Of a stretch of 64,000 nt of DNA, positions 1-64,000 are shown one piece after another. Each line of letters starts with the position of its first letter. Within the stretch, counting starts at the first letter, position 1. The position numbers and the translations under genes were made by a program. The notes beneath the pieces are model-generated. The model saw only the letters and a list, made by a program, of their open reading frames with translations. It made no database searches and was not told the DNA's origin. This DNA is from Janibacter terrae NBRC 107853 (GTDB lineage: Bacteria; Actinomycetota; Actinomycetes; Actinomycetales; Dermatophilaceae): positions 248,001-312,000 of the forward strand of contig NZ_BCUV01000002.1 of NCBI RefSeq assembly GCF_001591405.1, read 5' to 3'.

Positions 1-121
1 TGATGTCGAGGATCGACATGATGGCGCCGAGGACGACGACACCGGCCACCTTGAGCACGGCGGCGTCGATCTTCTCCGGGTACTCCTGTGGCAGGGAGGG
101 GTCGGGCGCGGTGACGGGCAC
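1..121 (-). CDS. MFS drug exporter, N-terminal fragment (runs off left edge)
   Basis: Only the first 40 codons are visible. The N-terminus is a short polar stretch followed by the start of a first membrane helix ending LGAIMSILDI, which resembles helix 1 of DHA2 (EmrB/QacA) proton-driven multidrug exporters. The GTG start at 121 is preceded by AGGAG at good spacing. It diverges from guaB3. The family is inferred from the helix-1 motif alone, so the substrate cannot be given. Confidence 0.6.
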   Translation of the reverse strand, partial: MPVTAPDPSLPQEYPEKIDAAVLKVAGVVVLGAIMSILDI

Positions 122-244
122 AGGGGTCTCCTGAGGGGGTGCGAAGGGGGAGGCGGTGGCCTCGTCGCCACCCTGGCCGGGGCAGAAGATGCATGCATCG
201 GCCAAGCAAGTATGCGCCCCTGCGGGTGCGACGACCAAGCCCTT

Positions 245-250
245 TAGGGT
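245..250 (+). promoter_or_regulatory. -10 box TAGGGT, leaderless start of guaB3
   Basis: TAGGGT is followed by exactly 6 nt and then the GTG of guaB3. This spacing puts the transcription start at or next to the start codon, so the mRNA is probably leaderless; no Shine-Dalgarno is present. Confidence 0.6.
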
Positions 251-256
251 GGGTGG

Positions 257-1378
257 GTGAACGAGATCGAGATCGGCCGGGGCAAGCGGGGCCGCAGGGC
301 CTACTCCTTCGACGACATCGCCGTGCTGCCGAGCCGCCGCACGCGCGATCCGGAGGAGGTCTCGCTCGACTGGCAGATCGATGCCTACCACTTCGACATG
401 CCGGTCATCGCGGCCCCGATGGACTCGGTCATGTCGCCGACCACGGCCATCGCCTTCGGCGAGGCCGGTGGCCTGCCCGTCCTCGACCTCGAGGGCCTGT
501 GGACGCGCTACCCGGACCCCGAGCCGCTCCTGGCCGAGATCGCCTCGCTCGACCCGGCCGTGGCCACCGCCCGCATGCAGGAGATCTACGCCGCGCCGAT
601 CCAGCCCGAGCTCATCACCGAGCGGCTGAGGCAGATCCGCGCCGCCGGGGTCACGGTCGCCGGTGCCCTCAGCCCGCAGAACACCCAGCAGCACTGGAAG
701 TGCGTCGTCGACGCCGGGGTCGACCTCTTCGTCATCCGGGGCACGACGGTCTCCGCGGAGCACGTGAGCAGCCGCGCCGAGCCGCTGAACCTCAAGCGCT
801 TCATCTACGAGCTCGACGTGCCCGTCATCGTCGGCGGCGCCGCGGGCTACACCGCGGCCCTGCACCTCATGCGCACCGGCGCCGCGGGCGTCCTCGTCGG
901 CTTCGGCGGCGGTGCGGCGCACACGACGCGCAAGGCGCTGGGCATCCACGCCCCGATGGCGAGCGCGGTCGCCGACGTCGCCGCCGCCCGCCGCGACTAC
1001 CTCGACGAGTCCGGCGGCCGGTACGTGCACGTCATCGCCGACGGCGGCCTCGGCACGAGCGGCGACATCGTCAAGGCCATCGCCTGCGGTGCCGACGCGG
1101 TCATGCTGGGGGCCGCCCTGGCTCGGGCCGCCGACGCGCCGGGTCGCGGGTACCACTGGGGCGCCGAGGCGCACCACCCGGAGCTGCCCCGCGGCGCCCG
1201 CGTCGAGGTCGGCTCGGTCGCGCCCCTCCAGGAGGTCCTCTTCGGCCCCAGCCGGGTGGCCGACGGCTCGACCAACCTCATCGGCGCCCTGCGCCGGGCG
1301 ATGGCCACCACCGGGTACACCGAGGTCAAGGAGCTGCAGCGCATCGAGGTCGTCGTCGCGCCGCACCAGCCGAGCTGA
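257..1378 (+). CDS. guaB3: GuaB3-family IMP dehydrogenase-related protein
   Basis: This 373-aa protein is an IMPDH/GMPR-type TIM barrel without CBS domains, as expected for the actinobacterial GuaB3 branch, which is usually found beside guaB2/guaA. Barrel motifs include APMDSVMSP (about 53-61), the GG turn at 193-194 and ADGGLGTSGD. At the catalytic loop, where true IMPDHs have GxGxxC, this protein reads GFGGGAAHTT (215-224), with His222 in the Cys position. Covalent IMPDH chemistry is therefore doubtful; a GMP reductase-like or regulatory role is possible. The next genes follow in the same direction, with guaA further downstream. The GTG start is chosen from the -10 spacing. Confidence 0.88.
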   Translation: MNEIEIGRGKRGRRAYSFDDIAVLPSRRTRDPEEVSLDWQIDAYHFDMPVIAAPMDSVMSPTTAIAFGEAGGLPVLDLEGLWTRYPDPEPLLAEIASLDPAVATARMQEIYAAPIQPELITERLRQIRAAGVTVAGALSPQNTQQHWKCVVDAGVDLFVIRGTTVSAEHVSSRAEPLNLKRFIYELDVPVIVGGAAGYTAALHLMRTGAAGVLVGFGGGAAHTTRKALGIHAPMASAVADVAAARRDYLDESGGRYVHVIADGGLGTSGDIVKAIACGADAVMLGAALARAADAPGRGYHWGAEAHHPELPRGARVEVGSVAPLQEVLFGPSRVADGSTNLIGALRRAMATTGYTEVKELQRIEVVVAPHQPS

Positions 1379-1432
1379 TCCCCCTTCGTCCCATCCGGGG
1401 CGCTCCCCATGGCCTGCGGCGGCGCGCACGGT

Positions 1433-1438
1433 TACCCT
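1433..1438 (+). promoter_or_regulatory. -10 box TACCCT, leaderless start of aldehyde dehydrogenase
   Basis: TACCCT lies 6 nt before the ATG at 1445. This selects that ATG over an in-frame ATG 12 codons upstream and implies a leaderless mRNA. Confidence 0.55.
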
Positions 1439-1444
1439 TGGGTA

Positions 1445-3037
1445 ATGACCTCGGAGATCATCGCTGACCCTGAGCTGGACCCGACGGCCACCTACGCCGT
1501 GGACCCGGGCCGCACCCGCCGGTACGCCAGTCGGGTGGTGGCCTCACCCCGGGCGGAGACCTTCACGCGGACCTCGCCGCTCACCGGCGGCCCGATCGCC
1601 TCGCTGCCGATGTCGACCACCGAGGACGTCCACCGGGCCGTGGCCGCGGCCCGCGCGGCCCAGCCCCGGTGGGCGGCGACCTCCTTCGACGAGCGCCGCC
1701 GCATCATGCTGCGCTTCCACGACCTGGTCCTGGCCAAGCAGGTCGAGCTGCTCGACCTGGTCCAGATCGAGTCCGGCAAGGTGCGCAAGCAGGCCTTCGA
1801 GGAGGTCCTCGACACCGCGCTCGCCGCGCGCTACTACGCCCGCACCGCCGAGGCGCACCTGCGGACGCGCCGGGTCGCCGGTGCCTACCCGGTGCTGACG
1901 CAGACCCGCGTGCTCCACCACCCCAAGGGCGTCGTCGGGATCGTCTCCCCGTGGAACTACCCGCTGAGCCTGGCCATCACCGACGCGCTGCCCGCGCTCA
2001 TGGCCGGCAACGCCGTCGTCCTGCGGCCGGACCAGCAGGGCTCGGTCACCGCGCTCGCCGGCGTCGAGCTGCTGCGCGAGGCCGGCCTGCCCGAGGGCGT
2101 CCTCCAGGTGGTCCTCGGCTCCGGTCAGGAGGCCGGCCAGGCGGTCGTCGACTCCACCGACTACGTCAGCTATACCGGGTCGACCCGCACGGGGCGCGGT
2201 GTCGCCCGGTCGGCGGCGGCCCGGCTGGTCTCCTTCAGCCTCGAGCTCGGCGGCAAGAACTCCGTCTACGTCGCCGCCGACGCCGACCTCGACCGCGCCG
2301 TCGAGGGCGCCGTGCGGGCATGCTTCTCCAGCGCGGGGCAGCTGTGCATCTCCACCGAGCGGGTCGTCGTCCACGAGGCCGTCGCCGACGAGTTCGTCCC
2401 GCGGTTCGTCGCCGCGGTCGACGCCATGACGCTCGGCACGGCGCTCGAGTACGGGTACGACATGGGCTCGCTGGTGAACCAGGCCCAGCTCGACACCGTC
2501 ACCGCCCACCTCGAGGACGCCGTGGCGAAGGGGGCGAGGATCCTCACCGGCGGACGCCACCGCCCCGAGATCGGGCCCTTCGTCTTCGAGCCCACCGTGC
2601 TCGAGGGCGTCACCTCCGCGATGACCTGCCGGGACGAGGAGACCTTCGGCCCGCTCGTCTCGATCTACCGGGTCGCCGACGACGCGGCCGCGATCGCGCT
2701 GGTCAACGACACCGACTACGGCCTCAACTCCTCGGTCTGGACCCGGGACGTGCGCCGCGGCCGGGAGATCGCCGCCCGCATCCGCACGGGCACGGTCAAC
2801 ATCAACGAGTGCTACGCCGCCGCGTGGGCGTCGATGGGCGCGCCGATGGGCGGGATGAAGGACTCCGGCATGGGCCGCCGTCACGGAGCCGAGGGGATCC
2901 TGAAGTACACCGAGGCGCAGACCGTCGCCGCGCAGCACCTCCTGCCGATCGCCCCGGCCCTCGGGATGAGCGACAGGGTGCACGCCAAGGTCCTCACCGC
3001 GGGCCTGCGCCTCATGAAGACGGCAGGGATGAGGTGA
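1445..3037 (+). CDS. Succinate-semialdehyde dehydrogenase (GabD2-like), NAD(P)+
   Basis: 530 aa, full-length aldehyde dehydrogenase. Catalytic Glu267 lies in LELGGKN and nucleophile Cys301 in SSAGQLCIS, the usual 34 residues apart. The cofactor motif SPWNYPL and the C-terminal substrate region are intact. It best resembles the actinobacterial GabD2 type, which oxidises succinic semialdehyde to succinate, but substrate assignment within this superfamily is uncertain. Its stop overlaps the GTG of the following GMC oxidoreductase (GTGA), so the two are translationally coupled and may act on linked alcohol-to-aldehyde-to-acid steps. Confidence 0.8.
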   Translation: MTSEIIADPELDPTATYAVDPGRTRRYASRVVASPRAETFTRTSPLTGGPIASLPMSTTEDVHRAVAAARAAQPRWAATSFDERRRIMLRFHDLVLAKQVELLDLVQIESGKVRKQAFEEVLDTALAARYYARTAEAHLRTRRVAGAYPVLTQTRVLHHPKGVVGIVSPWNYPLSLAITDALPALMAGNAVVLRPDQQGSVTALAGVELLREAGLPEGVLQVVLGSGQEAGQAVVDSTDYVSYTGSTRTGRGVARSAAARLVSFSLELGGKNSVYVAADADLDRAVEGAVRACFSSAGQLCISTERVVVHEAVADEFVPRFVAAVDAMTLGTALEYGYDMGSLVNQAQLDTVTAHLEDAVAKGARILTGGRHRPEIGPFVFEPTVLEGVTSAMTCRDEETFGPLVSIYRVADDAAAIALVNDTDYGLNSSVWTRDVRRGREIAARIRTGTVNINECYAAAWASMGAPMGGMKDSGMGRRHGAEGILKYTEAQTVAAQHLLPIAPALGMSDRVHAKVLTAGLRLMKTAGMR

Positions 3038-4839
3038 GCCCGGTGCAGACCACCGACACCGACGTGCTCGTCATCGGGTCCGGCTTCGGCGGCTCCGTCG
3101 CCGCCCTGCGCCTGGCGGAGAAGGGCTACCGCGTCATGGTGCTCGAGGCCGGGCGACGCTTCGCCGACGAGGACTTCGCCGAGACGAGCTGGGACCTGAA
3201 GAACTTCCTGTGGGCACCCCGGGCCGGGTGCTACGGCATCCAGCGCATCCACCTGCTCAAGGACGTGATGGTCCTCGCCGGGGCGGGCGTCGGCGGCGGG
3301 TCGCTCAACTACGCCAACACGCTCTACGTGCCGCCGGAGGTCTTCTTCACGGACCGCCAGTGGGGCCACATCACCGACTGGCAGTCCGAGCTGAAGCCTC
3401 ACTACGACATGGCGAGCACGATGCTCGGGGTCGTGACCAACCCCTGCGAGTCCGTCGTCGAGGACGTCATGCGCAGCGCCGCCGCCGAGATGGGCGTCGC
3501 CGACACCTTCCGCAAGACGCCCGTGGGTGTGCTCTTCGGTGACGACGACTCGAGCGAGCAGCAGGGGCGCACCGTCGCGGACCCGTACTTCGGGGGCGCC
3601 GGGCCCACCCGCACGACGTGCACCGAGTGCGGCAACTGCATGGTCGGCTGCCGCGTCGGCGCCAAGAACACGCTCGTCAAGAACTACCTGGCCCTCGCCG
3701 AGGGGTTGGGCGTCCAGATCGTCCCGATGCGCACGGTGACCCGGGTGGGCGTCGTGCCCGGGACCGAGGGCCACGACGAGGTCTACCGGGTGCGGCACGA
3801 GGCCACGGACGCCCCGGGTGACCGGAGCGCGCGGGTCGTCACCGCGGGCAAGGTCGTCGTCGCGGCCGGGACGTGGGGCACGCAGCACCTGCTCCACGCC
3901 ATGAAGGCCGATGGCGAGCTGCCGGGCACCAGCGACCGGCTGGGTGAGCTGACCCGGACCAACTCGGAGGCCCTCGTCGGCGCGCTCGCCAGCACCCCGC
4001 CCACCGGCGAGGACGACCTGACGAAGGGGGTGGCGATCACCTCCTCCTTCCACCCGGACGAGGCCACCCACATCGAGAACGTCCGCTACGGGCGCGGGTC
4101 GGACGCCATGGGCCTGCTGACCACGCTCCTGGCGCCGCCGAGGACCGGGCGCACCCCCCGCGTCCTGAAGCTCCTTGCCGACCTGCCGCGCAACCTCCCC
4201 GCGCTCAGGGCGTGGTTCCCGCCGGGGACCCACTTCGCGGACAGCACGGTCATCGGCCTGGTCATGCAGTCCCTGGACAACTCGCTGACGACCTACCTGA
4301 CCCAGGGCCCCCGCGGTCGTCGGCTGACGTCCCGGCAGGGGCACGGCGAGGAGAACCCCACGTACATCGCGGCCGGGCACGAGGGCATCAAGGTCATCGC
4401 CGAGCAGCTCTCGTCGCGGCTCGGGCAGCCCTTCTACGCGGGCGGCACGTGGAGCGAGGCCTTCGACATCCCGCTCACCGCGCACTTCCTCGGCGGCGCC
4501 CCGATCAGCGACTCTCCCTCGACCGGGGTCATCGACCCCTACCAGCGCCTGTGGGGCCACCCCGGCATCAGCGTGGTCGACGGGTCCGCGGTCTCGGCGA
4601 ACCTCGGCGTCAACCCGTCGCTGACGATCACCGCCCAGTCGGAGCGGGCCTTCTCGATGTGGCCCAACGCCGGCGACGCGGACCCGCGTCCGCCGCAGGG
4701 CGAGGCCTACCGCCGTGTCGACGCGGTCGTGGCCCGGCAGCCGGCGGTGCGCGAGTACACCCACGCCAGCGCCAGGGTGACCCTGCCCGTGCCCACCGTC
4801 CGCGACGGTGTGTCCAGGGCGTCCGGAGTGCTCACGTAG
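3034..4839 (+). CDS. GMC-family FAD oxidoreductase, cholesterol oxidase-like, with CxxCxxCxxxC
   Basis: 601 aa. The N-terminal FAD-binding fold reads VIGSGFGGS (13-21), followed by LEAGRRF. The C-terminal GMC region contains GGTWSEAFDIPLTAHFLGG and a final SVVDGSAVSANLGVNPS flavin motif. Cys196, 199, 202 and 206 form a ferredoxin-like CxxCxxCxxxC. The family includes mycobacterial ChoD-like proteins, which also sit beside guaB3; actual sterol oxidation is unproven. The GTG at 3034 overlaps the preceding stop; a GTG at 3043 is an alternative only three codons later. The open frame extends far upstream but that part is a shadow of the dehydrogenase gene. Confidence 0.82.
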   Translation: MSPVQTTDTDVLVIGSGFGGSVAALRLAEKGYRVMVLEAGRRFADEDFAETSWDLKNFLWAPRAGCYGIQRIHLLKDVMVLAGAGVGGGSLNYANTLYVPPEVFFTDRQWGHITDWQSELKPHYDMASTMLGVVTNPCESVVEDVMRSAAAEMGVADTFRKTPVGVLFGDDDSSEQQGRTVADPYFGGAGPTRTTCTECGNCMVGCRVGAKNTLVKNYLALAEGLGVQIVPMRTVTRVGVVPGTEGHDEVYRVRHEATDAPGDRSARVVTAGKVVVAAGTWGTQHLLHAMKADGELPGTSDRLGELTRTNSEALVGALASTPPTGEDDLTKGVAITSSFHPDEATHIENVRYGRGSDAMGLLTTLLAPPRTGRTPRVLKLLADLPRNLPALRAWFPPGTHFADSTVIGLVMQSLDNSLTTYLTQGPRGRRLTSRQGHGEENPTYIAAGHEGIKVIAEQLSSRLGQPFYAGGTWSEAFDIPLTAHFLGGAPISDSPSTGVIDPYQRLWGHPGISVVDGSAVSANLGVNPSLTITAQSERAFSMWPNAGDADPRPPQGEAYRRVDAVVARQPAVREYTHASARVTLPVPTVRDGVSRASGVLT

Positions 4840-4842
4840 CCT
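4837..4842 (+). promoter_or_regulatory. -10 box TAGCCT, leaderless start of SURF1 gene
   Basis: TAGCCT overlaps the stop of the GMC oxidoreductase gene and is followed by 6 nt and then GTG 4849, giving a probable leaderless transcript inside the gene cluster. Confidence 0.55.
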
Positions 4843-4848
4843 GAGCGG

Positions 4849-5598
4849 GTGCTCAGGACCGCCGCTCGACCCCGCTGGCTGGGGCTGCTCGTCGTGGCGC
4901 TGGTCCTCGTGGCCCTCGGCATCACCGCCGGGCGCTGGCAGTGGTCCGTCGCCCACGACGAGGCCCGCGCCGACGCCGTGCGCGAGGTCCAGGACCGTCC
5001 GGTGCGGCCGCTCGCCGACGTCGTGGCCCCCCACGAGGGCTTCCCCGACGACGGGTCCGGGCAACGGGTCTCGACGCGGGGCGAGTACGTGGGGGACCCC
5101 CTTCGCATCCTCGATCGTCGACTCGACGGCCGGCCGGTCGAGTGGGTCCTCGACCGGTTCGTCGTCGCGGAGAGCGGCGCCAACCTGCCGGTCGTGCGCG
5201 GCTGGGTCCCGGAGGGCGAGGACGCACCGGCGGCGCCGTCGGGCACGATCGAGCTCGTCGGGTCGTTGGCTCCTGCGGAGGCCCCGGACGAGACCGGTGG
5301 CGTGCGGGACGGCGAGCTGACCTCCGTCGACGTCGCCCAGCTCGTCAACGTCTGGCCGGGCGAGATCTACAACGGCTTCGCGTTCGCCGTCACGGAGGAC
5401 GGGACGGCGGAGGCGAAGGGGGTCCAGCGCGTCCCCCCGCCACTGCCGGACACCTCGCTGCAGTGGCGCAACGTCATGTACGCCTTCCAGTGGTGGATGT
5501 TCTCGGTCTTCGCGCTGTGGATGTGGGTCAAGATGGTGCGCCAGGCGGCGCGCCCGGAGCAGACGGCAGCCGCCGTCCAGATGGAGGAGAGCACGTGA
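4849..5598 (+). CDS. SURF1 family protein (cytochrome oxidase biogenesis)
   Basis: 249 aa with the SURF1 layout: one N-terminal helix (about 10-27, ending ITAGRWQWS), a periplasm-side loop of roughly 180 residues containing VLDRFVV and VRGWVPEG, and a second helix near 208-227 (YAFQWWMFSVFALWMW). SURF1 proteins assist haem a insertion or assembly of aa3-type cytochrome c oxidase in the membrane. The gene overlaps the next start by 4 nt (GTGA). Confidence 0.85.
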   Translation: MLRTAARPRWLGLLVVALVLVALGITAGRWQWSVAHDEARADAVREVQDRPVRPLADVVAPHEGFPDDGSGQRVSTRGEYVGDPLRILDRRLDGRPVEWVLDRFVVAESGANLPVVRGWVPEGEDAPAAPSGTIELVGSLAPAEAPDETGGVRDGELTSVDVAQLVNVWPGEIYNGFAFAVTEDGTAEAKGVQRVPPPLPDTSLQWRNVMYAFQWWMFSVFALWMWVKMVRQAARPEQTAAAVQMEEST

Positions 5599-5942
5599 GC
5601 ACGGACAACAGGACCCGACCCGCAGCCCACCCGCGGGCCATCGCGGGTGCGCTGACCTTCTTCCGTGGCGCGGCGATCGTCGCCGGTCTGGCGATGTTCG
5701 TCCTCATCGTCGAGATGGTCCTCAAGTACGGCCTGGACAACGACGTGCTCACCTGGTGGTCGCCCGTCCACGGCCTGATCTTCATGGTCTTCGCGGTGGC
5801 GACGGCCAACCTGGGGTTCAAGGTCGGCTGGTCGGTCGGGCGGATGGTCCTCATCCTCCTGCTGGCCTGCATCCCGTTCCTCGCCTTCGTCGAGGAGCGT
5901 CGGGTCGTGCGCGAGGTCGGCCCGCTCACCGCGCCCCGGTAA
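5595..5942 (+). CDS. DUF3817 small membrane protein
   Basis: 115 aa with three predicted membrane helices, matching actinobacterial DUF3817. The motif around the second helix, SPVHGLIFMVFAVA, is characteristic. The GTG at 5595 overlaps the SURF1 stop (GTGA), indicating coupling. Function is unknown; the recurring neighbourhood with SURF1 and guaA is all that can be said. Confidence 0.8.
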   Translation: MSTDNRTRPAAHPRAIAGALTFFRGAAIVAGLAMFVLIVEMVLKYGLDNDVLTWWSPVHGLIFMVFAVATANLGFKVGWSVGRMVLILLLACIPFLAFVEERRVVREVGPLTAPR

Positions 5943-5945
5943 CCT
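5940..5945 (+). promoter_or_regulatory. -10 box TAACCT, leaderless start of guaA
   Basis: TAACCT overlaps the DUF3817 stop and is followed by 6 nt and then GTG 5952. A GTG directly after the box (5946) is less likely because it would lie upstream of the expected transcription start. Confidence 0.6.
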
Positions 5946-5951
5946 GTGCGC

Positions 5952-7556
<1,605 letters not shown>

Positions 7557-7577
7557 CAGGCGCCCCGGGGGCCGCGC

Positions 7578-8045
7578 TCAGCCGAGCAGCGCTGCGCCGA
7601 GCGCGCAGCCGAGGACGAGCACGGTGACGAGCGCGAGGAGCGCGAGCACCACGCCGAGTCCCTTGCGCGTCTGCTTGACGTGGCCGATGGAGCCGGTCGT
7701 GAACTGGTGCCACGGCACGGCGTAGTACCCGGGGACCGTCTGGCCCTCACGGATGTCGAGGTCCATCGACGCCTGCCCGTACTGCCGCAGCCACTGGGTG
7801 TGCACGTCGACGCGGTGGCGCCCGGGGCGAAGGGGGTAGAAGTTGGGTCCGAAGCCCCCCGGCACCGGGTAGCCGTCGATGTGGACCGACGGGGTGAGCC
7901 CCGCGGTCATCGCATTGCCCTGGAGGGTGAGCACCAGGGCGCCGTGGCCGGCGGGCGGCTGCAGGAACGCGGCCTGCGGCCCGGTGACCGGCATGACCGG
8001 CTGCTGGTGGGGCTGGGGCTGGTGCGGCGGTGGAACGTTCGTCAT
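7578..8045 (-). CDS. Small membrane protein with proline-rich N-terminus, unknown function
   Basis: 155 aa. The first 35 residues are Pro/Gln/His-rich, followed by a compact beta-rich segment containing YPVPGGFGPNFYPLRPGRH and DIREGQTVPGYYAVPWH. A single C-terminal helix (about 132-153, GVVLALLALVTVLVLGCALG) would tail-anchor it. Not recognised beyond resemblance to actinobacterial hypothetical proteins. It diverges from plsC with 30 nt between the starts. Confidence 0.7.
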   Translation of the reverse strand: MTNVPPPHQPQPHQQPVMPVTGPQAAFLQPPAGHGALVLTLQGNAMTAGLTPSVHIDGYPVPGGFGPNFYPLRPGRHRVDVHTQWLRQYGQASMDLDIREGQTVPGYYAVPWHQFTTGSIGHVKQTRKGLGVVLALLALVTVLVLGCALGAALLG

Positions 8046-8052
8046 GGCAGCG

Positions 8053-8058
8053 AGGCTA
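8053..8058 (-). promoter_or_regulatory. -10 box TAGCCT for the small membrane protein
   Basis: Read on the minus strand, TAGCCT is 7 nt before the ATG at 8045. It sits back-to-back with the plsC -10 box (8064-8069), so two divergent leaderless promoters share about 30 bp. Confidence 0.5.
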
Positions 8059-8063
8059 GTGAC

Positions 8064-8069
8064 TACTCT
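8064..8069 (+). promoter_or_regulatory. -10 box TACTCT, leaderless start of plsC
   Basis: TACTCT is followed by 6 nt and GTG 8076. The large open frame upstream of that GTG runs antisense to the divergent gene and is not used. Confidence 0.55.
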
Positions 8070-8075
8070 GGCCGG

Positions 8076-8774
8076 GTGAACGGCAACCTCCCCATGCGCG
8101 GGCTCGAGTGGCTCCTGCGTCGAGTCCTCGTGGGACCTCCCCTTCGCGCCTACCTGCGCCTGCGGGTCGAGGGCGCCGAGCACATCCCGGCCACCGGTCC
8201 GGTCATCATCGCGAGCAACCACCTGAGCTTCGTGGACTCCATGGTCATCCCGATCGCGGCCGGCCGCAAGGTCGGCTTCCTCGGCAAGGCCGAGTACGTG
8301 CAGGGCACCGGGGTCTCCGGCTGGCTCGGTCGGCTGTGGTTCGGGGAGTTCGGCGGCATGATCCCCGTGGACCGCTCGGACGCCCGGGCCGCCGCCCGCT
8401 CGATCGAGCTCGCCGAGGAGCACCTGGCCCGCGGGGGAGCCTTCGGCATCTACCCCGAGGGGACCCGCAGCCGGGACGGCCGGCTGCACAAGGGACGCAC
8501 CGGCGTCGGGCGGCTCGCCCTGGCCAGCGGGGCCACGGTCGTCCCGTGCGCGCTCGTCGGCACCGACAAGGCGCAGCCGGTCGACTCCCGCGGCATCCGT
8601 CCGCACCGGGTCACCGTGCGCTTCGCGCCACCGGTCGACGTCGCCGCGCTGCAGGCGCAGTACACCAAGGCCCGGCTGCTGCGCGCGATCACCGACGAGG
8701 TCATGGACGCGATCGCGCAGCGCTCCCCGCAAGAGCGCTCCGACGACTACGCCAACCGCCCCGACTCGGCCTGA
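8076..8774 (+). CDS. 1-acyl-sn-glycerol-3-phosphate acyltransferase (PlsC family)
   Basis: 232 aa. The HX4D catalytic motif is NHLSFVD (His49, Asp54), block III is YPEGTRSRDG, and block II contains FGEFGGMIPVDR. These define membrane-associated acyltransferases that make phosphatidic acid or acylate related lipids from acyl-CoA or acyl-ACP. The gene precedes murT-gatD; a lipid role is known for the family, the exact acceptor is not. Confidence 0.88.
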   Translation: MNGNLPMRGLEWLLRRVLVGPPLRAYLRLRVEGAEHIPATGPVIIASNHLSFVDSMVIPIAAGRKVGFLGKAEYVQGTGVSGWLGRLWFGEFGGMIPVDRSDARAAARSIELAEEHLARGGAFGIYPEGTRSRDGRLHKGRTGVGRLALASGATVVPCALVGTDKAQPVDSRGIRPHRVTVRFAPPVDVAALQAQYTKARLLRAITDEVMDAIAQRSPQERSDDYANRPDSA

Positions 8775-8786
8775 GGCACGCTTGAG

Positions 8787-8792
8787 TACGCT
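8787..8792 (+). promoter_or_regulatory. -10 box TACGCT, leaderless start of murT
   Basis: TACGCT plus 6 nt precedes GTG 8799, again without a Shine-Dalgarno. Confidence 0.55.
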
Positions 8793-8798
8793 GGCGCG

Positions 8799-10142
8799 GT
8801 GCTGAAGACCACCGTCGCCGCCCTCGCCGGCAAGGCCGCCCGCCGTGCCGCCCGACTCCGCGGCGGCGGCTCCGGGGGCTCCGCGCTCCCCGGTCTCGTC
8901 GCCGAGCGGATCGACCCCGGGTTCCTCGCGCACGCGCTGGCGGACGTGCCGGGCGGCATCGTCGTCGTGTCCGGGACCAACGGCAAGACGACGACGACCA
9001 AGATGCTCGTCGCGCTGCTGCGGGCGCACGGGCGCACGGTCTTCACCAACCCGACGGGCAGCAACTTCACCCGCGGGGTGATCTCCGCGATGCTCGCCGA
9101 GATGCCGCTGCGCGGCCGGCTCGAGGCCGACATCGCGGTGCTCGAGCTCGACGAGGCCCACGCCCTGCACTTCGCCCGGGCGGTCGCACCGACGCACGCC
9201 CTCCTGCTCAACGTCGCCCGCGACCAGCTCGACCGCTTCGCCGAGATCGACCACACCGCGGGGCTGCTCGAGCAGCTCGCCGGCATGACGACCCGGGGGG
9301 TCGTGCTCAACCGCGACGACCCCTTCGTCAACCGCATCGCGACGACCCTCACCCCCGGCGTGGGGGTCTCGTGGTTCGGCCTCGACGCGTCCGTCGCCGA
9401 GCGCCTCGGTGAGCTGCAGGAGCACGACTCCCGCGCCCACGACGCGTGGACGCCACCGGCGGTCACCGCCGAGGACGCGCTCCTGGTGCCGCTCGACGAG
9501 CAGCGCCTGCGCGTGGACTTCGGCGAGCACGGCGAAGGGGGCACCGTCGGCCCCGTCGAGCTGCGTCAGCGTGGCCTCGCCGCGATGATCAACGCGACGG
9601 CCGCCACCGCCACCGCCCGCGCGCTGCTCGGCGACGACTTCCGCACCGACGCCGCGGAGCAGGCCCTGCGCACGGTGTCGCCCCCCTTCGGCCGCGGTGA
9701 GGTCATCGACGCCGACGGGACCCCGCTCGAGCTCGTCCTGGTCAAGAACCCCGCCGGGTTCACGGTCGCGCTCGGCACCTACGGGTCGACCCCCGTCGCG
9801 TCGATGATCGCGATCAACGACGACTACGCCGACGGGCGCGACGTGTCGTGGCTCTACGACGTGAGCTTCGAGTCCCTGCGGGACCAGGGCGTCGCCGTCA
9901 CCAGCGGCGTGCGCGGCTGGGACATGGCGCTGCGCCTGCAGTACGACGAGGTGCCCGTCGGCGGGACCGAGGTCGACCTCGCGCGAGCCCTGGACGGCTT
10001 CCTCGCCGCGCACCGCGACGAGCCCAAGCGGATCTTCTGCACCTACACGGCGATGCTCGCGCTGCGACGCATGCTGGGGGAGCGGTACGACCTGCCCGAG
10101 ATGGGCGTCGACGCCCCCGAGCCCACCGGAGGTGCGGCATGA
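8799..10142 (+). CDS. murT: Lipid II isoglutaminyl synthase, Mur ligase-like subunit MurT
   Basis: 447 aa. Mur ligase central domain with P-loop SGTNGKTTTT (58-67), the NPTGSNFTRG segment and ELDEAH, then a C-terminal DUF1727 domain. MurT works with GatD to amidate the alpha-carboxyl of D-Glu in lipid II stem peptides at the inner membrane face. The usual four-cysteine zinc ribbon inserted in the central domain is missing; the only cysteine is near the C-terminus (RIFCTYT). ATGA overlap with gatD confirms coupling. Confidence 0.92.
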   Translation: MLKTTVAALAGKAARRAARLRGGGSGGSALPGLVAERIDPGFLAHALADVPGGIVVVSGTNGKTTTTKMLVALLRAHGRTVFTNPTGSNFTRGVISAMLAEMPLRGRLEADIAVLELDEAHALHFARAVAPTHALLLNVARDQLDRFAEIDHTAGLLEQLAGMTTRGVVLNRDDPFVNRIATTLTPGVGVSWFGLDASVAERLGELQEHDSRAHDAWTPPAVTAEDALLVPLDEQRLRVDFGEHGEGGTVGPVELRQRGLAAMINATAATATARALLGDDFRTDAAEQALRTVSPPFGRGEVIDADGTPLELVLVKNPAGFTVALGTYGSTPVASMIAINDDYADGRDVSWLYDVSFESLRDQGVAVTSGVRGWDMALRLQYDEVPVGGTEVDLARALDGFLAAHRDEPKRIFCTYTAMLALRRMLGERYDLPEMGVDAPEPTGGAA

Positions 10143-10930
10143 GCCGCGACATCACGATCCTCGGCGAGCCCGCCGGCTCCGACCTGCCGGCCGAGCCCGG
10201 CAGCGAGGGCAAGGGCGAGATCCACCTCGTGCACCTCTACCCGCGCGAGATGAGCATCTACGGCGACCTCGGCAACACCCGGTGTCTCGCCTCGCGGATC
10301 CGGCGCCACGGGTACGTGCCCGTCGTCCACCAGCACCACCCCGGGCAGGACCTGCCCGAGCAGGTCGACCTGCTCGTCGGCGGCGGCGGCCAGGACTCCG
10401 GCCAGGCGAAGGTGGAGGAGGACCTCGAGCGGATCGCCGACCGGCTGCGCGCCCTGGCCGCCGACGGCACGCCGATGCTCATGATCTGCGGGATGTACCA
10501 GCTCTTCGGCAATGCCTTCATCACCGTGCAGGGCCAGCGCCTGCCCGGCCTGGGCATCCTCGACGTCACGACCCAGGGCAACGAGAAGCGGATGATCGGC
10601 CCCGTCGTGCTCTCCACCGACCACGGTGACGTCGTCGGCTACGAGAACCACTCGGGATCCACGACGCTCGGGGCGGGGCAGGCTCCCTTCGGCCGGGTGC
10701 GACACGGCCTGGGCAACAACGGCAACGACGGCACCGAGGGCGCGATCACCGGCCATGTCATCGGCTCGTACCTGCACGGCCCGATCCTCCCGGCCAACCC
10801 GCAGCTCGCGGACACGCTCATCGGGTGGGCGGCCGAGTCGGCGACGGGGCGGGAGTTCGAGCCGGGCGCGCTCGACGACGAGGTGGCCGGGCAGGCGCAG
10901 ACGCGCCAGGTGCGCCGCCTGCTCGGCTGA
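10139..10930 (+). CDS. gatD: Lipid II isoglutaminyl synthase, glutaminase subunit GatD
   Basis: 263 aa class I glutamine amidotransferase. The nucleophile is Cys117 (MICGMYQLFG) and the catalytic His is His213 (SYLHGPIL). It supplies ammonia to MurT. The start overlaps the murT stop by 4 nt. The stop codon directly abuts the stop of the convergent flippase-like gene (TGA|TCA), leaving no room for a terminator. Confidence 0.93.
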   Translation: MSRDITILGEPAGSDLPAEPGSEGKGEIHLVHLYPREMSIYGDLGNTRCLASRIRRHGYVPVVHQHHPGQDLPEQVDLLVGGGGQDSGQAKVEEDLERIADRLRALAADGTPMLMICGMYQLFGNAFITVQGQRLPGLGILDVTTQGNEKRMIGPVVLSTDHGDVVGYENHSGSTTLGAGQAPFGRVRHGLGNNGNDGTEGAITGHVIGSYLHGPILPANPQLADTLIGWAAESATGREFEPGALDDEVAGQAQTRQVRRLLG

Positions 10931-11998
10931 TCAGGCCTCGGTCTCGGCGAGCTCCCGGGCGCTGGCCTTGGGCATGAGGCTCCACGCCACCCACCCGAGC
11001 GCCCCGAGCGGGATCTCGAGGAAGTGCGTGAAGATCGAGAAGAGCACGACCCCCGCCATCGACGCGGCCGGGTCGGCGCCCCACGCCACGAGCGCGGCCG
11101 CGGTACCCGTCTCGGTCACCCCGAGCCCTCCGGGCGTGACGCCGACGGCCGTGAGCAGCCGACCGATCGCGTACGCGGCGAAGAGCTGACCGAAGGGCAG
11201 CTCGATGCCGGTCGTGTCCGTGCACAGCAGGAAGAGCACGTAGTACAGGCCGAAGAACCCGACCATGCCGAGCGTCATCTGCAGCCAGCCGGTGCGGACC
11301 GTGTCGGCCGTGCGCTCGCGCATGCCGGTGAGGCCCCGCTCGACGGAGTCCCCGTGCCCCCGCCGCACGAGGCGGACGAGACGGTCGATGCCGTGGCCGA
11401 GACGGCGGGCACCCGCGTCGGTGCCGATGGCCACCGCGAAGAGGACGGCGATCGCCGTGCCGGAGAGCACCGCGGCCCACGCGGCCTCCCGCATCGCGGA
11501 GGGCAGGTCGGTGGCGCCCCAGGCCAGCGCGAGGACGGCGATGATCGGCAGGGCGACCCGCGCCAGGACGTTCCACACGCCGGTCACGACGGCCATCGTC
11601 GTGACGCTCGCGGCGGAGAAGCCCCAGGACTTGGCGATCGAGTAGGTCGCCGCGAGGCCGACCGCGCCGCCACCGGGCAGCAGGTTGGACACGGACGAGC
11701 CGCAGACGTTGAGGATGAGCGCGCGCACGTGACCCAGTCCGTGCATCGCGCCGGTCATGACGAAGGTGTAGCAGTAGAGCCCGCTCAGGACGAGCGCGAC
11801 GAAGAGAGCGGCCCTCCACAGCGGCACGGTGTCGAGGACGGCGAGGACCTCCGACCAGGAGGTCTTGGCGAAGTGCGGCAGGCCCCACCAGAGCATGACG
11901 ACCGCGAGCCCGAGGCCGAGGACGACCTGCGCCCCCCGGACGACGGGGGAGGTCCTCCGGGTCGTCGCCGCCACCGGCTCGCCCGGCGCGGCCGTCAT
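10931..11998 (-). CDS. YbhN/UPF0104-type integral membrane protein (flippase-like)
   Basis: 355 aa with about eight membrane helices, of the lysylphosphatidylglycerol synthase TM-region/AglD fold. The motif SVSNLLPGGGAVGLAATY and the later TPGGLGVTETG match this superfamily, whose members are proposed lipid or polyprenyl-sugar translocases; no catalytic domain is attached. The ATG at 11998 overlaps the stop of the PIG-L gene (ATGA), so both are one transcript. Together with the divergent GT4 gene this suggests assembly of a deacetylated glycolipid; that is inference. Confidence 0.8.
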   Translation of the reverse strand: MTAAPGEPVAATTRRTSPVVRGAQVVLGLGLAVVMLWWGLPHFAKTSWSEVLAVLDTVPLWRAALFVALVLSGLYCYTFVMTGAMHGLGHVRALILNVCGSSVSNLLPGGGAVGLAATYSIAKSWGFSAASVTTMAVVTGVWNVLARVALPIIAVLALAWGATDLPSAMREAAWAAVLSGTAIAVLFAVAIGTDAGARRLGHGIDRLVRLVRRGHGDSVERGLTGMRERTADTVRTGWLQMTLGMVGFFGLYYVLFLLCTDTTGIELPFGQLFAAYAIGRLLTAVGVTPGGLGVTETGTAAALVAWGADPAASMAGVVLFSIFTHFLEIPLGALGWVAWSLMPKASARELAETEA

Positions 11999-12840
11999 GC
12001 CAGCCCCTCGAAGACGTCGGTCCGGGTCGTCCCGGCCGGCACGTCGGGGTCGACGAACCACTCGCGGCGGAAGACGAGGTCGTAGAGCGGCCGCGGGATG
12101 CGCACGAGCATGCCGAGCGTGCGGTCCCCGCCGCCGGAGTCGGCGCCCTGGCTCGCGTGGGCGCGCATGGACGCCCGCTTGGCGGCGGCGAAGCCGCGCA
12201 CCGGGACCCGGTGGGTGATCTCGGCGCCGGCGACGAAGGCGCGGTCGAAGCTGCTGCGGTCGAACTCGGGCGGGAAGCGGTAGACCCTGGCGACCAGGTC
12301 GATGGCGCGGCAGATGAGGTCACGGGGGACCGTCGCCCAGAGCACCCGCACGGGCAGGCCGCGCTCGCGGGCGAGCTCCGCCGCGCGGGCCCCGACCTCG
12401 TGGACCCGCACGTGGTCACGGTGGCCGTAGCCGCCCCGGGGGTCGTAGGTCGTGAGGACGTCCGCGCGCTCCTGCAGGAGGATCCCGCAGAGCGCCTCGG
12501 CGGCCTCGTCCACGGGGACCCGCACGAAGCGTCGTCCGCCCGGCGGGTCGGCCGACACCTGCGGCCCGCTCCCGCTGTCGGCGTACCCGAGCTCGACGGT
12601 ACGGGCGACGCCGAGCGCACGGGCGCTCGCCGCCAGCTCCCGGCTGCGGGTCGAGGCGAGGGCATCCCCCTTCGTCCCGAAGGAGGCCTCGTCGGTGAGC
12701 CCGAGCGCGCCGTCGGTGGCGACGACGAGGACGACGCGGTGCCCCGCTGCGGCGGCGCGCGCCATGGTGCCCGCGGTCAGCAGGGCCTCGTCATCGGGGT
12801 GCGCGTGGAAGACCACGAGCGTGCGGGTCGGCTCGTCCAT
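11995..12840 (-). CDS. PIG-L family zinc deacetylase
   Basis: 281 aa. The metal-binding signature AHPDDE is at 13-18 and the second His motif GHRDH at 139-143, both intact. The family removes acetyl groups from GlcNAc-type sugars (MshB, BshB, GlcNAc-PI). ATG 12840 is chosen because the preceding 11 in-frame codons overlap the divergent promoter. The neighbours (membrane flippase-like protein, GT4) favour a glycolipid or envelope sugar over mycothiol, but MshB itself cannot be excluded. Confidence 0.85.
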   Translation of the reverse strand: MDEPTRTLVVFHAHPDDEALLTAGTMARAAAAGHRVVLVVATDGALGLTDEASFGTKGDALASTRSRELAASARALGVARTVELGYADSGSGPQVSADPPGGRRFVRVPVDEAAEALCGILLQERADVLTTYDPRGGYGHRDHVRVHEVGARAAELARERGLPVRVLWATVPRDLICRAIDLVARVYRFPPEFDRSSFDRAFVAGAEITHRVPVRGFAAAKRASMRAHASQGADSGGGDRTLGMLVRIPRPLYDLVFRREWFVDPDVPAGTTRTDVFEGLA

Positions 12841-12883
12841 CGGGTGAAACCCTGCCACACCACCGCGTGGCACCCTTGGACCC

Positions 12884-13963
12884 GTGAAGGTCGCCCTGCT
12901 CTCCGACTGCTACCCGCCGCGCACCGGGGGGATCGAGTCGCAGGTGGGCGACCTGGCCGCGCAGCTCGCGGCCGCCGGGCACGAGGTCGAGGTCTTCACG
13001 GCGACTGCCGGGGGAGCGGGCACCGAGGGGGTGCGCGTGCACCGGCTCAGCACGCCACTCTCGATGGGCCTGCCGGTCAACCCCTTCGCCCCGCCGGAGG
13101 CGCGACGTCTGCTGGCCGTCGGCGGCTTCGACGTGGCTCACGTGCACCTGGGGGTGGTCTCGCCCTTCGCCTGGGACATGACGCGGGTGACGACCTCGCT
13201 CGGTCTGCCGACGGCCCTGACCTGGCACTGCGTGCTCGACGGGGCGGCGCCGGCGATCGGACCCGCGGTCCGGCGGTGGGTGCGCCGGGGCGCCGTGCTG
13301 TCCGCGGTGTCGGCCTTCGCCGCGGACGGCGTGCGGCGGGCCGCGCGCGGTGGACCGGTCACCGTCCTGCCGAACGGGATCGACCCGAGCGCGTGGCCGC
13401 CCGGCCCGGTCCGCACGGGCCGCCCGGTGCGGGTCGTCAGCGCCTCGCGTCTCGCACCGCGCAAGCGGGTGGGCGCCATGCTGTCGGTGGTCGCCGCGGC
13501 CCGCCATCGCCTCGGTCCGGGGGCGATGAGCCTCGACGTGTACGGCGAGGGACCGCTGCGGCCGTGGCTCGAGGCGCGGGCCGCCGCGCTCGGGCTGGCG
13601 GACGTCGTGCGCCTGCGCGGGCGGGTCACGCGCCCCGAGCTCGCGGCCGCGTGGCGCGACGCCGACGTGTACCTGTCGCCGACCCGGCTGGAGGCCTTCG
13701 GCATTGCTGCGCTCGAGGCCCGCACCGCCGGGTTGCCCGTCGTCGCGCGCGGTGACTCGGGCGTGCGCGAGGTCGTGGCCGACGGACGCTCGGGCCTGCT
13801 CGCCGAGGACGACGCGGGGCTGGCCGACGCGCTCGTGCGGCTCGTCGCCGACGAAACCCTGCGGACCCGCATTGCGCAGCACAACACGCGTACGCCTCCG
13901 GCGCAGACCTGGGAGCGGGTCGTCGACCTGGCCGTCACCGAGTACCGCAGGGCCGGTGCATGA
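12884..13963 (+). CDS. GT4 family glycosyltransferase
   Basis: 359 aa GT-B enzyme. The N-terminal acceptor domain begins VALLSDCYPPRTGGIESQV, with the Gly-rich loop typical of PimA/PimB-like enzymes. In the C-terminal donor domain, ASRLAPRKRVG and the EX7E-type segment EAFGIAALEA are present. It likely transfers a hexose from a nucleotide sugar on the cytoplasmic side. Its stop overlaps the Nudix gene start by 4 nt. A weak CACCCT box 7 nt before the GTG may be the promoter. Confidence 0.87.
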   Translation: MKVALLSDCYPPRTGGIESQVGDLAAQLAAAGHEVEVFTATAGGAGTEGVRVHRLSTPLSMGLPVNPFAPPEARRLLAVGGFDVAHVHLGVVSPFAWDMTRVTTSLGLPTALTWHCVLDGAAPAIGPAVRRWVRRGAVLSAVSAFAADGVRRAARGGPVTVLPNGIDPSAWPPGPVRTGRPVRVVSASRLAPRKRVGAMLSVVAAARHRLGPGAMSLDVYGEGPLRPWLEARAAALGLADVVRLRGRVTRPELAAAWRDADVYLSPTRLEAFGIAALEARTAGLPVVARGDSGVREVVADGRSGLLAEDDAGLADALVRLVADETLRTRIAQHNTRTPPAQTWERVVDLAVTEYRRAGA

Positions 13964-14604
13964 GCGTCGTCCTGGTCGCCGGTGACGAGCGCCTGCCGCT
14001 GCGGCACGGGCAGCACCCGGTGGACCTCCTCGCGGAGCACGGCTGGGTGGGTGAGCCGGTGGGCTCTCGGCTCGGGCGAAGGGGGGAGGTCGAGGTCCAC
14101 TACGACGTCGCGCCGGTCGACGCGCGACCGCCGGTCCCCGTCGAGCCGGGCAGTCCGGGTGCCCGCCGGCTGCAGCGCCTCGGGTCGTACGCGATCGTCG
14201 TCGCGTCCGGGCGGCTGCTGATGTCACGGCTGGCGGCCGGCGTCGTCGGCGGGGCCGGCCGGTGGACCCTGCCCGGGGGCGGGGTCGACCCCGGGGAGGA
14301 GCCGGTGGCCGGTCTCGTGCGCGAGGTGCACGAGGAGACAGGCCAGCACGTCGTGCCCGGAGGGCTCGTCCAGGTGCAGTCCGTGCACCGGGTGGCGGCC
14401 GACGGGTCCGAGGACTTCCACGCCGTGCGGCTGATCCACCTGGCGCACTGCCCCGACCCGGGACCGGCGCGGGTCGTGGAGGTCGACGGGTCCACCGGTG
14501 CCGCGGCCTGGGTGCCGATCGAGGAGGTGCCCGGCCTCCCGCTCGGGAGCATGATGGCGCCGCTGTGGCCGTGGGTGCCCGGCAGCCACTCCTACCCGCT
14601 GTAG
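13960..14604 (+). CDS. Nudix hydrolase
   Basis: 214 aa. A complete Nudix box spans residues 107-129 (GGVDPGEE, then REVHEETGQ). About 65 residues precede the Nudix fold and resemble nothing specific. Substrate unknown; coupling to the glycosyltransferase (ATGA overlap) makes a nucleotide-sugar or related housekeeping role plausible. Confidence 0.85.
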   Translation: MSVVLVAGDERLPLRHGQHPVDLLAEHGWVGEPVGSRLGRRGEVEVHYDVAPVDARPPVPVEPGSPGARRLQRLGSYAIVVASGRLLMSRLAAGVVGGAGRWTLPGGGVDPGEEPVAGLVREVHEETGQHVVPGGLVQVQSVHRVAADGSEDFHAVRLIHLAHCPDPGPARVVEVDGSTGAAAWVPIEEVPGLPLGSMMAPLWPWVPGSHSYPL

Positions 14605-14625
14605 GAGCGGCCGCGTCCGCTCGCC

Positions 14626-14631
14626 TACGCT
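14626..14631 (+). promoter_or_regulatory. -10 box TACGCT for the small four-helix protein
   Basis: TACGCT with 7 nt before ATG 14639; leaderless-type spacing. Confidence 0.5.
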
Positions 14632-14638
14632 GGCGGCC

Positions 14639-14977
14639 ATGGAAGCCCTGCGTCTCGTCCTGTACGTCCTGCACATGATCGCCATGCTGGCGATCCTCGT
14701 CGGCCCGGCCGTCGCCGGTCGTGGTCACCTGGTCCAGGTGTGGGGCGCCCGCATCCAGCTGCTGCTCGGCCTCGGGCTGACCGGCATCGCCGAGGCCGGT
14801 GACGCCGAGGTCAACCACGCCAAGATCGGCACCAAGCTCGTCATCATGATCGCCGTCCTGGCCTGCGCCGAGATCGGCAACGCCAAGGCCAAGCGAGGCG
14901 AGGCCGCCGCGTCGAAGCTCGCCTGGGCCGCTGCCGGTCTGGCGCTGGTCAACGCCGCCATCGCCTTCCTCTGGTGA
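14639..14977 (+). CDS. Small four-helix membrane protein, unknown function
   Basis: 112 aa with hydrophobic segments near 5-25, 35-50, 63-77 and 92-111. Conserved-looking polar patches are NHAKIGTKLVIM and EIGNAKAKRGE. Not recognised beyond actinobacterial hypothetical membrane proteins. Its stop lies 10 bp before the left copy of the 81-bp repeat. Confidence 0.7.
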   Translation: MEALRLVLYVLHMIAMLAILVGPAVAGRGHLVQVWGARIQLLLGLGLTGIAEAGDAEVNHAKIGTKLVIMIAVLACAEIGNAKAKRGEAAASKLAWAAAGLALVNAAIAFLW

Positions 14978-14987
14978 CCTTGACGGT

Positions 14988-15068
14988 GTGTCGGACTGCA
15001 GCTCGTCACACCGACGCTCGATCCGGCCCGCGAGCTCGTCACGCGCCGAGTGAACTGCAGTACGACAC
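14988..15068. repeat. 81-bp palindromic repeat, left copy
   Basis: The ends are inverted repeats: GTGTCGGACTGCAG at the left and CTGCAGTACGACAC at the right (13 of 14 pair). The interior is GC-rich with further dyad symmetry. A second copy of identical length lies at 15965-16045 in the same orientation, about 77% identical (62 of 81 by hand). The last ten codons and stop of the DUF559 gene are encoded inside this copy. Confidence 0.85.
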
Positions 15069-15911
15069 GCGTTGCCGCACCACCCAGCCGATGACCTCGC
15101 GCACCCACTCCGGGTTGAACATCACCTGCTCCCACGCGAAGCGCAGCACGATCCAGCCGGAGATGATCATCTCGTCGTAGCGCCAGCAGTCCCGGCGCAC
15201 GTCCAGACGGCTCTTGTGGAACTCGTGGCTGTCGGCCTCGAGGGCCACCCGCACCTCGTCACACCCGACGTCGGCGTGCAGGACCTGACCGCTGCGCAGG
15301 GTGATCGGCTGCTGCGGCGCCCACGCGACATCGGTGGCCTCGACGGCCAGGGCCCTCAGGCCCGACTCGAAGGGGTTGACAGCCTGCGCCGACGCGAGGT
15401 CGAGCACCCGGCGGGCGGCTGCGCGACCGGTCCTCGGCAGGACGGCGCGGTTGAGCTCGTCGACGGTCACGGTGCCCGATCGCAGGGCCGAGTCCGCCAC
15501 CGCGAGGGCGTCGGGCAGGGGCAGGTCGCGGGCGCAGTCGATCACGGTGCGCAACGCAGTCGTGGCGTGCAGCCCCAGGTCGTCGTCGGCGAGGGTCCGG
15601 TAGCGCAGGTCGAGATCGGTGGGCCGCCGGATGCGGCGCGTGCGCGAGGCGATGACCTCGGGGCGGTCAGGGACATGAAGGACGCCCCAGCCGTGGTCCA
15701 GGGCGGCGGTCCGGTGGCTCAGGTGCACCCCGAGCTGCGCCGCGCGGGCCGGGGCACCGTCCGCCGGAAGTCCGTAGACCCCGCGTCGGTGTCGAGCGAC
15801 CTCCCCGGAGCGGAGTGCGCTCGCCACCGTCGCGGCCGTCGTGAGCTCGAGCAGCTGGGCGCGGGTGGCGGAGCCGCCGTGCTGGCCCACGAGATGGGTG
15901 ACGATGCTCAT
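15039..15911 (-). CDS. AbiEi-like wHTH / DUF559 endonuclease-fold protein between repeats
   Basis: 290 aa. The N-terminal 60 residues resemble the winged-helix domain of AbiEi-type antitoxins (THLVGQHGGSATRAQLLEL, then RHRRGVYGLP). The C-terminal third is a DUF559 domain, a restriction/Vsr-like nuclease fold, with HADVGCDEVRVALEADSHEFH, carrying the Asp/Glu residues expected at its active site, and RRDCWRYDEM. No AbiEii toxin gene is adjacent. ATG 15911 is preferred; a longer frame reaches into the right-hand repeat (start at 15983). Function unproven. The bracketing repeats suggest a small mobile or repeat-associated cassette. Confidence 0.78.
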   Translation of the reverse strand: MSIVTHLVGQHGGSATRAQLLELTTAATVASALRSGEVARHRRGVYGLPADGAPARAAQLGVHLSHRTAALDHGWGVLHVPDRPEVIASRTRRIRRPTDLDLRYRTLADDDLGLHATTALRTVIDCARDLPLPDALAVADSALRSGTVTVDELNRAVLPRTGRAAARRVLDLASAQAVNPFESGLRALAVEATDVAWAPQQPITLRSGQVLHADVGCDEVRVALEADSHEFHKSRLDVRRDCWRYDEMIISGWIVLRFAWEQVMFNPEWVREVIGWVVRQRVSYCSSLGA

Positions 15912-15964
15912 CACCACAGGGTGGCCCTGTCGGCGATCCGCCCGTACGGCTTGTCCACAGGTGG

Positions 15965-16045
15965 GTGTCGGACTGCAGTTCACCCCGCCGTGGCCCTACC
16001 CGGCCCGGGATCTCGTGAGGCGAGCCGTGAACTGCAGTGCGACAC
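15965..16045. repeat. 81-bp palindromic repeat, right copy
   Basis: Same orientation and length as the copy at 14988-15068. Its ends fold as a nearly perfect 19-bp stem (GTGTCGGACTGCAGTTCAC with its partner, 18 of 19 pairing). It ends 4 bp before the stop of the quinone oxidoreductase gene and could act as that gene's terminator. Confidence 0.85.
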
Positions 16046-16048
16046 GCG

Positions 16049-17038
16049 TCAGGGGATGAGCAGCAGCTTCCCGGTCGACGCCCGTCCCTCGAGCGCCCGG
16101 TAGGCCTCGGCCGCGTCGGCGAACCCGTAGCGCCCGCCGACGGAGACCTCCAGCTCCCCGGCGGCGATCGCGCCGAAGACCTCGCGCCCGCGCCGGAGCA
16201 GGTCCTCGCGCTCCTCGATGTAGTGCGCCAGCGTCGGGCGGGTGACGAAGAGGGAGCCACCGGCGTTGAGCCGCTGCAGGTCGAAGGGCGGCACCTGCCC
16301 CGACGCGCCACCGAAGAGCACGAGCATCCCGCGCCGCCGCAGCGAGGCCAGCGACGCGTCGAAGGTCGCCTTGCCGACGCCGTCGTAGGCGACGTCGACC
16401 CCCTTCGCGGCACCGAGCCGCTCCGCCGCCGCGCGGATGTCCCCGGCGAGGTCGTCGGTCGCCGAGTAGTCGACGAGCTCGACGGCTCCGCGGGAGCGGG
16501 CGATGTCCAGCTTGGCCGGGGACCCGGCCGTGGCGATGACCTGTCCGCCGCGCGAGGTGATCATCTGCGTGAGCAGCTGACCCACGCCGCCCGCGGCGGC
16601 GTGGACGAGTGCCACGGTCCCCTCGCCGACCGGGAAGCAGTCGGTCACGAGGGCATGCGCCGTCATTCCCTGCAGGGTTGCGGCACAGGCGGTCTCGAGG
16701 TCGACGCCAGCGGGCACAGGCACCAGTCGGGCCGAGTCGGCCATGACGAGGCCCGCGTGCAGGCCGAGCGTCATCGACCAGGCGACCCGGTCGCCCACGG
16801 CCACGACGGCGCCCTCGCCGACGGCCCGCACGGTGCCCGCTGCCTCGTAGCCCTGCACGTACGGCGGGTGGGTGGGGTAGACCCCCTCGCGCTGGTACAC
16901 GTCGATGAAGTTGACCCCCGCGGCCACGACCTCGACGAGCGCCTCCCCGGGCCCGGGGTCGGCCACCTGCCTCTCCTCGAGGGCGAGGACCTCGGGCCCT
17001 CCGTGGGCGGTGACGACGAGCGCTGTCGTGGTGGTCAT
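16049..17038 (-). CDS. NADPH:quinone oxidoreductase-like MDR protein
   Basis: 329 aa, zinc-independent medium-chain dehydrogenase of the QOR class: no structural zinc cysteines, NADPH-binding motif HAAAGGVGQLLTQ and substrate-side NFIDVYQREG(V)YP. It reduces quinones or enals with NADPH in the cytoplasm. A minus-strand -10 box TAGGGT lies 6 nt before its ATG. Confidence 0.88.
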   Translation of the reverse strand: MTTTTALVVTAHGGPEVLALEERQVADPGPGEALVEVVAAGVNFIDVYQREGVYPTHPPYVQGYEAAGTVRAVGEGAVVAVGDRVAWSMTLGLHAGLVMADSARLVPVPAGVDLETACAATLQGMTAHALVTDCFPVGEGTVALVHAAAGGVGQLLTQMITSRGGQVIATAGSPAKLDIARSRGAVELVDYSATDDLAGDIRAAAERLGAAKGVDVAYDGVGKATFDASLASLRRRGMLVLFGGASGQVPPFDLQRLNAGGSLFVTRPTLAHYIEEREDLLRRGREVFGAIAAGELEVSVGGRYGFADAAEAYRALEGRASTGKLLLIP

Positions 17039-17044
17039 GGGCCC

Positions 17045-17050
17045 ACCCTA
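17045..17050 (-). promoter_or_regulatory. -10 box TAGGGT, leaderless start of quinone oxidoreductase
   Basis: Minus-strand TAGGGT, then 6 nt (gggccc), then ATG 17038. Confidence 0.55.
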
Positions 17051-17061
17051 GGACGCGCCGG

Positions 17062-17892
17062 TCAGAGCGAGGCGATGACCTCGTCGAGCATGGACTCGGT
17101 GAGCTTGCCGGTGAAGGTGTTCTGCTGGCTCACGTGGTAGCAGCCGACGAGCGCGACCTCGCGGCCCTCGGGCGTGCGCAGGGTGGCGCGGGCGCCGTGC
17201 CCGAACTTCGGCTTCGGTCGCGGCACCTCCCAGCCCGCGTGCCGCACCCCGGCGATCGTCGCGTCCCAGCCGATGGACCCGAGGCACATGATCGAGCGGA
17301 CGAAGGGGGCGCTCCTCGCCAGGTCGGCGTCGAGCCAGGGTGCGCACGTCTGTCTTTCCACCAGGGTGGGCTTGTTCTGCGGGGGAGCGCAGCGGACCGG
17401 CGCGATGATCCGCACGCCGTCGAGCTCGAGACCGTCCCCGGCCGCCCACGAGACCGGCTGGTTGGCGTACCCCGCCCGGTGGAGGGCGGCGTAGAGCCAG
17501 TCGCCCGAGCGGTCGCCGGTGAAGTTGCGCCCGGTGCGGTTGGCGCCGTGGGCCGCCGGCGCCAGGCCCACGACGAGCACGGGCGCGTCGGGCGGGCCGA
17601 GCGCGGGCACCGGTCGGCCCCAGTACGGCTGGTCGGAGAAGGCCGCGCGCTTGGTCACCGCCACCTCCTCGCGCCACGTGACGAGTCGCGGGCAGGCGCG
17701 GCAGACCGAGATCCGCGCGTCGAGCTCGTCCTGCCCGACCGCACCGGCGGCCAGGCGGCGGACCTGGGCGGCCGTCCGTGCGACGGGGGTCTCGCGCGTC
17801 GCGAGGTCGTCCGGCCACCCGGTCCCCGGCACGACCGGCGAGGCGAAGGGGGCGCCCGTCACCGGGTGCGGGAGGAGCACGTCGTCAGCCAC
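17062..17892 (-). CDS. Family 5 uracil-DNA glycosylase (UdgB)
   Basis: 276 aa. Iron-sulfur ligands Cys64, Cys67, Cys168 and Cys183 are present. Motif 1 is [19 protein letters not shown] (109-127), with no polar Asp/Asn catalyst, as in UdgB. Motif 2 is [13 protein letters not shown] (250-262). The family removes uracil, hypoxanthine and ethenocytosine from DNA and is common in high-GC actinobacteria, where cytosine deamination is frequent. The GTG start is set by the -10 box. Confidence 0.92.
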
Positions 17893-17898
17893 CCCTCC

Positions 17899-17904
17899 AC
17901 CCTA
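17899..17904 (-). promoter_or_regulatory. -10 box TAGGGT, leaderless start of udgB
   Basis: Minus-strand TAGGGT followed by 6 nt and GTG 17892. Confidence 0.55.
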
Positions 17905-17925
17905 GGCACCTGCCATCGTGGACCC

Positions 17926-18252
17926 ATGGCGATCGACGAGGTCCTCGCGGACCGGGTGCGCACCGCACTCTTCGACCGAGGCGTGCAGTGGGAGGAGAAG
18001 CGGATGTTCGGCGCCCTGATCTTCATGGTCGGCGGGTCGATCCTCGTCGGCTGCCGCGGCGGGGGAGGACTGCTCGTGAGGGTCGCGCCGGACGAGAGCG
18101 AGCAGCTCGTGGCGGGCGCCGGCCCGTACTACGCGCAGGTCGCCGACATGGGCGGCCGCGACATGGGGCCGAGCTGGCTCGACGTCTCCCCGGACGCCGT
18201 CGAGGACGAGGCCGGCCTGGGCCACTGGGTCGACGCGGCCCTGCGTCGCTAG
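17926..18252 (+). CDS. TfoX N-terminal domain protein
   Basis: 108 aa comprising only the TfoX/Sxy N-terminal domain: KRMFGALIFMVGGSILVG is the typical MFGG-like strand-turn, and MGGRDMGPSWLDV a later signature. Single-domain proteins of this type are widespread and mostly of unknown function, so a competence role should not be assumed. Its TAG stop overlaps the opposite-strand TAG of the LigD-like gene (CTAG). Confidence 0.8.
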   Translation: MAIDEVLADRVRTALFDRGVQWEEKRMFGALIFMVGGSILVGCRGGGGLLVRVAPDESEQLVAGAGPYYAQVADMGGRDMGPSWLDVSPDAVEDEAGLGHWVDAALRR

Positions 18253-19214
18253 TCCTCCGGGTCGACCGGCGGCTCCGCGCCCCCGGCCTCGTCCCGGTCG
18301 GCCCACTCGAGCAGCGGCGTGAGGTCGTGCGCGAGGTCGTCGATGGCGGCGTGCAGGTCGCCCAGCCGGGCGTAGCGCTCCGGCACGGTCGCGATCGTGC
18401 AGTCCCGCGGCTCGACGTCGGGGATCTCGTCCCAGGTGATCGGCGTCGAGACGGTGCCGGCGGCGTTGCCCCGCACCGAGTACGCCGCGGCGATCGTGTG
18501 GTCGCGGGCGTTCTGGTTGTAGTCGACGAAGACCGCCGCCGGGTCGCGGTCCTTGCGCCACCACGTCGTCGTCACGTCCTTCGGCACGCGTCGCTCGACC
18601 TCGCGGGCGAAGGCGAGGGCCGCCCTTCGCACCTCCCCGAACTCCCACCGGGGCTCGACGCGCACGTAGACGTGCAGCCCGGACCCGCCGGAGGTCTTGG
18701 GGTAGCCCACGACCCCGAGCTCGTCGAGGACCTCGTGGACCACGCCGGCCACCCGTCGCACCCGCTCGAAGGGGGCGTCCGGCATGGGGTCGAGGTCGAT
18801 GCGCCACTCGTCGGGGCGGTCGACGTCGGCGCGGCGGACGTTCCACGGGTGCAGCTCGACCGTGCTCATCTGCACGGCCCAGATGATCTGCGCGAGCTCG
18901 GTCGGGCACAGCTCGTCGGCGTGCAGGTCGTACCGGGGGAAGTGCAGCCGCACGGTCTCGACCCAGTCGGGCGCACCCTTGGGCAGGCGCTTCTGGTGGA
19001 CCTTGGCGCCCGCGACGCCCTTGGGGAAGCGGTGCAGCATCGTCGGCCGCTCGCGCAGCGCGCGCAGGATCCCCTCGCCGACGGCGAGGTAGTACTGCGC
19101 GAGCTCGAGCTTGGTCTCACCGCGCTCGGGGAAGTACACGCGGTCGGGGGAGGAGATGCGCACATCCCGACCGCCGACGTCGAGGTGGACGTCCTCACCG
19201 TGCTCCTTGGCCAT
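18249..19214 (-). CDS. Stand-alone LigD-type polymerase domain (NHEJ primase-polymerase)
   Basis: 321 aa, the AEP-superfamily polymerase domain of LigD without ligase or phosphoesterase. The metal motif DLD is at 140-142, the GGSGLHVYV motif holds catalytic His181, and the third-aspartate region VFVDYNQN is intact. Such proteins add ribonucleotides or fill ends during Ku-dependent repair. No ku or ligase gene lies in the window, so whether it works in NHEJ or as a general PrimPol is open. Confidence 0.9.
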   Translation of the reverse strand: MAKEHGEDVHLDVGGRDVRISSPDRVYFPERGETKLELAQYYLAVGEGILRALRERPTMLHRFPKGVAGAKVHQKRLPKGAPDWVETVRLHFPRYDLHADELCPTELAQIIWAVQMSTVELHPWNVRRADVDRPDEWRIDLDPMPDAPFERVRRVAGVVHEVLDELGVVGYPKTSGGSGLHVYVRVEPRWEFGEVRRAALAFAREVERRVPKDVTTTWWRKDRDPAAVFVDYNQNARDHTIAAAYSVRGNAAGTVSTPITWDEIPDVEPRDCTIATVPERYARLGDLHAAIDDLAHDLTPLLEWADRDEAGGAEPPVDPED

Positions 19215-19221
19215 GCCCCCG

Positions 19222-19227
19222 AGCCTA
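19222..19227 (-). promoter_or_regulatory. -10 box TAGGCT for the LigD polymerase gene
   Basis: Minus-strand TAGGCT, 7 nt before ATG 19214. Confidence 0.5.
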
Positions 19228-19235
19228 GGGCCGCC

Positions 19236-19826
19236 TCAGCCGATGACGGCGCCCGCGGGCCGGTCGGTCGCGACCGTCGGCACCCAGTAGCGCCGCTTTC
19301 CGGCGCGGGAGTCCTCGTAGGCCCCGCCGGCGCCCTCGATCGTCGCGCGGGAGGGGAGGTTGTCCTCGTCGCACGTGATGAGGACCCGTTCGAGCCCCAT
19401 CTCGGCCGCGAGCTCCAGGACCTGCCGAAGGGCGGTGCCCGCGTGCCCCTGCCGCCGCGCCGAGGGGCGGATCGAGTACCCGATGTGCCCGCCCTGCTCG
19501 CGGAGGACGTCGGTCAGCTCGTGCCGGAGGGCGATGGACCCCAGGTAGTCGTCACCGTCGACGACCCACAGGAAGGTGCAGGGTACGTGGCCGGTGGGCC
19601 GGGGCGTCTCCGGCAGCTCGGCCGCACGCCGCACCTGCACGAGGCGGCGGAACTCGTCGGGGTCCTCCAGGCCCTCGCGGGTGAAGACGTGGCCGGCGAA
19701 GCCCGTCGCCTCGTCCCCCGCCTGCTGCCACTCGCCGTCACCGTCGCGGTGCGCGCCGCCGAACTCGTCGTGCGCCTCGAGGTAGGAGCGCTGGTAGCGG
19801 GCATCGGGTCGCACGATCTGGGCCAT
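19236..19826 (-). CDS. GNAT family N-acetyltransferase
   Basis: 196 aa. Acetyl-CoA binding motif A is IGYSIRPSARRQGHAGTAL, with the RxxGxA pyrophosphate loop; the preceding strand is FLWVVDGDDYLGSIALRHEL. The overall layout fits the single-domain acetyltransferases related to YjaB/RimJ-like proteins. Substrate unknown. Confidence 0.85.
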   Translation of the reverse strand: MAQIVRPDARYQRSYLEAHDEFGGAHRDGDGEWQQAGDEATGFAGHVFTREGLEDPDEFRRLVQVRRAAELPETPRPTGHVPCTFLWVVDGDDYLGSIALRHELTDVLREQGGHIGYSIRPSARRQGHAGTALRQVLELAAEMGLERVLITCDEDNLPSRATIEGAGGAYEDSRAGKRRYWVPTVATDRPAGAVIG

Positions 19827-19833
19827 GGGAGGC

Positions 19834-19839
19834 ACCCTA
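19834..19839 (-). promoter_or_regulatory. -10 box TAGGGT for the GNAT gene
   Basis: Minus-strand TAGGGT, 7 nt before ATG 19826. The divergent pcrA box TAGGCT lies at 19860-19865, 10 nt before ATG 19876. Confidence 0.5.
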
Positions 19840-19875
19840 GGGCTGTCACCTGCGCCACGTAGGCTGGACGCCGAC

Positions 19876-22323
19876 ATGAGCAGCCTCTTCGACGACCTCC
19901 CCGATGCCCTGCCCGGTGACTGGACCAAGGACGTGACCGACACCGGTGTCCCCACGTGGGCCATGTCCGACGAGGGTCCCACCCGCGCGGCGCACAGTCG
20001 CCACGGGCGCCCGGCGCAGCCGGACCCCGAGGAGCTCGTCGCCGGCCTCAACCCCGCCCAGCGCGAGGCCGTGCTCCACGACGGCGGTCCCCTCCTCATC
20101 ATCGCCGGTGCCGGCTCGGGCAAGACCCGGGTGCTCACCCACCGCATCGCGCACCTGCTCGCGGCGCGCGGCGCGCAGCCGGGGCAGATCCTGGCGATCA
20201 CCTTCACCAACAAGGCCGCCGCCGAGATGCGCGAGCGCGTCGAGGACCTCGTGGGCCCGCGGGCCAAGGCGATGTGGGTCATGACCTTCCACTCGGCGTG
20301 CGTGCGCATCCTGCGTCGCGAGGCGACCAAGGTCGGGATGAAGAGCAACTTCTCGATCTACGACGCGGCCGACAGCCAGCGACTCATCGCGCTCGTCATG
20401 CGCGACCTCGACCTCGACCCCAAGCGCTTCCCGCCGCGATCCTTCTCCCACCGCATCAGCAACCTCAAGAACGAGCTGGTCGACGCGGAGGACTTCGCCC
20501 GCACGGTCGCCGCCGACGAGGACGCGCAGCGACCCGGCGGCACGCACCAGGAGCAGACGCTCTCCGCGGTCTACACCGAGTACCAGCGCCGCCTGCGTCA
20601 GGCCAACGCGCTGGACTTCGACGACATCATCATGATGACGGTGCACATCCTGCAGGCCTTCCCGGACGTCGCCGAGCACTACCGCCGCCGCTTCCGCCAC
20701 GTGCTCGTCGACGAGTACCAGGACACCAACCACGCGCAGTACCAGCTCGTGCGCGAGCTGGTCGGTGGTGCCGACGGGCAGGCCCGCGGCGAGCACGCCG
20801 TCGAGCCGAGCGAGCTCGTCGTCGTCGGCGACGCCGACCAGTCGATCTACGCCTTCCGCGGCGCCTCGATCCGCAACATCGTCGAGTTCGAGGAGGACTA
20901 CCCCGACGCCCGCTCAATCCTCCTCGAGCAGAACTACCGCTCCACCCAGACGATCCTCACCGCGGCCAATGCCGTCATCGAGCGCAACGAGTCGCGCCGC
21001 AAGAAGAACCTGTGGACCCAGGCCGGCGCCGGCGAGCCGATCATCGGCTACGTCGGGGACAACGAGCACGACGAGGCCGCGTTCATCGCCAAGACGGTCG
21101 ACGAGCTGCACGACCAGCACGGGGTCCGCCCCGGCGATGTCGCGATCTTCTACCGGACCAACGCCCAGTCGCGCGCCATCGAGGAGGTCCTCGTGCGGGT
21201 CGGGCTGCCGTACAAGGTCGTCGGCGGCACCCGCTTCTACGAGCGTCGCGAGGTCAAGGACGCCCTGGCCTACCTGCGCGTCGTCGCCAACCCTGCCGAC
21301 ACGGTCAACCTGCGCCGGATCATCAACGTGCCCAAGCGGGGCATCGGCGACCGGGCCCAGGCGGCCGTGGCGCAGCTGGCGGAGCGCGAGCGCATCCCCT
21401 TCGTCGCGGCGCTCGGGCGGGTCGAGGACGCGCCCGGCATCGCCACGCGCTCGGTGACCTCGGTCAAGGGGTTCACCGCGCTCCTGGAGGGCCTGGGAGA
21501 GCTGCACGAGTCCGGGGCCGGCATCGGGGACATGCTGGAGGCCGTCCTCGACCGCACCGGTTACGTCACCGAGCTGCAGGCCAGCCGCGACCCCCAGGAC
21601 GAGACCCGGCTGGAGAACCTCGCGGAGCTCGTCGGCGTGGCCCGCGAGTTCGACGCCACCCGCGAGGCGACCGGCGAGGTGATCAGCCTCGACGACTTCC
21701 TCGAGCAGGTGAGCCTCGTCGCCGACGCGGACGAGATCCCTGAGGAACCAACGGCAGGGGAGGGCCGTGTCGACCAAGGAGTCGTCACCCTGATGACGCT
21801 GCACACCGCCAAGGGCCTGGAGTTCCCCGTCGTCTTCCTCACCGGCATGGAGGACGGCACCTTCCCTCACAGCCGCAGCCTGAGCGACCCCAAGGAGCTG
21901 GAGGAGGAGCGGCGCCTCGCGTACGTCGGCATCACCCGCGCCCGCGAGCGGCTGCACCTCTCCCGGGCGGCGGTGCGCAGCGCCTACGGCGCGCCCCAGT
22001 ACAACCCGGCCTCGCGCTTCCTCGACGAGATCCCCGCGGACCTCGTGCGCTGGGAGCGCACCGGCCCACCGGTCGGTCCGTCGCGCTCACGCCGCGAGCC
22101 GGCGGTCGCGCGCCTGGCGGCCCGACCCGGGGTGCGCTCGCCGGGCAACCGACCCCCCATCGCGCTCGCCGACGGCGACAAGGTGACCCACGACAGCTTC
22201 GGCCTCGGCACGGTCATCCGCGTCGAGGGCGAGGGGGACAAGGCGATGGCCCACGTCGACTTCGGCGGTGAGGACGGCGTCAAGCGCCTGCTGCTGCGCT
22301 ACGCGCCGCTCGAGAAGCTCTGA
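19876..22323 (+). CDS. pcrA: ATP-dependent DNA helicase PcrA/UvrD1
   Basis: 815 aa SF1A 3'-5' helicase. Walker A GAGSGKT is at 78-84, followed by TFTNKAAAEMRER (motif Ia), DEYQDTN (motif II), QSIYAFRGA (III), QNYRSTQ (IV), VTLMTLHTAKGLEF (V) and VGITRARERL (VI). The C-terminus (about 760-815) is the Tudor-like RNA polymerase/Ku-interaction domain, VTHDSFGLGTVIRVEGEG. Acts in nucleotide-excision repair and replication-transcription conflict resolution. ATG 19876 follows a TAGGCT box by 10 nt. Confidence 0.95.
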   Translation: MSSLFDDLPDALPGDWTKDVTDTGVPTWAMSDEGPTRAAHSRHGRPAQPDPEELVAGLNPAQREAVLHDGGPLLIIAGAGSGKTRVLTHRIAHLLAARGAQPGQILAITFTNKAAAEMRERVEDLVGPRAKAMWVMTFHSACVRILRREATKVGMKSNFSIYDAADSQRLIALVMRDLDLDPKRFPPRSFSHRISNLKNELVDAEDFARTVAADEDAQRPGGTHQEQTLSAVYTEYQRRLRQANALDFDDIIMMTVHILQAFPDVAEHYRRRFRHVLVDEYQDTNHAQYQLVRELVGGADGQARGEHAVEPSELVVVGDADQSIYAFRGASIRNIVEFEEDYPDARSILLEQNYRSTQTILTAANAVIERNESRRKKNLWTQAGAGEPIIGYVGDNEHDEAAFIAKTVDELHDQHGVRPGDVAIFYRTNAQSRAIEEVLVRVGLPYKVVGGTRFYERREVKDALAYLRVVANPADTVNLRRIINVPKRGIGDRAQAAVAQLAERERIPFVAALGRVEDAPGIATRSVTSVKGFTALLEGLGELHESGAGIGDMLEAVLDRTGYVTELQASRDPQDETRLENLAELVGVAREFDATREATGEVISLDDFLEQVSLVADADEIPEEPTAGEGRVDQGVVTLMTLHTAKGLEFPVVFLTGMEDGTFPHSRSLSDPKELEEERRLAYVGITRARERLHLSRAAVRSAYGAPQYNPASRFLDEIPADLVRWERTGPPVGPSRSRREPAVARLAARPGVRSPGNRPPIALADGDKVTHDSFGLGTVIRVEGEGDKAMAHVDFGGEDGVKRLLLRYAPLEKL

Positions 22324-22337
22324 CCGACCGCTCACCC

Positions 22338-22357
22338 GCATTCCCCTAGGGGAATGC
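22338..22357. repeat. 20-bp perfect palindrome downstream of pcrA
   Basis: GCATTCCCCTAGGGGAATGC is fully self-complementary. It lies between two convergent genes and just before the strong terminator, so it is more likely part of transcription termination than an operator. Confidence 0.5.
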
Positions 22358-22372
22358 AGGTCCCGGGCACGA

Positions 22373-22411
22373 CGAAGGGGGCCGACGACCAGTGGTCGTC
22401 GGCCCCCTTCG
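22373..22411. terminator. Bidirectional 18-bp perfect hairpin between pcrA and M23 peptidase
   Basis: Arms 22373-22390 and 22394-22411 pair perfectly around a 3-nt loop. Both outer ends are CGAAGGGGG/CCCCCTTCG. No U-tract follows, as is common in high-GC actinobacteria. It serves the convergent pcrA and M23 peptidase genes. Confidence 0.8.
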
Positions 22412-22421
22412 CGCGGGTGGG

Positions 22422-23348
22422 TCAGCTGATGCCGCGCTCGGCGAGCCAGCCGGCCGGGTCGATCGTGCCGCCGCCACCGGGGCGGATCTCCATGTGGAGG
22501 TGCGGTCCGGTGGAGCGACCGGTGTTGCCCGAGAGGGCGACGACGTCGCCGGGGGCGACCTGCTGCCCGACCGAGGCGGACACGGAGCTCAGGTGGCCGT
22601 ACCGGGAGACCGAGCCGTCCCAGTACTTGACGTCGATGTAGACGCCGTAGCCGCTCATCGGGCCGGCGGCGATGACGGTGCCGCTGCTCATCGCCTTCAG
22701 GGGCGTGCCGATGGAGGCCGCGTAGTCCTGGCCGGCGTGGAGGCGGCCCCAGCGCATGCCGAAGGGGGAGGTGAAGACCGCGTTGTCCAGGGGCTTGACC
22801 CAGCCCTGGGAGCCGACCGAGGCGTTGGTGGCCTCCGGCCCCTTGGTCGCGGTCCCGCCCGGGGCGGAACCGGTCTCCTGGGCCTGCTCCTTCTCCTTCT
22901 TCTCCTTCTTCTTCTCGGCGCTGGCGCGCTTGGCAGCGAGCTCCTTGCGGGCCTTGTCGCGGGCGATGCGCTGACGCTCCTGGAGGCGGCCCTGGTCGCG
23001 GGCGACCTCGGTGGAGACGGCCTGGCGGCGCTGCGCGAGGTCGTCGGCCTCGGCGGTCGAGCCGGCGACCTCCGCCCGGGCGGCCTCGTTGACCTTCGGG
23101 TCCTCGAGGAAGGCGGCGGCGGCCGAGGGCGCAGGTGCGGCGAGCGCACCCTGTGCCTGGACGGTCCCGCCCGCGAACGTGGAGGACTGGGCGGCGGTCG
23201 CACCCGCGGCCGACAGGACCAGGGTCGCGGCGGCGGCGGTGGGCAGCGCGTAGGCAGGGCTGAAACTCTTGGGCAGGCGCGAACGGCGCTCGATCGCGCG
23301 GCGCTCGGCTCGGGTGGGCGGCCGGTGCCGTCCGGTGTAGTCACTCAT
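22422..23348 (-). CDS. Secreted or anchored M23 metallopeptidase with coiled-coil
   Basis: 308 aa. A basic cytoplasmic N-terminus (RAERRAIERRSRL) precedes a signal or anchor helix (about 32-57), then a long coiled-coil rich in Arg/Lys/Glu and a poly-Lys/Glu run (KKKEKKEKE). The C-terminal LytM domain has HAGQDYAAS and HLHMEI zinc ligands plus SPFGMRWG. It probably cleaves peptidoglycan cross-links during growth or division. ATG 23348; no strong Shine-Dalgarno, and a CCCCCTTC motif lies directly before the start. Confidence 0.9.
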   Translation of the reverse strand: MSDYTGRHRPPTRAERRAIERRSRLPKSFSPAYALPTAAAATLVLSAAGATAAQSSTFAGGTVQAQGALAAPAPSAAAAFLEDPKVNEAARAEVAGSTAEADDLAQRRQAVSTEVARDQGRLQERQRIARDKARKELAAKRASAEKKKEKKEKEQAQETGSAPGGTATKGPEATNASVGSQGWVKPLDNAVFTSPFGMRWGRLHAGQDYAASIGTPLKAMSSGTVIAAGPMSGYGVYIDVKYWDGSVSRYGHLSSVSASVGQQVAPGDVVALSGNTGRSTGPHLHMEIRPGGGGTIDPAGWLAERGIS

Positions 23349-23399
23349 GAAGGGGGACGTCCTCGCAGGGGGTCTCGGACAAATCTTGCGAAACCCTAG

Positions 23400-23416
23400 C
23401 GTGACCTTTTCGTTAT
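23400..23416 (-). promoter_or_regulatory. Possible MtrA-like direct repeat upstream of M23 gene
   Basis: On the minus strand the sequence reads ATAACGAAAAGGTCACG: two similar hexamers 11 bp apart within an AT-richer patch. OmpR-family regulators such as MtrA bind such repeats and control M23 peptidases in actinobacteria. Only one imperfect pair is present. Confidence 0.25.
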
Positions 23417-23439
23417 GCAAAACCGGGTGGTGGGCGTCA

Positions 23440-23455
23440 CGTGACCCCGGTCACG
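23440..23455. terminator. Short hairpin downstream of lipase gene
   Basis: CGTGACC and GGTCACG form a 7-bp stem with a 2-nt loop, 14 bp past the minus-strand lipase stop. Weak but well placed. Confidence 0.35.
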
Positions 23456-23468
23456 GGGTGGCTCCGGC

Positions 23469-24395
23469 TCAGGCCGGGCGCTGGGAGATGTCGGTGACCG
23501 AAGCCGTCTGGTTGCCGTCGTGGTCGAGCATCGTCAGGCTCGTCGCGATGCGGTGGACCACCGACGGCAGGATCGGCAGCGAGAGGTGGCCGACGCCGTG
23601 CAGGCGAATGTTGCTGACCTCGACACCCTCCTGGACGAGCGAGGCGTTGACCGCGGGGACGATCGCCTCGTCGGTGTCGGACCAGAAGGCGATGATCCGC
23701 GTGAGGCAGCCGGGCGCGGGGGCGTTCAGCTCCTGCATGAGCGCGCTGCCCGGGCGCAGCTGCCGGGTGAGCGAGGCCGGCACGAGGTGCGCGAGGAGCG
23801 TCCCGGTGTGCGGTGCGCCCAGCGTGACGAGGGTGTGGATGCGCTCGTCGCCCCCGAGTCGGGTGACGTAGTAGCGGGCGACGACGCCACCGAGGCTGTG
23901 CGCCACGATGTGGATGCGCTCGTAGCCGGTCTCCGCGGCGATCGCCTCGATCTCCTCGGCCAGCTGCACGGCGGCGGTGCGCACGTCCCGGGTGCGCACG
24001 GAGTAGTTCATCGCGAAGACCCGGCTGAAGCCTCGCCGCAGGAGGCCGCGGCGCAGCAGGGTGAAGATCGAGTGGTTGTCGGCGTAGCCGTGCAGCAACA
24101 GGATCGGGGTCCCGACCTCGGTCACGCCGTTGACGAGCATGCCGCGCTGCACGGGGCTGAGATGCTCGATGCGGTAGCCGTGCCGGTCGCCGCCGCGGCG
24201 CGGCGCCCGGGTGCCGAAGGGGTAGAGCGAGACGTGGGTCGCGGCCCAGACGAGCTCGACCGCGGCGAAGACCATCGCCTGCGCGGAGACCATCTGGCGC
24301 ACCTGCTGGTACACGCCGGACCGCAGCGCGGCCGGCGTCGTCGCCGGGTCGCTGGTGGGGTGGGTCTGCCTCACGTGGGGCTGGTGCGGGGCCAT
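23469..24395 (-). CDS. Alpha/beta-hydrolase, lipase-like (LipA/EstA type)
   Basis: 308 aa. A hydrophobic segment near 38-58 follows a polar N-terminus, then the hydrolase fold: oxyanion motif LLLHGYADN, nucleophile elbow AHSLGGVVARYY, Asp in FWSDTDEAIVP and His in GVGHLSLP. This is the class of triacylglycerol lipase-like esterases that recognise lipids; a membrane-bound or exported location is likely. A minus-strand TACCCT box is 9 nt before the ATG. Confidence 0.83.
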   Translation of the reverse strand: MAPHQPHVRQTHPTSDPATTPAALRSGVYQQVRQMVSAQAMVFAAVELVWAATHVSLYPFGTRAPRRGGDRHGYRIEHLSPVQRGMLVNGVTEVGTPILLLHGYADNHSIFTLLRRGLLRRGFSRVFAMNYSVRTRDVRTAAVQLAEEIEAIAAETGYERIHIVAHSLGGVVARYYVTRLGGDERIHTLVTLGAPHTGTLLAHLVPASLTRQLRPGSALMQELNAPAPGCLTRIIAFWSDTDEAIVPAVNASLVQEGVEVSNIRLHGVGHLSLPILPSVVHRIATSLTMLDHDGNQTASVTDISQRPA

Positions 24396-24523
24396 GGTGA
24401 CTCGAGGGTAACCCCGGTGGGAGTGCGGTGCGAGGCGTCGTGACGACTCCGTGACCGGTCGGCTGCTCGCGGGCCTCGCGGCCGCGTCGCGGACCGGAGG
24501 ATGCTCGGCCCCCGTCCGGGGGC

Positions 24524-24529
24524 TAGTCT
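24524..24529 (+). promoter_or_regulatory. -10 box TAGTCT upstream of sucCD
   Basis: TAGTCT lies 45 nt upstream of the sucC GTG, allowing a short leader containing the ribosome site AGAGGACGGA. Confidence 0.45.
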
Positions 24530-24573
24530 CGACCCGCACCCCCGTTACCACAGCAGAGGACGGAATCACCCTC

Positions 24574-25755
24574 GTGGATCTCTTCGAGTACCAAGCACGC
24601 GACGTGTTCGAGAAGCACGGCGTCCCGGTTCTTGCCGGCGCCGTCGCCACCACCCCGCAGGAGGCCCGCGCGGCCGCCGAGACCATCGGGGCCAAGAGCG
24701 GCGGCGTCACCGTCGTCAAGGCCCAGGTCAAGACCGGTGGACGTGGCAAGGCCGGTGGCGTCAAGGTCGCCAAGACCCTTGACGAAGCAACCGAGGCGGC
24801 CGAGAACATCCTCGGCATGGACATCAAGGGCCACACGGTCCACAAGGTCATGATCGCCCAGGGCGCCCAGATCGCCGAGGAGTACTACTTCTCGATCCTG
24901 CTCGACCGGGCCAACCGCTCCTACCTCGCCATGTGCTCCAAGGAGGGCGGCATGGAGATCGAGCAGCTCGCCGTCGAGCGCCCCGAGGCCCTCGCGCGCA
25001 TCGAGGTCGACCCCAACGTCGGCATCGACGACGCCAAGGCCACGGAGATCGTCCAGGCCGCCGGCTTCGACGCCGCGGACCAGGCCAAGATCGCTGACGT
25101 CCTGAAGAAGCTCTGGGTCGTCTACCGCGAGGAGGACGCGACCCTCGTCGAGGTCAACCCGCTCGTCAAGACGCAGCAGGGCGACATCGTGGCCCTCGAC
25201 GGCAAGGTGACGCTCGACGGCAACGCGGACTTCCGCCAGCCCGAGCACGCCGCGCTCGAGGACAAGGAGGCCGCGGACCCGCTCGAGGCCAAGGCGAAGG
25301 CCAAGGGCCTCAACTACGTCAAGCTCGACGGCAACGTCGGCATCATCGGCAACGGCGCCGGGCTCGTCATGAGCACCCTCGACGTCGTCGCCTACGCGGG
25401 TGAGGACTACACCGCGGGCAGGGCCAAGCCGGCCAACTTCCTCGACATCGGTGGCGGCGCCTCGGCCGAGGTCATGGCCAACGGTCTGGACGTCATCCTC
25501 CACGACGAGCAGGTCAAGTCCGTCTTCGTCAACGTCTTCGGCGGCATCACCGCGTGCGACGCGGTCGCCGACGGCATCGTGGGCGCGCTCAAGACGCTGG
25601 GCGACGGGGCGACCAAGCCGCTCGTCGTCCGCCTCGACGGCAACAACGTCGAAGAGGGTCGCCGCATCCTCGCCGAGTTCAACCACCCCCTCGTGTCCAT
25701 CGAGGACACCATGGACGGCGCCGCCCGCAAGGCCGCCGAGCTGGCCGCGAAGTAA
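24574..25755 (+). CDS. sucC: Succinyl-CoA synthetase, beta subunit
   Basis: 393 aa with an N-terminal ATP-grasp domain ([20 protein letters not shown] at the start, [16 protein letters not shown]) and a C-terminal CoA-ligase domain ([25 protein letters not shown]). Forms the nucleotide-binding half of the TCA-cycle enzyme that interconverts succinyl-CoA and succinate. GTG start with an upstream purine-rich ribosome site; sucD follows 17 nt later. Confidence 0.97.
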
Positions 25756-25772
25756 AGGACGCAGACACAGAC

Positions 25773-26663
25773 ATGGCAATCTTCCTCACCGCTGACTCCA
25801 AGGTCATCGTCCAGGGCATGACCGGCTCCGAGGGCATGAAGCACACCACGCGCATGCTCGCCTCCGGCACCAACGTCGTGGGCGGCGTCAACCCCAAGAA
25901 GGCCGGCCAGAGCGTCGACTTCCCGGGTGGCCAGTCCGTCCCCGTCTTCGGCTCCGTCGCCGACGCCATCAAGGAGACCGGCGCCGACGTGTCGGTCATC
26001 TTCGTGCCGCCGGCCTTCGCCAAGTCCGCCGTCGTCGAGGCGATCGACGCCGAGATCGGCCTCGCCGTGATCATCACCGAGGGCATCGCGGTCAAGGACT
26101 CGGCGGAGTTCTACAACTACTCCAAGGGCAAGGCCACGCGTCTCATCGGCCCCAACTGCCCGGGCCTGATCAGCCCCGGCAAGGCCAACGCCGGCATCAT
26201 CCCGGCGGACATCGCCGGCGCCGGGCGCATCGGTCTCGTGTCGAAGTCGGGCACGCTGACCTACCAGATGATGTACGAGCTGCGTGAGTTCGGCTTCTCC
26301 ACGGGCGTCGGCATCGGTGGCGACCCGATCATCGGGACGACGCACATCGACTGCCTCGAGGCGTTCGAGAACGACCCCGAGACCGACGCGATCGTCATGA
26401 TCGGCGAGATCGGTGGCGACGCCGAGGAGCGCGCCGCGGCGTACATCAAGGACCACGTGACCAAGCCGGTCGTCGGCTACGTCGCCGGCTTCACCGCCCC
26501 GGAGGGCAAGACCATGGGCCACGCCGGCGCCATCGTCTCCGGCTCCTCCGGTACGGCGGCCGCCAAGAAGGAGGCCCTCGAGGCCGCCGGTGTCAAGGTC
26601 GGCAAGACGCCGTCCGAGACGGCGGACCTCATGCGCGAGATCATGAAGGGCCTGTCCAGCTGA
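25773..26663 (+). CDS. sucD: Succinyl-CoA synthetase, alpha subunit
   Basis: 296 aa. Rossmann CoA-binding domain starts [13 protein letters not shown]; the phosphorylated His is in the C-terminal GHAGAIVSG segment (active His). AAAGGACG is an adequate ribosome site. Heterodimer partner of SucC. Confidence 0.97.
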
Positions 26664-26679
26664 GGACGTCCCGGCCTGA

Positions 26680-26721
26680 CGAAGGGCGCCGCACACGACC
26701 ACGTGTGCGGCGCCCTTCGTC
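26680..26721 (+). terminator. 19-bp hairpin terminator of sucCD
   Basis: Arms 26680-26698 and 26703-26721 pair perfectly around a 4-nt loop. The outer bases are ACGAAGGGCG, one base from the recurring CGAAGGGGG motif. No U-tract. Confidence 0.8.
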
Positions 26722-26794
26722 GTGAGGACGTGGGCGGACGAAGACCTGACGCAATCGGGCGAAGGCTCAGGTACGTCGCCACGCACTGAGACAC

Positions 26795-26832
26795 CCCGCG
26801 GTCCACGTGGGCGCCACCACGTGGACCGCGGG
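26795..26832. other. Second strong hairpin in the sucD-ribD intergenic region
   Basis: A perfect 16-bp stem (26795-26810 with 26817-26832) around a 6-nt loop. It ends at the candidate -35 of the rib promoter. It could be a second terminator insulating the rib operon or an operator; nothing else is seen between 26722 and 26794. Confidence 0.5.
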
Positions 26833-26860
26833 TGACCCTGCGGCGGGGCGCGAGTATCCT
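26832..26860 (+). promoter_or_regulatory. Promoter of the rib operon
   Basis: GTGACC (26832-26837), 17 bp, TATCCT (26855-26860). Transcription would start near 26867, just before the RFN element. Confidence 0.5.
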
Positions 26861-26883
26861 TCACGGCGTACGAGTTGTCGTAC

Positions 26884-27013
26884 GCGTGCTCCGGGGTCGG
26901 TGCAATTCCGAGCCGGCGGTGACAGTCCGCGAACCCGTCCTCCTCACCGAGGTCGGGCCGAGCCGGTGAAATTCCGGGACCGACGGTGAAAGTCCGGATG
27001 GGAGGCAGCACGC
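26884..27013 (+). promoter_or_regulatory. FMN riboswitch (RFN element)
   Basis: The conserved core is clear: CTCCGGGGTCGGTGCAATTC, CGGCGGTGACAGTCCGCGA, GGTGAAATTCCGGGACCGAC and GAAAGTCCGGATGGGAGG, with closing stem GCGTGCT/AGCACGC. It senses FMN and controls ribD-ribE-ribBA-ribH. About 140 nt of expression platform follow. The last hairpin, CCGTGGTCCG/CGGACCACGG, stands directly before GAGAGG and the ribD ATG, so translation control is plausible. An 8-bp hairpin (26866-26885) lies just upstream and shares two bases with stem P1. Confidence 0.95.
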
Positions 27014-27155
27014 GGCGTCGCCTGCCGTGCCGTGCGTGGGTCCTCCACACCCGGCGCGGTCCCACCGGGGTGCCGGTGGCCCGGCGCACGCCGCCACGCC
27101 CGACGGGCGTGTCTCCCTTCGCCCCCGTGGTCCGCGTCGGACCACGGAGAGGCAC

Positions 27156-28247
27156 ATGCAGCACCGCTTGATCATCGAGACCGCGATGGCGCGAGCCGTC
27201 GGGCTGGCCGCGCGCGGCCTCGGTCGCACCAGCCCCAACCCGGTCGTCGGCTGCGTCGTGCTCGACGCCAGCGGGCGCATCGTGGGCGAGGGCCACCACG
27301 AGCGGGCCGGGGGACCGCACGCCGAGGTCGTCGCCCTGCGGGCCGCCGGCGACGCCGCCCGCGGCGGCACCGCCGTCGTCACCCTCGAGCCGTGCCGGCA
27401 CACGGGCCGCACCGGACCGTGCACGAGCGCGCTGCTCGAGGCGGGCATCGCGAGCGTCGTCATCGCCGTGCCCGACCCCACGCGCACCGCCGGCGGGGGA
27501 GCGGACCTGTTGCGGGACAACGGTGTCGACGTCGTGGAGGGAGTCGGTCGGGAGGCCGCCGCGCACGTCAACCGGGCCTGGCTGCGCGCGACGGTCGCCG
27601 GTCGACCGCACGTCACGTGGAAGCTCGCGAGCACCCTCGACGGCCGCACCGCCGCCGCCGACGGGACGAGCCGGTGGATCACCGGGCCGCAGGCGCGGGC
27701 CGCCGTGCACCGGCTGCGCGCGGAGCGCGACGCGGTCCTCGTCGGGGGCGGGACGCTGCGGGCCGACGACCCCCACCTCGCCGTCCGGGACCTGCCCGGC
27801 GCCCACCAGCCACTGCGCGTCGTCCTCGACTCCGGCGCGAGGATCCCGCTCGACGCCCGCGTGCTCGACGACGTCGCACCGACCCTCGTCGTCGTCGCGG
27901 ACGACGCCGACGCCTCCCGGCTGCTCGCCGCCGGCGTCGACGTCCTCGCCGTGCCGCGCGGCCCGCGCGGCCTCGACGTCGTGGCCGTCCTCACGACCCT
28001 GCACGAGCGCGGGGTGCGCTCACTGCTCCTCGAGGGCGGCGCGCGCCTCGCCGCAACCTGCATCGCGCACGACCTCGTCGACGAGGTCGTCGCCCACATC
28101 GCCCCCGCCCTGCTCGGCGCCGGGACCTCGGTCCTCGCCGACGCGGGCATCACGACCATGACCGGCGCGCTGCGCCTCGACACGACCGACGTGCAGCGGC
28201 TGGGCGACGACGTCGCCCTCACCGCCACCGTCAGAAGGGACCACTGA
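27156..28247 (+). CDS. ribD: Bifunctional riboflavin deaminase/reductase RibD
   Basis: 363 aa. The N-terminal cytidine deaminase-like domain has HAE (55-57) and zinc ligands Cys80 and Cys89 (EPCRHTGRTGPC). The C-terminal reductase domain contains KLASTLDGRTAAADGTSRWI and LVGGGTLRADDP. It carries out deamination and NADPH reduction of the GTP cyclohydrolase II product. The ATG follows GAGAGG in the FMN-controlled leader. Confidence 0.96.
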   Translation: MQHRLIIETAMARAVGLAARGLGRTSPNPVVGCVVLDASGRIVGEGHHERAGGPHAEVVALRAAGDAARGGTAVVTLEPCRHTGRTGPCTSALLEAGIASVVIAVPDPTRTAGGGADLLRDNGVDVVEGVGREAAAHVNRAWLRATVAGRPHVTWKLASTLDGRTAAADGTSRWITGPQARAAVHRLRAERDAVLVGGGTLRADDPHLAVRDLPGAHQPLRVVLDSGARIPLDARVLDDVAPTLVVVADDADASRLLAAGVDVLAVPRGPRGLDVVAVLTTLHERGVRSLLLEGGARLAATCIAHDLVDEVVAHIAPALLGAGTSVLADAGITTMTGALRLDTTDVQRLGDDVALTATVRRDH

Positions 28248-28858
28248 TGTTCACCGGGATCATCGAGGAGCTGGGGGAGGTCGTCGCCGTCGAGGAGGGG
28301 GCCGACTCCAGCCGCATCACCGTGCGAGGGCAGGTCACGACGACCGACGCACCGCACGGGGCCTCCATCGCCGTCAACGGCGCCTGCCTCACCGTCACCG
28401 ACACGGAGGCGAAGGGGGGTGAGGTCACCTTCGACGTCATGGCCGAGAGCCTGCGCCGCACCGTGCTCGGCGACCTCGCCGTCGGCGACGCGGTCAACCT
28501 CGAGCGGGCCATGGTGCTCGGCGCCCGCCTCGACGGCCACCTCGTGCAGGGGCACGTCGACGGGACCGCGACGATCACCCAGCGCCGCCCGGGCGACAGG
28601 TGGGAGGAGGTGCGCCTGGCGATTGACCCGGCGCTGGCCCCCTTCGTCGTCGAGAAGGGCTCGATCTGCCTCGACGGCGTGAGCCTCACCCTGACCGCCG
28701 CCGGGGACGACCACGTCGAGGTGGCCCTCATCCCCACGACGATGGAGCTGACGACCTTGGGCCGCAAGGGAGTCGGCGACCGCGTCAACGTCGAGGTGGA
28801 CATCCTCGGCAAGTACGTGCAGCGCATGCTCGCACTCGACCCGAAGGACCCGCGATGA
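28247..28858 (+). CDS. ribE: Riboflavin synthase, alpha chain
   Basis: 203 aa with two lumazine-binding repeats: [10 protein letters not shown] at the start and GVSLTLT in the second half. Joins two 6,7-dimethyl-8-ribityllumazine molecules to riboflavin. ATG overlaps the ribD stop by one base; AGAAGGGA ribosome site. Confidence 0.96.
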
Positions 28859-30099
28859 CCCACGACGACGACCTGCTCGACCCGATCGAGACCGCGATCG
28901 AGGCGATCGCGGCCGGTCGCCCGGTGCTCGTCGTCGACGACGCGGACCGGGAGAACGAGGGCGACATCATCTTCGCGGCGGACGCCGCGACGGACGAGCT
29001 CATGGGCCTCACGGTGCGCCTGGGCAGCGGGGTGATCTGCGTCGCGATGACCGGTGCCGAGCTCGACCGGCTCGCGCTGCCGCCGATGACCGCGATCAAC
29101 GAGGACTCCAAGGGGACGGCCTACTCGGTCTCCGTCGACGCGAGGACCGGCGTCACCACCGGCATCAGCGCCGCCGACCGCGCCCGCACGGCGCGGCTGC
29201 TCGCGGACCCGAGCACCGGTCGCGGGGACCTCGCGCGGCCCGGGCACGTCTTCCCGCTGCGCGCCCGGGACGGGGGCGTGCTCGTGCGCCGCGGCCACAC
29301 CGAGGCCGCGGTCGACCTCTGCCGGCTCGCCGGGCGGGCGCCCGCGGGCGTCATCTGCGAGGTCGTCGAGGAGGACGGCTCGATGTCGCGGCTGCCCGGG
29401 CTGCGCCGCCTCGCCGACGAGCGCGGCTGGCCGCTCGTGAGCATCGCCGACCTCGTCGACCTGCGCCGCCGCTCCGAGGCGCTCATCGAGCACGTCGTCT
29501 CGACCCGGCTGCCGACCTCCCACGGGGAGTTCGTCGCGCACGGCTACCGCAGCGCCGTCGACGGCTCCGAGCACATGGCGCTCGTCCACGGCGACATCGG
29601 CCGGGGCACGCCGCTCGTGCGGGTGCACAGCGAGTGCCTCACCGGGGACGTCTTCGGCTCGTTGCGCTGCGACTGCGGACCGCAGCTCCAGGCGGCCATG
29701 GCGGCCGTCGTCTCGGCCGGATCCGGCGTCATCGTCTACGTGCGCGGGCACGAGGGCAGGGGCATCGGCCTCGTCGACAAGCTGCGGGCGTACGCCGCCC
29801 AGGACCGCGGTGCCGACACCGTCGACGCCAACGCGGACCTGGGGCTGCCGGTCGACGCACGGGACTACACCCACGCCGCCCAGGTGCTGCGCCGGCTCGG
29901 CGTCACGACGGTGCGGCTGCTGAGCAACAACCCGGCCAAGGTCGACGCCCTCCAGGCGCTCGGCATCACCGTCGCCGGTCGCGACCCGCTGCCGGCGGGC
30001 GTCACGAGTGACAACCTGCACTACCTGCGCACCAAGCGCGACCGGATGGGCCACGACCTCCCGTGGCTGCCGGACACGGACGAAGGGAGCACCCGATGA
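28855..30099 (+). CDS. ribBA: Bifunctional DHBP synthase / GTP cyclohydrolase II
   Basis: 414 aa. The N-terminal RibB domain has [10 protein letters not shown] and the [13 protein letters not shown] metal ligands. The C-terminal RibA domain carries the zinc motif [16 protein letters not shown] and GHEGRGIGL. Supplies both precursors for riboflavin. Overlaps ribE by 4 nt. A second, separate GTP cyclohydrolase II lies at 44253-44888. Confidence 0.97.
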
Positions 30100-30566
30100 G
30101 CGGGCACGGAGCACCGAGGATCGACATCGCCGCGGCCGGCGACCTGCGCGTGGCGGTCGTCGCCTCGAGCTGGCACACGCAGGTCATGGACGGTCTCGTC
30201 GGTGGCGCGCGGGCAGCGCTCGCGGAGGCGGGCATCGAGCCGATGCTCGTGCGCGTCCCGGGCAGCTTCGAGCTGCCGCTCGTCGCGGCCGAGCTGGCCG
30301 GCACGCACGACGCGGTCGTCGCCCTCGGCGTCGTGATCCGTGGCGGCACACCGCACTTCGACTACGTCTGCGCAGCGGCGACGGACGGGCTCTCCCGGGT
30401 GGCGCTCGACTCGGGTACGCCCATCGGCTTCGGCCTGCTCACCTGCGACGACGACGCCCAGGCACTCGACCGGGCCGGCCTGCCGGGATCCCGGGAGGAC
30501 AAGGGCCGCGAGGCCGCAGAGGCCGCCGTCGCCACGGCCGCCCTGCTCGCCGGCCTGCGGGCGTGA
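30096..30566 (+). CDS. ribH: 6,7-dimethyl-8-ribityllumazine synthase
   Basis: 156 aa. [15 protein letters not shown] phosphate/substrate site, [23 protein letters not shown] and FGLLTCD are typical. Assembles lumazine from the RibD/RibB products in an icosahedral or pentameric shell. ATGA overlap with ribBA; last gene of the operon. Confidence 0.96.
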
Positions 30567-30620
30567 TGCACGACACGGCCCCCGGTCAGGCCGACTGGTG
30601 ACGCGGACGACCTGACGGGC

Positions 30621-30887
30621 TTAGCCTGTCTCCCACAGCGCCGACCCGGTCGATCCCCCCTGCTCCCGGGTCGGCGTTGTTATGCCCGGGTGGTCCGCGG
30701 CTGCGCCCGTCGCGGCCGAGGAGGGGGTGGCCGGCGGACGGGGCTCCTGCGTGAGGTCGGCGCGGGCCCGCACGGCCGACGGCTCGGGCAGCGGGTGCGC
30801 GCCCACGTCGTCCATGAGCTCCATGAGGGCGGCACGCACGAGCTCGTCGTCGTCGGGGCCGCGCGGGGTGTCGTGGCGGTCAGTCAT
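30621..30887 (-). CDS. Small acidic protein coupled to SigE-type sigma factor
   Basis: 88 aa, no membrane segment. The N-terminus DRHDTPRGPDDDELVRAALM could form a helix; the rest is Pro/Ala/Thr-rich. The ATG overlaps the sigma factor stop by 8 nt, which argues that it is real and cotranslated. Not recognised; a regulator of the sigma factor is possible but unsupported. Its 3' end overlaps the rib operon terminator. Confidence 0.55.
   Translation of the reverse strand: MTDRHDTPRGPDDDELVRAALMELMDDVGAHPLPEPSAVRARADLTQEPRPPATPSSAATGAAADHPGITTPTREQGGSTGSALWETG
30639..30676 (+). terminator. rib operon terminator
   Basis: An 11-bp stem, CGCCGACCCGG (30639-30649) with CCGGGTCGGCG (30666-30676), 16-nt loop, followed by TTGTTA. 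Confidence 0.6.
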
Positions 30888-31386
30888 CGTGGACCTCCGT
30901 GTCGGCGAGGACCGTGGCCAGCTGGGCACGGCCGCGGTGCAGCCGTGCCTTGATGGTCCCCGACGGGGTGCCCGTCTGCCGGGAGATCTCGTCGACCGAC
31001 AGGTCGGCGAGGTAGTACAGGGCCAGGGTCTCGCGCACGTCGGGGCCGAGGGTGCGCAGGGCGGCGATGACCGCGACCCGGTCCACCGTCGGCGCGGCCG
31101 GTCGGGCGTCCTCGCCGCGCCGCTCCATCGCCCTGGTGCGGTTGGAGTCCTTGCGCCATGTCGAGATGGCGATCCGGCGAGCCACCGTCCGGACCCACGC
31201 GCCCGGCTCGTCCGCGGTCCGCACCTGGTCCCAGCGCTGCCATGCGCGGGCGAAGGCCTCCTGGGTGGAGTCGCGCGCGAGCTCCAGGTCGCCCGTCGCG
31301 GCGTACACCAGGTGCACCACGCGCGGTGCGGTCGCCCGGTAGAACTCGTCGAACTCGTCCTCGGCTGATGCCCGACCTCCCTCCAT
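30880..31386 (-). CDS. SigE-family ECF RNA polymerase sigma factor
   Basis: 168 aa. Region 2 (DEFDEFYRATAPRVVHLVYA, then ARDSTQEAFARAWQRW) and region 4 (LALYYLADLSVDEISRQTG, TPSGTIKARLHRGRAQL) are present. It is the short actinobacterial SigE-family type that usually lacks a classical ZAS anti-sigma neighbour. GGAGAGG lies directly before the ATG; a GTG one codon upstream is an alternative start. It diverges from the DUF6350 gene. Confidence 0.85.
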   Translation of the reverse strand: MEGGRASAEDEFDEFYRATAPRVVHLVYAATGDLELARDSTQEAFARAWQRWDQVRTADEPGAWVRTVARRIAISTWRKDSNRTRAMERRGEDARPAAPTVDRVAVIAALRTLGPDVRETLALYYLADLSVDEISRQTGTPSGTIKARLHRGRAQLATVLADTEVHDD

Positions 31387-31510
31387 CACCTCTCCAGACG
31401 CGTGTGCCGGCGATGCGGTTGCCCCGCGGGTGCGTGGTCCTTTCCACTTCTTTTGGTCCTCCCCGGCTGGCCTCCACCACCAGCCGTCCCCCGTCGGTGA
31501 CGATGGGGCC

Positions 31511-32674
31511 GTGACGGTGATGGAACTCATCCGGTCGGCCACGACGGGAGAAGACGCTACTCGCAGGCGGCCCGAGGTGGCGGCCGCGGCCGCCGGTGCG
31601 CTGACGGCGCTCGCCGGGTGGCTCGTGCCCGTCGTCCTCGTCCTGCTCGGCGCCCTGGCGGTGCCCCGTGCCTCCGCCGGCGTCGGCGACGCCCTCGGAT
31701 CGGGCAGCCTCCTGTGGCTGGTCCTCGGTGGGGCGCGGCTGCACCTCGGCGACGGCACGCTCGCCATGACGCCCCTCGTCGGGACCCTCCTGCTGCTCCT
31801 CCTGGCCCGGGCCGGTGCCCGGCGCGGCCTGCCGCAGGAGCCGTCGCGCGCGCTCCAGGGCGCCTGGCTCGGCGGTTACGCCGGTGTCGGCCTGCTCGTC
31901 TCCCTCCTCGGTCTGCTGTCGCCGGCCGGACCTGTGGTCCCCAGCGTGCTCCTCCCGCTCGTCGTCCTCCCCGCGCTCGGCCTGGTCCTCGCGCACGGGC
32001 TGCCCGAGGAGGCCGCGCGGGTGTGGGAGCGGGCGCCGACCTCGCTGCGTCGCGGCGTCGTGCCGGGGGCGAAGGGGGCCGCCCTCCTCGTCCTCCTCGG
32101 CTCCGCACTGGTCCTCGTCGCGACGGCCGTGCACCTCGGCCGGGTGGCGCACCTGCACGCTGGCCTCGACGCGGGGGTCTTCGGCGGGACGCTCCTGGTG
32201 CTCCTGCAGCTGATGCTCCTGCCCAACCTCGGGATCTGGGCGCTGTCCTTCGCCGCCGGTCCGGGCTTCTCGACCGCGGGCGGTGCGATGACGACGTGGT
32301 CGGGGGCGGAGTCCGGCCTGCTGCCGATGGTGCCCGTCCTCGCCGCGCAGCCCCAGCCGGGCGACCTGCCCTGGGTGACCCACCTGCTCGTCCTCCTGCC
32401 GGTCCTCGCCGGCGCCTGGCTCGGCCGTGAGGCGCTGCAGTGGGTGCCGCGGCTGGCCCCGACCCAGACCAAGCTCGCCGTCTTGTCGGTCGCGGTCGGT
32501 GTGGCCGCACTCCTCGTCGTCCTGCTCGACGCCCTCGCCGGCGGCTCGCTCGGTGCCCTGCGCCTGGCCGACCTCGGCGCCCGGGCGCCGGCGCTCGGCG
32601 GGGTGCTCGTGCTCGAGCTCGGCATCGGGGCCTTCATCGTCCTGGCGCGCGAGTGGTGGGTCCTGCGCCGCTGA
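31511..32674 (+). CDS. DUF6350 / PerM-like polytopic membrane protein
   Basis: 387 aa with about ten membrane helices and a conserved luminal segment (AGPGFSTAGGAMTTWSGAESG). Matches actinobacterial DUF6350, which includes mycobacterial PerM; the family also sits upstream of purN-purH in mycobacteria. PerM has been linked to cell division under stress. Three starts cluster here: GTG 31511, GTG 31517 and ATG 31520. Confidence 0.85.
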   Translation: MTVMELIRSATTGEDATRRRPEVAAAAAGALTALAGWLVPVVLVLLGALAVPRASAGVGDALGSGSLLWLVLGGARLHLGDGTLAMTPLVGTLLLLLLARAGARRGLPQEPSRALQGAWLGGYAGVGLLVSLLGLLSPAGPVVPSVLLPLVVLPALGLVLAHGLPEEAARVWERAPTSLRRGVVPGAKGAALLVLLGSALVLVATAVHLGRVAHLHAGLDAGVFGGTLLVLLQLMLLPNLGIWALSFAAGPGFSTAGGAMTTWSGAESGLLPMVPVLAAQPQPGDLPWVTHLLVLLPVLAGAWLGREALQWVPRLAPTQTKLAVLSVAVGVAALLVVLLDALAGGSLGALRLADLGARAPALGGVLVLELGIGAFIVLAREWWVLRR

Positions 32675-32684
32675 GCGCTCGACC

Positions 32685-32690
32685 TAGACT
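32685..32690 (+). promoter_or_regulatory. -10 box TAGACT, leaderless start of purN
   Basis: TAGACT with 7 nt before GTG 32698. Confidence 0.5.
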
Positions 32691-32697
32691 GCGGCGG

Positions 32698-33300
32698 GTG
32701 AGCGCCCCCCTTCGTCTCGTCGTCCTCGTCTCCGGCTCGGGGACCCTGCTGCAGGCCCTGCTCGACGCCCCCGACCTGCCCGCGCAGGTCGTCGCGGTCG
32801 GCGCCGACCGGGAGTGCGTGGGCCTGGAGCGGGCCGCGGCGGCGGGCGTCCGGACCTTCGTCGAGCGGGTCGCGGACCACCCCGACCGGGAGGCCTGGGA
32901 CGCGGCGCTCGCGGCGGACATCGCCCGGCACGAGCCCGACCTCGTCGTCACCGCCGGCTTCATGAAGATCCTCGGGCCGCGGGCTCTCGCGAGCAGCACC
33001 TTCCTCAACACCCACCCGGCGCTGCTGCCCGCGTTCCCCGGCGCGCACGGCGTCCGGGACGCGCTCGCCCACGGCGTCACCGTCACCGGGTCGACCGCCC
33101 ACCTCGTCGACGCCGGCGTCGACACCGGCCCGATCATCGAGCAGCGGACCGTCGCGATCGCCGCGGACGACACCGAGGAGTCGCTCCACGAGCGGATCAA
33201 GGTCGTCGAGCGCGAGATGCTCGTCGACGTCGTCACCGCGATGGCCACCGGTGGCTGGCGGGTCGAGGGTCGCCGGGTCCTCCTCGGCGGGGTGCGCTGA
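32698..33300 (+). CDS. purN: Phosphoribosylglycinamide formyltransferase
   Basis: 200 aa formyltransferase fold: VLVSGSGTLLQALL phosphate loop, catalytic Asn-His in FLNTHPALLPAFPGAHG, and DTGPIIEQ with the catalytic Asp. Transfers a formyl group from 10-formyl-THF to GAR in purine synthesis; purH and folD, which uses the same C1 pool, follow. Confidence 0.95.
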   Translation: MSAPLRLVVLVSGSGTLLQALLDAPDLPAQVVAVGADRECVGLERAAAAGVRTFVERVADHPDREAWDAALAADIARHEPDLVVTAGFMKILGPRALASSTFLNTHPALLPAFPGAHGVRDALAHGVTVTGSTAHLVDAGVDTGPIIEQRTVAIAADDTEESLHERIKVVEREMLVDVVTAMATGGWRVEGRRVLLGGVR

Positions 33301-33316
33301 GTCGCTCGACCTCTCG

Positions 33317-33322
33317 TAGACT
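33317..33322 (+). promoter_or_regulatory. -10 box TAGACT driving the ZTP riboswitch-purH unit
   Basis: TAGACT sits 7-10 nt before the riboswitch, giving purH its own promoter in addition to readthrough from purN. Confidence 0.5.
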
Positions 33323-33328
33323 GGGGGC

Positions 33329-33402
33329 ACACGACTGGCGAAGGTGGATCACCACCGGGGAGTGACGAAGTCGAGGTGCATCGCCCGCCTGGGTGCGCCC
33401 AT
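33329..33402 (+). promoter_or_regulatory. ZTP riboswitch (pfl motif) upstream of purH
   Basis: The conserved segments are GACTGGCG, CCACCGGGGAG and, after a variable linker, CCGCCTGGGT, the hallmark of the ZMP/ZTP-sensing pfl RNA. ZTP builds up when 10-formyl-THF is short. The riboswitch would raise expression of purH, which consumes ZMP (AICAR), and probably of folD downstream. Confidence 0.9.
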
Positions 33403-33434
33403 CTGCAGATGCAAGCGACCTTCCAGGAGTACTC

Positions 33435-35033
33435 GTGTCAGAACGCCGTCCCGTCCGCCGTGCCCTCGTCTCCGTCTACGACAAGACCGGCCTCGAGGAC
33501 CTCGTCCGGGGTCTCGCCGCCGCGGGCGTCGAGCTCGTGTCGACCGGCGGCTCCGCCGCCACGATCGCCGGGCTGGGCCTGCCCGTGACGAAGGTCGAGG
33601 ACCTCACCGGGTTCCCCGAGTGCCTCGACGGCCGGGTCAAGACCCTGCACCCGCGCGTGCACGCGGGCATCCTCGCCGACACCCGGCTGCCCGACCACGT
33701 CCGCCAGCTCGAGGAGTTGGAGGTCACCCCCTTCGACCTCGTCGTCGTGAACCTCTACCCCTTCGCCGACACCGTGGCCTCGGGCGCCGGCATCCAGGAC
33801 TGCATCGAGAAGATCGACATCGGTGGGCCGACGATGGTGCGCGCCGCGGCCAAGAACCACGCGTCCGTCGCGATCGTCACCGACCCGAGCAGCTACGCCG
33901 ACGTCCTCGAGACCGTGCGCGGCGGCGGCTTCACCCATGCCCAGCGCGAGCGCCTCGCGGCGGCGGCCTTCGTGCACACCGCCACGTACGACGTGGCCGT
34001 GGCGTCGTGGATGGGCTCGGTGCTCAGCCCGAGCGACGACACCCCCTTCCCGGGGTGGATCGGTGGCACGTACACCAAGTCCTCCGGCCTGCGCTACGGC
34101 GAGAACCCGCACCAGGCCGCCGCGCTGTACGTGACCGAGGGCGCCGCCGGCCTCGCGCACGCCGAGCAGCTGCACGGCAAGGAGATGTCGTACAACAACT
34201 ACATCGACGGTGACGCGGCCCTGCGCGCCGCGCACGACCACGGCGACCAGCCGGCCGTCGCGATCATCAAGCACGCCAACCCGTGCGGCATCGCGGTGGG
34301 GGAGAGCATCGAGTCCGCCTACGAGCGGGCGCACGCCTGCGACCCGGTCTCCGCCTACGGCGGCATCGTCGCCAGCAACCGCCCGATCACCGCGGCGATG
34401 GCCACCGCCCTCAACGACACCTTCTCGGAGGTCGTCCTGGCGCCGGACTTCGAGCCCGACGCCCTGACGATCCTCAAGGAGAAGAAGAACCGCCGCCTGC
34501 TCAAGGTCGCGACCCCCACGCCCGGGGGGGTCGAGACCCGACCGATCTCCGGTGGACTGCTCGTGCAGCAGCGCGACGCGATCGACGGCGTCGTCGAGGC
34601 GAAGGGGGAGGACAAGCCGACGCAGGGGCACGGGGACGACCCGAGCGCCTGGGCGCTCGTGACCGGTGATGCCGCCGACGAGCAGACGCTCGCGGACCTC
34701 GCCTTCGCGTGGCGCGCCGTGCGCGCGACCAAGTCCAACGCGATCCTCCTCGCGAAGGACGGCGGCTCGGTGGGCATCGGCATGGGCCAGGTCAACCGGG
34801 TCGACTCGTGCCACCTCGCGGTCGGCCGGGCCGGCGAGGAGCGGGCGAAGGGGGCCGTCGCGGCCTCGGACGCCTTCTTCCCCTTCGCCGACGGGCTCCA
34901 GGTCCTGCTCGACGCGGGCGTGCGCGCCGTCGTCGCGCCGGGTGGGTCCGTGCGTGACGACGAGGTCGTCGCCGCGGCGCAGGCCGCGGGCATCACGATG
35001 TACTTCACCGGCACCCGCCACTTCGCCCACTGA
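33435..35033 (+). CDS. purH: Bifunctional AICAR transformylase / IMP cyclohydrolase
   Basis: 532 aa. The N-terminal MGS-like IMP cyclohydrolase starts [16 protein letters not shown] and has [12 protein letters not shown]. The C-terminal AICAR transformylase has KHANPCGIA and IKSNAILLA-like [11 protein letters not shown]. Performs the last two steps to IMP. GTG start preceded by CCAGGAG, about 30 nt after the riboswitch. Confidence 0.97.
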
Positions 35034-35062
35034 GCACCGGACATCAACGAAAGGATGGGGTC

Positions 35063-35923
35063 GTGACAGCACAGATCCTCGACGGCAAGGCGGCGCTCGC
35101 GTCGATCAAGGACGAGCTGCGCGGCCGGGTGGCCGCCCTCAAGGAGCAGGGCGTCACCCCGGGGCTCGGCACCGTGCTCGTGGGCGAGGACCCGGGCAGC
35201 CGCTGGTACGTGGGCGCGAAGCACCGGGACTGCGCCGAGATCGGCATCACGAGCATCCGCCGTGACCTGCCGGCGACCTCGACGCTCGAGGAGGTCCTGG
35301 CGGTCGTGCGCGAGCTCAACGAGGACCCGGCCTGCACCGGGTTCCTCGTGCAGCAGCCGACCGGCCTGGACGAGAACGCGATCCTCTCCGCCGTCGACCC
35401 GGCCAAGGACGTCGACGGCCTGCACCCGACGAACCTCGGCTGGCTCGTCCTCGGCGAGCCGGCGCCGCTGCCGTGCACGCCTATGGGTTGCATCGAGCTC
35501 CTGCGGCGGCACGACGTGCCGATCGCCGGCGCCCGGGTCGTCATCGTCGGTCGCGGCATCACGGTGGGGCGCCCGCTCGGCCTGATCCTCACCCGCCGCA
35601 GCGAGAACGCGACGACGGTCCTGTGCCACACCGGGACCCGCGACCTCGCGGCCGAGGTGCGCCAGGCCGACGTCGTCGTCGCCGCCGCCGGCGTGCCGGG
35701 CATCATCACCGCCGACATGGTCAAGCCGGGTGCGGCCGTGCTCGACGTCGGCGTGAGCCGGCTGGTCGCCGAGGACGGTACGTCCAAGGTCGCCGGCGAT
35801 GTCGCCGCAGACGTCGCCGAGGTCGCCGGCTGGGTCAGCCCCAACCCCGGCGGCGTCGGCCCGATGACCCGCGCCATGCTCCTCACCAATGTCGTCGAGG
35901 CCGCGGAGCGGGCCCTGCGATGA
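35063..35923 (+). CDS. folD: Methylenetetrahydrofolate dehydrogenase/cyclohydrolase
   Basis: 286 aa. The substrate Lys lies in [15 protein letters not shown], where the family's usual YVxxK occurs; [14 protein letters not shown] and [11 protein letters not shown] are typical. Makes 10-formyl-THF, the cosubstrate of PurN and PurH. AAAGGATGGGG ribosome site; follows purH by 29 nt and so shares the ZTP-controlled transcript. Confidence 0.96.
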
Positions 35924-36240
35924 CCGGCCCGGGCGAGCGGGAGCATCGGCCGACGGCGCCGGCCCGACCGGCGCTCGACGTGCGCCCGCTCGCCGCCTGG
36001 TGGCTCATCGCCGGCGGCCTCGCCGTCGCCCTGCTCTTCATCCTCACCGACCACGTGCTGCGGGCCACGCTCGCCTGCGCGGGCTCGCTGCTGCTCGCCG
36101 CGGTCCTGCGCGTCACCCTGCCGGGCTCGCGCGCCGGCGGCATCGCCGTGCGCGGCCCGCTCGTCGACGTCGTGACGCTCGTCGTCCTCGCGGTCGCGGT
36201 CCTCGTCGCGGGCTTCTCGCTGGACCTCACCGCCCGCTGA
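35920..36240 (+). CDS. DUF3017 small membrane protein
   Basis: 106 aa with three helices after a polar 30-residue N-terminus ([20 protein letters not shown] begins the first). Matches DUF3017, which commonly follows folD in actinobacteria. ATGA overlap with folD. Function unknown. Confidence 0.75.
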
Positions 36241-36264
36241 CGCGGATCCCGAGCACGACGAAGG

Positions 36265-36292
36265 GGGCCCCGCACCGGTCGGTGCGGGGCCC
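36265..36292. terminator. Hairpin between folD-DUF3017 and mdh
   Basis: A 13-bp stem with a 2-nt loop, preceded by CGAAGGGGG (36259) and followed by TCCTTGTTG. Convergent genes on both sides suggest bidirectional use. Confidence 0.75.
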
Positions 36293-36313
36293 TCCTTGTT
36301 GTGGTGCGCGGTG

Positions 36314-37309
36314 TCAGCCCTTGATGAGGCCGAGCTTGGTCACGGCCTCGCGCTCCTCGGCCAGCTCGGCGACCGAGGCGTCGATCTTCGCGCGCGAGAA
36401 GTCGTCGATCTCCAGGCCCTGGACGATCTCCCAGCTGCCGTCCTTGACGGTGACGGGGAAGGAGGAGATGAGGCCCTCGGGGACGCCGTACGAGCCGTCG
36501 GAGCAGACCGACATGGACACCCAGTCGCCCTCGGGGGTGCCGAGCGCCCAGTCACGGGCGTGGTCGACGGTCGCCGACGCCGCGGAGGCGGCGGAGGAGG
36601 CGCCGCGGGCCTCGATGATCGCCGCGCCGCGCTTGGCGACGGTCGGGATGAAGGTCGACTCAAGCCACTCCTGGTCGCCCACGGTCTCGGCGGCGTTCTT
36701 GCCGGAGACCTCGGCGTGGAAGAGGTCGGGGTACTGGGTGGCCGAGTGGTTGCCCCAGATCGTCATCTTCTTGATCTCGGTGACCGGCACGCCGAGCTTG
36801 GCGGACAGCTGGCTGATGGCCCGGTTGTGGTCCAGACGGGTCAGCGCGCTGAAGCGCTCGTTGGGGATGTCGGGCGCGTTGTTCATCGCGATGAGCGCGT
36901 TGGTGTTGGCCGGGTTGCCCGTGATCGTGACGTGCACGTCGTCGGCAGCGACCTTGTTCAGCGCCGCACCCTGCGGGGCGAAGATGCCGCCGTTGGCCTC
37001 CAGGAGGTCACCGCGCTCCATGCCGGGGCCGCGGGGGCGGGCGCCGACGAGCAGGGCGTGGTTGACGCCGTCGAAGACCTTGTCGGCGTCGTCGCCGATC
37101 TCGACACCGGCGAGGGTCGGGAAGGCGCAGTCGTCGAGCTCCATGACGACACCCTCGAGGGCCTTCAGGGCCGGGGTGATCTCGAGCAGGCGCAGCTCGA
37201 CCGGGGTCTCGGGACCGAAGAGCGATCCGCTGGCGATGCGGAAGAGCAGGCTGTAGCCGATCTGGCCGGCGGCGCCGGTGACGGCGACCTTGACGGGAGT
37301 GGTGCTCAC
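36314..37309 (-). CDS. mdh: Malate dehydrogenase
   Basis: 331 aa, NAD-dependent MDH of the MDH type 2 (cytosolic-like) class: [16 protein letters not shown] nucleotide loop, catalytic Asp-His in LTRLDHNRA and [12 protein letters not shown]. Oxidises malate in the TCA cycle. GTG start; a -10 box TAGCGT about 45 nt upstream gives a short leader. Confidence 0.96.
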
Positions 37310-37476
37310 TGGTGGACCCCTTCGTGCGGAAACAGGGAAATGCTGTCCCTGCGACGCTAGCAGCGCCGCGGCGCGGCGAGTGCGGCAGGTTCACCCTCCG
37401 GCCACCTCGGCCGTCGTTGACACGCCCCGTCCGCGGGAGGAGGGTCCGGGGTCCGGGCGCGGGTGGGCCGCGGTCG

Positions 37477-37504
37477 TGAACCGCGGACGGGCTCCCTGCG
37501 TACG
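37477..37504 (+). promoter_or_regulatory. SigL-type ECF promoter (autoregulatory)
   Basis: TGAACC (37477-37482), exactly 16 bp, CGTACG (37499-37504), 17 nt before the sigma factor ATG with AGGAGG between. The same -35, spacing and CGT -10 occur twice more near 39.2 kb. Confidence 0.75.
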
Positions 37505-37521
37505 GCCTCCCAGGAGGTCTC

Positions 37522-38034
37522 ATGACGGACACCGGCACGGCGCTCATGCAGCAGCTGCACGACGAGCACGCTGCCGCACTCTGGGGCTACTGCCTCAGCC
37601 TCACCGGGCGTGACCACGCGCGTGCCGAGGACGTCGTGCAGGAGACGATGATCCGGGCCTGGCGAAACCGTGCTCGTCTCGACGAGAGCCACGGGTCGGT
37701 GCGGGCGTGGCTGTTCACCGTGGCCCGCAACATCGTCATCGACGAGTGGCGGACCAAGCGGTCGCAGAGCGAGCTCAGCGTGGCCGACGTGCCGGACGCC
37801 CGGGACGCCCGGGACCACACCGACGAGCTGCTGCTGTCGTGGGTGGTGGCCGATGCGCTCATGTCCCTGTCTGCTGACCACCGCGCCGTGCTGCAGGAGT
37901 GCTACTTCCGCGGGGCGTCGGTCGCGGAGGCGGGGCGGTCCCTCGGGATCCCCGAGGGGACGGTCAAGTCCCGGACGCACTACGCCCTGCGCGCGCTGCG
38001 GCTCGCCCTGCAGGAGAAGGGGGTCGGCGCATGA
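37522..38034 (+). CDS. ECF sigma factor, SigL-like
   Basis: 170 aa. Region 2: LWGYCLSLTGRDHARAEDVV and QETMIRAWRN. Region 4: VLQECYFRGASVAEAGRSLG, IPEGTVKSRTHYALRAL. It overlaps the start of a ZAS anti-sigma gene (ATGA), the usual paired arrangement. The adjacent promoter matches the SigL/RslA type of mycobacteria (TGAACC-N16-CGT). Likely responds to envelope or redox stress through the anti-sigma factor. Confidence 0.88.
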   Translation: MTDTGTALMQQLHDEHAAALWGYCLSLTGRDHARAEDVVQETMIRAWRNRARLDESHGSVRAWLFTVARNIVIDEWRTKRSQSELSVADVPDARDARDHTDELLLSWVVADALMSLSADHRAVLQECYFRGASVAEAGRSLGIPEGTVKSRTHYALRALRLALQEKGVGA

Positions 38035-38729
38035 CCTGCGAGCTCGCCCGCTGGGACGGCGCCTACGTGCTGGGTGCGCTGTCCCCGACCGAGCGCCTCG
38101 AGTTCGAGGAGCACCTCACCCGGTGCGACGACTGCAGCCGGTCGGTGCGCGAGCTCGCGGGGGTGCCGGGCCTGCTCGCGCAGGTCGGCCCCGACGACCT
38201 GCTGCCCGTGCCCCCCGTCCCGCGCACGCTCCTGCCGGGGCTCGTCGCCGACGTGCGGCACCAGCAGCGACGGCGCACCGTCGTCGTGGCCGGCCTCGCC
38301 GCCTCCGTCGCCGCGCTCACGGTCTCCGCCGCGGCGCTCGGCATGGCCGCGCTCGGCGACGGCACCGCCCCGGACCCGGGGGTGGCGGCGCCACCGGTCG
38401 CCACGAGCCCGGTGCCCTCGCTCCCGATGACCGCCGTCGGACGCGTGCCGGTGGAGGCGGACCTGCAGCTGGAGAGCGTGGCCTGGGGCACCCGGATCGA
38501 GGTGACGTGCACCTACGAGCAGGAGGCCGGCCACACGCCCGCCTACGAACCCGAGTACGCCCTCGTCGTGCGGACGCAGGGCGGGACGACCGAGAGGGTG
38601 GCCACCTGGCGGGGCCTGCCCGGGCGGACGATGCACCTGTCGGCGGCCACAGCCACCGGGCGCGGGGACATCGAAACCGTGGAGATGCGCTCGGAGGACG
38701 GGACCACCCTCCTGCGGCTGACGATCTGA
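38031..38729 (+). CDS. ZAS-domain membrane anti-sigma factor (RslA-like)
   Basis: 232 aa. The N-terminal zinc-binding anti-sigma domain has His28-x3-Cys32-x2-Cys35 (EEHLTRCDDC), the redox-sensitive ligand set. One membrane helix spans about 82-106 (VVVAGLAASVAALTVSAAAL). The C-terminal extracytoplasmic domain has a Cys in VTCTYEQE. Sequesters the preceding sigma factor at the membrane until thiol oxidation or another envelope signal releases it. Confidence 0.88.
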   Translation: MTCELARWDGAYVLGALSPTERLEFEEHLTRCDDCSRSVRELAGVPGLLAQVGPDDLLPVPPVPRTLLPGLVADVRHQQRRRTVVVAGLAASVAALTVSAAALGMAALGDGTAPDPGVAAPPVATSPVPSLPMTAVGRVPVEADLQLESVAWGTRIEVTCTYEQEAGHTPAYEPEYALVVRTQGGTTERVATWRGLPGRTMHLSAATATGRGDIETVEMRSEDGTTLLRLTI

Positions 38730-38737
38730 GCCCCGCG

Positions 38738-39133
38738 TCAGTGGGTCCGCAGGGTGCGAGAGCGCAGGCGCGGTCGACGGGCCGGCGCGTGGTGGCGCAG
38801 CAGGGACAGGCCGCCGACGATGCACACGATCTCGGCGATCGCGGCGGTGAGGACCCAGCCGCCCGTCCACCGCTCGTGCACCCCGAAGAGCCCGACCGAG
38901 GCGGAGGTGACGAAGGCGCCCAGAGTGCTCGCCCCGAAGCCCAGCACGAGGAGGGCCGGGACCCAGTGCCGCCACCCGATGAGGAGGCCGGCGATGACGA
39001 GGCCCGCCATCGCGTTGAGCAGGAAGGCCGGACCGATGACGTCGAGGTCCCGGTAGCCCTCGAACGCCCACAGGACGAGGTGCACCGCCGCCGAGACGAG
39101 GGCTGCCGTTGCCGTGATGAGTCGGGTGCGCAT
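38738..39133 (-). CDS. Small four-helix membrane protein under the same ECF promoter
   Basis: 131 aa, four helices (about 5-22, 33-51, 57-80, 90-112), basic C-terminus RRPRLRSRTLRTH. GGAGGAG precedes the ATG. The minus-strand promoter TGAACC-N16-CGTGAT makes it a predicted target of the neighbouring sigma factor. Not recognised further. Confidence 0.7.
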   Translation of the reverse strand: MRTRLITATAALVSAAVHLVLWAFEGYRDLDVIGPAFLLNAMAGLVIAGLLIGWRHWVPALLVLGFGASTLGAFVTSASVGLFGVHERWTGGWVLTAAIAEIVCIVGGLSLLRHHAPARRPRLRSRTLRTH

Positions 39134-39178
39134 GGTGCTCCTCCATCTCCGGGTGACACCGCCATCACCCCTGACCTG

Positions 39179-39206
39179 ATCACGGCCGCGGCGGCCCTGC
39201 GGTTCA
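39179..39206 (-). promoter_or_regulatory. SigL-type ECF promoter of the small membrane gene
   Basis: Minus strand: TGAACC (39206-39201), 16 bp, CGTGAT (39184-39179), about 45 nt before the ATG at 39133. Divergent from, and 26 bp away from, the operon promoter. Confidence 0.7.
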
Positions 39207-39232
39207 AGGCCCCAGGTGGGCACGAGCGCGGA

Positions 39233-39260
39233 TGAACCATCGCCCGGCACGCTCCGTGTC
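39233..39260 (+). promoter_or_regulatory. SigL-type ECF promoter of the nine-gene operon
   Basis: TGAACC (39233-39238), 16 bp, CGTGTC (39255-39260), 32 nt before GTG 39293 with GAGG ribosome-site sequence between. Confidence 0.75.
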
Positions 39261-39292
39261 TCCACCGTGCGAGGACGTCGCGAGGTGCCACG

Positions 39293-40300
39293 GTGAGCGG
39301 CCCGGACCGGGCCTACTGGCTGCGTGCCCCCGGGTCCGGGGAGATCCGGCCGGTCGTCCTGCGCGCCCCCGGTCCCGGTGAGGTCCGGGTGCGCACCGTG
39401 CGCTCCGGGGTCAGCCGGGGCACCGAGGCCCTCGTCCACCGCGGTGGCGTCCCCCCCGACCAGTACGCGGTGATGCGAGCCCCCTTCCAGGCAGGGGACT
39501 TCCCCGGACCGGTGAAGTACGGCTACCTGAGCGTCGGCGTCGTCGAGGAGGGACCGCACGACCTGCGGGGTCGTCGGGTCTTCTGCCTGCACCCCCACCA
39601 GACGGCCTACGTCGTCCCCGTCGGCGCGGTCGTCCCGGTGCCCGACGAGGTGCCCGATGACCGGGCCGTCCTCGCCGGGACCGTCGAGACGGCCGTCAAC
39701 GCCCTGTGGGACGCCACCCCGCTGGTGGGGGAGCGGGTGGTCGTCGTCGGCGCCGGCATGGTCGGCCTGTGCATCGCCCGGCTGCTCGTGGGCATCCCCG
39801 GCGCCGAGGTGACCGTCGTCGACCTCGATCCGCGAAGGGAGCCGGTGGCCCGAGCGCTCGGTGCGGATTTCTCCCTTCCCGCCGACGCGCCGCGTGACCG
39901 TGACCTCGTCGTCCACGCCAGCGCCACCGGCGCCGGCCTACAGCTCTCGCTCGACCTGCTCGCGGCCGAGGGGAGCGTCCTGGACGTCAGCTGGTACGGC
40001 GACACCGAGGTGGGCCTCCGGCTGGGTGGCGCCTTCCACGCGCGCCGGCTGTCGATCCGGGCGAGTCAGGTGGGGACCGTCTCGCCGCGGCGCCGTCCCG
40101 GGCGCACGACCCACGAGCGGCTCCGGCTCGCGATGGAGCTGCTGCGTGACCCCGCCTTCGACGCGATCATCACGGGCAGCTCCCCCTTCGACGACCTGCC
40201 CGAGGTCATGCCGCGGATCGCCTCGGGGGCCCTCCCGGCGCTGTGCCACACGATCACGTACCCGGCGGGCAGAGGAGGCGGGATGAGATGTTCAGCGTGA
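39293..40300 (+). CDS. Medium-chain dehydrogenase, first gene of pterin/envelope operon
   Basis: 335 aa MDR-superfamily protein with a clear Rossmann site [17 protein letters not shown], an acidic NAD-preferring end VVDLDPRRE, and the N-terminal GroES-like part ([19 protein letters not shown]). The catalytic-zinc Cys and structural-zinc cysteines are absent, so alcohol dehydrogenation is not assured. It overlaps the next gene by 13 nt. Substrate unknown; it may oxidise or reduce an intermediate of the operon's product. Confidence 0.82.
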
Positions 40301-40686
40301 CGGTGAGGGACCACGTGATGGTGGCCCACAGCCTGCGGGGAGAGGTCTTCGGCCCCGCGCAGCGGCTGCACGGCGCGACCTATGTCGTCGACGCGACCTT
40401 CCGCGCCGCGCAGCTCGACGACGACGGGCTCGTCGTCGACATCGGCGCGGCGACGGTGGCCCTGGCGGCCGTCCTCGCCGACCTGGCCCACCGCAACCTC
40501 GACGACGACCCGACGCTGGTCGACGTCAACACCACGACCGAGCGGCTGGCGCAGGTCGTCGCGGACCGGCTCGCGGACCGGGTCGCGGACGGGGAGGTGG
40601 GTGCCGATGTCGGCCACCTGACCGGCCTGGCCGTCACCCTCCACGAGTCGCACATTGCGTGGGCGAGCTACGAGCGTGCGCCGTGA
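40288..40686 (+). CDS. PTPS/QueD-fold protein lacking catalytic Cys and one zinc ligand
   Basis: 132 aa, length and fold pattern of 6-pyruvoyl-tetrahydropterin / 6-carboxytetrahydropterin synthase: [67 protein letters not shown]. Zinc ligands His14 and His28 remain, but the third (HGH in the family) is Ala30, and the Cys that precedes the LHG segment in active enzymes is absent. It may bind a pterin-like or other substrate without the normal reaction. AGAGGAGG ribosome site; the start lies inside the dehydrogenase gene. Confidence 0.85.
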
Positions 40687-41777
40687 CCGCCGTGCACGTC
40701 GTCGTCCCGGAGGGCGTGGACGACCCGACCCGGCCGAGCGGCGGCAACACCTACGACCTCCGGGTCTGCGCGGGGCTGGCCCGTCGCGGCTGGGCGGTGA
40801 GCCGCCACGAGGCCACCGGGCGGTGGCCCGGACCGGACGCTGCCGCGCGGCAGGCGCTGGGGGCCAGGTTGGCGGGCCTGTCGCGCGGCTCTCTCGTCCT
40901 CGTCGACGGGCTCGTGGCCTCGGCGGTCCCCGAGGTCCTCGTCGCCGAGGCCCGTCGGTTGCGGGTGGTCGTGCTGCTGCACCTGCCCCGCGGCCACGAC
41001 GCGGCCGGGGGCGTCGACGGTGCCCCGGCACTCCGCCGCCGGACCCGGGCGGACGAAGGCGCGGTGCTGCGCGCGGCGGCGGGCGTCATCGTCCCGAGCC
41101 GGTGGACGCGCGACTGGGTCGTCGAGGCCTACGGCCTCGCGGCCGACCGCGTCGACGTGGTGGCGCCGGGAGTCGACGCCGCCCCGCTCGTGGCGGGCGG
41201 ACCAGCGGGGAGCCGCCTGGCGTGCATCGGGGCCGTGGTCCCGACGAAGGGGCAGGACCGGCTCGTCGACGCGCTCGCGGACCTCACGGACCTGTCTTGG
41301 TCCTGCCAGGTCGTCGGGTCGCTCGATGTCGAGCCGTCGTGGGCCCGACGTCTCGGGCGGAGGGTCGAAGGGGGTGGCCTCGGGGAGCGGGTGCGCCTGC
41401 GTGGACCGCTCCCGGGACCGGAGGTGGACGCGGTGTACGCCGACAGCGACCTCGTCGTCGTCCCGTCGAGGATCGAGACGTACGGCCTGGTCGTGACCGA
41501 GGCCCTCGCGAGGGGCATCCCCGTCGTCGCGTCGCACGTGGGTGGCCTGCCCGAGGCGCTGGGTGACACGCCGCTCGGTCGGCCCGGGGTCCTGGTGCCA
41601 CCCGACGACCCCGCCGGCCTCGCCCGTGCGCTGCGGCGATGGATCACGGACGCGGGGCGACGTGCCGACCTGAGGTCGGCGGCACGCGCGCGGCGGGAGG
41701 CCCTCGCGGACTGGTCGACGACGTCCGACGGTGTGTCCGCCGTGCTGTCGGCCGTGCGGACCGGGGCGGCCGCATGA
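40683..41777 (+). CDS. GT4 family glycosyltransferase of the operon
   Basis: 364 aa GT-B enzyme. N-terminal loop [20 protein letters not shown]; donor-domain motifs [37 protein letters not shown] (EX7E-like) and GGLPEALG. Cytoplasmic, nucleotide-sugar dependent. GTG 40683 overlaps the previous stop (GTGA); an upstream ATG eight codons earlier is less likely. Probably glycosylates the operon's product or a lipid carrier. Confidence 0.87.
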
Positions 41778-42601
41778 GCGCGTCGATGGTCACGGTGAGC
41801 CCCGACTGGCTGCGGCTGCGGGAGCCGGCTGATGCAGCGGCTCGGTCCCTCCGCCTGCGGTGGACGCTCGGGCAGGTCCTCGCCGACACCCCGTGCCACG
41901 TCGTGCACGACCTGGGGAGCGGCACCGGGTCCATGGGGCGCTGGCTCGCCCCGCGCCTGCCCGGTCGGCAGCACTGGGTCCTGCACGACCGGGACGCCAC
42001 CCTCCTCGACGTCGCCGCCGCCCACCCGCCGACCGCAGCGCTGGACGGGGCTGCGGTGAGCGTCGAGACGCGTACGGGGGACCTCACCCGCCTCGATGCG
42101 GACGACGTCGCCGACGCCACGCTGATCACGGCCTCTGCCCTGCTCGACATGCTCACGCTCGAGGAGGTGGAGCGCGTCGTGGCGCGGTGCGTGCAGGCGC
42201 GGTGCCCGGTGCTCCTGACCCTCAGCGTCACGGGCCGGGTCCGGCTCACGCCGGGGGAGTGGCTCGATGCGCGCCTCGAGACCGCCTTCAACGACCACCA
42301 GCGCCGCCGTGCGGGCGAGCGGGCCCTGCTCGGACCCGACGCGGCCGCAGCGGTCCGCGACCTGGCCCGTGGTCGTGGTGCGCGGGTGCTGGTGGCGACC
42401 AGCCCGTGGCGCCTCGGCGCCGACGCGGCGGCGCTCGCGGGCGCCTGGCTCACGGGGTGGCTGGCAGCCGCGGTCGAGCAGCGCCCGGACCTGCTCGACG
42501 CCGTCGCCGGGTACGCCGGGCTCCGGCGGGCGCAGCTGGCCGGGGGCGGGCTGGGCGTCCTGGTCGACCACGTCGACCTGCTGGTCCTGCCGACTCGGTG
42601 A
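41774..42601 (+). CDS. Class I SAM-dependent methyltransferase
   Basis: 275 aa. SAM motif I HDLGSGTGSMGRWLA, motif II acidic end LHDRDATLLDVA, then TGDLTRLDADDVADATLITA. Acceptor not deducible. ATGA overlap with the glycosyltransferase; 16 nt separate its stop from the next start. Confidence 0.8.
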   Translation: MSASMVTVSPDWLRLREPADAAARSLRLRWTLGQVLADTPCHVVHDLGSGTGSMGRWLAPRLPGRQHWVLHDRDATLLDVAAAHPPTAALDGAAVSVETRTGDLTRLDADDVADATLITASALLDMLTLEEVERVVARCVQARCPVLLTLSVTGRVRLTPGEWLDARLETAFNDHQRRRAGERALLGPDAAAAVRDLARGRGARVLVATSPWRLGADAAALAGAWLTGWLAAAVEQRPDLLDAVAGYAGLRRAQLAGGGLGVLVDHVDLLVLPTR

Positions 42602-42617
42602 ACCGGGAGGGGGCGTC

Positions 42618-43523
42618 GTGCGTGTCACTGCTGTGGAGACACCGGGCTCGTCGACGAGGTCGTGGCGGCGGTGGGTGCGTCCCGTCGTCGGCGCCACGAT
42701 CCTCGGCGTGCTCCTCGCCCGGGTCGGCGCCGGAGCGGTGGTGGAGGGCCTGCTGTCCGTCGACGTCCTCGTGGTCGCCGTCGCCGTGCTGCTGACGGCG
42801 GTGACGACGACCAGCAGCGCGTGGCGCTGGCAGGTCGTCGCGGGGCGTCTCGGCGTCGGTCTGCCGCTGCCTGCGGCCGTCGCGGCCTGCTACCGGTCCC
42901 AGCTGGTCAACCTCACGCTGCCGGGAGGCGTCGTGGGCGATGTCGAGCGCGCGGTGCGGCACGGTCGGAGCACGGCCGACCTGCGCGCCGGCCTGGGTGC
43001 GGTCGCCGTCGAGCGTCTGGTGGGTCAGGCCGTGCTCGTCCCCCTGGCCGTCGTGGCAGCCGCGGCCGCGGGCATCGTGCCGGTCCCGGTCGCTGCGGGT
43101 GTCCTGGCGCTGGTGGTGGGTGGGCTGTGGCTCGAGCGTCGTCACGGCTGGTCGGTCATCGCCCGCGTCGTGCTCGCCTCGGTCGTCGCGGTCGCAGGTC
43201 ACGTCGCGATCTTCGTCCTCGTGGCCCGCGCCGTGGGGGTGAGCCTGCCCCTGGGGGTGCTGCTCCCGCTGACGCTCGTGGTGCTCCTCGTCGCGGGCAT
43301 CCCGCTCAGCATCGCCGGGTGGGGCCCGCGTGAGGGCGCCGCGGCGTGGGCCTTCGCCGCGGCCGGAGCCACGGCGGCGCAGGGCCTGGCCGTGGCCGTC
43401 GCCTTCGGCGCAGTCGTCACCGTCGCGACGCTGCCCGGTGCGGTGGTCCAGCTGCACCGGCCGCGGGTGGTGCGCGGCGGGCACGCCCTCGCCCCGGCAC
43501 CGGGGGTGGGCACCCGTGGCTGA
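42618..43523 (+). CDS. YbhN-type membrane protein, flippase-like
   Basis: 301 aa with about eight helices. Family signature RSQLVNLTLPGGVVGDVERAVR and later SIAGWGPREGAAAWAFA. Same superfamily as the protein at 10931-11998. Members are thought to move lipids or lipid-linked sugars; here it would export the operon's lipid-linked product. GGGAGGGGG ribosome site; overlaps the next gene by 8 nt. Confidence 0.82.
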   Translation: MRVTAVETPGSSTRSWRRWVRPVVGATILGVLLARVGAGAVVEGLLSVDVLVVAVAVLLTAVTTTSSAWRWQVVAGRLGVGLPLPAAVAACYRSQLVNLTLPGGVVGDVERAVRHGRSTADLRAGLGAVAVERLVGQAVLVPLAVVAAAAAGIVPVPVAAGVLALVVGGLWLERRHGWSVIARVVLASVVAVAGHVAIFVLVARAVGVSLPLGVLLPLTLVVLLVAGIPLSIAGWGPREGAAAWAFAAAGATAAQGLAVAVAFGAVVTVATLPGAVVQLHRPRVVRGGHALAPAPGVGTRG

Positions 43524-44256
43524 GCGGCCCTACACGATCCTCAGCTGCGCCGTCTCCCTCGACGGCTACCTCGACGACGCCACCGGCACCCGGCTCGTCC
43601 TGTCCAACGCCGCCGACCTCGACCGCGTCGACGACGTCCGGGCCGGGTGCGACGCGATCCTCGTGGGCGCGGGGACGATCAGGGCCGACGACCCACGCCT
43701 GCTCGTCCGCTCCGAGCACCGGCGCGCCGCCCGGGTCCTCGCCGGGCTCCCCGGGTCGCCCTGCAAGGTCACGGTGACCCGGCGCGCAGCCCTGGACCCG
43801 GCGGCGCGGTTCTTCGCCGACGACGGGGTCGACAAGCTCGTCTACTGCTCCTCGGCGGCAGCCCCGCGGACCCGGGCGCGGCTGGGCGTCCGGGCGCACG
43901 TCGTCGACGCGGGCCCACGGCCGACCCTGCGCACCGTGAGCGCGGACCTGGGGCGAAGGGGGGTGCGGCGGCTCCTCGTCGAGGGCGGCCAGCAGGTGCA
44001 CACCCAGTTCCTCGCCGAGGACCTCGCCGACGAGCTCCACCTCGTCCTGGCCCCGATCTTCGTCGGCGACTCGCACGCGCACCGCGTCGTTGCGGACGGG
44101 CCCCTCCCGTGGAACCGGGACCACCGCGCGCGCCTGGCCGAGGTGCGTCGGATCGGGGACGTCGTGCTCATGCGCTACGCCCTGTCCGCGCGCTGCGACG
44201 GGGACGGGCACGCTGCCGTCAGTGCCTCCGAGCGCCTCCTGGGGGTCCGGCCATGA
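43516..44256 (+). CDS. Stand-alone RibD-C reductase (DARPP reductase-like)
   Basis: 246 aa, NADPH reductase domain only: SCAVSLDGYLDDATGTRLVL, VGAGTIRADDPRLLV, RRLLVEGGQQVHTQFL. No deaminase domain. Resembles the reductases that convert the GTP cyclohydrolase II product to its ribityl form. Next to a second RibA, it points to a GTP-derived diaminopyrimidine pathway separate from the rib operon at 27-30 kb. GTG start overlapping the flippase gene. Confidence 0.86.
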   Translation: MAERPYTILSCAVSLDGYLDDATGTRLVLSNAADLDRVDDVRAGCDAILVGAGTIRADDPRLLVRSEHRRAARVLAGLPGSPCKVTVTRRAALDPAARFFADDGVDKLVYCSSAAAPRTRARLGVRAHVVDAGPRPTLRTVSADLGRRGVRRLLVEGGQQVHTQFLAEDLADELHLVLAPIFVGDSHAHRVVADGPLPWNRDHRARLAEVRRIGDVVLMRYALSARCDGDGHAAVSASERLLGVRP

Positions 44257-44888
44257 GGCACCGACTCGCCGCTGCCGCGATCAGGACCGAGGTCCCCCTT
44301 CCGCTGGCCTTCGCCGACGGCTACCGCGTCGAGGGCCGCGTCATCAGCTTCACCGGGCTCATCGACGGCCGCGAGCACATCGCGGTCGCCCTCGGCGCGG
44401 TCGACGCACCGCGCGACCCGCTCGTGCGGATCCACAGCGAGTGCCTCACCGGTGACGTCCTCGGCAGCGAGCGGTGCGACTGCGGGCCCCAGCTGCGGGA
44501 GGCCGTCGAGCGGATCGCCGAGGTCGGTGGCCACCTGCTCTACCTGCGGCAGGAGGGACGAGGCATCGGCTTGTCCGCGAAGCTCGACGCCTACGCACTC
44601 CAGGACGCGGGGCTGGACACCTACGAGGCCAACGAGGCGCTGGGCTTCGAGGCGGACGCCCGCGACTACACCGTGGCGGTGCAGATGCTCCGGGCGCTCG
44701 GGCTGGAGCGGGTGGCCCTGCTGAGCAACAACCCGGACAAGGTCGCCCAGCTCGAGCGGCTCGGCATCCGGGTCGTCGAGCAGGTGCCGACCGCGGTGCA
44801 CCGGAGCGCGGCCAACGCCCGGTACCTCGCGACGAAGGCCGCCCGGGGCGCGCACCGCTTCGCGCCGATCGCACCGCCTCGGCCGTGA
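44253..44888 (+). CDS. Second GTP cyclohydrolase II (monofunctional)
   Basis: 211 aa RibA. Zinc ligands Cys64, Cys75, Cys77 (ECLTGDVLGSERCDCG), RQEGRGIGLSAKLDAYALQD and LLSNNPDKV are all conserved, so catalysis is expected: GTP to 2,5-diamino-6-ribosylamino-pyrimidinone 5'-phosphate, formate and pyrophosphate. Paralogous to the RibA half of ribBA. Overlaps both neighbours (ATGA, GTGA). Confidence 0.92.
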   Translation: MRHRLAAAAIRTEVPLPLAFADGYRVEGRVISFTGLIDGREHIAVALGAVDAPRDPLVRIHSECLTGDVLGSERCDCGPQLREAVERIAEVGGHLLYLRQEGRGIGLSAKLDAYALQDAGLDTYEANEALGFEADARDYTVAVQMLRALGLERVALLSNNPDKVAQLERLGIRVVEQVPTAVHRSAANARYLATKAARGAHRFAPIAPPRP

Positions 44889-47221
44889 CCACGCCGCGCG
44901 TGCTCGTCCCCGCACGGGCCGTAGGGGCTCCGCGCACCGGGACCTGTGCCGCGGTCGGGACGGCCGGGCTCGCCACCCTGCTCGCGTTGCTGGGCGAGGT
45001 CGCCGGGCTCACCGCGCCGGGCTGGGCCGTCGGGTCCGTGTGCGGTGGCGCGTTGACCCTCTACCTGCTGCGGGGACTCGCGGCCGCGGGCTCCCGGTCG
45101 CCGGGCCCCGCCGATCTCATCACCTACGGCCGGGGGCTGCTCGCGTGCGGGGTCGCGGGGCTGGCGGCGGAGTCCCTGGTCGCGCAACCCCAGCCCGTGG
45201 CCGTCCTCGTCCTGGCCGCCCCGGCTCTCGTCCTCGACGCGGTCGACGGGAGGCTGGCGCGCCGGACAGGGACGGTCTCGCCCTTCGGTGCGCGCTTCGA
45301 CGGAGAGGTCGACGCTTTCCTCATCCTCGCGCTCAGCGTCTTCGTCGCGCCGACCTACGGGTGGTGGGTCCTGGCGGCAGGCCTGGCGCGCTACGCCTTC
45401 GCCGCGGCCGGGGTGGTCCTGCCCTGGCTGCGCGGACCCCTGGGGTACCGCTACTGGCGCAAGGTCGTCACGGCCACGGTAGGCGTTGTCCTCGCGGTGG
45501 CCGCCTCCGGCGTGCTGCCGCACGGGTGGATGGAGGCCGCGCTGGTCGGTGCCCTCGCCCTCCTCACCGAGTCCTTCGGGCGCGACGTGCGGACGCTGTG
45601 GCGTGCCCGTCACCCGGGCCGGCGGCGGGTGGCCCCCTTCGTCCTCGGCGTGGTGGCCCTGGCCGCGCTGTGGTTCGCGCTCGTGGCGCCGACCGACCCG
45701 GACCGCATGTCCGTGCTCGCCCTGCTGAGGCTGCCGCTCGAGGCCGTGGCGCTCGCCGGCCTGGCGGTCCTGCTCCCGTCACGATGGGCTGCGGTGCTCG
45801 GGGTGGGCGCGGGCCTCGCCCTCGGGGTGGTGACCGTCCTCAAGGTCCTCGACCTGGGCGCCGTCACCGTGCTCGGACGTCCCTTCGAGGTGACGACGGA
45901 CGGCCCGCTGCTGGCGTCCGGGCTGTCCTTCGTCGACGACTCGGCGGGTCCGTGGGCGGCGCGAGGCGCTGTGGTCCTGGCGGCGGTCCTCGTCCTCGCT
46001 GCCGTCGCCGGCCTGCCCCGGGCCACGACACGGCTGGTGCGCGCCGCCCGGCACCACCGCCGGGTCGCGGAGCGGCTCGTCCTCGTCTCGGCGACCGTGT
46101 GGGTGGTGGCCGCCGGAGCGGGCCTGCGGTCGTCCGCCGGTCCCGTGGCCGTCACCGGCTCCGGGCCCTATGTCGTCGACAAGGCCCGGGCATCGCTCGA
46201 GGCGCGGCACGACCTGGCGCAGTTCGAGCAGCAGGTCACCGACGACCCCTTCGCCTCGGCGCCACCGGACCTGGCCGGTCTGGCCGGCAAGGACGTGCTC
46301 GTCGTCTTCGTCGAGAGCTACGGTCGCGTCGCCGTCGAGGGACCGGGGTCCGGCGGCGTGCGGGGTCTGCTGCGCGCGGGTGGGGACTCGTTGGAGTCAC
46401 GCGGGTTCACGGCGAGGAGCGGCTACCTCACGTCGTCGACCTTCGGTGGGAGCAGCTGGCTGGCCCACTCGACCCTGCAGGCCGGCGTGCCCGTGACGGA
46501 CCAGCTGCGCTACGAGGCCCTGCTCGGCACCGGGCGCAGCACGCTGTCGACGGTCCTCGGGCGAGGTGGGTGGCGCTCGGTCGCCCTCCTGCCGTCGGTG
46601 GACCGACCGTGGCCGCAGGGGCAGCGGTTCTACGGCTTCGACCGCGTCTACGGTACCCACGACCTCGGCTACGCGGGTCCCCGTTTCGGCTTCTCGAAGG
46701 TGCCGGACCAGTTCGCCCTGACCGAGTTCGGTCGACGTGAGCTCACCCCTTCCCGCCGTCCGCCCGTCGTGGCCCAGATCGAGCTCACCTCGAGCCACGG
46801 CCCGTGGGCGCCGCTGCCCACGCGCGTCGACCCGGCCGACCTCGGTGACGGGTCGGTCTACGCCGACATCGCGGCCCGCGCGGAGGGCCCGGAGCAGCTC
46901 CTGCGCCATCGCGAGGACGTGCCGGCGGCCTACCGGGAGTCCATCGCCTACTCGCTGACGAGCGTCCTGGACCTGCTCGCGGCCCACGACGACGAGGACC
47001 TCGTCGTCGTCCTGCTGGGGGACCACCAACCGGCGTCCGTGGTGAGCGGGCACGGAGGCAACCGCGACGTCCCGGTGAGCGTGGTCGCCCGCGACCGGGC
47101 GGTGGTCGACCGCATCGCCGCGTGGGGATGGACCCCAGGCCTGGTCCCGGATCGTGGTGCCCCGGTGTGGCCGATGGCCGACTTCCGCGACCGCTTCCTC
47201 ACGTCGCAGAGCACGCGATGA
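44885..47221 (+). CDS. CDP-alcohol phosphatidyltransferase fused to LtaS-like phosphotransferase
   Basis: 778 aa in two parts. Residues about 20-230 form a polytopic CDP-alcohol phosphotransferase with the complete motif Asp121-Gly, Ala125-Arg126, Gly135, Asp139, Asp143. A further helical region runs to about 430. The extracytoplasmic C-terminus (about 470-778) is alkaline phosphatase/sulfatase-like: Glu477 in FVESYGR, candidate nucleophile in STFGGSSW (518-525), LTSSHGPW and Asp713-His714 in LLGDHQP, as in lipoteichoic acid synthases. It may make a phospholipid headgroup and transfer a phospho-alcohol outside the membrane. Starts GTG within the ribA stop. Confidence 0.85.
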   Translation: MTTPRVLVPARAVGAPRTGTCAAVGTAGLATLLALLGEVAGLTAPGWAVGSVCGGALTLYLLRGLAAAGSRSPGPADLITYGRGLLACGVAGLAAESLVAQPQPVAVLVLAAPALVLDAVDGRLARRTGTVSPFGARFDGEVDAFLILALSVFVAPTYGWWVLAAGLARYAFAAAGVVLPWLRGPLGYRYWRKVVTATVGVVLAVAASGVLPHGWMEAALVGALALLTESFGRDVRTLWRARHPGRRRVAPFVLGVVALAALWFALVAPTDPDRMSVLALLRLPLEAVALAGLAVLLPSRWAAVLGVGAGLALGVVTVLKVLDLGAVTVLGRPFEVTTDGPLLASGLSFVDDSAGPWAARGAVVLAAVLVLAAVAGLPRATTRLVRAARHHRRVAERLVLVSATVWVVAAGAGLRSSAGPVAVTGSGPYVVDKARASLEARHDLAQFEQQVTDDPFASAPPDLAGLAGKDVLVVFVESYGRVAVEGPGSGGVRGLLRAGGDSLESRGFTARSGYLTSSTFGGSSWLAHSTLQAGVPVTDQLRYEALLGTGRSTLSTVLGRGGWRSVALLPSVDRPWPQGQRFYGFDRVYGTHDLGYAGPRFGFSKVPDQFALTEFGRRELTPSRRPPVVAQIELTSSHGPWAPLPTRVDPADLGDGSVYADIAARAEGPEQLLRHREDVPAAYRESIAYSLTSVLDLLAAHDDEDLVVVLLGDHQPASVVSGHGGNRDVPVSVVARDRAVVDRIAAWGWTPGLVPDRGAPVWPMADFRDRFLTSQSTR

Positions 47222-47997
47222 CCGCGCCGGCGACTCCTGAGCGCGTGCTCTGGGAGGCCCGACGCGCGGGGTTCGCCCCGGGGGAGTTCGTGGGCCAGCA
47301 GAGCTTCGTCTCGGCCTCGGAGGTGGGTTGGCTCGCCTCCCGGGCGCGGGTCGCCCCGGGCGTTCGGGTGCTCGACCTGTGCTGCGGCCTCGCCGGGCCC
47401 GGTCTGTGGGTCACCGGGGCGCTCGGGTGCGACTACCTCGGGGTCGACGCCGACGCGGACGCGATCGCGACGGCACGTGGGAGGGCGAGCGAGCTGGGGG
47501 TGGGGGCCCGGTTCGTCGTGGGCCGGGTGCCGCCGCTGCCGCCGGGCACCTTCGAGGTCGTGCTGCTGCTCGAGACCCTGCTCGCCTTCCGGGACAAGGC
47601 GGCTCTGCTGGTCCGTATCGCGGCCGCCCTCGAGCCGGGCGGCCGGTGCGCCCTGACCGTCGAGGCAGGGGACCCGCTGGGCCCTGCGGAGCGCGCGGTG
47701 ATGCCGGGGTCGGACACCGTGTGGCCGACGCCCTTCGCGCAGCTGCGGGCCGACCTCGAGGCAGCCGGGCTGCGGCTGGTCGCCCGCACCGACCGCAGCC
47801 TCGACCACGCGCGCGTGGCGCTGGCGCTCGCCGCGTCCTACGAGCGCCGGGCACCCCGTCTCGACGCGGTGGTCGGTGCGGGCGCGCGTCGCGACATCAT
47901 CGCGGGGCACCGGCTCTGGGCCGAGTGGCTCGCCTCCGGTCGGATCCGCAAGTACTGCGTCGTCGCCGAGCGGGTGCGCGCCCAGCGCCTCTGGTGA
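47218..47997 (+). CDS. SAM-dependent methyltransferase, last gene of the operon
   Basis: 259 aa. SAM site VRVLDLCCGLAGPGLWV, then LGVDADADAIATAR and VVLLLETLLAFRDK. Similar to UbiE/Cyp-type small-molecule methyltransferases. ATGA overlap with the fusion gene. Converges on the rskA-like gene with 18 bp between stops. Confidence 0.82.
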   Translation: MTAPATPERVLWEARRAGFAPGEFVGQQSFVSASEVGWLASRARVAPGVRVLDLCCGLAGPGLWVTGALGCDYLGVDADADAIATARGRASELGVGARFVVGRVPPLPPGTFEVVLLLETLLAFRDKAALLVRIAAALEPGGRCALTVEAGDPLGPAERAVMPGSDTVWPTPFAQLRADLEAAGLRLVARTDRSLDHARVALALAASYERRAPRLDAVVGAGARRDIIAGHRLWAEWLASGRIRKYCVVAERVRAQRLW

Positions 47998-48015
47998 CGC
48001 CGGCGGATCCCGGGG

Positions 48016-48753
48016 TCAGCCGAGCTCGACGAGTGCCACCGGGTCGCTCGTCGGCTGCCTCGACCCACCGGCCGGCTCCATGGTCAGGCCCACCCCCGCG
48101 GCTGTCGAGACATCCCCTTCGAGGAGCATCTCGCCGTCGGTGCCGGGCACCATCCCGGCGGAGGTCATCTCGCCCGAGGCGTCCTGCAGCCAGGCCTGGT
48201 AGGCCCGGCCCTCGCCGGGCGCGGAGAGGCCCTCGACGCGCAGCACGGCCCGGTCCATGTCCTCGGAGCGGGTGATCCTGACGGTGCCACCGTCTGCCGT
48301 CGTCGCGGACCAGCTGTGGGCGTCGTCCGCAGCCACGACCTGCTCGGTCAGGCTCTGGCTCGTGCGCTCGACCACCTGCCAGGTGGCGCCACCGCCGACG
48401 ACGAGGGCGGCGGCCGCGGCGAGGGCGACCCAGCGTCGCCGCACCCGCTGACGCAGGGGAGTCACGGTCGCCTGCTCGGCCTCGGCCTCGGCCTCGGCCG
48501 CGGGCTCCGGCCCGGGCACCGGTGGCGGGTCCTGCCGGGTGGTGCGGACCGCGGCCAGCACGTCGGCGCGCAGCGCGGGCGGCGGGGTGACGGCGACCGT
48601 CTCCGCGAGCAGCGGTGTGACCAGGCGGAAGGAGTCCACCTCGTCGCGGCAGGTCGAGCACCGCGCGAGGTGCTGCTCGAAGTCGGCTCGTTCCCCGTCG
48701 TCGAGGGCGTCGAGGACGTAGGCCCCGGAGAGGCTGTGCAGGTCTTCGCTCAT
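48016..48753 (-). CDS. Anti-sigma-K factor (RskA-like)
   Basis: 245 aa. N-terminal ZAS-like motif His28-x3-Cys32-x2-Cys35 (EQHLARCSTC), one helix near 107-126 (WVALAAAAALVVGGGATWQV), C-terminal RskA domain with AYQAWLQDASGEM. An acidic repeat (AEAEAEAE) precedes the helix. Holds SigK inactive at the membrane; regulated by stepwise proteolysis in related systems. Overlaps sigK by 4 nt. Confidence 0.9.
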   Translation of the reverse strand: MSEDLHSLSGAYVLDALDDGERADFEQHLARCSTCRDEVDSFRLVTPLLAETVAVTPPPALRADVLAAVRTTRQDPPPVPGPEPAAEAEAEAEQATVTPLRQRVRRRWVALAAAAALVVGGGATWQVVERTSQSLTEQVVAADDAHSWSATTADGGTVRITRSEDMDRAVLRVEGLSAPGEGRAYQAWLQDASGEMTSAGMVPGTDGEMLLEGDVSTAAGVGLTMEPAGGSRQPTSDPVALVELG

Positions 48754-49376
48754 GGTGTCACTCCCAACTGGTCCCTCAGGCGGATGAGTCCGTCGCGGAT
48801 GCGTGTCTTGGCGGTGCCGAGCGGCAGGTCGAGGAGGCCGGCCACCTCGGTGTGGGTGTAGCCGCCCAGGTAGGCGAGGCTCACCGCCTCCCGTTGCGCC
48901 GCGGTCAGCCCGTCGAGCGCGGAGCGCACCCGTCTGGCCTCGATGCGGGCGGTCGCCAGCTCGGCGGTGGTGTCGAAGTCGACCTCACGGGTGCGCGCGT
49001 GCCAGGTGTCGTCACGGGTGACGGCCGCCTGGCTCGAGCGCACCCGGTCGATGGCCCTGCGGTGGGCCATGGTCAGCATCCAGCCGATCGCCGACCCCTT
49101 GCGCGGGTCGAAGTGGCTGGCCCGGCGCCAGACCTCGAGGAAGACCTCCTGCGTGACCTCCTCGGACTGCGCGGGGTTGCGCAGGACCCGCAGGACGAGT
49201 CCGTGCAGCCGCGGTGCGGTCTCGTCGTACACCGCCGCGAAGGCCGCCTCGTCCCCCTTCGCCACCTGCTTGAGGCGTTGGGCGAGCGGGTCGCCGACAC
49301 CGCCGGCAGGCTCCCCCTGGGCGCCGGTGAGGGCGTCCGGGGGGTCCTGCTGGTGGGGAGGGGGCACGAGGTCCAT
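48750..49376 (-). CDS. sigK: ECF sigma factor SigK
   Basis: 208 aa. Region 2 VYDETAPRLHGLVLRVLRN, EEVTQEVFLEVWRRA, AIGWMLTMAHRRAIDRVR; region 4 VSLAYLGGYTHTEVAGLLD, LPLGTAKTRIRDGL. The N-terminal 30 residues are Pro/Gly-rich and may be partly untranslated. Pairing with RskA and a fasciclin lipoprotein matches the SigK regulon. It follows the fasciclin gene by 14 nt, so it is transcribed from that gene's SigK-type promoter (autoregulation). Confidence 0.92.
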   Translation of the reverse strand: MDLVPPPHQQDPPDALTGAQGEPAGGVGDPLAQRLKQVAKGDEAAFAAVYDETAPRLHGLVLRVLRNPAQSEEVTQEVFLEVWRRASHFDPRKGSAIGWMLTMAHRRAIDRVRSSQAAVTRDDTWHARTREVDFDTTAELATARIEARRVRSALDGLTAAQREAVSLAYLGGYTHTEVAGLLDLPLGTAKTRIRDGLIRLRDQLGVTP

Positions 49377-49390
49377 CGTGGTCTATCAGA

Positions 49391-50053
49391 TCACTTGGCG
49401 GTCGGCATGAGGACCGAGTCGATGATGTAGACGGTCGCGTTGGCGGTCTGCACGTCGCCGCACACGACCTCGGCCTCGCCGACGGTGAAGTCCTCGCCGG
49501 AACCCTCGACCGTGATCTTGTCCCCGGCGAGGGTCTCGTGGGTGCCCGCGAGGTCCTCGGGGGCGAGGCGGCCGTCGACGACGTGGTGCGTCAGGACCGT
49601 GGTGAGCAGGCCCTTGGGGTCGCCCATCGCCTTGTCCAGCGTCGCCTTGTCCATCGCGGCGAAGGCGTCGTCGGTCGGCGCGAAGACGGTGATGTCCTTC
49701 GAGGAGTTGAGCGTCTTGGCCAGGTCGGCCTCCGTGACCGCCTTGACGAGGGTCTTCAGGGCCGGGTTGTTGCTCGCAGCGGTGGCGACCGGGTCCTTGG
49801 CCATGCCGTCGAAGGAGCCCTTGCCGCTCGTGGGGACGGCCTGGCAGCCCTCGCCGAAGGGAGCGGATGCCTCGGTGGCCCCGCCCGAGGAGGTCATCGA
49901 GTCGTCGGAGCCCATGGACTCGGAGCTGCTCGCGGAGCTGGCGCTCGAGGAGGCCCCCGACCCGGCGGAGTCGCCACCGCAGGCGGTGAGGGCGAAGGGG
50001 AGGGTGATCGCGGCGAGGGCAGCGGCGGTGCGGGTGGTGGTCATGCGGAACAT
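49391..50053 (-). CDS. Fasciclin-domain lipoprotein (MPT70/MPT83-like)
   Basis: 220 aa. Signal peptide with lipobox LTAC (Cys about 30), a Ser/Met-rich linker, then one FAS1 domain (about 95-220) with ITVFAPTDDAFAAM and VLTHHVVDGRL. A surface lipoprotein; mycobacterial relatives are strongly SigK-induced. ATG 50053 has GGAGG upstream; a second ATG three codons later is possible. Confidence 0.93.
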   Translation of the reverse strand: MFRMTTTRTAAALAAITLPFALTACGGDSAGSGASSSASSASSSESMGSDDSMTSSGGATEASAPFGEGCQAVPTSGKGSFDGMAKDPVATAASNNPALKTLVKAVTEADLAKTLNSSKDITVFAPTDDAFAAMDKATLDKAMGDPKGLLTTVLTHHVVDGRLAPEDLAGTHETLAGDKITVEGSGEDFTVGEAEVVCGDVQTANATVYIIDSVLMPTAK

Positions 50054-50092
50054 GTCGGCCTCCAGGGCGTCGGGATTGACTGTGCGACAAGG

Positions 50093-50119
50093 GTTCGGAG
50101 CCGTCGCGTTCCCGGATGG
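50093..50119 (-). promoter_or_regulatory. SigK-type promoter of fasciclin-sigK-rskA
   Basis: Minus strand: CCATCC (50119-50114), 15 bp, CCGAAC (50098-50093). Identical hexamers and spacing occur before the molybdopterin oxidoreductase gene. Confidence 0.8.
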
Positions 50120-50120
50120 C

Positions 50121-51641
50121 TCAGTCCGTGACCGTGACCGCGATCGAGTGCCAGCCCGTGGCCCCGGAGGGGAAGGGGGTGGCATCCTGCTGCGTCTGCA
50201 CCTCGCCCGTCCCGTCGGTCGCGCGCACGGTGATGTCGTGCCGGCCGGGGGTGGCGTCCCACGGGAGGAACCACTGCCGCCAGCAGTCGACGTTGGCCTC
50301 GGCGCCGAGGGTGGCGCGCCGCCACTCGCCGTCGTCGACGCGCACGTCCACCCGGGTGATGCCGCGCCCCTGGGCCCAGGCGACGCCACCGATGACGGTG
50401 CGACCGGGGGCGATGCGTCGCAGCGCCCGGGGTGTGTCGACGCGCGCCTGCGTCCTGACCCGGCCGTCGGTGGCCCAGTCGCGGTCGGTCCAGTAGGCGC
50501 TCGCCCGGTCGTAGCGGGTGACGGTCATCCTCGTGAGCCACTTGGTCGCGCCGACGAACCCGTAGAGCCCGGGCGTGACCAGCCGTGCGGGGAAGCCGTG
50601 CTCGCGGGGCAGCGGCGAGCCGTTCATCCCGACCGCGACGAGCGCGTCGCGGTCGTCGAGCAGCGCGGACAGGGGCGTGGAGATCGTCATGCCGTCGGTC
50701 GACGTCGACAGGACCTGCAGGTCCGGGTCCTTCGGGTCGACGTCGAGGCCGGCGCGCGCGAGGAGCTCGCGGGTGGGCACGCCGAGCCAGCGGGCAGTGC
50801 CGATGTAGGGGCCGCCGACCTCGTTGGAGACGCAGTTGAGCGTGATGTCACGCTCGATCATGGGCGTCGCGAGCAGCTCCCCGATGTCCATCGTGAACCC
50901 GTCCGGCACATCGCCGTCGATCGTCAGAGACCAGTCGCCCGGGTCGACGTTCGGCGCGAGCAGTGCGGTGTCGATCCGGTAGAACTGCGCGTTCGGCGTG
51001 ACGAAGGGGGAGATCCCCGGCGTGCCGACCTCCACGCCCGCGGGCAGCGGGGCGAGGGGACGCGTCGGGTCCGGCAGGGCGAGGGTCGGCGGCGTGGCGC
51101 GCGCGACGAGCGCCTGCCCGGAGGCCCCGAGGGCGACCGCCGCGACACCCGTGCCGCCGAGGGCGACGACCGAGCGGCGGGTCGGCTGCGCGGGGCCCGC
51201 GTGGGCCGCTCCCGCGGGCAGCACCCTGGCCACGAGGAGGTCCAGGGCGAGCACGCCGACCACGGCCGCGACGACTGCGGGCAGCCAGGCCAGCGCGTCG
51301 GCGGTGGGGCGCAGGACCGCAGCCGCGCCCGCCAGCCCCGTGAGCAGCAGGAGCAGCAGCGTCGAGAGCAGGCGCGAGCGCGGTCGGACCGCACCGGCCA
51401 CCGCTGCGAGCAGCAGGGTGACGAGCGCGACCGAGCCGATGAGCACCGGCTTGTCCGCGGTGCCGAAGGTCGAGACCGCCCACTCCTTGACGGGGGTGGG
51501 CGTGGCATCGATGACCTGGCTGCCCACGGCGAGGACGGGTGAGGCAGGGGGCGAGACCAGCGCCGCGACGAGGTGGGCGGCGGCGGTCCCGAGGGCGGCG
51601 GCTGCCACGCCGCAGGTCGCGGGCAGGATCCAGGTCTTCAT
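50121..51641 (-). CDS. Membrane sulfite oxidase-like molybdopterin oxidoreductase
   Basis: 506 aa. About five N-terminal helices, then a loop with RRSVVALGG and an extracytoplasmic SUOX-type molybdopterin domain: the Mo-ligand Cys lies in TLNCVSNEVGGPYIG, with GFPARLVTPGLYGFVGATKW further on. A C-terminal Mo-co dimerisation domain ends the protein. Substrate unknown; this type accompanies SigK and fasciclin genes in actinobacteria. ATG is 8 nt after the -10, so probably leaderless. Confidence 0.9.
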   Translation of the reverse strand: MKTWILPATCGVAAAALGTAAAHLVAALVSPPASPVLAVGSQVIDATPTPVKEWAVSTFGTADKPVLIGSVALVTLLLAAVAGAVRPRSRLLSTLLLLLLTGLAGAAAVLRPTADALAWLPAVVAAVVGVLALDLLVARVLPAGAAHAGPAQPTRRSVVALGGTGVAAVALGASGQALVARATPPTLALPDPTRPLAPLPAGVEVGTPGISPFVTPNAQFYRIDTALLAPNVDPGDWSLTIDGDVPDGFTMDIGELLATPMIERDITLNCVSNEVGGPYIGTARWLGVPTRELLARAGLDVDPKDPDLQVLSTSTDGMTISTPLSALLDDRDALVAVGMNGSPLPREHGFPARLVTPGLYGFVGATKWLTRMTVTRYDRASAYWTDRDWATDGRVRTQARVDTPRALRRIAPGRTVIGGVAWAQGRGITRVDVRVDDGEWRRATLGAEANVDCWRQWFLPWDATPGRHDITVRATDGTGEVQTQQDATPFPSGATGWHSIAVTVTD

Positions 51642-51649
51642 GCCACGGG

Positions 51650-51676
51650 GTTCGGAGCCGATCCTCCGGTGGATGG
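51650..51676 (-). promoter_or_regulatory. SigK-type promoter of molybdopterin oxidoreductase
   Basis: Minus strand: CCATCC (51676-51671), 15 bp, CCGAAC (51655-51650). Confidence 0.8.
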
Positions 51677-51684
51677 GTCCGCGG

Positions 51685-51724
51685 CACGACGAAGGGGGCC
51701 CCGTCCGGGACCCCCTGCGTCGTG
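51685..51724 (-). terminator. Terminator of icd
   Basis: A long hairpin starting 14 bp past the icd stop: 17 base pairs with two internal mismatches and a 2-nt loop. It includes CGAAGGGGG in one arm. Confidence 0.7.
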
Positions 51725-51738
51725 CGGACCGTGAGCGC

Positions 51739-53958
<2,220 letters not shown>

Positions 53959-54086
53959 GGGTGTCCCTCCAAGGAGTGTGGGGTGGGTCTCGTGGAGATC
54001 TTCCCACGCGGGCGAAGGGGGACGCCCTGCGGCTCCCGCGGCCGGTCGCCCGGGGACGCAATGGGTAGTTCTTGCCGCACGTGGTT

Positions 54087-54125
54087 CAGTAAAGGGTCTG
54101 GTAAATATTGGTAAGAGGTTGGTAA
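54087..54125 (+). promoter_or_regulatory. Helically phased TGGTAA direct repeats
   Basis: TGGTAA at 54099, 54109 and 54120 (10 and 11 bp apart), with a related CAGTAA at 54087. They lie in the only AT-rich patch of the 257-bp gap before the polysaccharide genes. The spacing fits tandem binding of an OmpR-family regulator. The rest of the gap (53959-54086, 54126-54215) shows no gene. Confidence 0.45.
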
Positions 54126-54215
54126 GGTTTGGCCACGAGGACGCGGACGGGGAGGTCCACGACCTCGTCCTGAGGCAGACCCTGCCCCGGGTCGGCTCGG
54201 GGAGGGGTTTGTGCA

Positions 54216-54470
54216 GTGCGCATCGAGATCATGTACTTCGTGGGGTGGATCACCGTCCCGATGGTCGCCTACACCAGTGCCCAGTGGGCCATCCGTCACT
54301 CCAACCAGCGCAGTGCCCTGCGGACCCGGACCGACGCCGCAGGGCGTCTGGACGAGATGCGGACCCAGCGCGTCGCGACCGGTGCCACCGAGCGCGGTCG
54401 CATGACCGAGGCGATCCGCCTCGCCGAGAACGCCGCGGCCAGCGCCGCCCTGATGATTCGTCGGGGTTGA
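54216..54470 (+). CDS. Small protein with N-terminal membrane segment, unknown
   Basis: 84 aa. Residues 5-25 ([20 protein letters not shown]) are hydrophobic; the remainder is a charged, probably helical tail ([20 protein letters not shown]). GGGGAGGGG ribosome site before GTG. It ends 1 nt before the sugar transferase start, so it is the first gene of that operon. Not recognised. Confidence 0.6.
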
Positions 54471-54471
54471 C

Positions 54472-55944
54472 GTGGTCGGCGTCCCGCGTCTGGTCGACGT
54501 GGACGCTGGTGCCGGCCGGGCAGCCCTGCGGCCTCTGCAGGGGATGCTGGCCGTCACCGACCTGCTGGTCATCGTCTGGGCCACCTTCGGCGCGCAGTTC
54601 GTCCGCTTCGGCATCGAGGGCCGGACCGACGTGGCGGCCACCGCCGGCAACCTGACGCTGAGCTACACCGCCTTCAGCGTCGTGCTGGCCATCGCGTGGT
54701 GGCTCATGCTGCGCCTGCACGGCGCGTACGAGTCCCACGTGCTGGGCCACGGGACCGCCGAGTACCGCATCATCGGCGTCGCCTCCCTGAGGCTCTTCGC
54801 CGGTGTCGCGATGCTGGGCTTCGCCCTGCAGGTGGACGTGGCGCGCGGGTACATCCTCCTCGCCCTGCCGGCGGGGGTCGTCGGACTCTCCGTGGCCCGC
54901 CGCGCCTGGCGCACGTGGCTGGGGGACCGTCGGGAGGTCGGCGACCTCAGCCTCGACGTGCTCGTCGTCGGGGAGGGTGCAGCGGTGACCGAGCTGGTGG
55001 GCGTCTTCGCCGCCGTGCCGCAGGCGGGGTACCGCGTCGTCTGTGCCTGCACGACGGCGGAGACGGTGCTCCCACCCGACCTGCCGGTGCTCGGCAGCCC
55101 GCGCGAGGCGGCCAAGGTGGCCATCGAGCTCGGCGTGGACGTCGTGGCGTGCGTGGGGGAGCACGGACTCGGCGCCGTGGGCCTGCGACGTCTGGGGTGG
55201 GCGCTCGAGGGCAGCGACATCGGCCTCGTGGTCTCGCCCGGGCTCACCGAGGTGGCCGGGCCCCGGGTGCTGACGCGCCCGGTCGCGGGGCTGCCCCTGC
55301 TGCACGTGGAGGCGCCGACCTTCTCCGGTCCCAAGCTCGTCCTCAAGTCGATGGTCGACTGGATCGGGGCGCTTCTCCTCGTGATCCTGTTCTCGCCCCT
55401 CCTGCTCGGCGTGGCGCTCGTGACGAAGCTGTCCGACGGTGGGCCGGTCTTCTTCCGGCAGGTGCGGGTGGGCCTCGACGGCGAGCTCTTCCGCATGACG
55501 AAGTTCCGCTCGATGGTCGTCGACGCCGAAGCCCGCCTGGCTGACCTGGAGACGTCCCGCGACGAGGACGCCGACGTGGACCGTGGGGTGCTGTTCAAGA
55601 TGAAGGACGACCCCCGGGTCACACCCGTCGGTCGGTTCATCCGCCGGTACTCCATCGACGAGCTGCCGCAGCTCTTCGACGTGCTGCGCGGGGAGATGAG
55701 CCTGGTCGGCCCTCGTCCGCCGCTGCCCTCGGAGGTCTCGGAGTACGCCGACGACGTGCGACGGCGCCTGCTCGTCAAGCCCGGCATGACCGGCCTGTGG
55801 CAGATCAACGGGCGCAGCGACCTGTCGTGGGACGAGTCCGTGAGGTTCGACCTCTACTACGTGGAGAACTGGTCCGTCGCCCAGGACCTCGTCATCCTGT
55901 GGCGCACCCTCTCCGCCGTCGTCTCCCGGGACGGGGCCTACTGA
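54472..55944 (+). CDS. Polyprenyl glycosylphosphotransferase (WbaP/ExoY-like)
   Basis: 490 aa. Four N-terminal helices, a soluble domain, then a fifth helix (KSMVDWIGALLLVILFSPLL) and the catalytic domain: FFRQVRVGLDGELFRMTKFR, DDPRVTPVGRFIRRYSIDEL, PQLFDVLRGEMSLVGPRPPL, GMTGLWQINGRSDLSWDE. Moves a sugar-1-phosphate from UDP-sugar to undecaprenyl phosphate, the first step of a surface polysaccharide or glycan. Confidence 0.92.
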   Translation: MVGVPRLVDVDAGAGRAALRPLQGMLAVTDLLVIVWATFGAQFVRFGIEGRTDVAATAGNLTLSYTAFSVVLAIAWWLMLRLHGAYESHVLGHGTAEYRIIGVASLRLFAGVAMLGFALQVDVARGYILLALPAGVVGLSVARRAWRTWLGDRREVGDLSLDVLVVGEGAAVTELVGVFAAVPQAGYRVVCACTTAETVLPPDLPVLGSPREAAKVAIELGVDVVACVGEHGLGAVGLRRLGWALEGSDIGLVVSPGLTEVAGPRVLTRPVAGLPLLHVEAPTFSGPKLVLKSMVDWIGALLLVILFSPLLLGVALVTKLSDGGPVFFRQVRVGLDGELFRMTKFRSMVVDAEARLADLETSRDEDADVDRGVLFKMKDDPRVTPVGRFIRRYSIDELPQLFDVLRGEMSLVGPRPPLPSEVSEYADDVRRRLLVKPGMTGLWQINGRSDLSWDESVRFDLYYVENWSVAQDLVILWRTLSAVVSRDGAY

Positions 55945-56663
55945 TGACGGACGACCAGCGACGGACGTGGAGCGCGCCGTTCCGTCCCCGCAGCTACCAC
56001 GCGCTGTGGTCCATGCTCACGACGAGCCTGCAGCCGGTCGAGTCAGTGGACCGGTACGTGCGCGGGACCGGTGAGTACCCGTGGACCACGTCGCTGCGGA
56101 CGCCGATCGGACCGGTCCGGCTGGTCGTCCCGCACCCGCACGACGTGCGGACGGTCAACGACATCTTCCACCGCCATGACTACGGCACGGGACGACCGCG
56201 GGTGGTCGTCGACGTCGGCGGCAACATCGGTGTCAGCGCGGCCTGGTTCCTCAGTCGCTCCCCCCACACGCGGGTGCACGTGTGGGAGCCGGTGCCGCAC
56301 AACCTGCAGACGCTGCGCACCAACGTCGCGCGCTTCGGTGACCGCTGCGTGGTCCACGAGGCGGGGCTGGCCCCGCAGGCGGGTCCGGCGACCCTCCTCG
56401 TGGTCCCGCTCGGTCGCTCCAGCACGCTCGCCCAGAGCCTGCCGACCGCCGACGCCCGGGTCGCCGTCGAGGTCTGGTGCGAGGCCGTCGACGACGCGTT
56501 GCGCGGTGTGCTCGAGGGCGAAGGGGGGCACATCGACCTCGTCAAGATCGGCACGGGGGGCAGCGTGGAGGCCATCGTGGACGCGATCGCCGTCGACGTG
56601 CGCGAGGCGATCGACGAGATCGTCTACGAGTACCCCGGCGGGGTCAGGCGGCTGAGCGCCTGA
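55944..56663 (+). CDS. FkbM-like SAM methyltransferase
   Basis: 239 aa. SAM motif VVVDVGGNIGVSAAWFLS and VHVWEPVPHNLQTLRTNVAR. In FkbM enzymes the later motif is IKIDVEGAE; here it reads VKIGTGGSVE, losing the Asp, so activity may differ. One-base overlap with the sugar transferase gene. Probably O-methylates a sugar of the polysaccharide. Confidence 0.75.
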   Translation: MTDDQRRTWSAPFRPRSYHALWSMLTTSLQPVESVDRYVRGTGEYPWTTSLRTPIGPVRLVVPHPHDVRTVNDIFHRHDYGTGRPRVVVDVGGNIGVSAAWFLSRSPHTRVHVWEPVPHNLQTLRTNVARFGDRCVVHEAGLAPQAGPATLLVVPLGRSSTLAQSLPTADARVAVEVWCEAVDDALRGVLEGEGGHIDLVKIGTGGSVEAIVDAIAVDVREAIDEIVYEYPGGVRRLSA

Positions 56664-57737
<1,074 letters not shown>

Positions 57738-57739
57738 AG

Positions 57740-58273
57740 GTGGCCGTCCACGGGGTCTCCATCGCCGTGCCGGAGCCCTGGGGCTCCCAGCTGCAGCAGC
57801 ACCGCGAGGACGTCGGTGACCCCATGGCGCGGGCCATCCCGCCGCACATCACCCTGATGCCGCCGACGGAGATCTCGGCGAGCGAGCTGCCCGACTTCAC
57901 CCGGCACCTCCAGGCGGTCGTGCGGGCCCACGGCCCCTTCACCGTCCGGCTGCGGGGGACCGGCACCTTCCGCCCGGTGAGCCCGGTCGTCTTCGTCCAG
58001 GTCTCCCAAGGGATCCCGATGTGCGAGCGACTCGAGCAGGCGGTGCGCCGGGGGCCGGTGACCCGTGACCTCGAGTTCCCCTACCACCCCCACGTGACGA
58101 TCGCGCACCACGTCGACGAGAGCGCCCTCGACCAGGCCTTCGACGGGCTCGCGGGCTTCGACGCCCGGTTCGAGGTGGGCGAGATCCACCTGTACCAGCA
58201 CGGGGCGGACGGCGTGTGGCGCCCGATGCAGGGCTTCCGGCTCAGCGGGACGCGTCTGCAGCCTTCATCGTGA
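57740..58273 (+). CDS. 2'-5' RNA ligase family protein
   Basis: 177 aa, 2H phosphoesterase fold with both His motifs: PPHITLMPP and YHPHVTIAHH. Family members act as cyclic phosphodiesterases or RNA ligases. GTG start 2 nt after the trpS stop. Its 3' end overlaps the MarR gene on the other strand by 32 bp. Confidence 0.85.
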   Translation: MAVHGVSIAVPEPWGSQLQQHREDVGDPMARAIPPHITLMPPTEISASELPDFTRHLQAVVRAHGPFTVRLRGTGTFRPVSPVVFVQVSQGIPMCERLEQAVRRGPVTRDLEFPYHPHVTIAHHVDESALDQAFDGLAGFDARFEVGEIHLYQHGADGVWRPMQGFRLSGTRLQPSS

Positions 58274-58733
58274 GGTGACCCTCCGGGTCGAGCCGCTCCA
58301 GGATCGCCGTCGCGACGTCGCCCAGCTGCCCGACCTGCTCGGGGGTCAGCGCGTCGAAGACCTCCTCGCGCACGAGGGAGACGTGGCCGGGTGCGGCATC
58401 GACGATCGTCTGCCACCCGAGGTCGGTGAGGCTCGCGTCGTTGGCGCGCGCGTCGGTGGCGCTCGGCTGACGACGCACGAGACCGCGGTCCTCCAGACGG
58501 CGCACGACATGCGAGAGCCGCGGCAGCGTCGCCTGGGTGCGCTGGCCCAGCCAGGACATCCGCAGGGTCCGCTCGGGGGCCTCGGAGAGCATGGCGAGCA
58601 CCTGGTACTCGAAGTGCGTCAGCTGCGCGTCACGCCGCAGCTGGGCGTCCAGGCGGGCTGGCAGCAGCTCCGCGAGCGCGATGAGCCGGAGCCAGGCGGT
58701 CATCTCGTCGTCGTCGAGCCAGCGCGGGTCCAT
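58242..58733 (-). CDS. MarR family transcriptional regulator
   Basis: 163 aa winged helix: LTHFEYQVLAMLSEAPERTL, RLSHVVRRLEDRGLVRRQPS, DARANDASLTDLGW. Diverges from rfbC with a perfect 12-bp palindrome in the shared region, the likely operator. Ligand unknown. Confidence 0.9.
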   Translation of the reverse strand: MDPRWLDDDEMTAWLRLIALAELLPARLDAQLRRDAQLTHFEYQVLAMLSEAPERTLRMSWLGQRTQATLPRLSHVVRRLEDRGLVRRQPSATDARANDASLTDLGWQTIVDAAPGHVSLVREEVFDALTPEQVGQLGDVATAILERLDPEGHLTMKAADASR

Positions 58734-58752
58734 GGGCTCATTGTGTCTGTGC

Positions 58753-58764
58753 TTGTCGCGACAA
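58753..58764. promoter_or_regulatory. Candidate MarR operator TTGTCGCGACAA
   Basis: Perfect 12-bp palindrome of the TTGT-N4-ACAA type, 20 bp from the marR start and 36 bp from the rfbC start. Confidence 0.55.
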
Positions 58765-58799
58765 TCAACTACTGGGGCGCGGGCGGCATACTCGTGCCC

Positions 58800-59366
58800 A
58801 TGGACGTCACGCACACGTCGCTCCCCGGGGTCCTGGTCCTCACGCCCACCCCGTACCGGGACGACCGCGGGTTCTTCTCCCGCACCTTCGACGCCGAGGT
58901 CGTGGCCTCGGCCGGCATCGACCCGCACGGGTTCGTCCAGGACTCCGTCTCCCGGTCGCGGCAGGGGGTCGTGCGGGGCCTGCACGTGCGGACCGGGGCC
59001 GGCGAGGCGAAGCTGGTCCGCTGCTCGCGGGGCGCCATCTTCGACGTCGTCGTCGACCTGCGACCCGGCTCGCCGACGTACCTGACCTGGCTCTCCTTCG
59101 ACCTCGACGACGAGACGCCACGCTCGGTGTACATCCCGGCGGGGTGTGCCCACGGGTTCCAGGCACTCACCGAGCCGGCGGACATCACGTACCGGATCGA
59201 CCGTGAGCACGACCCGTCCGAGGACCTGACGATCTCCTTCCGCGACCCCCGGCTCGACATCCCGTGGCCGCTGCCCGTGACCCTGGCCTCGGCCAAGGAC
59301 CTCGACGCGCCGCTGCTGGAGCAGCTGGAGGGACGGCTGGCGACGATCGCCCCCGCGCCGCGCTGA
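58800..59366 (+). CDS. rfbC: dTDP-4-dehydrorhamnose 3,5-epimerase (RfbC/RmlC-like)
   Basis: 188 aa cupin-type epimerase. DDRGFFSRTFD, QDSVSRSRQGVVRGLHVR with catalytic His, VDLRPGSPT, and IPAGCAHGFQAL are characteristic. Epimerises 4-keto-6-deoxy-dTDP-sugars; 3-epimerase relatives exist. ATG follows CATACT by 7 nt. Confidence 0.88.
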   Translation: MDVTHTSLPGVLVLTPTPYRDDRGFFSRTFDAEVVASAGIDPHGFVQDSVSRSRQGVVRGLHVRTGAGEAKLVRCSRGAIFDVVVDLRPGSPTYLTWLSFDLDDETPRSVYIPAGCAHGFQALTEPADITYRIDREHDPSEDLTISFRDPRLDIPWPLPVTLASAKDLDAPLLEQLEGRLATIAPAPR

Positions 59367-59387
59367 CCGGGTCTCCCCACGGTCGGC

Positions 59388-60698
59388 TCAGGCGTCGGCG
59401 TCGCGTGCGACGGGCTCGAGGACGTCGGCCGCCAGGAGCCGCTGGGCGGCGGCGTGGACGGCCCCGAAGTCGGTGCCCGCCCGCTCGGCGATGTCCAGCA
59501 GCGAGGTCTGGCCGTCGGCCAGCGCGAGCACCCACAGCATCGCCATGACCGCGTCGTCGGCGGAGCGGCCGCCCGTCGTCGGGTAGAGGCCGCGGCGGCC
59601 GAGCTGGGGCTCGCCGCGGGGGAGGAGGTTGCGGTGGAACCCGTCGTGCTCGAGCACGGCCACGATCTCGGTCAGCGCGCGCACGGACTCGGCGAGCCGC
59701 CCACCCGAGATGAGCGACAGGTCGTCGGCCGAGGTGTGGTACTCCGGGTACTCACCGTGCGGCGTCCGGGTCAGCCGCCCGACGGGCAGGTCGAAGCCGA
59801 GCGAGTTGTACTGCCGCTCGTCGTAGCCCCACGGTGCGTAGTCCCGGATCTCACCGTGCCGGCGGGTGACGACGTGGGCGGCGGCGCGGTCGATCGCGCG
59901 GTCACCGTGGCGGCTGCGCTTGTAGACGAGCGGTCCCGGCCCGCCGAGTCCGGTGAGGACGAGGCCGTGCCGCACCCGGGGCAGCACGGCCTCGCGGTGC
60001 TCCAACCACACGAGGGAGCCGATCGTGCCGGGAGCGAAGACGAACCGGTAGGTCAGGCGCCGCGCCGGGAGGGCGGACACGTGGCGGGCGAGCTCGATCG
60101 CGGTGGCGAGCCCGCTGAGGTTGTCGTTGGCCATGGCCGGGTGGCACAGGTGGCTGCTGACGAGCACCTCGTCGTCGGTGTCGCCGGGGACGACGAGCTC
60201 GCCCCAGGTCAGCTCCCCGGGGCCGAGCCGGCTGTCGACGACGACGTCGTAGGGCCCCTCGTCGAGACCGTCGAGCACGCGTTGGGTGAGGCAGAAGCCC
60301 CAGTCGCGGTGGTAGTAGCTCGTCCGGTAGGGGATCCAGTCGGGGTGCTCCGGGAGCGTGTGCAGGTGGGGGCGCAGCGCCGCGAGGTCCATGCGCTCGT
60401 GCACGGGCACGCTGTACCCGACGAGGTGCAGGTCGTGGTCGGCGAGGTCGACGACGCGGCGGCCGTCCGCGTGGGTGATGTGGGCCGCCGTGACGTTCCA
60501 CTCCTCGGGCACGACCCAGTCGCAGGCCCGGCTGCCCGAGGGGACCGCGTGCCGCTCGATGGGCAGGTCCTCGGCGATGACGTCGAGCGTGCCCCGGACC
60601 CCGTCGCCGGTGAGGCTGCGCAGGTGGGGCCGCAGGCGGGCGACCCGCTCCAGCAGGACGGCTCCCAGCGCCCCGTCGGCGTCCTGCGTGCCCGGCAC
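59388..60698 (-). CDS. DUF4910 aminopeptidase-like protein
   Basis: 436 aa. The M28/DUF4910 fold has SHLCHPAMANDNLSG with metal ligands His and Asp, a SADDL segment (HTSADDLSLIS), and a C-terminal winged-helix-like part (LLDIAERAGTDFGAVHAA). DUF4910 proteins are often encoded in sugar or polysaccharide loci, beside aminotransferases; the reaction is not established. GTG 60698 starts 2 nt after the epimerase stop. Confidence 0.82.
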   Translation of the reverse strand: MPGTQDADGALGAVLLERVARLRPHLRSLTGDGVRGTLDVIAEDLPIERHAVPSGSRACDWVVPEEWNVTAAHITHADGRRVVDLADHDLHLVGYSVPVHERMDLAALRPHLHTLPEHPDWIPYRTSYYHRDWGFCLTQRVLDGLDEGPYDVVVDSRLGPGELTWGELVVPGDTDDEVLVSSHLCHPAMANDNLSGLATAIELARHVSALPARRLTYRFVFAPGTIGSLVWLEHREAVLPRVRHGLVLTGLGGPGPLVYKRSRHGDRAIDRAAAHVVTRRHGEIRDYAPWGYDERQYNSLGFDLPVGRLTRTPHGEYPEYHTSADDLSLISGGRLAESVRALTEIVAVLEHDGFHRNLLPRGEPQLGRRGLYPTTGGRSADDAVMAMLWVLALADGQTSLLDIAERAGTDFGAVHAAAQRLLAADVLEPVARDADA

Positions 60699-60700
60699 CG

Positions 60701-61723
60701 TCAGCCCCGCACGTGGAGCAGCGCGTCGAGGCGACCCTGCTCCGTGAGCTCCTCGATGCGACGCAGCCGGACGTAGCGGGGACCCTCGAACTCCTCGCTC
60801 GTCAGGCCGATGCGCTCCATGTCCTCGGCGAGCTCGACGATGCCCCGGTCGATCGTCCACTCCGGGGTGAAGGCGGGCAGGAGGTCGCCGATCTTGCGGA
60901 AGTCGACCCGGTAGTCGCGGGCGTCGGGTCCGGCTCCCTCGGCGAAGGTCACGGGCGCGCCGGTGTGCTCGGCCACCGCGGTCGCGATGTCGCGGATCTG
61001 GACGACGTCCTCGTCGCGGCCGACGTTGAAGGCCTGGTCGTGCACGGTCTCGCGCGGGGCCTCGAGCGCTGCGAGGAAGGCCATGGAGATGTCGCGCACG
61101 TGCACGAGCGGTCGCCAGGGGCTGCCGTCGCTCTGCAGCCGCACCTCGCCGCGGGTCAGTGCCGTGCCGGTGAGGTTGTTGACGACGATGTCGGCGCGCA
61201 GCCGGGGGGAGGAGCCGTAGGCCGTGGCATTGCGCAGGTACGTCGGACTGAAGTCGTCGTCGGCGAGCCGGGCGAGGAGCGCCTCGGCGCGGACCTTGCT
61301 CTCCCCGTAGGGCGTCACGGGGTTGAACTCGCTGTCCTCCGCCTTGAGCGAGCTGCCGCCGGCACCGTAGAGCGAGCACGAGGAGGAGAAGAGGAAGCGC
61401 GGGACCCCCGCGGCCTTGGCCACCGCGCCGATGTGGCCGACCGCGTCGGCGTTGACCGAGTAGGTGGCCTCGGGGTTGAGGTGGCCGATCGGGTCGTTGG
61501 AGATCGCGGCGAGGTGGACGACCGCGCCGAAACCCGTGAGGTCCTCCACGCCCACGTCCCGGACGTCCCCGGTGCGGGAGGTGTACCCGGTCGGCTGCGG
61601 ACCGAAGTCACACCCGTCGTACCACCCCGCGTCGAGGCCGACGACCTCGTGCCCTGCCTCCTGGAGGATCGGCACGAGGACCGCTCCGATGTAGCCCCGG
61701 TCGCCGTTGACGAGTACGCGCAT
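60701..61723 (-). CDS. NAD-dependent epimerase/dehydratase
   Basis: 340 aa extended SDR. Nucleotide loop [11 protein letters not shown], variable at the first Gly (family GGxGYIG). Ser-Tyr-Lys: SSSCSLYG and YGESK. Probably acts on a nucleotide sugar in the same pathway as RfbC. GGAGGGCAC precedes the ATG. Confidence 0.88.
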
Positions 61724-61796
61724 GTGCCCTCCACCCCGAGGGTCGGCGCGGGTACCGACCGGCACGGCGATCGTCTCACAGGCCGTTCTCGAGGGG

Positions 61797-61802
61797 TAGC
61801 CT
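61797..61802 (+). promoter_or_regulatory. -10 box TAGCCT, leaderless start of DUF4038 hydrolase
   Basis: TAGCCT with 7 nt before GTG 61810. Confidence 0.5.
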
Positions 61803-61809
61803 TCACAAG

Positions 61810-63267
61810 GTGGGTCGTCGGGTTCTCGCCGTGACAGCGTTGGCCGTGGTGCTCGCCCTCGGGATGTGGACCGTCGGCGTCGTGCGGGGTGATGACTCGC
61901 GCGAGGTCACCGCGGGTCCGGTGCCGTCCGAGCTGTCCATGCGGCCCGAGCCGGCCGAGCCGGCCGAGCCGTCCAAGCCGCCGGTGCGAGAGTACGTCCC
62001 CCTCGTCACCGCGGTCGCCCCATCCGGCAGGTACTTCGTCGACCAGCACGGTCGACCCCTCTTGGTGCGGGGGGACTCCCCGTGGTCGCTCATGACGGAC
62101 CTGTCGGCCGACCAGGCGAGGCGCTACTTCGCCGACCGGCAGTCCCGGGGGGTCAACGCGATGATCGTCTCGGTGCTCGGCTCCGTGGGCAACGGTGGCC
62201 CGAGCGACGACGGCGCGACGCACGACGGTGTCCGACCCTTCCGTGACGGGGGCATCACCGACTGGAACCCCGCCTACTGGCGCAGGATGCATGCCTACGT
62301 CCGGATGGCGCAGCAGCACGGCATCACGCTCGTCCTGTACCCGGTGGACTCCTGGGTCGTCGACAGCGGGCTCGTCCCGACCGAGCTCGGCGCGTGCCGG
62401 GCCTACGGCCGCAAGGTGGGGGAGTTCTTCGCGGACCTGCCCAACATCATGTGGTCCGTCGGAGGCGACTACCTGCCGGACCGGGCCTCCGAGAGCGGGA
62501 CGGAGGTCGACCGCTGCCTGGACGCGGTGCTCGACGGCATCCGTCGATCCGGCGACACCCGGCCCCGCACGATCCAGGTGAGTGGGGGCCAGCCGATGGC
62601 CTCGAGCGACGACCCCTTCTGGCGCCACCGCATCAGCTTCAACTTCGCCTACACGTACTCGCCGACCTACCGGCTCGTCCGCCGGGCCCGCGCGGCGGAC
62701 CCGGCCCGCCCGGTGGTCTTCGGGGAGGGCAACTACGAGCGAGAGAACCTCCAGGGCAACCAGCCGACCACGCCCGAGACCCTGCGCCGCCAGACGGCGT
62801 GGGCGCTCACGAGCGGCGCGGTGGCGGACTTCTACGGCTCCGACGACTGGGAGTTCCGCAGTGGGTGGCAGGACCGGCTCCACGCACCCGGTCTGGCGGA
62901 CGTCGGGCACGTGCGCGACGTCGTCGAGGGGTTGCCGTGGTGGACCTGGGAGCCGGACACCGAGGGCGACTTCATCACCTCGGGCCGGGGGCAGGCCATC
63001 ACGGAGGACGACGGCACGACGGACGTGCTCGACAGCGACCTGGCTACGGCAGCCCTCGCGCCCGACGGGTCGAGCGGGCTCGTCTACGTCCCGACCGCCC
63101 GCACGTTCACCATCGACGACTCGCGGCTGGCGGGCTCCGTGCGCGCCGCCTGGGTGGACCCCTCGACCGGCAGCAGGCGGTCCGTACCGGTGCGGGCCAC
63201 GTACCGGACCCCCGGTGCCAACGCCGACGGGGACGGTGACTGGCTGCTCGAGCTCACCAGCCGCTGA
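61810..63267 (+). CDS. Secreted or anchored DUF4038 glycoside hydrolase-like protein
   Basis: 485 aa. N-terminal signal/anchor helix (5-25), a short Pro-Ala-Glu linker, then a TIM-barrel DUF4038 domain (GH140 apiosidase-like): [43 protein letters not shown] with probable acidic catalysts, and a C-terminal beta domain. Outside the cell; may trim the locus polysaccharide. Confidence 0.82.
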
Positions 63268-63301
63268 GCCGGGCGGTCGCCGGCCAGGGCGGTCGGTGCG
63301 G

Positions 63302-64000
63302 TCATCGACGCACCTCCAGCCGGCGGGGTTCGGCGAGGCTGCGCAGGGCCGGCGCGACCGGACGACCCCGCAGGAGGCCCTCGACCCCACCCTGCTCGAG
63401 GGCCCGGGCGTAGACGGGCAGGGCACCGCGGACCGCATCCACCGTCAGGTCGAGGTCCTCGTCGGTGTGGGCGGCGGAGATGACGAAGGACTGCCCGAGG
63501 ACGCCGCGCTGCAGGAGCTCCTGGAGGAAGAGGGTGCGGAAGGCCTGGGAGGGCCGGCCGAGGTGGTCCTTCGTCGTGAAGACGGCGCACGAGGGACGAC
63601 CGATGACGGCGACATGGTCCTGCAGCCCGAGCTCGCGGCTCGCGGCGTTGACCTCCTCGGCGAGGCGGGTGCCCTGGCGCTCCATCGTCCCGACGACGTC
63701 CTCCTCGCGGTAGACCCGGGAGACGGCGAGGCTGGCTGCGAGCCCGATGGTCTCGGGACCGTGGGTCGTCGACAGGAGGAAGACGCGCGGGCGGTCGGTG
63801 CTCAGCCCGCCGAGCTCGAGCAGGCTGCGCCGCCCCGCGAGCGCCGAGACGGCCACCCCGTTGCCGAGCGCCTTGCCCCAGGTCGACAGGTCGGGCGTGA
63901 CGCCGTACACCGCCTGCGCCCCGCCGGACGACCAGCGCATGCCGGTGATCATCTCGTCGAGGACCAGGACGATCCCGTGCTGGTCGGCCAGGTCGCGCAG
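63302..64000 (-). CDS. Class III aminotransferase (GSA-like), C-terminal 233 codons (runs off right edge)
   Basis: The visible part starts in LADQHGIVLVLDEMITGMRW, the PLP-pyridine Asp region, and has the Schiff-base Lys in DLSTWGKALGNG. It resembles glutamate-1-semialdehyde aminomutase-type enzymes that in sugar clusters act on keto sugars or side chains. The N-terminus lies beyond the window. Confidence 0.85.
   Translation of the reverse strand: MRDLADQHGIVLVLDEMITGMRWSSGGAQAVYGVTPDLSTWGKALGNGVAVSALAGRRSLLELGGLSTDRPRVFLLSTTHGPETIGLAASLAVSRVYREEDVVGTMERQGTRLAEEVNAASRELGLQDHVAVIGRPSCAVFTTKDHLGRPSQAFRTLFLQELLQRGVLGQSFVISAAHTDEDLDLTVDAVRGALPVYARALEQGGVEGLLRGRPVAPALRSLAEPRRLEVRR

Follow-up and report, generated by a model that had tools for sequence, protein, structure and literature searches.

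The window, a stretch of 64,000 nucleotides from Janibacter terrae NBRC 107853 (G000:C2:248001-312000; host genome 3.58 Mb), contains nine consecutive genes on the forward strand (39293-47997), all eight junctions of which, as calculated from the gene coordinates, are overlaps or gaps of no more than 13 nt. The genes and the features preceding them are listed in Table 1. Domain calls on the nine operon proteins were made by comparing Pfam and NCBIfam profile scores with the curated cut-offs. The original prediction had described a tightly packed run of nine genes, whose positions and strand were confirmed, and its assignments of a dehydrogenase (DH), a PTPS-fold protein, a GT4 glycosyltransferase, two methyltransferases (MT1 and MT2), a flippase-like protein, a RibD-type reductase and a GTP cyclohydrolase II (GCH II) agree with Pfam, with the DH scoring below the cut-off. 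For the proposed CDP-alcohol/LtaS-like fusion, the CDP-alcohol part was borne out, whereas the LtaS-like half turned out weaker than claimed (Sulfatase PF00884, 18.7 bits; cut-off 25). The GT4 gene may start at 40683 instead of 40659, and, as positions 42599-42623 are taken up by a promoter-like motif, the flippase-like gene probably begins further downstream than 42615. The nearest solved relatives of the DH were only general MDR enzymes, and no close relative of MT1 was found among solved structures, so that neither protein provided a clue to its substrate.

Table 1. Features of the nine-gene operon and its upstream region (window positions).
Feature	Position	Strand	Supporting evidence
ECF promoter-like motif TGAACC-N16-CGT, before sigma gene	37477..37501	+	
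ECF sigma factor	37522..38034	+	Pfam Sigma70_r2/r4; NCBIfam NF007227 227 bits, cut-off 202
Zinc-finger anti-sigma factor	38031..38729	+	zf-HC2 32 bits; HxxxCxxC, seen as HLTRCDDC
Small divergent membrane protein, 131 aa	38738..39133	-	Absent from earlier gene list
ECF promoter-like motif, before divergent membrane-protein gene	39182..39206	-	
ECF promoter-like motif, before operon	39233..39257	+	
MDR-family dehydrogenase (DH)	39293..40300	+	ADH_zinc_N 25 bits, cut-off of 31.8 not reached
PTPS-IV protein	40288..40686	+	PTPS 86.7 bits; FGPAQ signature
GT4 glycosyltransferase	40659..41777	+	Glycos_transf_1 99.8 bits
SAM methyltransferase MT1	41774..42601	+	Methyltransf_25 29.1 bits
ECF promoter-like motif, before flippase-like gene	42599..42623	+	
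Flippase-like membrane protein	42615..43523	+	LPG_synthase_TM 90.5 bits
Stand-alone RibD_C reductase	43516..44256	+	RibD_C 132.5 bits, deaminase domain absent
GTP cyclohydrolase II (GCH II)	44253..44888	+	GTP_cyclohydro2 195 bits
CDP-alcohol phosphotransferase fused to AlkP/LtaS-like domain	44885..47221	+	CDP-OH_P_transf 46.6 bits
SAM methyltransferase MT2	47218..47997	+	Methyltransf_25 42.5 bits

The PTPS protein was scanned against the genome collection, and the best 80 of 398 relatives were taken as loci, a sample that is skewed because about half of its members are Streptomyces. Genes were called present at E ≤1e-10, with some loci being cut by contig ends. DH, PTPS and GT4 occurred together in 78 of these best 80 of 398 loci and the six core genes in 62, compared with 0-2 of the 80 for each of 14 flanking window genes used as controls (sigma and anti-sigma genes included). 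Individual counts in the same 80 loci were 78 for DH, 79 for GT4, 69 for MT1, 73 for the flippase-like protein, 73 for the CDP-alcohol enzyme, 66 for GCH II, 27 for the window-type reductase and 49 for a creatininase-family gene; the LtaS-like half (10) and MT2 (2) were rarer, and a second set of 27 relatives' loci contained them 9 and 5 times, respectively. The recurrence of the neighbourhood thus exceeds chance, and the LtaS-like fusion, MT2 and even GCH II are optional in relatives. A survey of the neighbourhood had been named beforehand as a possible refutation; among the best 80 of 398 loci, the unit recurs, though patchily, in seven orders of Actinomycetes (the Streptomyces order, Micromonosporales, Pseudonocardiales, Streptosporangiales, Propionibacteriales, Micrococcales and Mycobacteriales) and in Thermoleophilia bins. 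One of these loci is labelled Burkholderiaceae and possibly represents a misbinned contig. PTPS-family matches were obtained in 82 of 296 genomes of the phylum, only nine of them at E 1e-29 or better. The PTPS protein was present in 16 of 58 relatives, including four of the fifteen genus mates sampled, so that the unit is patchy even inside the genus. The operon represents a real pathway of wide occurrence and patchy retention.

Five matches to the motif TGAACC-N16-CGT were obtained in the window, against 0.30 expected, and four of them precede the sigma gene, DH, the divergent membrane-protein gene and the flippase-like gene. The loci Knoellia L046 and L146 contain five matches each and a linked sigma pair; in each, two of the motifs precede DH, one per strand, and two others precede the flippase-like gene and the sigma gene. 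Across 54 non-Streptomyces loci, window included, 31 of 51 matches preceded a gene for DH, the CDP-alcohol enzyme or the flippase, falling in 24 loci (0.76 expected). The motif was absent upstream of these genes in 48 Streptomyces loci, 43 of which carry the variant TGAAC-N17-CGT before the CDP-alcohol gene (2.2 expected); eleven patterns were tried, and both expected counts are to be read with that in mind. TGAAC followed by CGT after 16-18 nt was without a match in 35 of 102 loci, and no sigma factor for TGAAC-N17-CGT was found in the Streptomyces loci. Homologues of the sigma factor were located near the cluster in Knoellia L046 (82% identity) and L146 (75%), and both loci also contain anti-sigma homologues; a sigma-factor match at E 1e-10 was obtained in only 2 of the best 80 of 398 loci. 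The small divergent membrane protein (DUF7670, 14 bits; cut-off 29) was recovered in Knoellia L046 (64%), in L142 (60%) and weakly in L092 (35%, E 0.001). The sigma/anti-sigma pair (37522-38729) is probably part of the unit in the window and in Knoellia L046 and L146, and the divergent gene in the window and L046, neither being so in most relatives. Control of the operon by the upstream sigma factor is plausible in view of the linked homologues in Knoellia L046 and L146 and the motif enrichment, and the linked factor would be the one to read the TGAACC-N16-CGT motifs. A second sigma/anti-sigma pair (48016-49376) was rejected as regulator, since none of the best 80 of 398 loci has it close to the cluster; a scan of viral contigs with the sigma factor returned nothing.

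The sigma factor passes the NCBIfam model NF007227, which we take to stand for SigL. The SigL/RslA pair of Mycobacterium tuberculosis likewise combines an ECF sigma factor with an anti-sigma factor carrying HxxxCxxC, and RslA is described as redox-sensitive (PMC2877774). The two pairs differ in their target genes, and their likeness is one of profile and motif. No SigL promoter consensus was found in the literature examined.

The window GCH II scored 261 bits with NF001591 (cut-off 148), and its zinc cysteines C64, C75 and C77 were invariant in 14 aligned rows. At the switch position, which we take from the work on SCO6655, it has Tyr. SCO6655 was reportedly assayed, and according to Spoonamore and Bandarian it is said to retain the formyl group because this Tyr is replaced by Met. 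GCH II was sought within 9 kb of PTPS in 92 PTPS-match loci, window included; it was not found in 18 and was readable in 74, with 48 carrying Met, 5 His and 21, among them the window, Tyr. Within 9 kb of PTPS, each of the 53 Met/His loci had a creatininase-family gene, which the 21 Tyr loci lacked without exception, and five further Tyr loci from relatives also proved free of it (0/26 Tyr loci overall). Fisher's test yielded p 1.9e-21 with kinship ignored. Mapped onto a tree of 86 loci, switch residue and creatininase each change about three times, and only one independent pair is well supported, so that the association is perfect yet non-significant by sign test. One locus (L097) has a creatininase gene and no readable GCH II.

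The creatininase of the relatives' clusters matched Creatininase PF02633 (214 bits), and no such gene was detected in the cluster of the window. For the two cluster creatininases that were scanned, the best score was with mycofactocin MftE, under the cut-off; ArfB gave 36.6 bits (cut-off 180). The proposed deformylation is a reaction performed by BrbF, a bacterial formamidase of the same family, which feeds riboflavin in Rhizobiales (PMC9478397); the enzyme of the relatives instead accompanies a Met/His GCH II in the cluster. Comparison supports the predicted entry steps well, and within the same neighbourhood one entry module takes the place of the other.

The reductase matched only RibD_C in Pfam, the N-terminal deaminase domain of the riboflavin enzyme RibD being absent. 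Its profile scored 166 bits against the solved structure 5xv5 (with 5xux also near), 133 against 6p8c, annotated as 2,5-diamino-6-ribosylamino-pyrimidinone phosphate reductase, 101 against 2azn, 90 against the RibD-named Rv2671 (4xrb) and 69 against 2b3z, the best two-domain RibD. The best NCBIfam match was the archaeal-type reductase model TIGR01508, at 122 bits (cut-off 186). This nearness to archaeal-type enzymes, rather than to two-domain RibD, suggests a 2,5-diamino substrate. Of the 21 Tyr loci, 19 have a reductase of the window type in the cluster, counted at 50% identity or more. Whole-genome searches covered 28 cluster genomes behind the best 80 of 398 loci, mostly selected because the gene was missing from their cluster: 20 of them contained an orthologue with 51-57% identity, located outside the fetched stretch in 19 cases and inside in one (L085), one carried a GCH II fused to RibD_C (L118), and seven Streptomyces had a divergent in-cluster RibD_C gene with 28-37% identity (Pfam check: L113). 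One of the 20 orthologue matches has an inner stop. Candidates were also found in 13 of another 14 cluster genomes (two through in-cluster genes with 35-41% identity, above the Pfam cut-off) and in 9 of a further 11 (three through in-cluster genes with 30-33%). Overall, 50 of 53 cluster genomes have a candidate for the dedicated reductase, whether inside the cluster or elsewhere, and none was identified in G008, G337 and G345, the last of which is cut by its contig. The idea that creatininase-bearing clusters have no reductase was wrong for the 28 genomes searched whole. Orthologues of the L113 in-cluster gene in other Streptomyces, also considered, were not borne out.

FGPAQ, which marks PTPS-IV, occurs in the window PTPS protein, and PF00925 and PF01872 lie nearby, as given for the PTPS-IV neighbourhood in PMC5445326, where PF00925 is called FolE2. 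SCO6650 (3d7j) is its orthologue (E 4.5e-55) and its only solved relative at E 0.001. The structure presumably has neither zinc nor PTPS activity. Alignment with E. coli QueD revealed that the catalytic Cys and the third of the zinc histidines are lost, whereas the invariant Glu, which anchors pterin-like rings in the PTPS fold, is retained. HGA replaces HGH in the window and in 14 other full-type loci aligned, HGH being kept in L042 and L043, and the catalytic-position Cys is absent in 17/17 aligned sequences. Identity with QueD (PTPS-I) was rejected, as CxxxHGH with three Zn histidines is missing and the NCBIfam QueD score was 45.7 bits (cut-off 89.25). No QueC or QueE is encoded among the nine operon genes, and a role in queuosine or 7-deazapurine synthesis does not fit the PTPS motif and the gene neighbours.

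Every residue of the CDP-alcohol phosphotransferase motif DxxDGxxAR(x8)GxxxDxxxD was invariant in 14 sequences. The nearest solved relatives of this enzyme, all weak, were choline/ethanolamine and serine phosphotransferases, and the best NCBIfam match was archaetidylinositol phosphate synthase (26.7 bits; cut-off 180). The LtaS-like half contains candidate catalytic residues (E477, T519, H638, D713 and H714) that were invariant in five aligned fusions and correspond to residues with this role in LtaS. Known LtaS and CDP-alcohol lipid-headgroup systems share the CDP-alcohol motif and the candidate AlkP residues E, T, H, D and H; the window fusion differs in uniting the domains for both activities in one protein and in its sub-cut-off Sulfatase score.

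Toxoflavin-type clusters comprise a GCH II, a two-domain RibD homologue beside it and a methyltransferase and are not known to have a membrane or lipid half. GCH II, a RibD-type enzyme and a methyltransferase are thus common to both; the window reductase, without a deaminase domain, is not a two-domain RibD, and membership in this cluster type is unsupported. A further related system comprises the PTPS-IV neighbourhood (COG0720 cluster-node 62, PMC5445326) and the S. coelicolor cluster SCO6650-SCO6655, with FGPAQ, PF00925 and PF01872 in common with the window. The gene order PTPS-GT4-MT1-FLIP-creatininase-GCH II of Streptomyces, seen in L035, would fit the SCO6650-SCO6655 tags; the window differs in its Tyr GCH II, in-operon reductase and LtaS-like fusion. 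SCO6652 is given values of 0.8, 4.3 and 4.1, without a stated unit, in a table comparing mycelial stages (PMC3610822), and the genes that PMC2853524 lists as anticorrelated in the metabolic switch include both SCO6655 and SCO2687. The label 'uncharacterised' held in part: the PTPS-IV neighbourhood with PF00925 and PF01872 is already in print (PMC5445326), the SCO6650 structure is solved and SCO6655 was reportedly assayed, whereas no description of the whole pathway was found in the open literature among the matches listed. The available part of PMC5445326 mentions the two Pfam neighbours and not the pathway, the membrane half or the regulon.

The linking of GCH II/reductase chemistry with a glycosyltransferase, a methyltransferase, a flippase-like protein and a CDP-alcohol phosphotransferase, as put forward in the original prediction, is real. 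The leading explanation, adopted tentatively and as a whole, is that the operon is the long form of a conserved actinobacterial pathway, a GTP-derived branch off riboflavin synthesis that ends in a lipid-coupled, glycosylated and methylated product. The branch point would be the first intermediate of riboflavin synthesis. GCH II would convert GTP to 2,5-diamino-6-ribosylamino-4(3H)-pyrimidinone 5'-phosphate (APy); for Streptomyces and some relatives, a Met/His GCH II would yield the formylated compound, from which the neighbouring creatininase-family amidase would remove the formyl group. The stand-alone RibD_C enzyme would then turn the ribosyl into a ribityl chain ahead of any deamination, as in archaea, so that the 2-amino group would be retained. 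The zinc-less PTPS-IV protein and the DH may modify the polyol phosphate further, perhaps closing a pterin ring, after which the sugar would come from GT4 and the methyl group from MT1. On chemical grounds, the CDP-alcohol phosphotransferase would attach a lipid to the phosphorylated polyol, transport of the lipid-linked compound across the membrane would fall to the LPG_synthase_TM protein, and in operons that encode it the LtaS-like domain would work on the headgroup outside, with the ECF sigma factor switching on the unit. Sequence comparison supports the conserved gene set, the entry module, the near-constant reductase and the shared promoter motif; we infer all chemistry after the reductase, the lipid attachment and the external step. 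The product would be a methylated, glycosylated pyrimidine or pterin, either attached to the membrane or exported.

The same entry chemistry could instead yield a pteridine or pyrimidine glycoside that is soluble and exported, with the flippase-like protein acting as exporter and the CDP-alcohol enzyme serving general lipid supply. Consistent with this unlikely reading, two distant clusters (L042 and L043) consist of reductase, DH, PTPS-family protein, GT4 and methyltransferase, perhaps the oldest core, and have neither the flippase nor the CDP-alcohol enzyme beside them; retention of both latter genes, each in 73 of the best 80 of 398 loci, and their common promoter motif argue against it.

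It is rather improbable that GCH II and the reductase are extra riboflavin genes now located beside an unrelated envelope-glycolipid operon. The riboflavin pathway (RibBA and RibD, or archaeal GCH III, ArfB and reductase) shares GCH II and a reductase with the operon, and a deformylase with its relatives. In favour of this reading, the window also has a rib operon with its own RibD_C and GCH II matches ~9 kb upstream, and five genomes taken as Streptomyces have the reductase orthologue unlinked to the cluster and adjoining a Tyr GCH II. Of 29 genomes lacking the cluster PTPS, 3 likewise encode an orthologue with 50-56% identity (G246, G050 and G235), compared with 7 of 13 that have the PTPS (p 0.005, kinship ignored), so that the reductase may have another use. 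However, the riboflavin pathway, unlike the nine-gene operon, includes a deaminase domain, a lumazine synthase and a riboflavin synthase, the two synthases not being found by Pfam among the nine genes, and the rib genes of the window are separate from the operon; membership of the operon in the riboflavin pathway is unsupported. The missing deaminase domain, the candidate reductase found in almost all cluster genomes despite varied arrangements, and the replacement of one entry module by another further oppose this reading.

That the unit supplies a redox cofactor, for example F420 or a pterin of the methanopterin type, is very improbable: PTPS-IV is said, as an unpublished result, to be involved in F420 synthesis (PMC5041015) and the reductase resembles archaeal enzymes, but two CofD-family matches were obtained in 5/5 tested genomes without the cluster PTPS (G107, G171, G246, G299 and G301) and one only in the cluster-bearing Agromyces L092/G380 (26 genomes searched), so that, with one match presumably representing YvcK alone and two YvcK plus CofD, cluster and F420 genes do not co-occur and a place in the F420 pathway is unsupported.

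For the lipid-coupled branch off riboflavin synthesis, a still more specific form is conceivable, though somewhat unlikely in all its parts: an actinobacterial phospholipid with a GTP-derived ribityl-diaminopyrimidine or pterin glycoside as headgroup, built by the CDP-alcohol enzyme, transferred outside by the LtaS-like domain in some lineages and placed under redox-sensing ECF control. Such a compound would represent a redox-active or light-absorbing class of lipids, of which we know of no description, and any lipid product would constitute a new headgroup class. For years, no pathway had been available in which to place PTPS-IV or the Streptomyces GCH II that retains the formyl group. The conserved genes, the two swapped entry modules, the near-constant reductase and the ECF-type motif now offer one that can be tested step by step, leading from an intermediate of vitamin B2 synthesis seemingly to the cell envelope in a large group of soil bacteria.

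In two loci from distant actinobacteria (L042 and L043), the genes for the reductase, dehydrogenase, PTPS, GT4 and methyltransferase were found together, with the HGH motif of the PTPS intact and no membrane genes adjoining the set, an arrangement that is perhaps the ancestral form. The reductase was also detected unlinked to the cluster in five genomes taken as Streptomyces (L153-L157, ~7500-10900), where it adjoins a Tyr-type GCH II; another genome of the same group (G246) carries the reductase without the cluster PTPS. For the PTPS of Streptomyces sp. NBC_01549 (L091; 65% identity), none of the other cluster genes was matched within the 20 kb stretch around it. One cluster (L051) sits on a contig binned as Burkholderiaceae, which may be actinobacterial and misbinned.

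Further features of the window are listed in the table. The second sigma/anti-sigma pair was found near the cluster in none of the best 80 of the 398 relatives' loci, and the distant promoter-like motif could be a further target of the operon-linked sigma factor or else a chance match.

Additional features in the window
Feature	Position	Strand	Remarks
Small membrane protein, divergent	38738-39133	-	conserved in Knoellia (L046) and in L142
ECF-type motif of the divergent membrane-protein gene itself	39182	-	
Second ECF sigma and RskA-like anti-sigma pair	48016-49376	-	convergent with operon
TGAACC-N16-CGT, fifth match	2475-2499	+	remote from operon

In the Pseudonocardia clusters L118 and L059, a histidine-phosphatase gene (13300-13917 in L118) lies 3' of the flippase gene, a possible dephosphorylation step.
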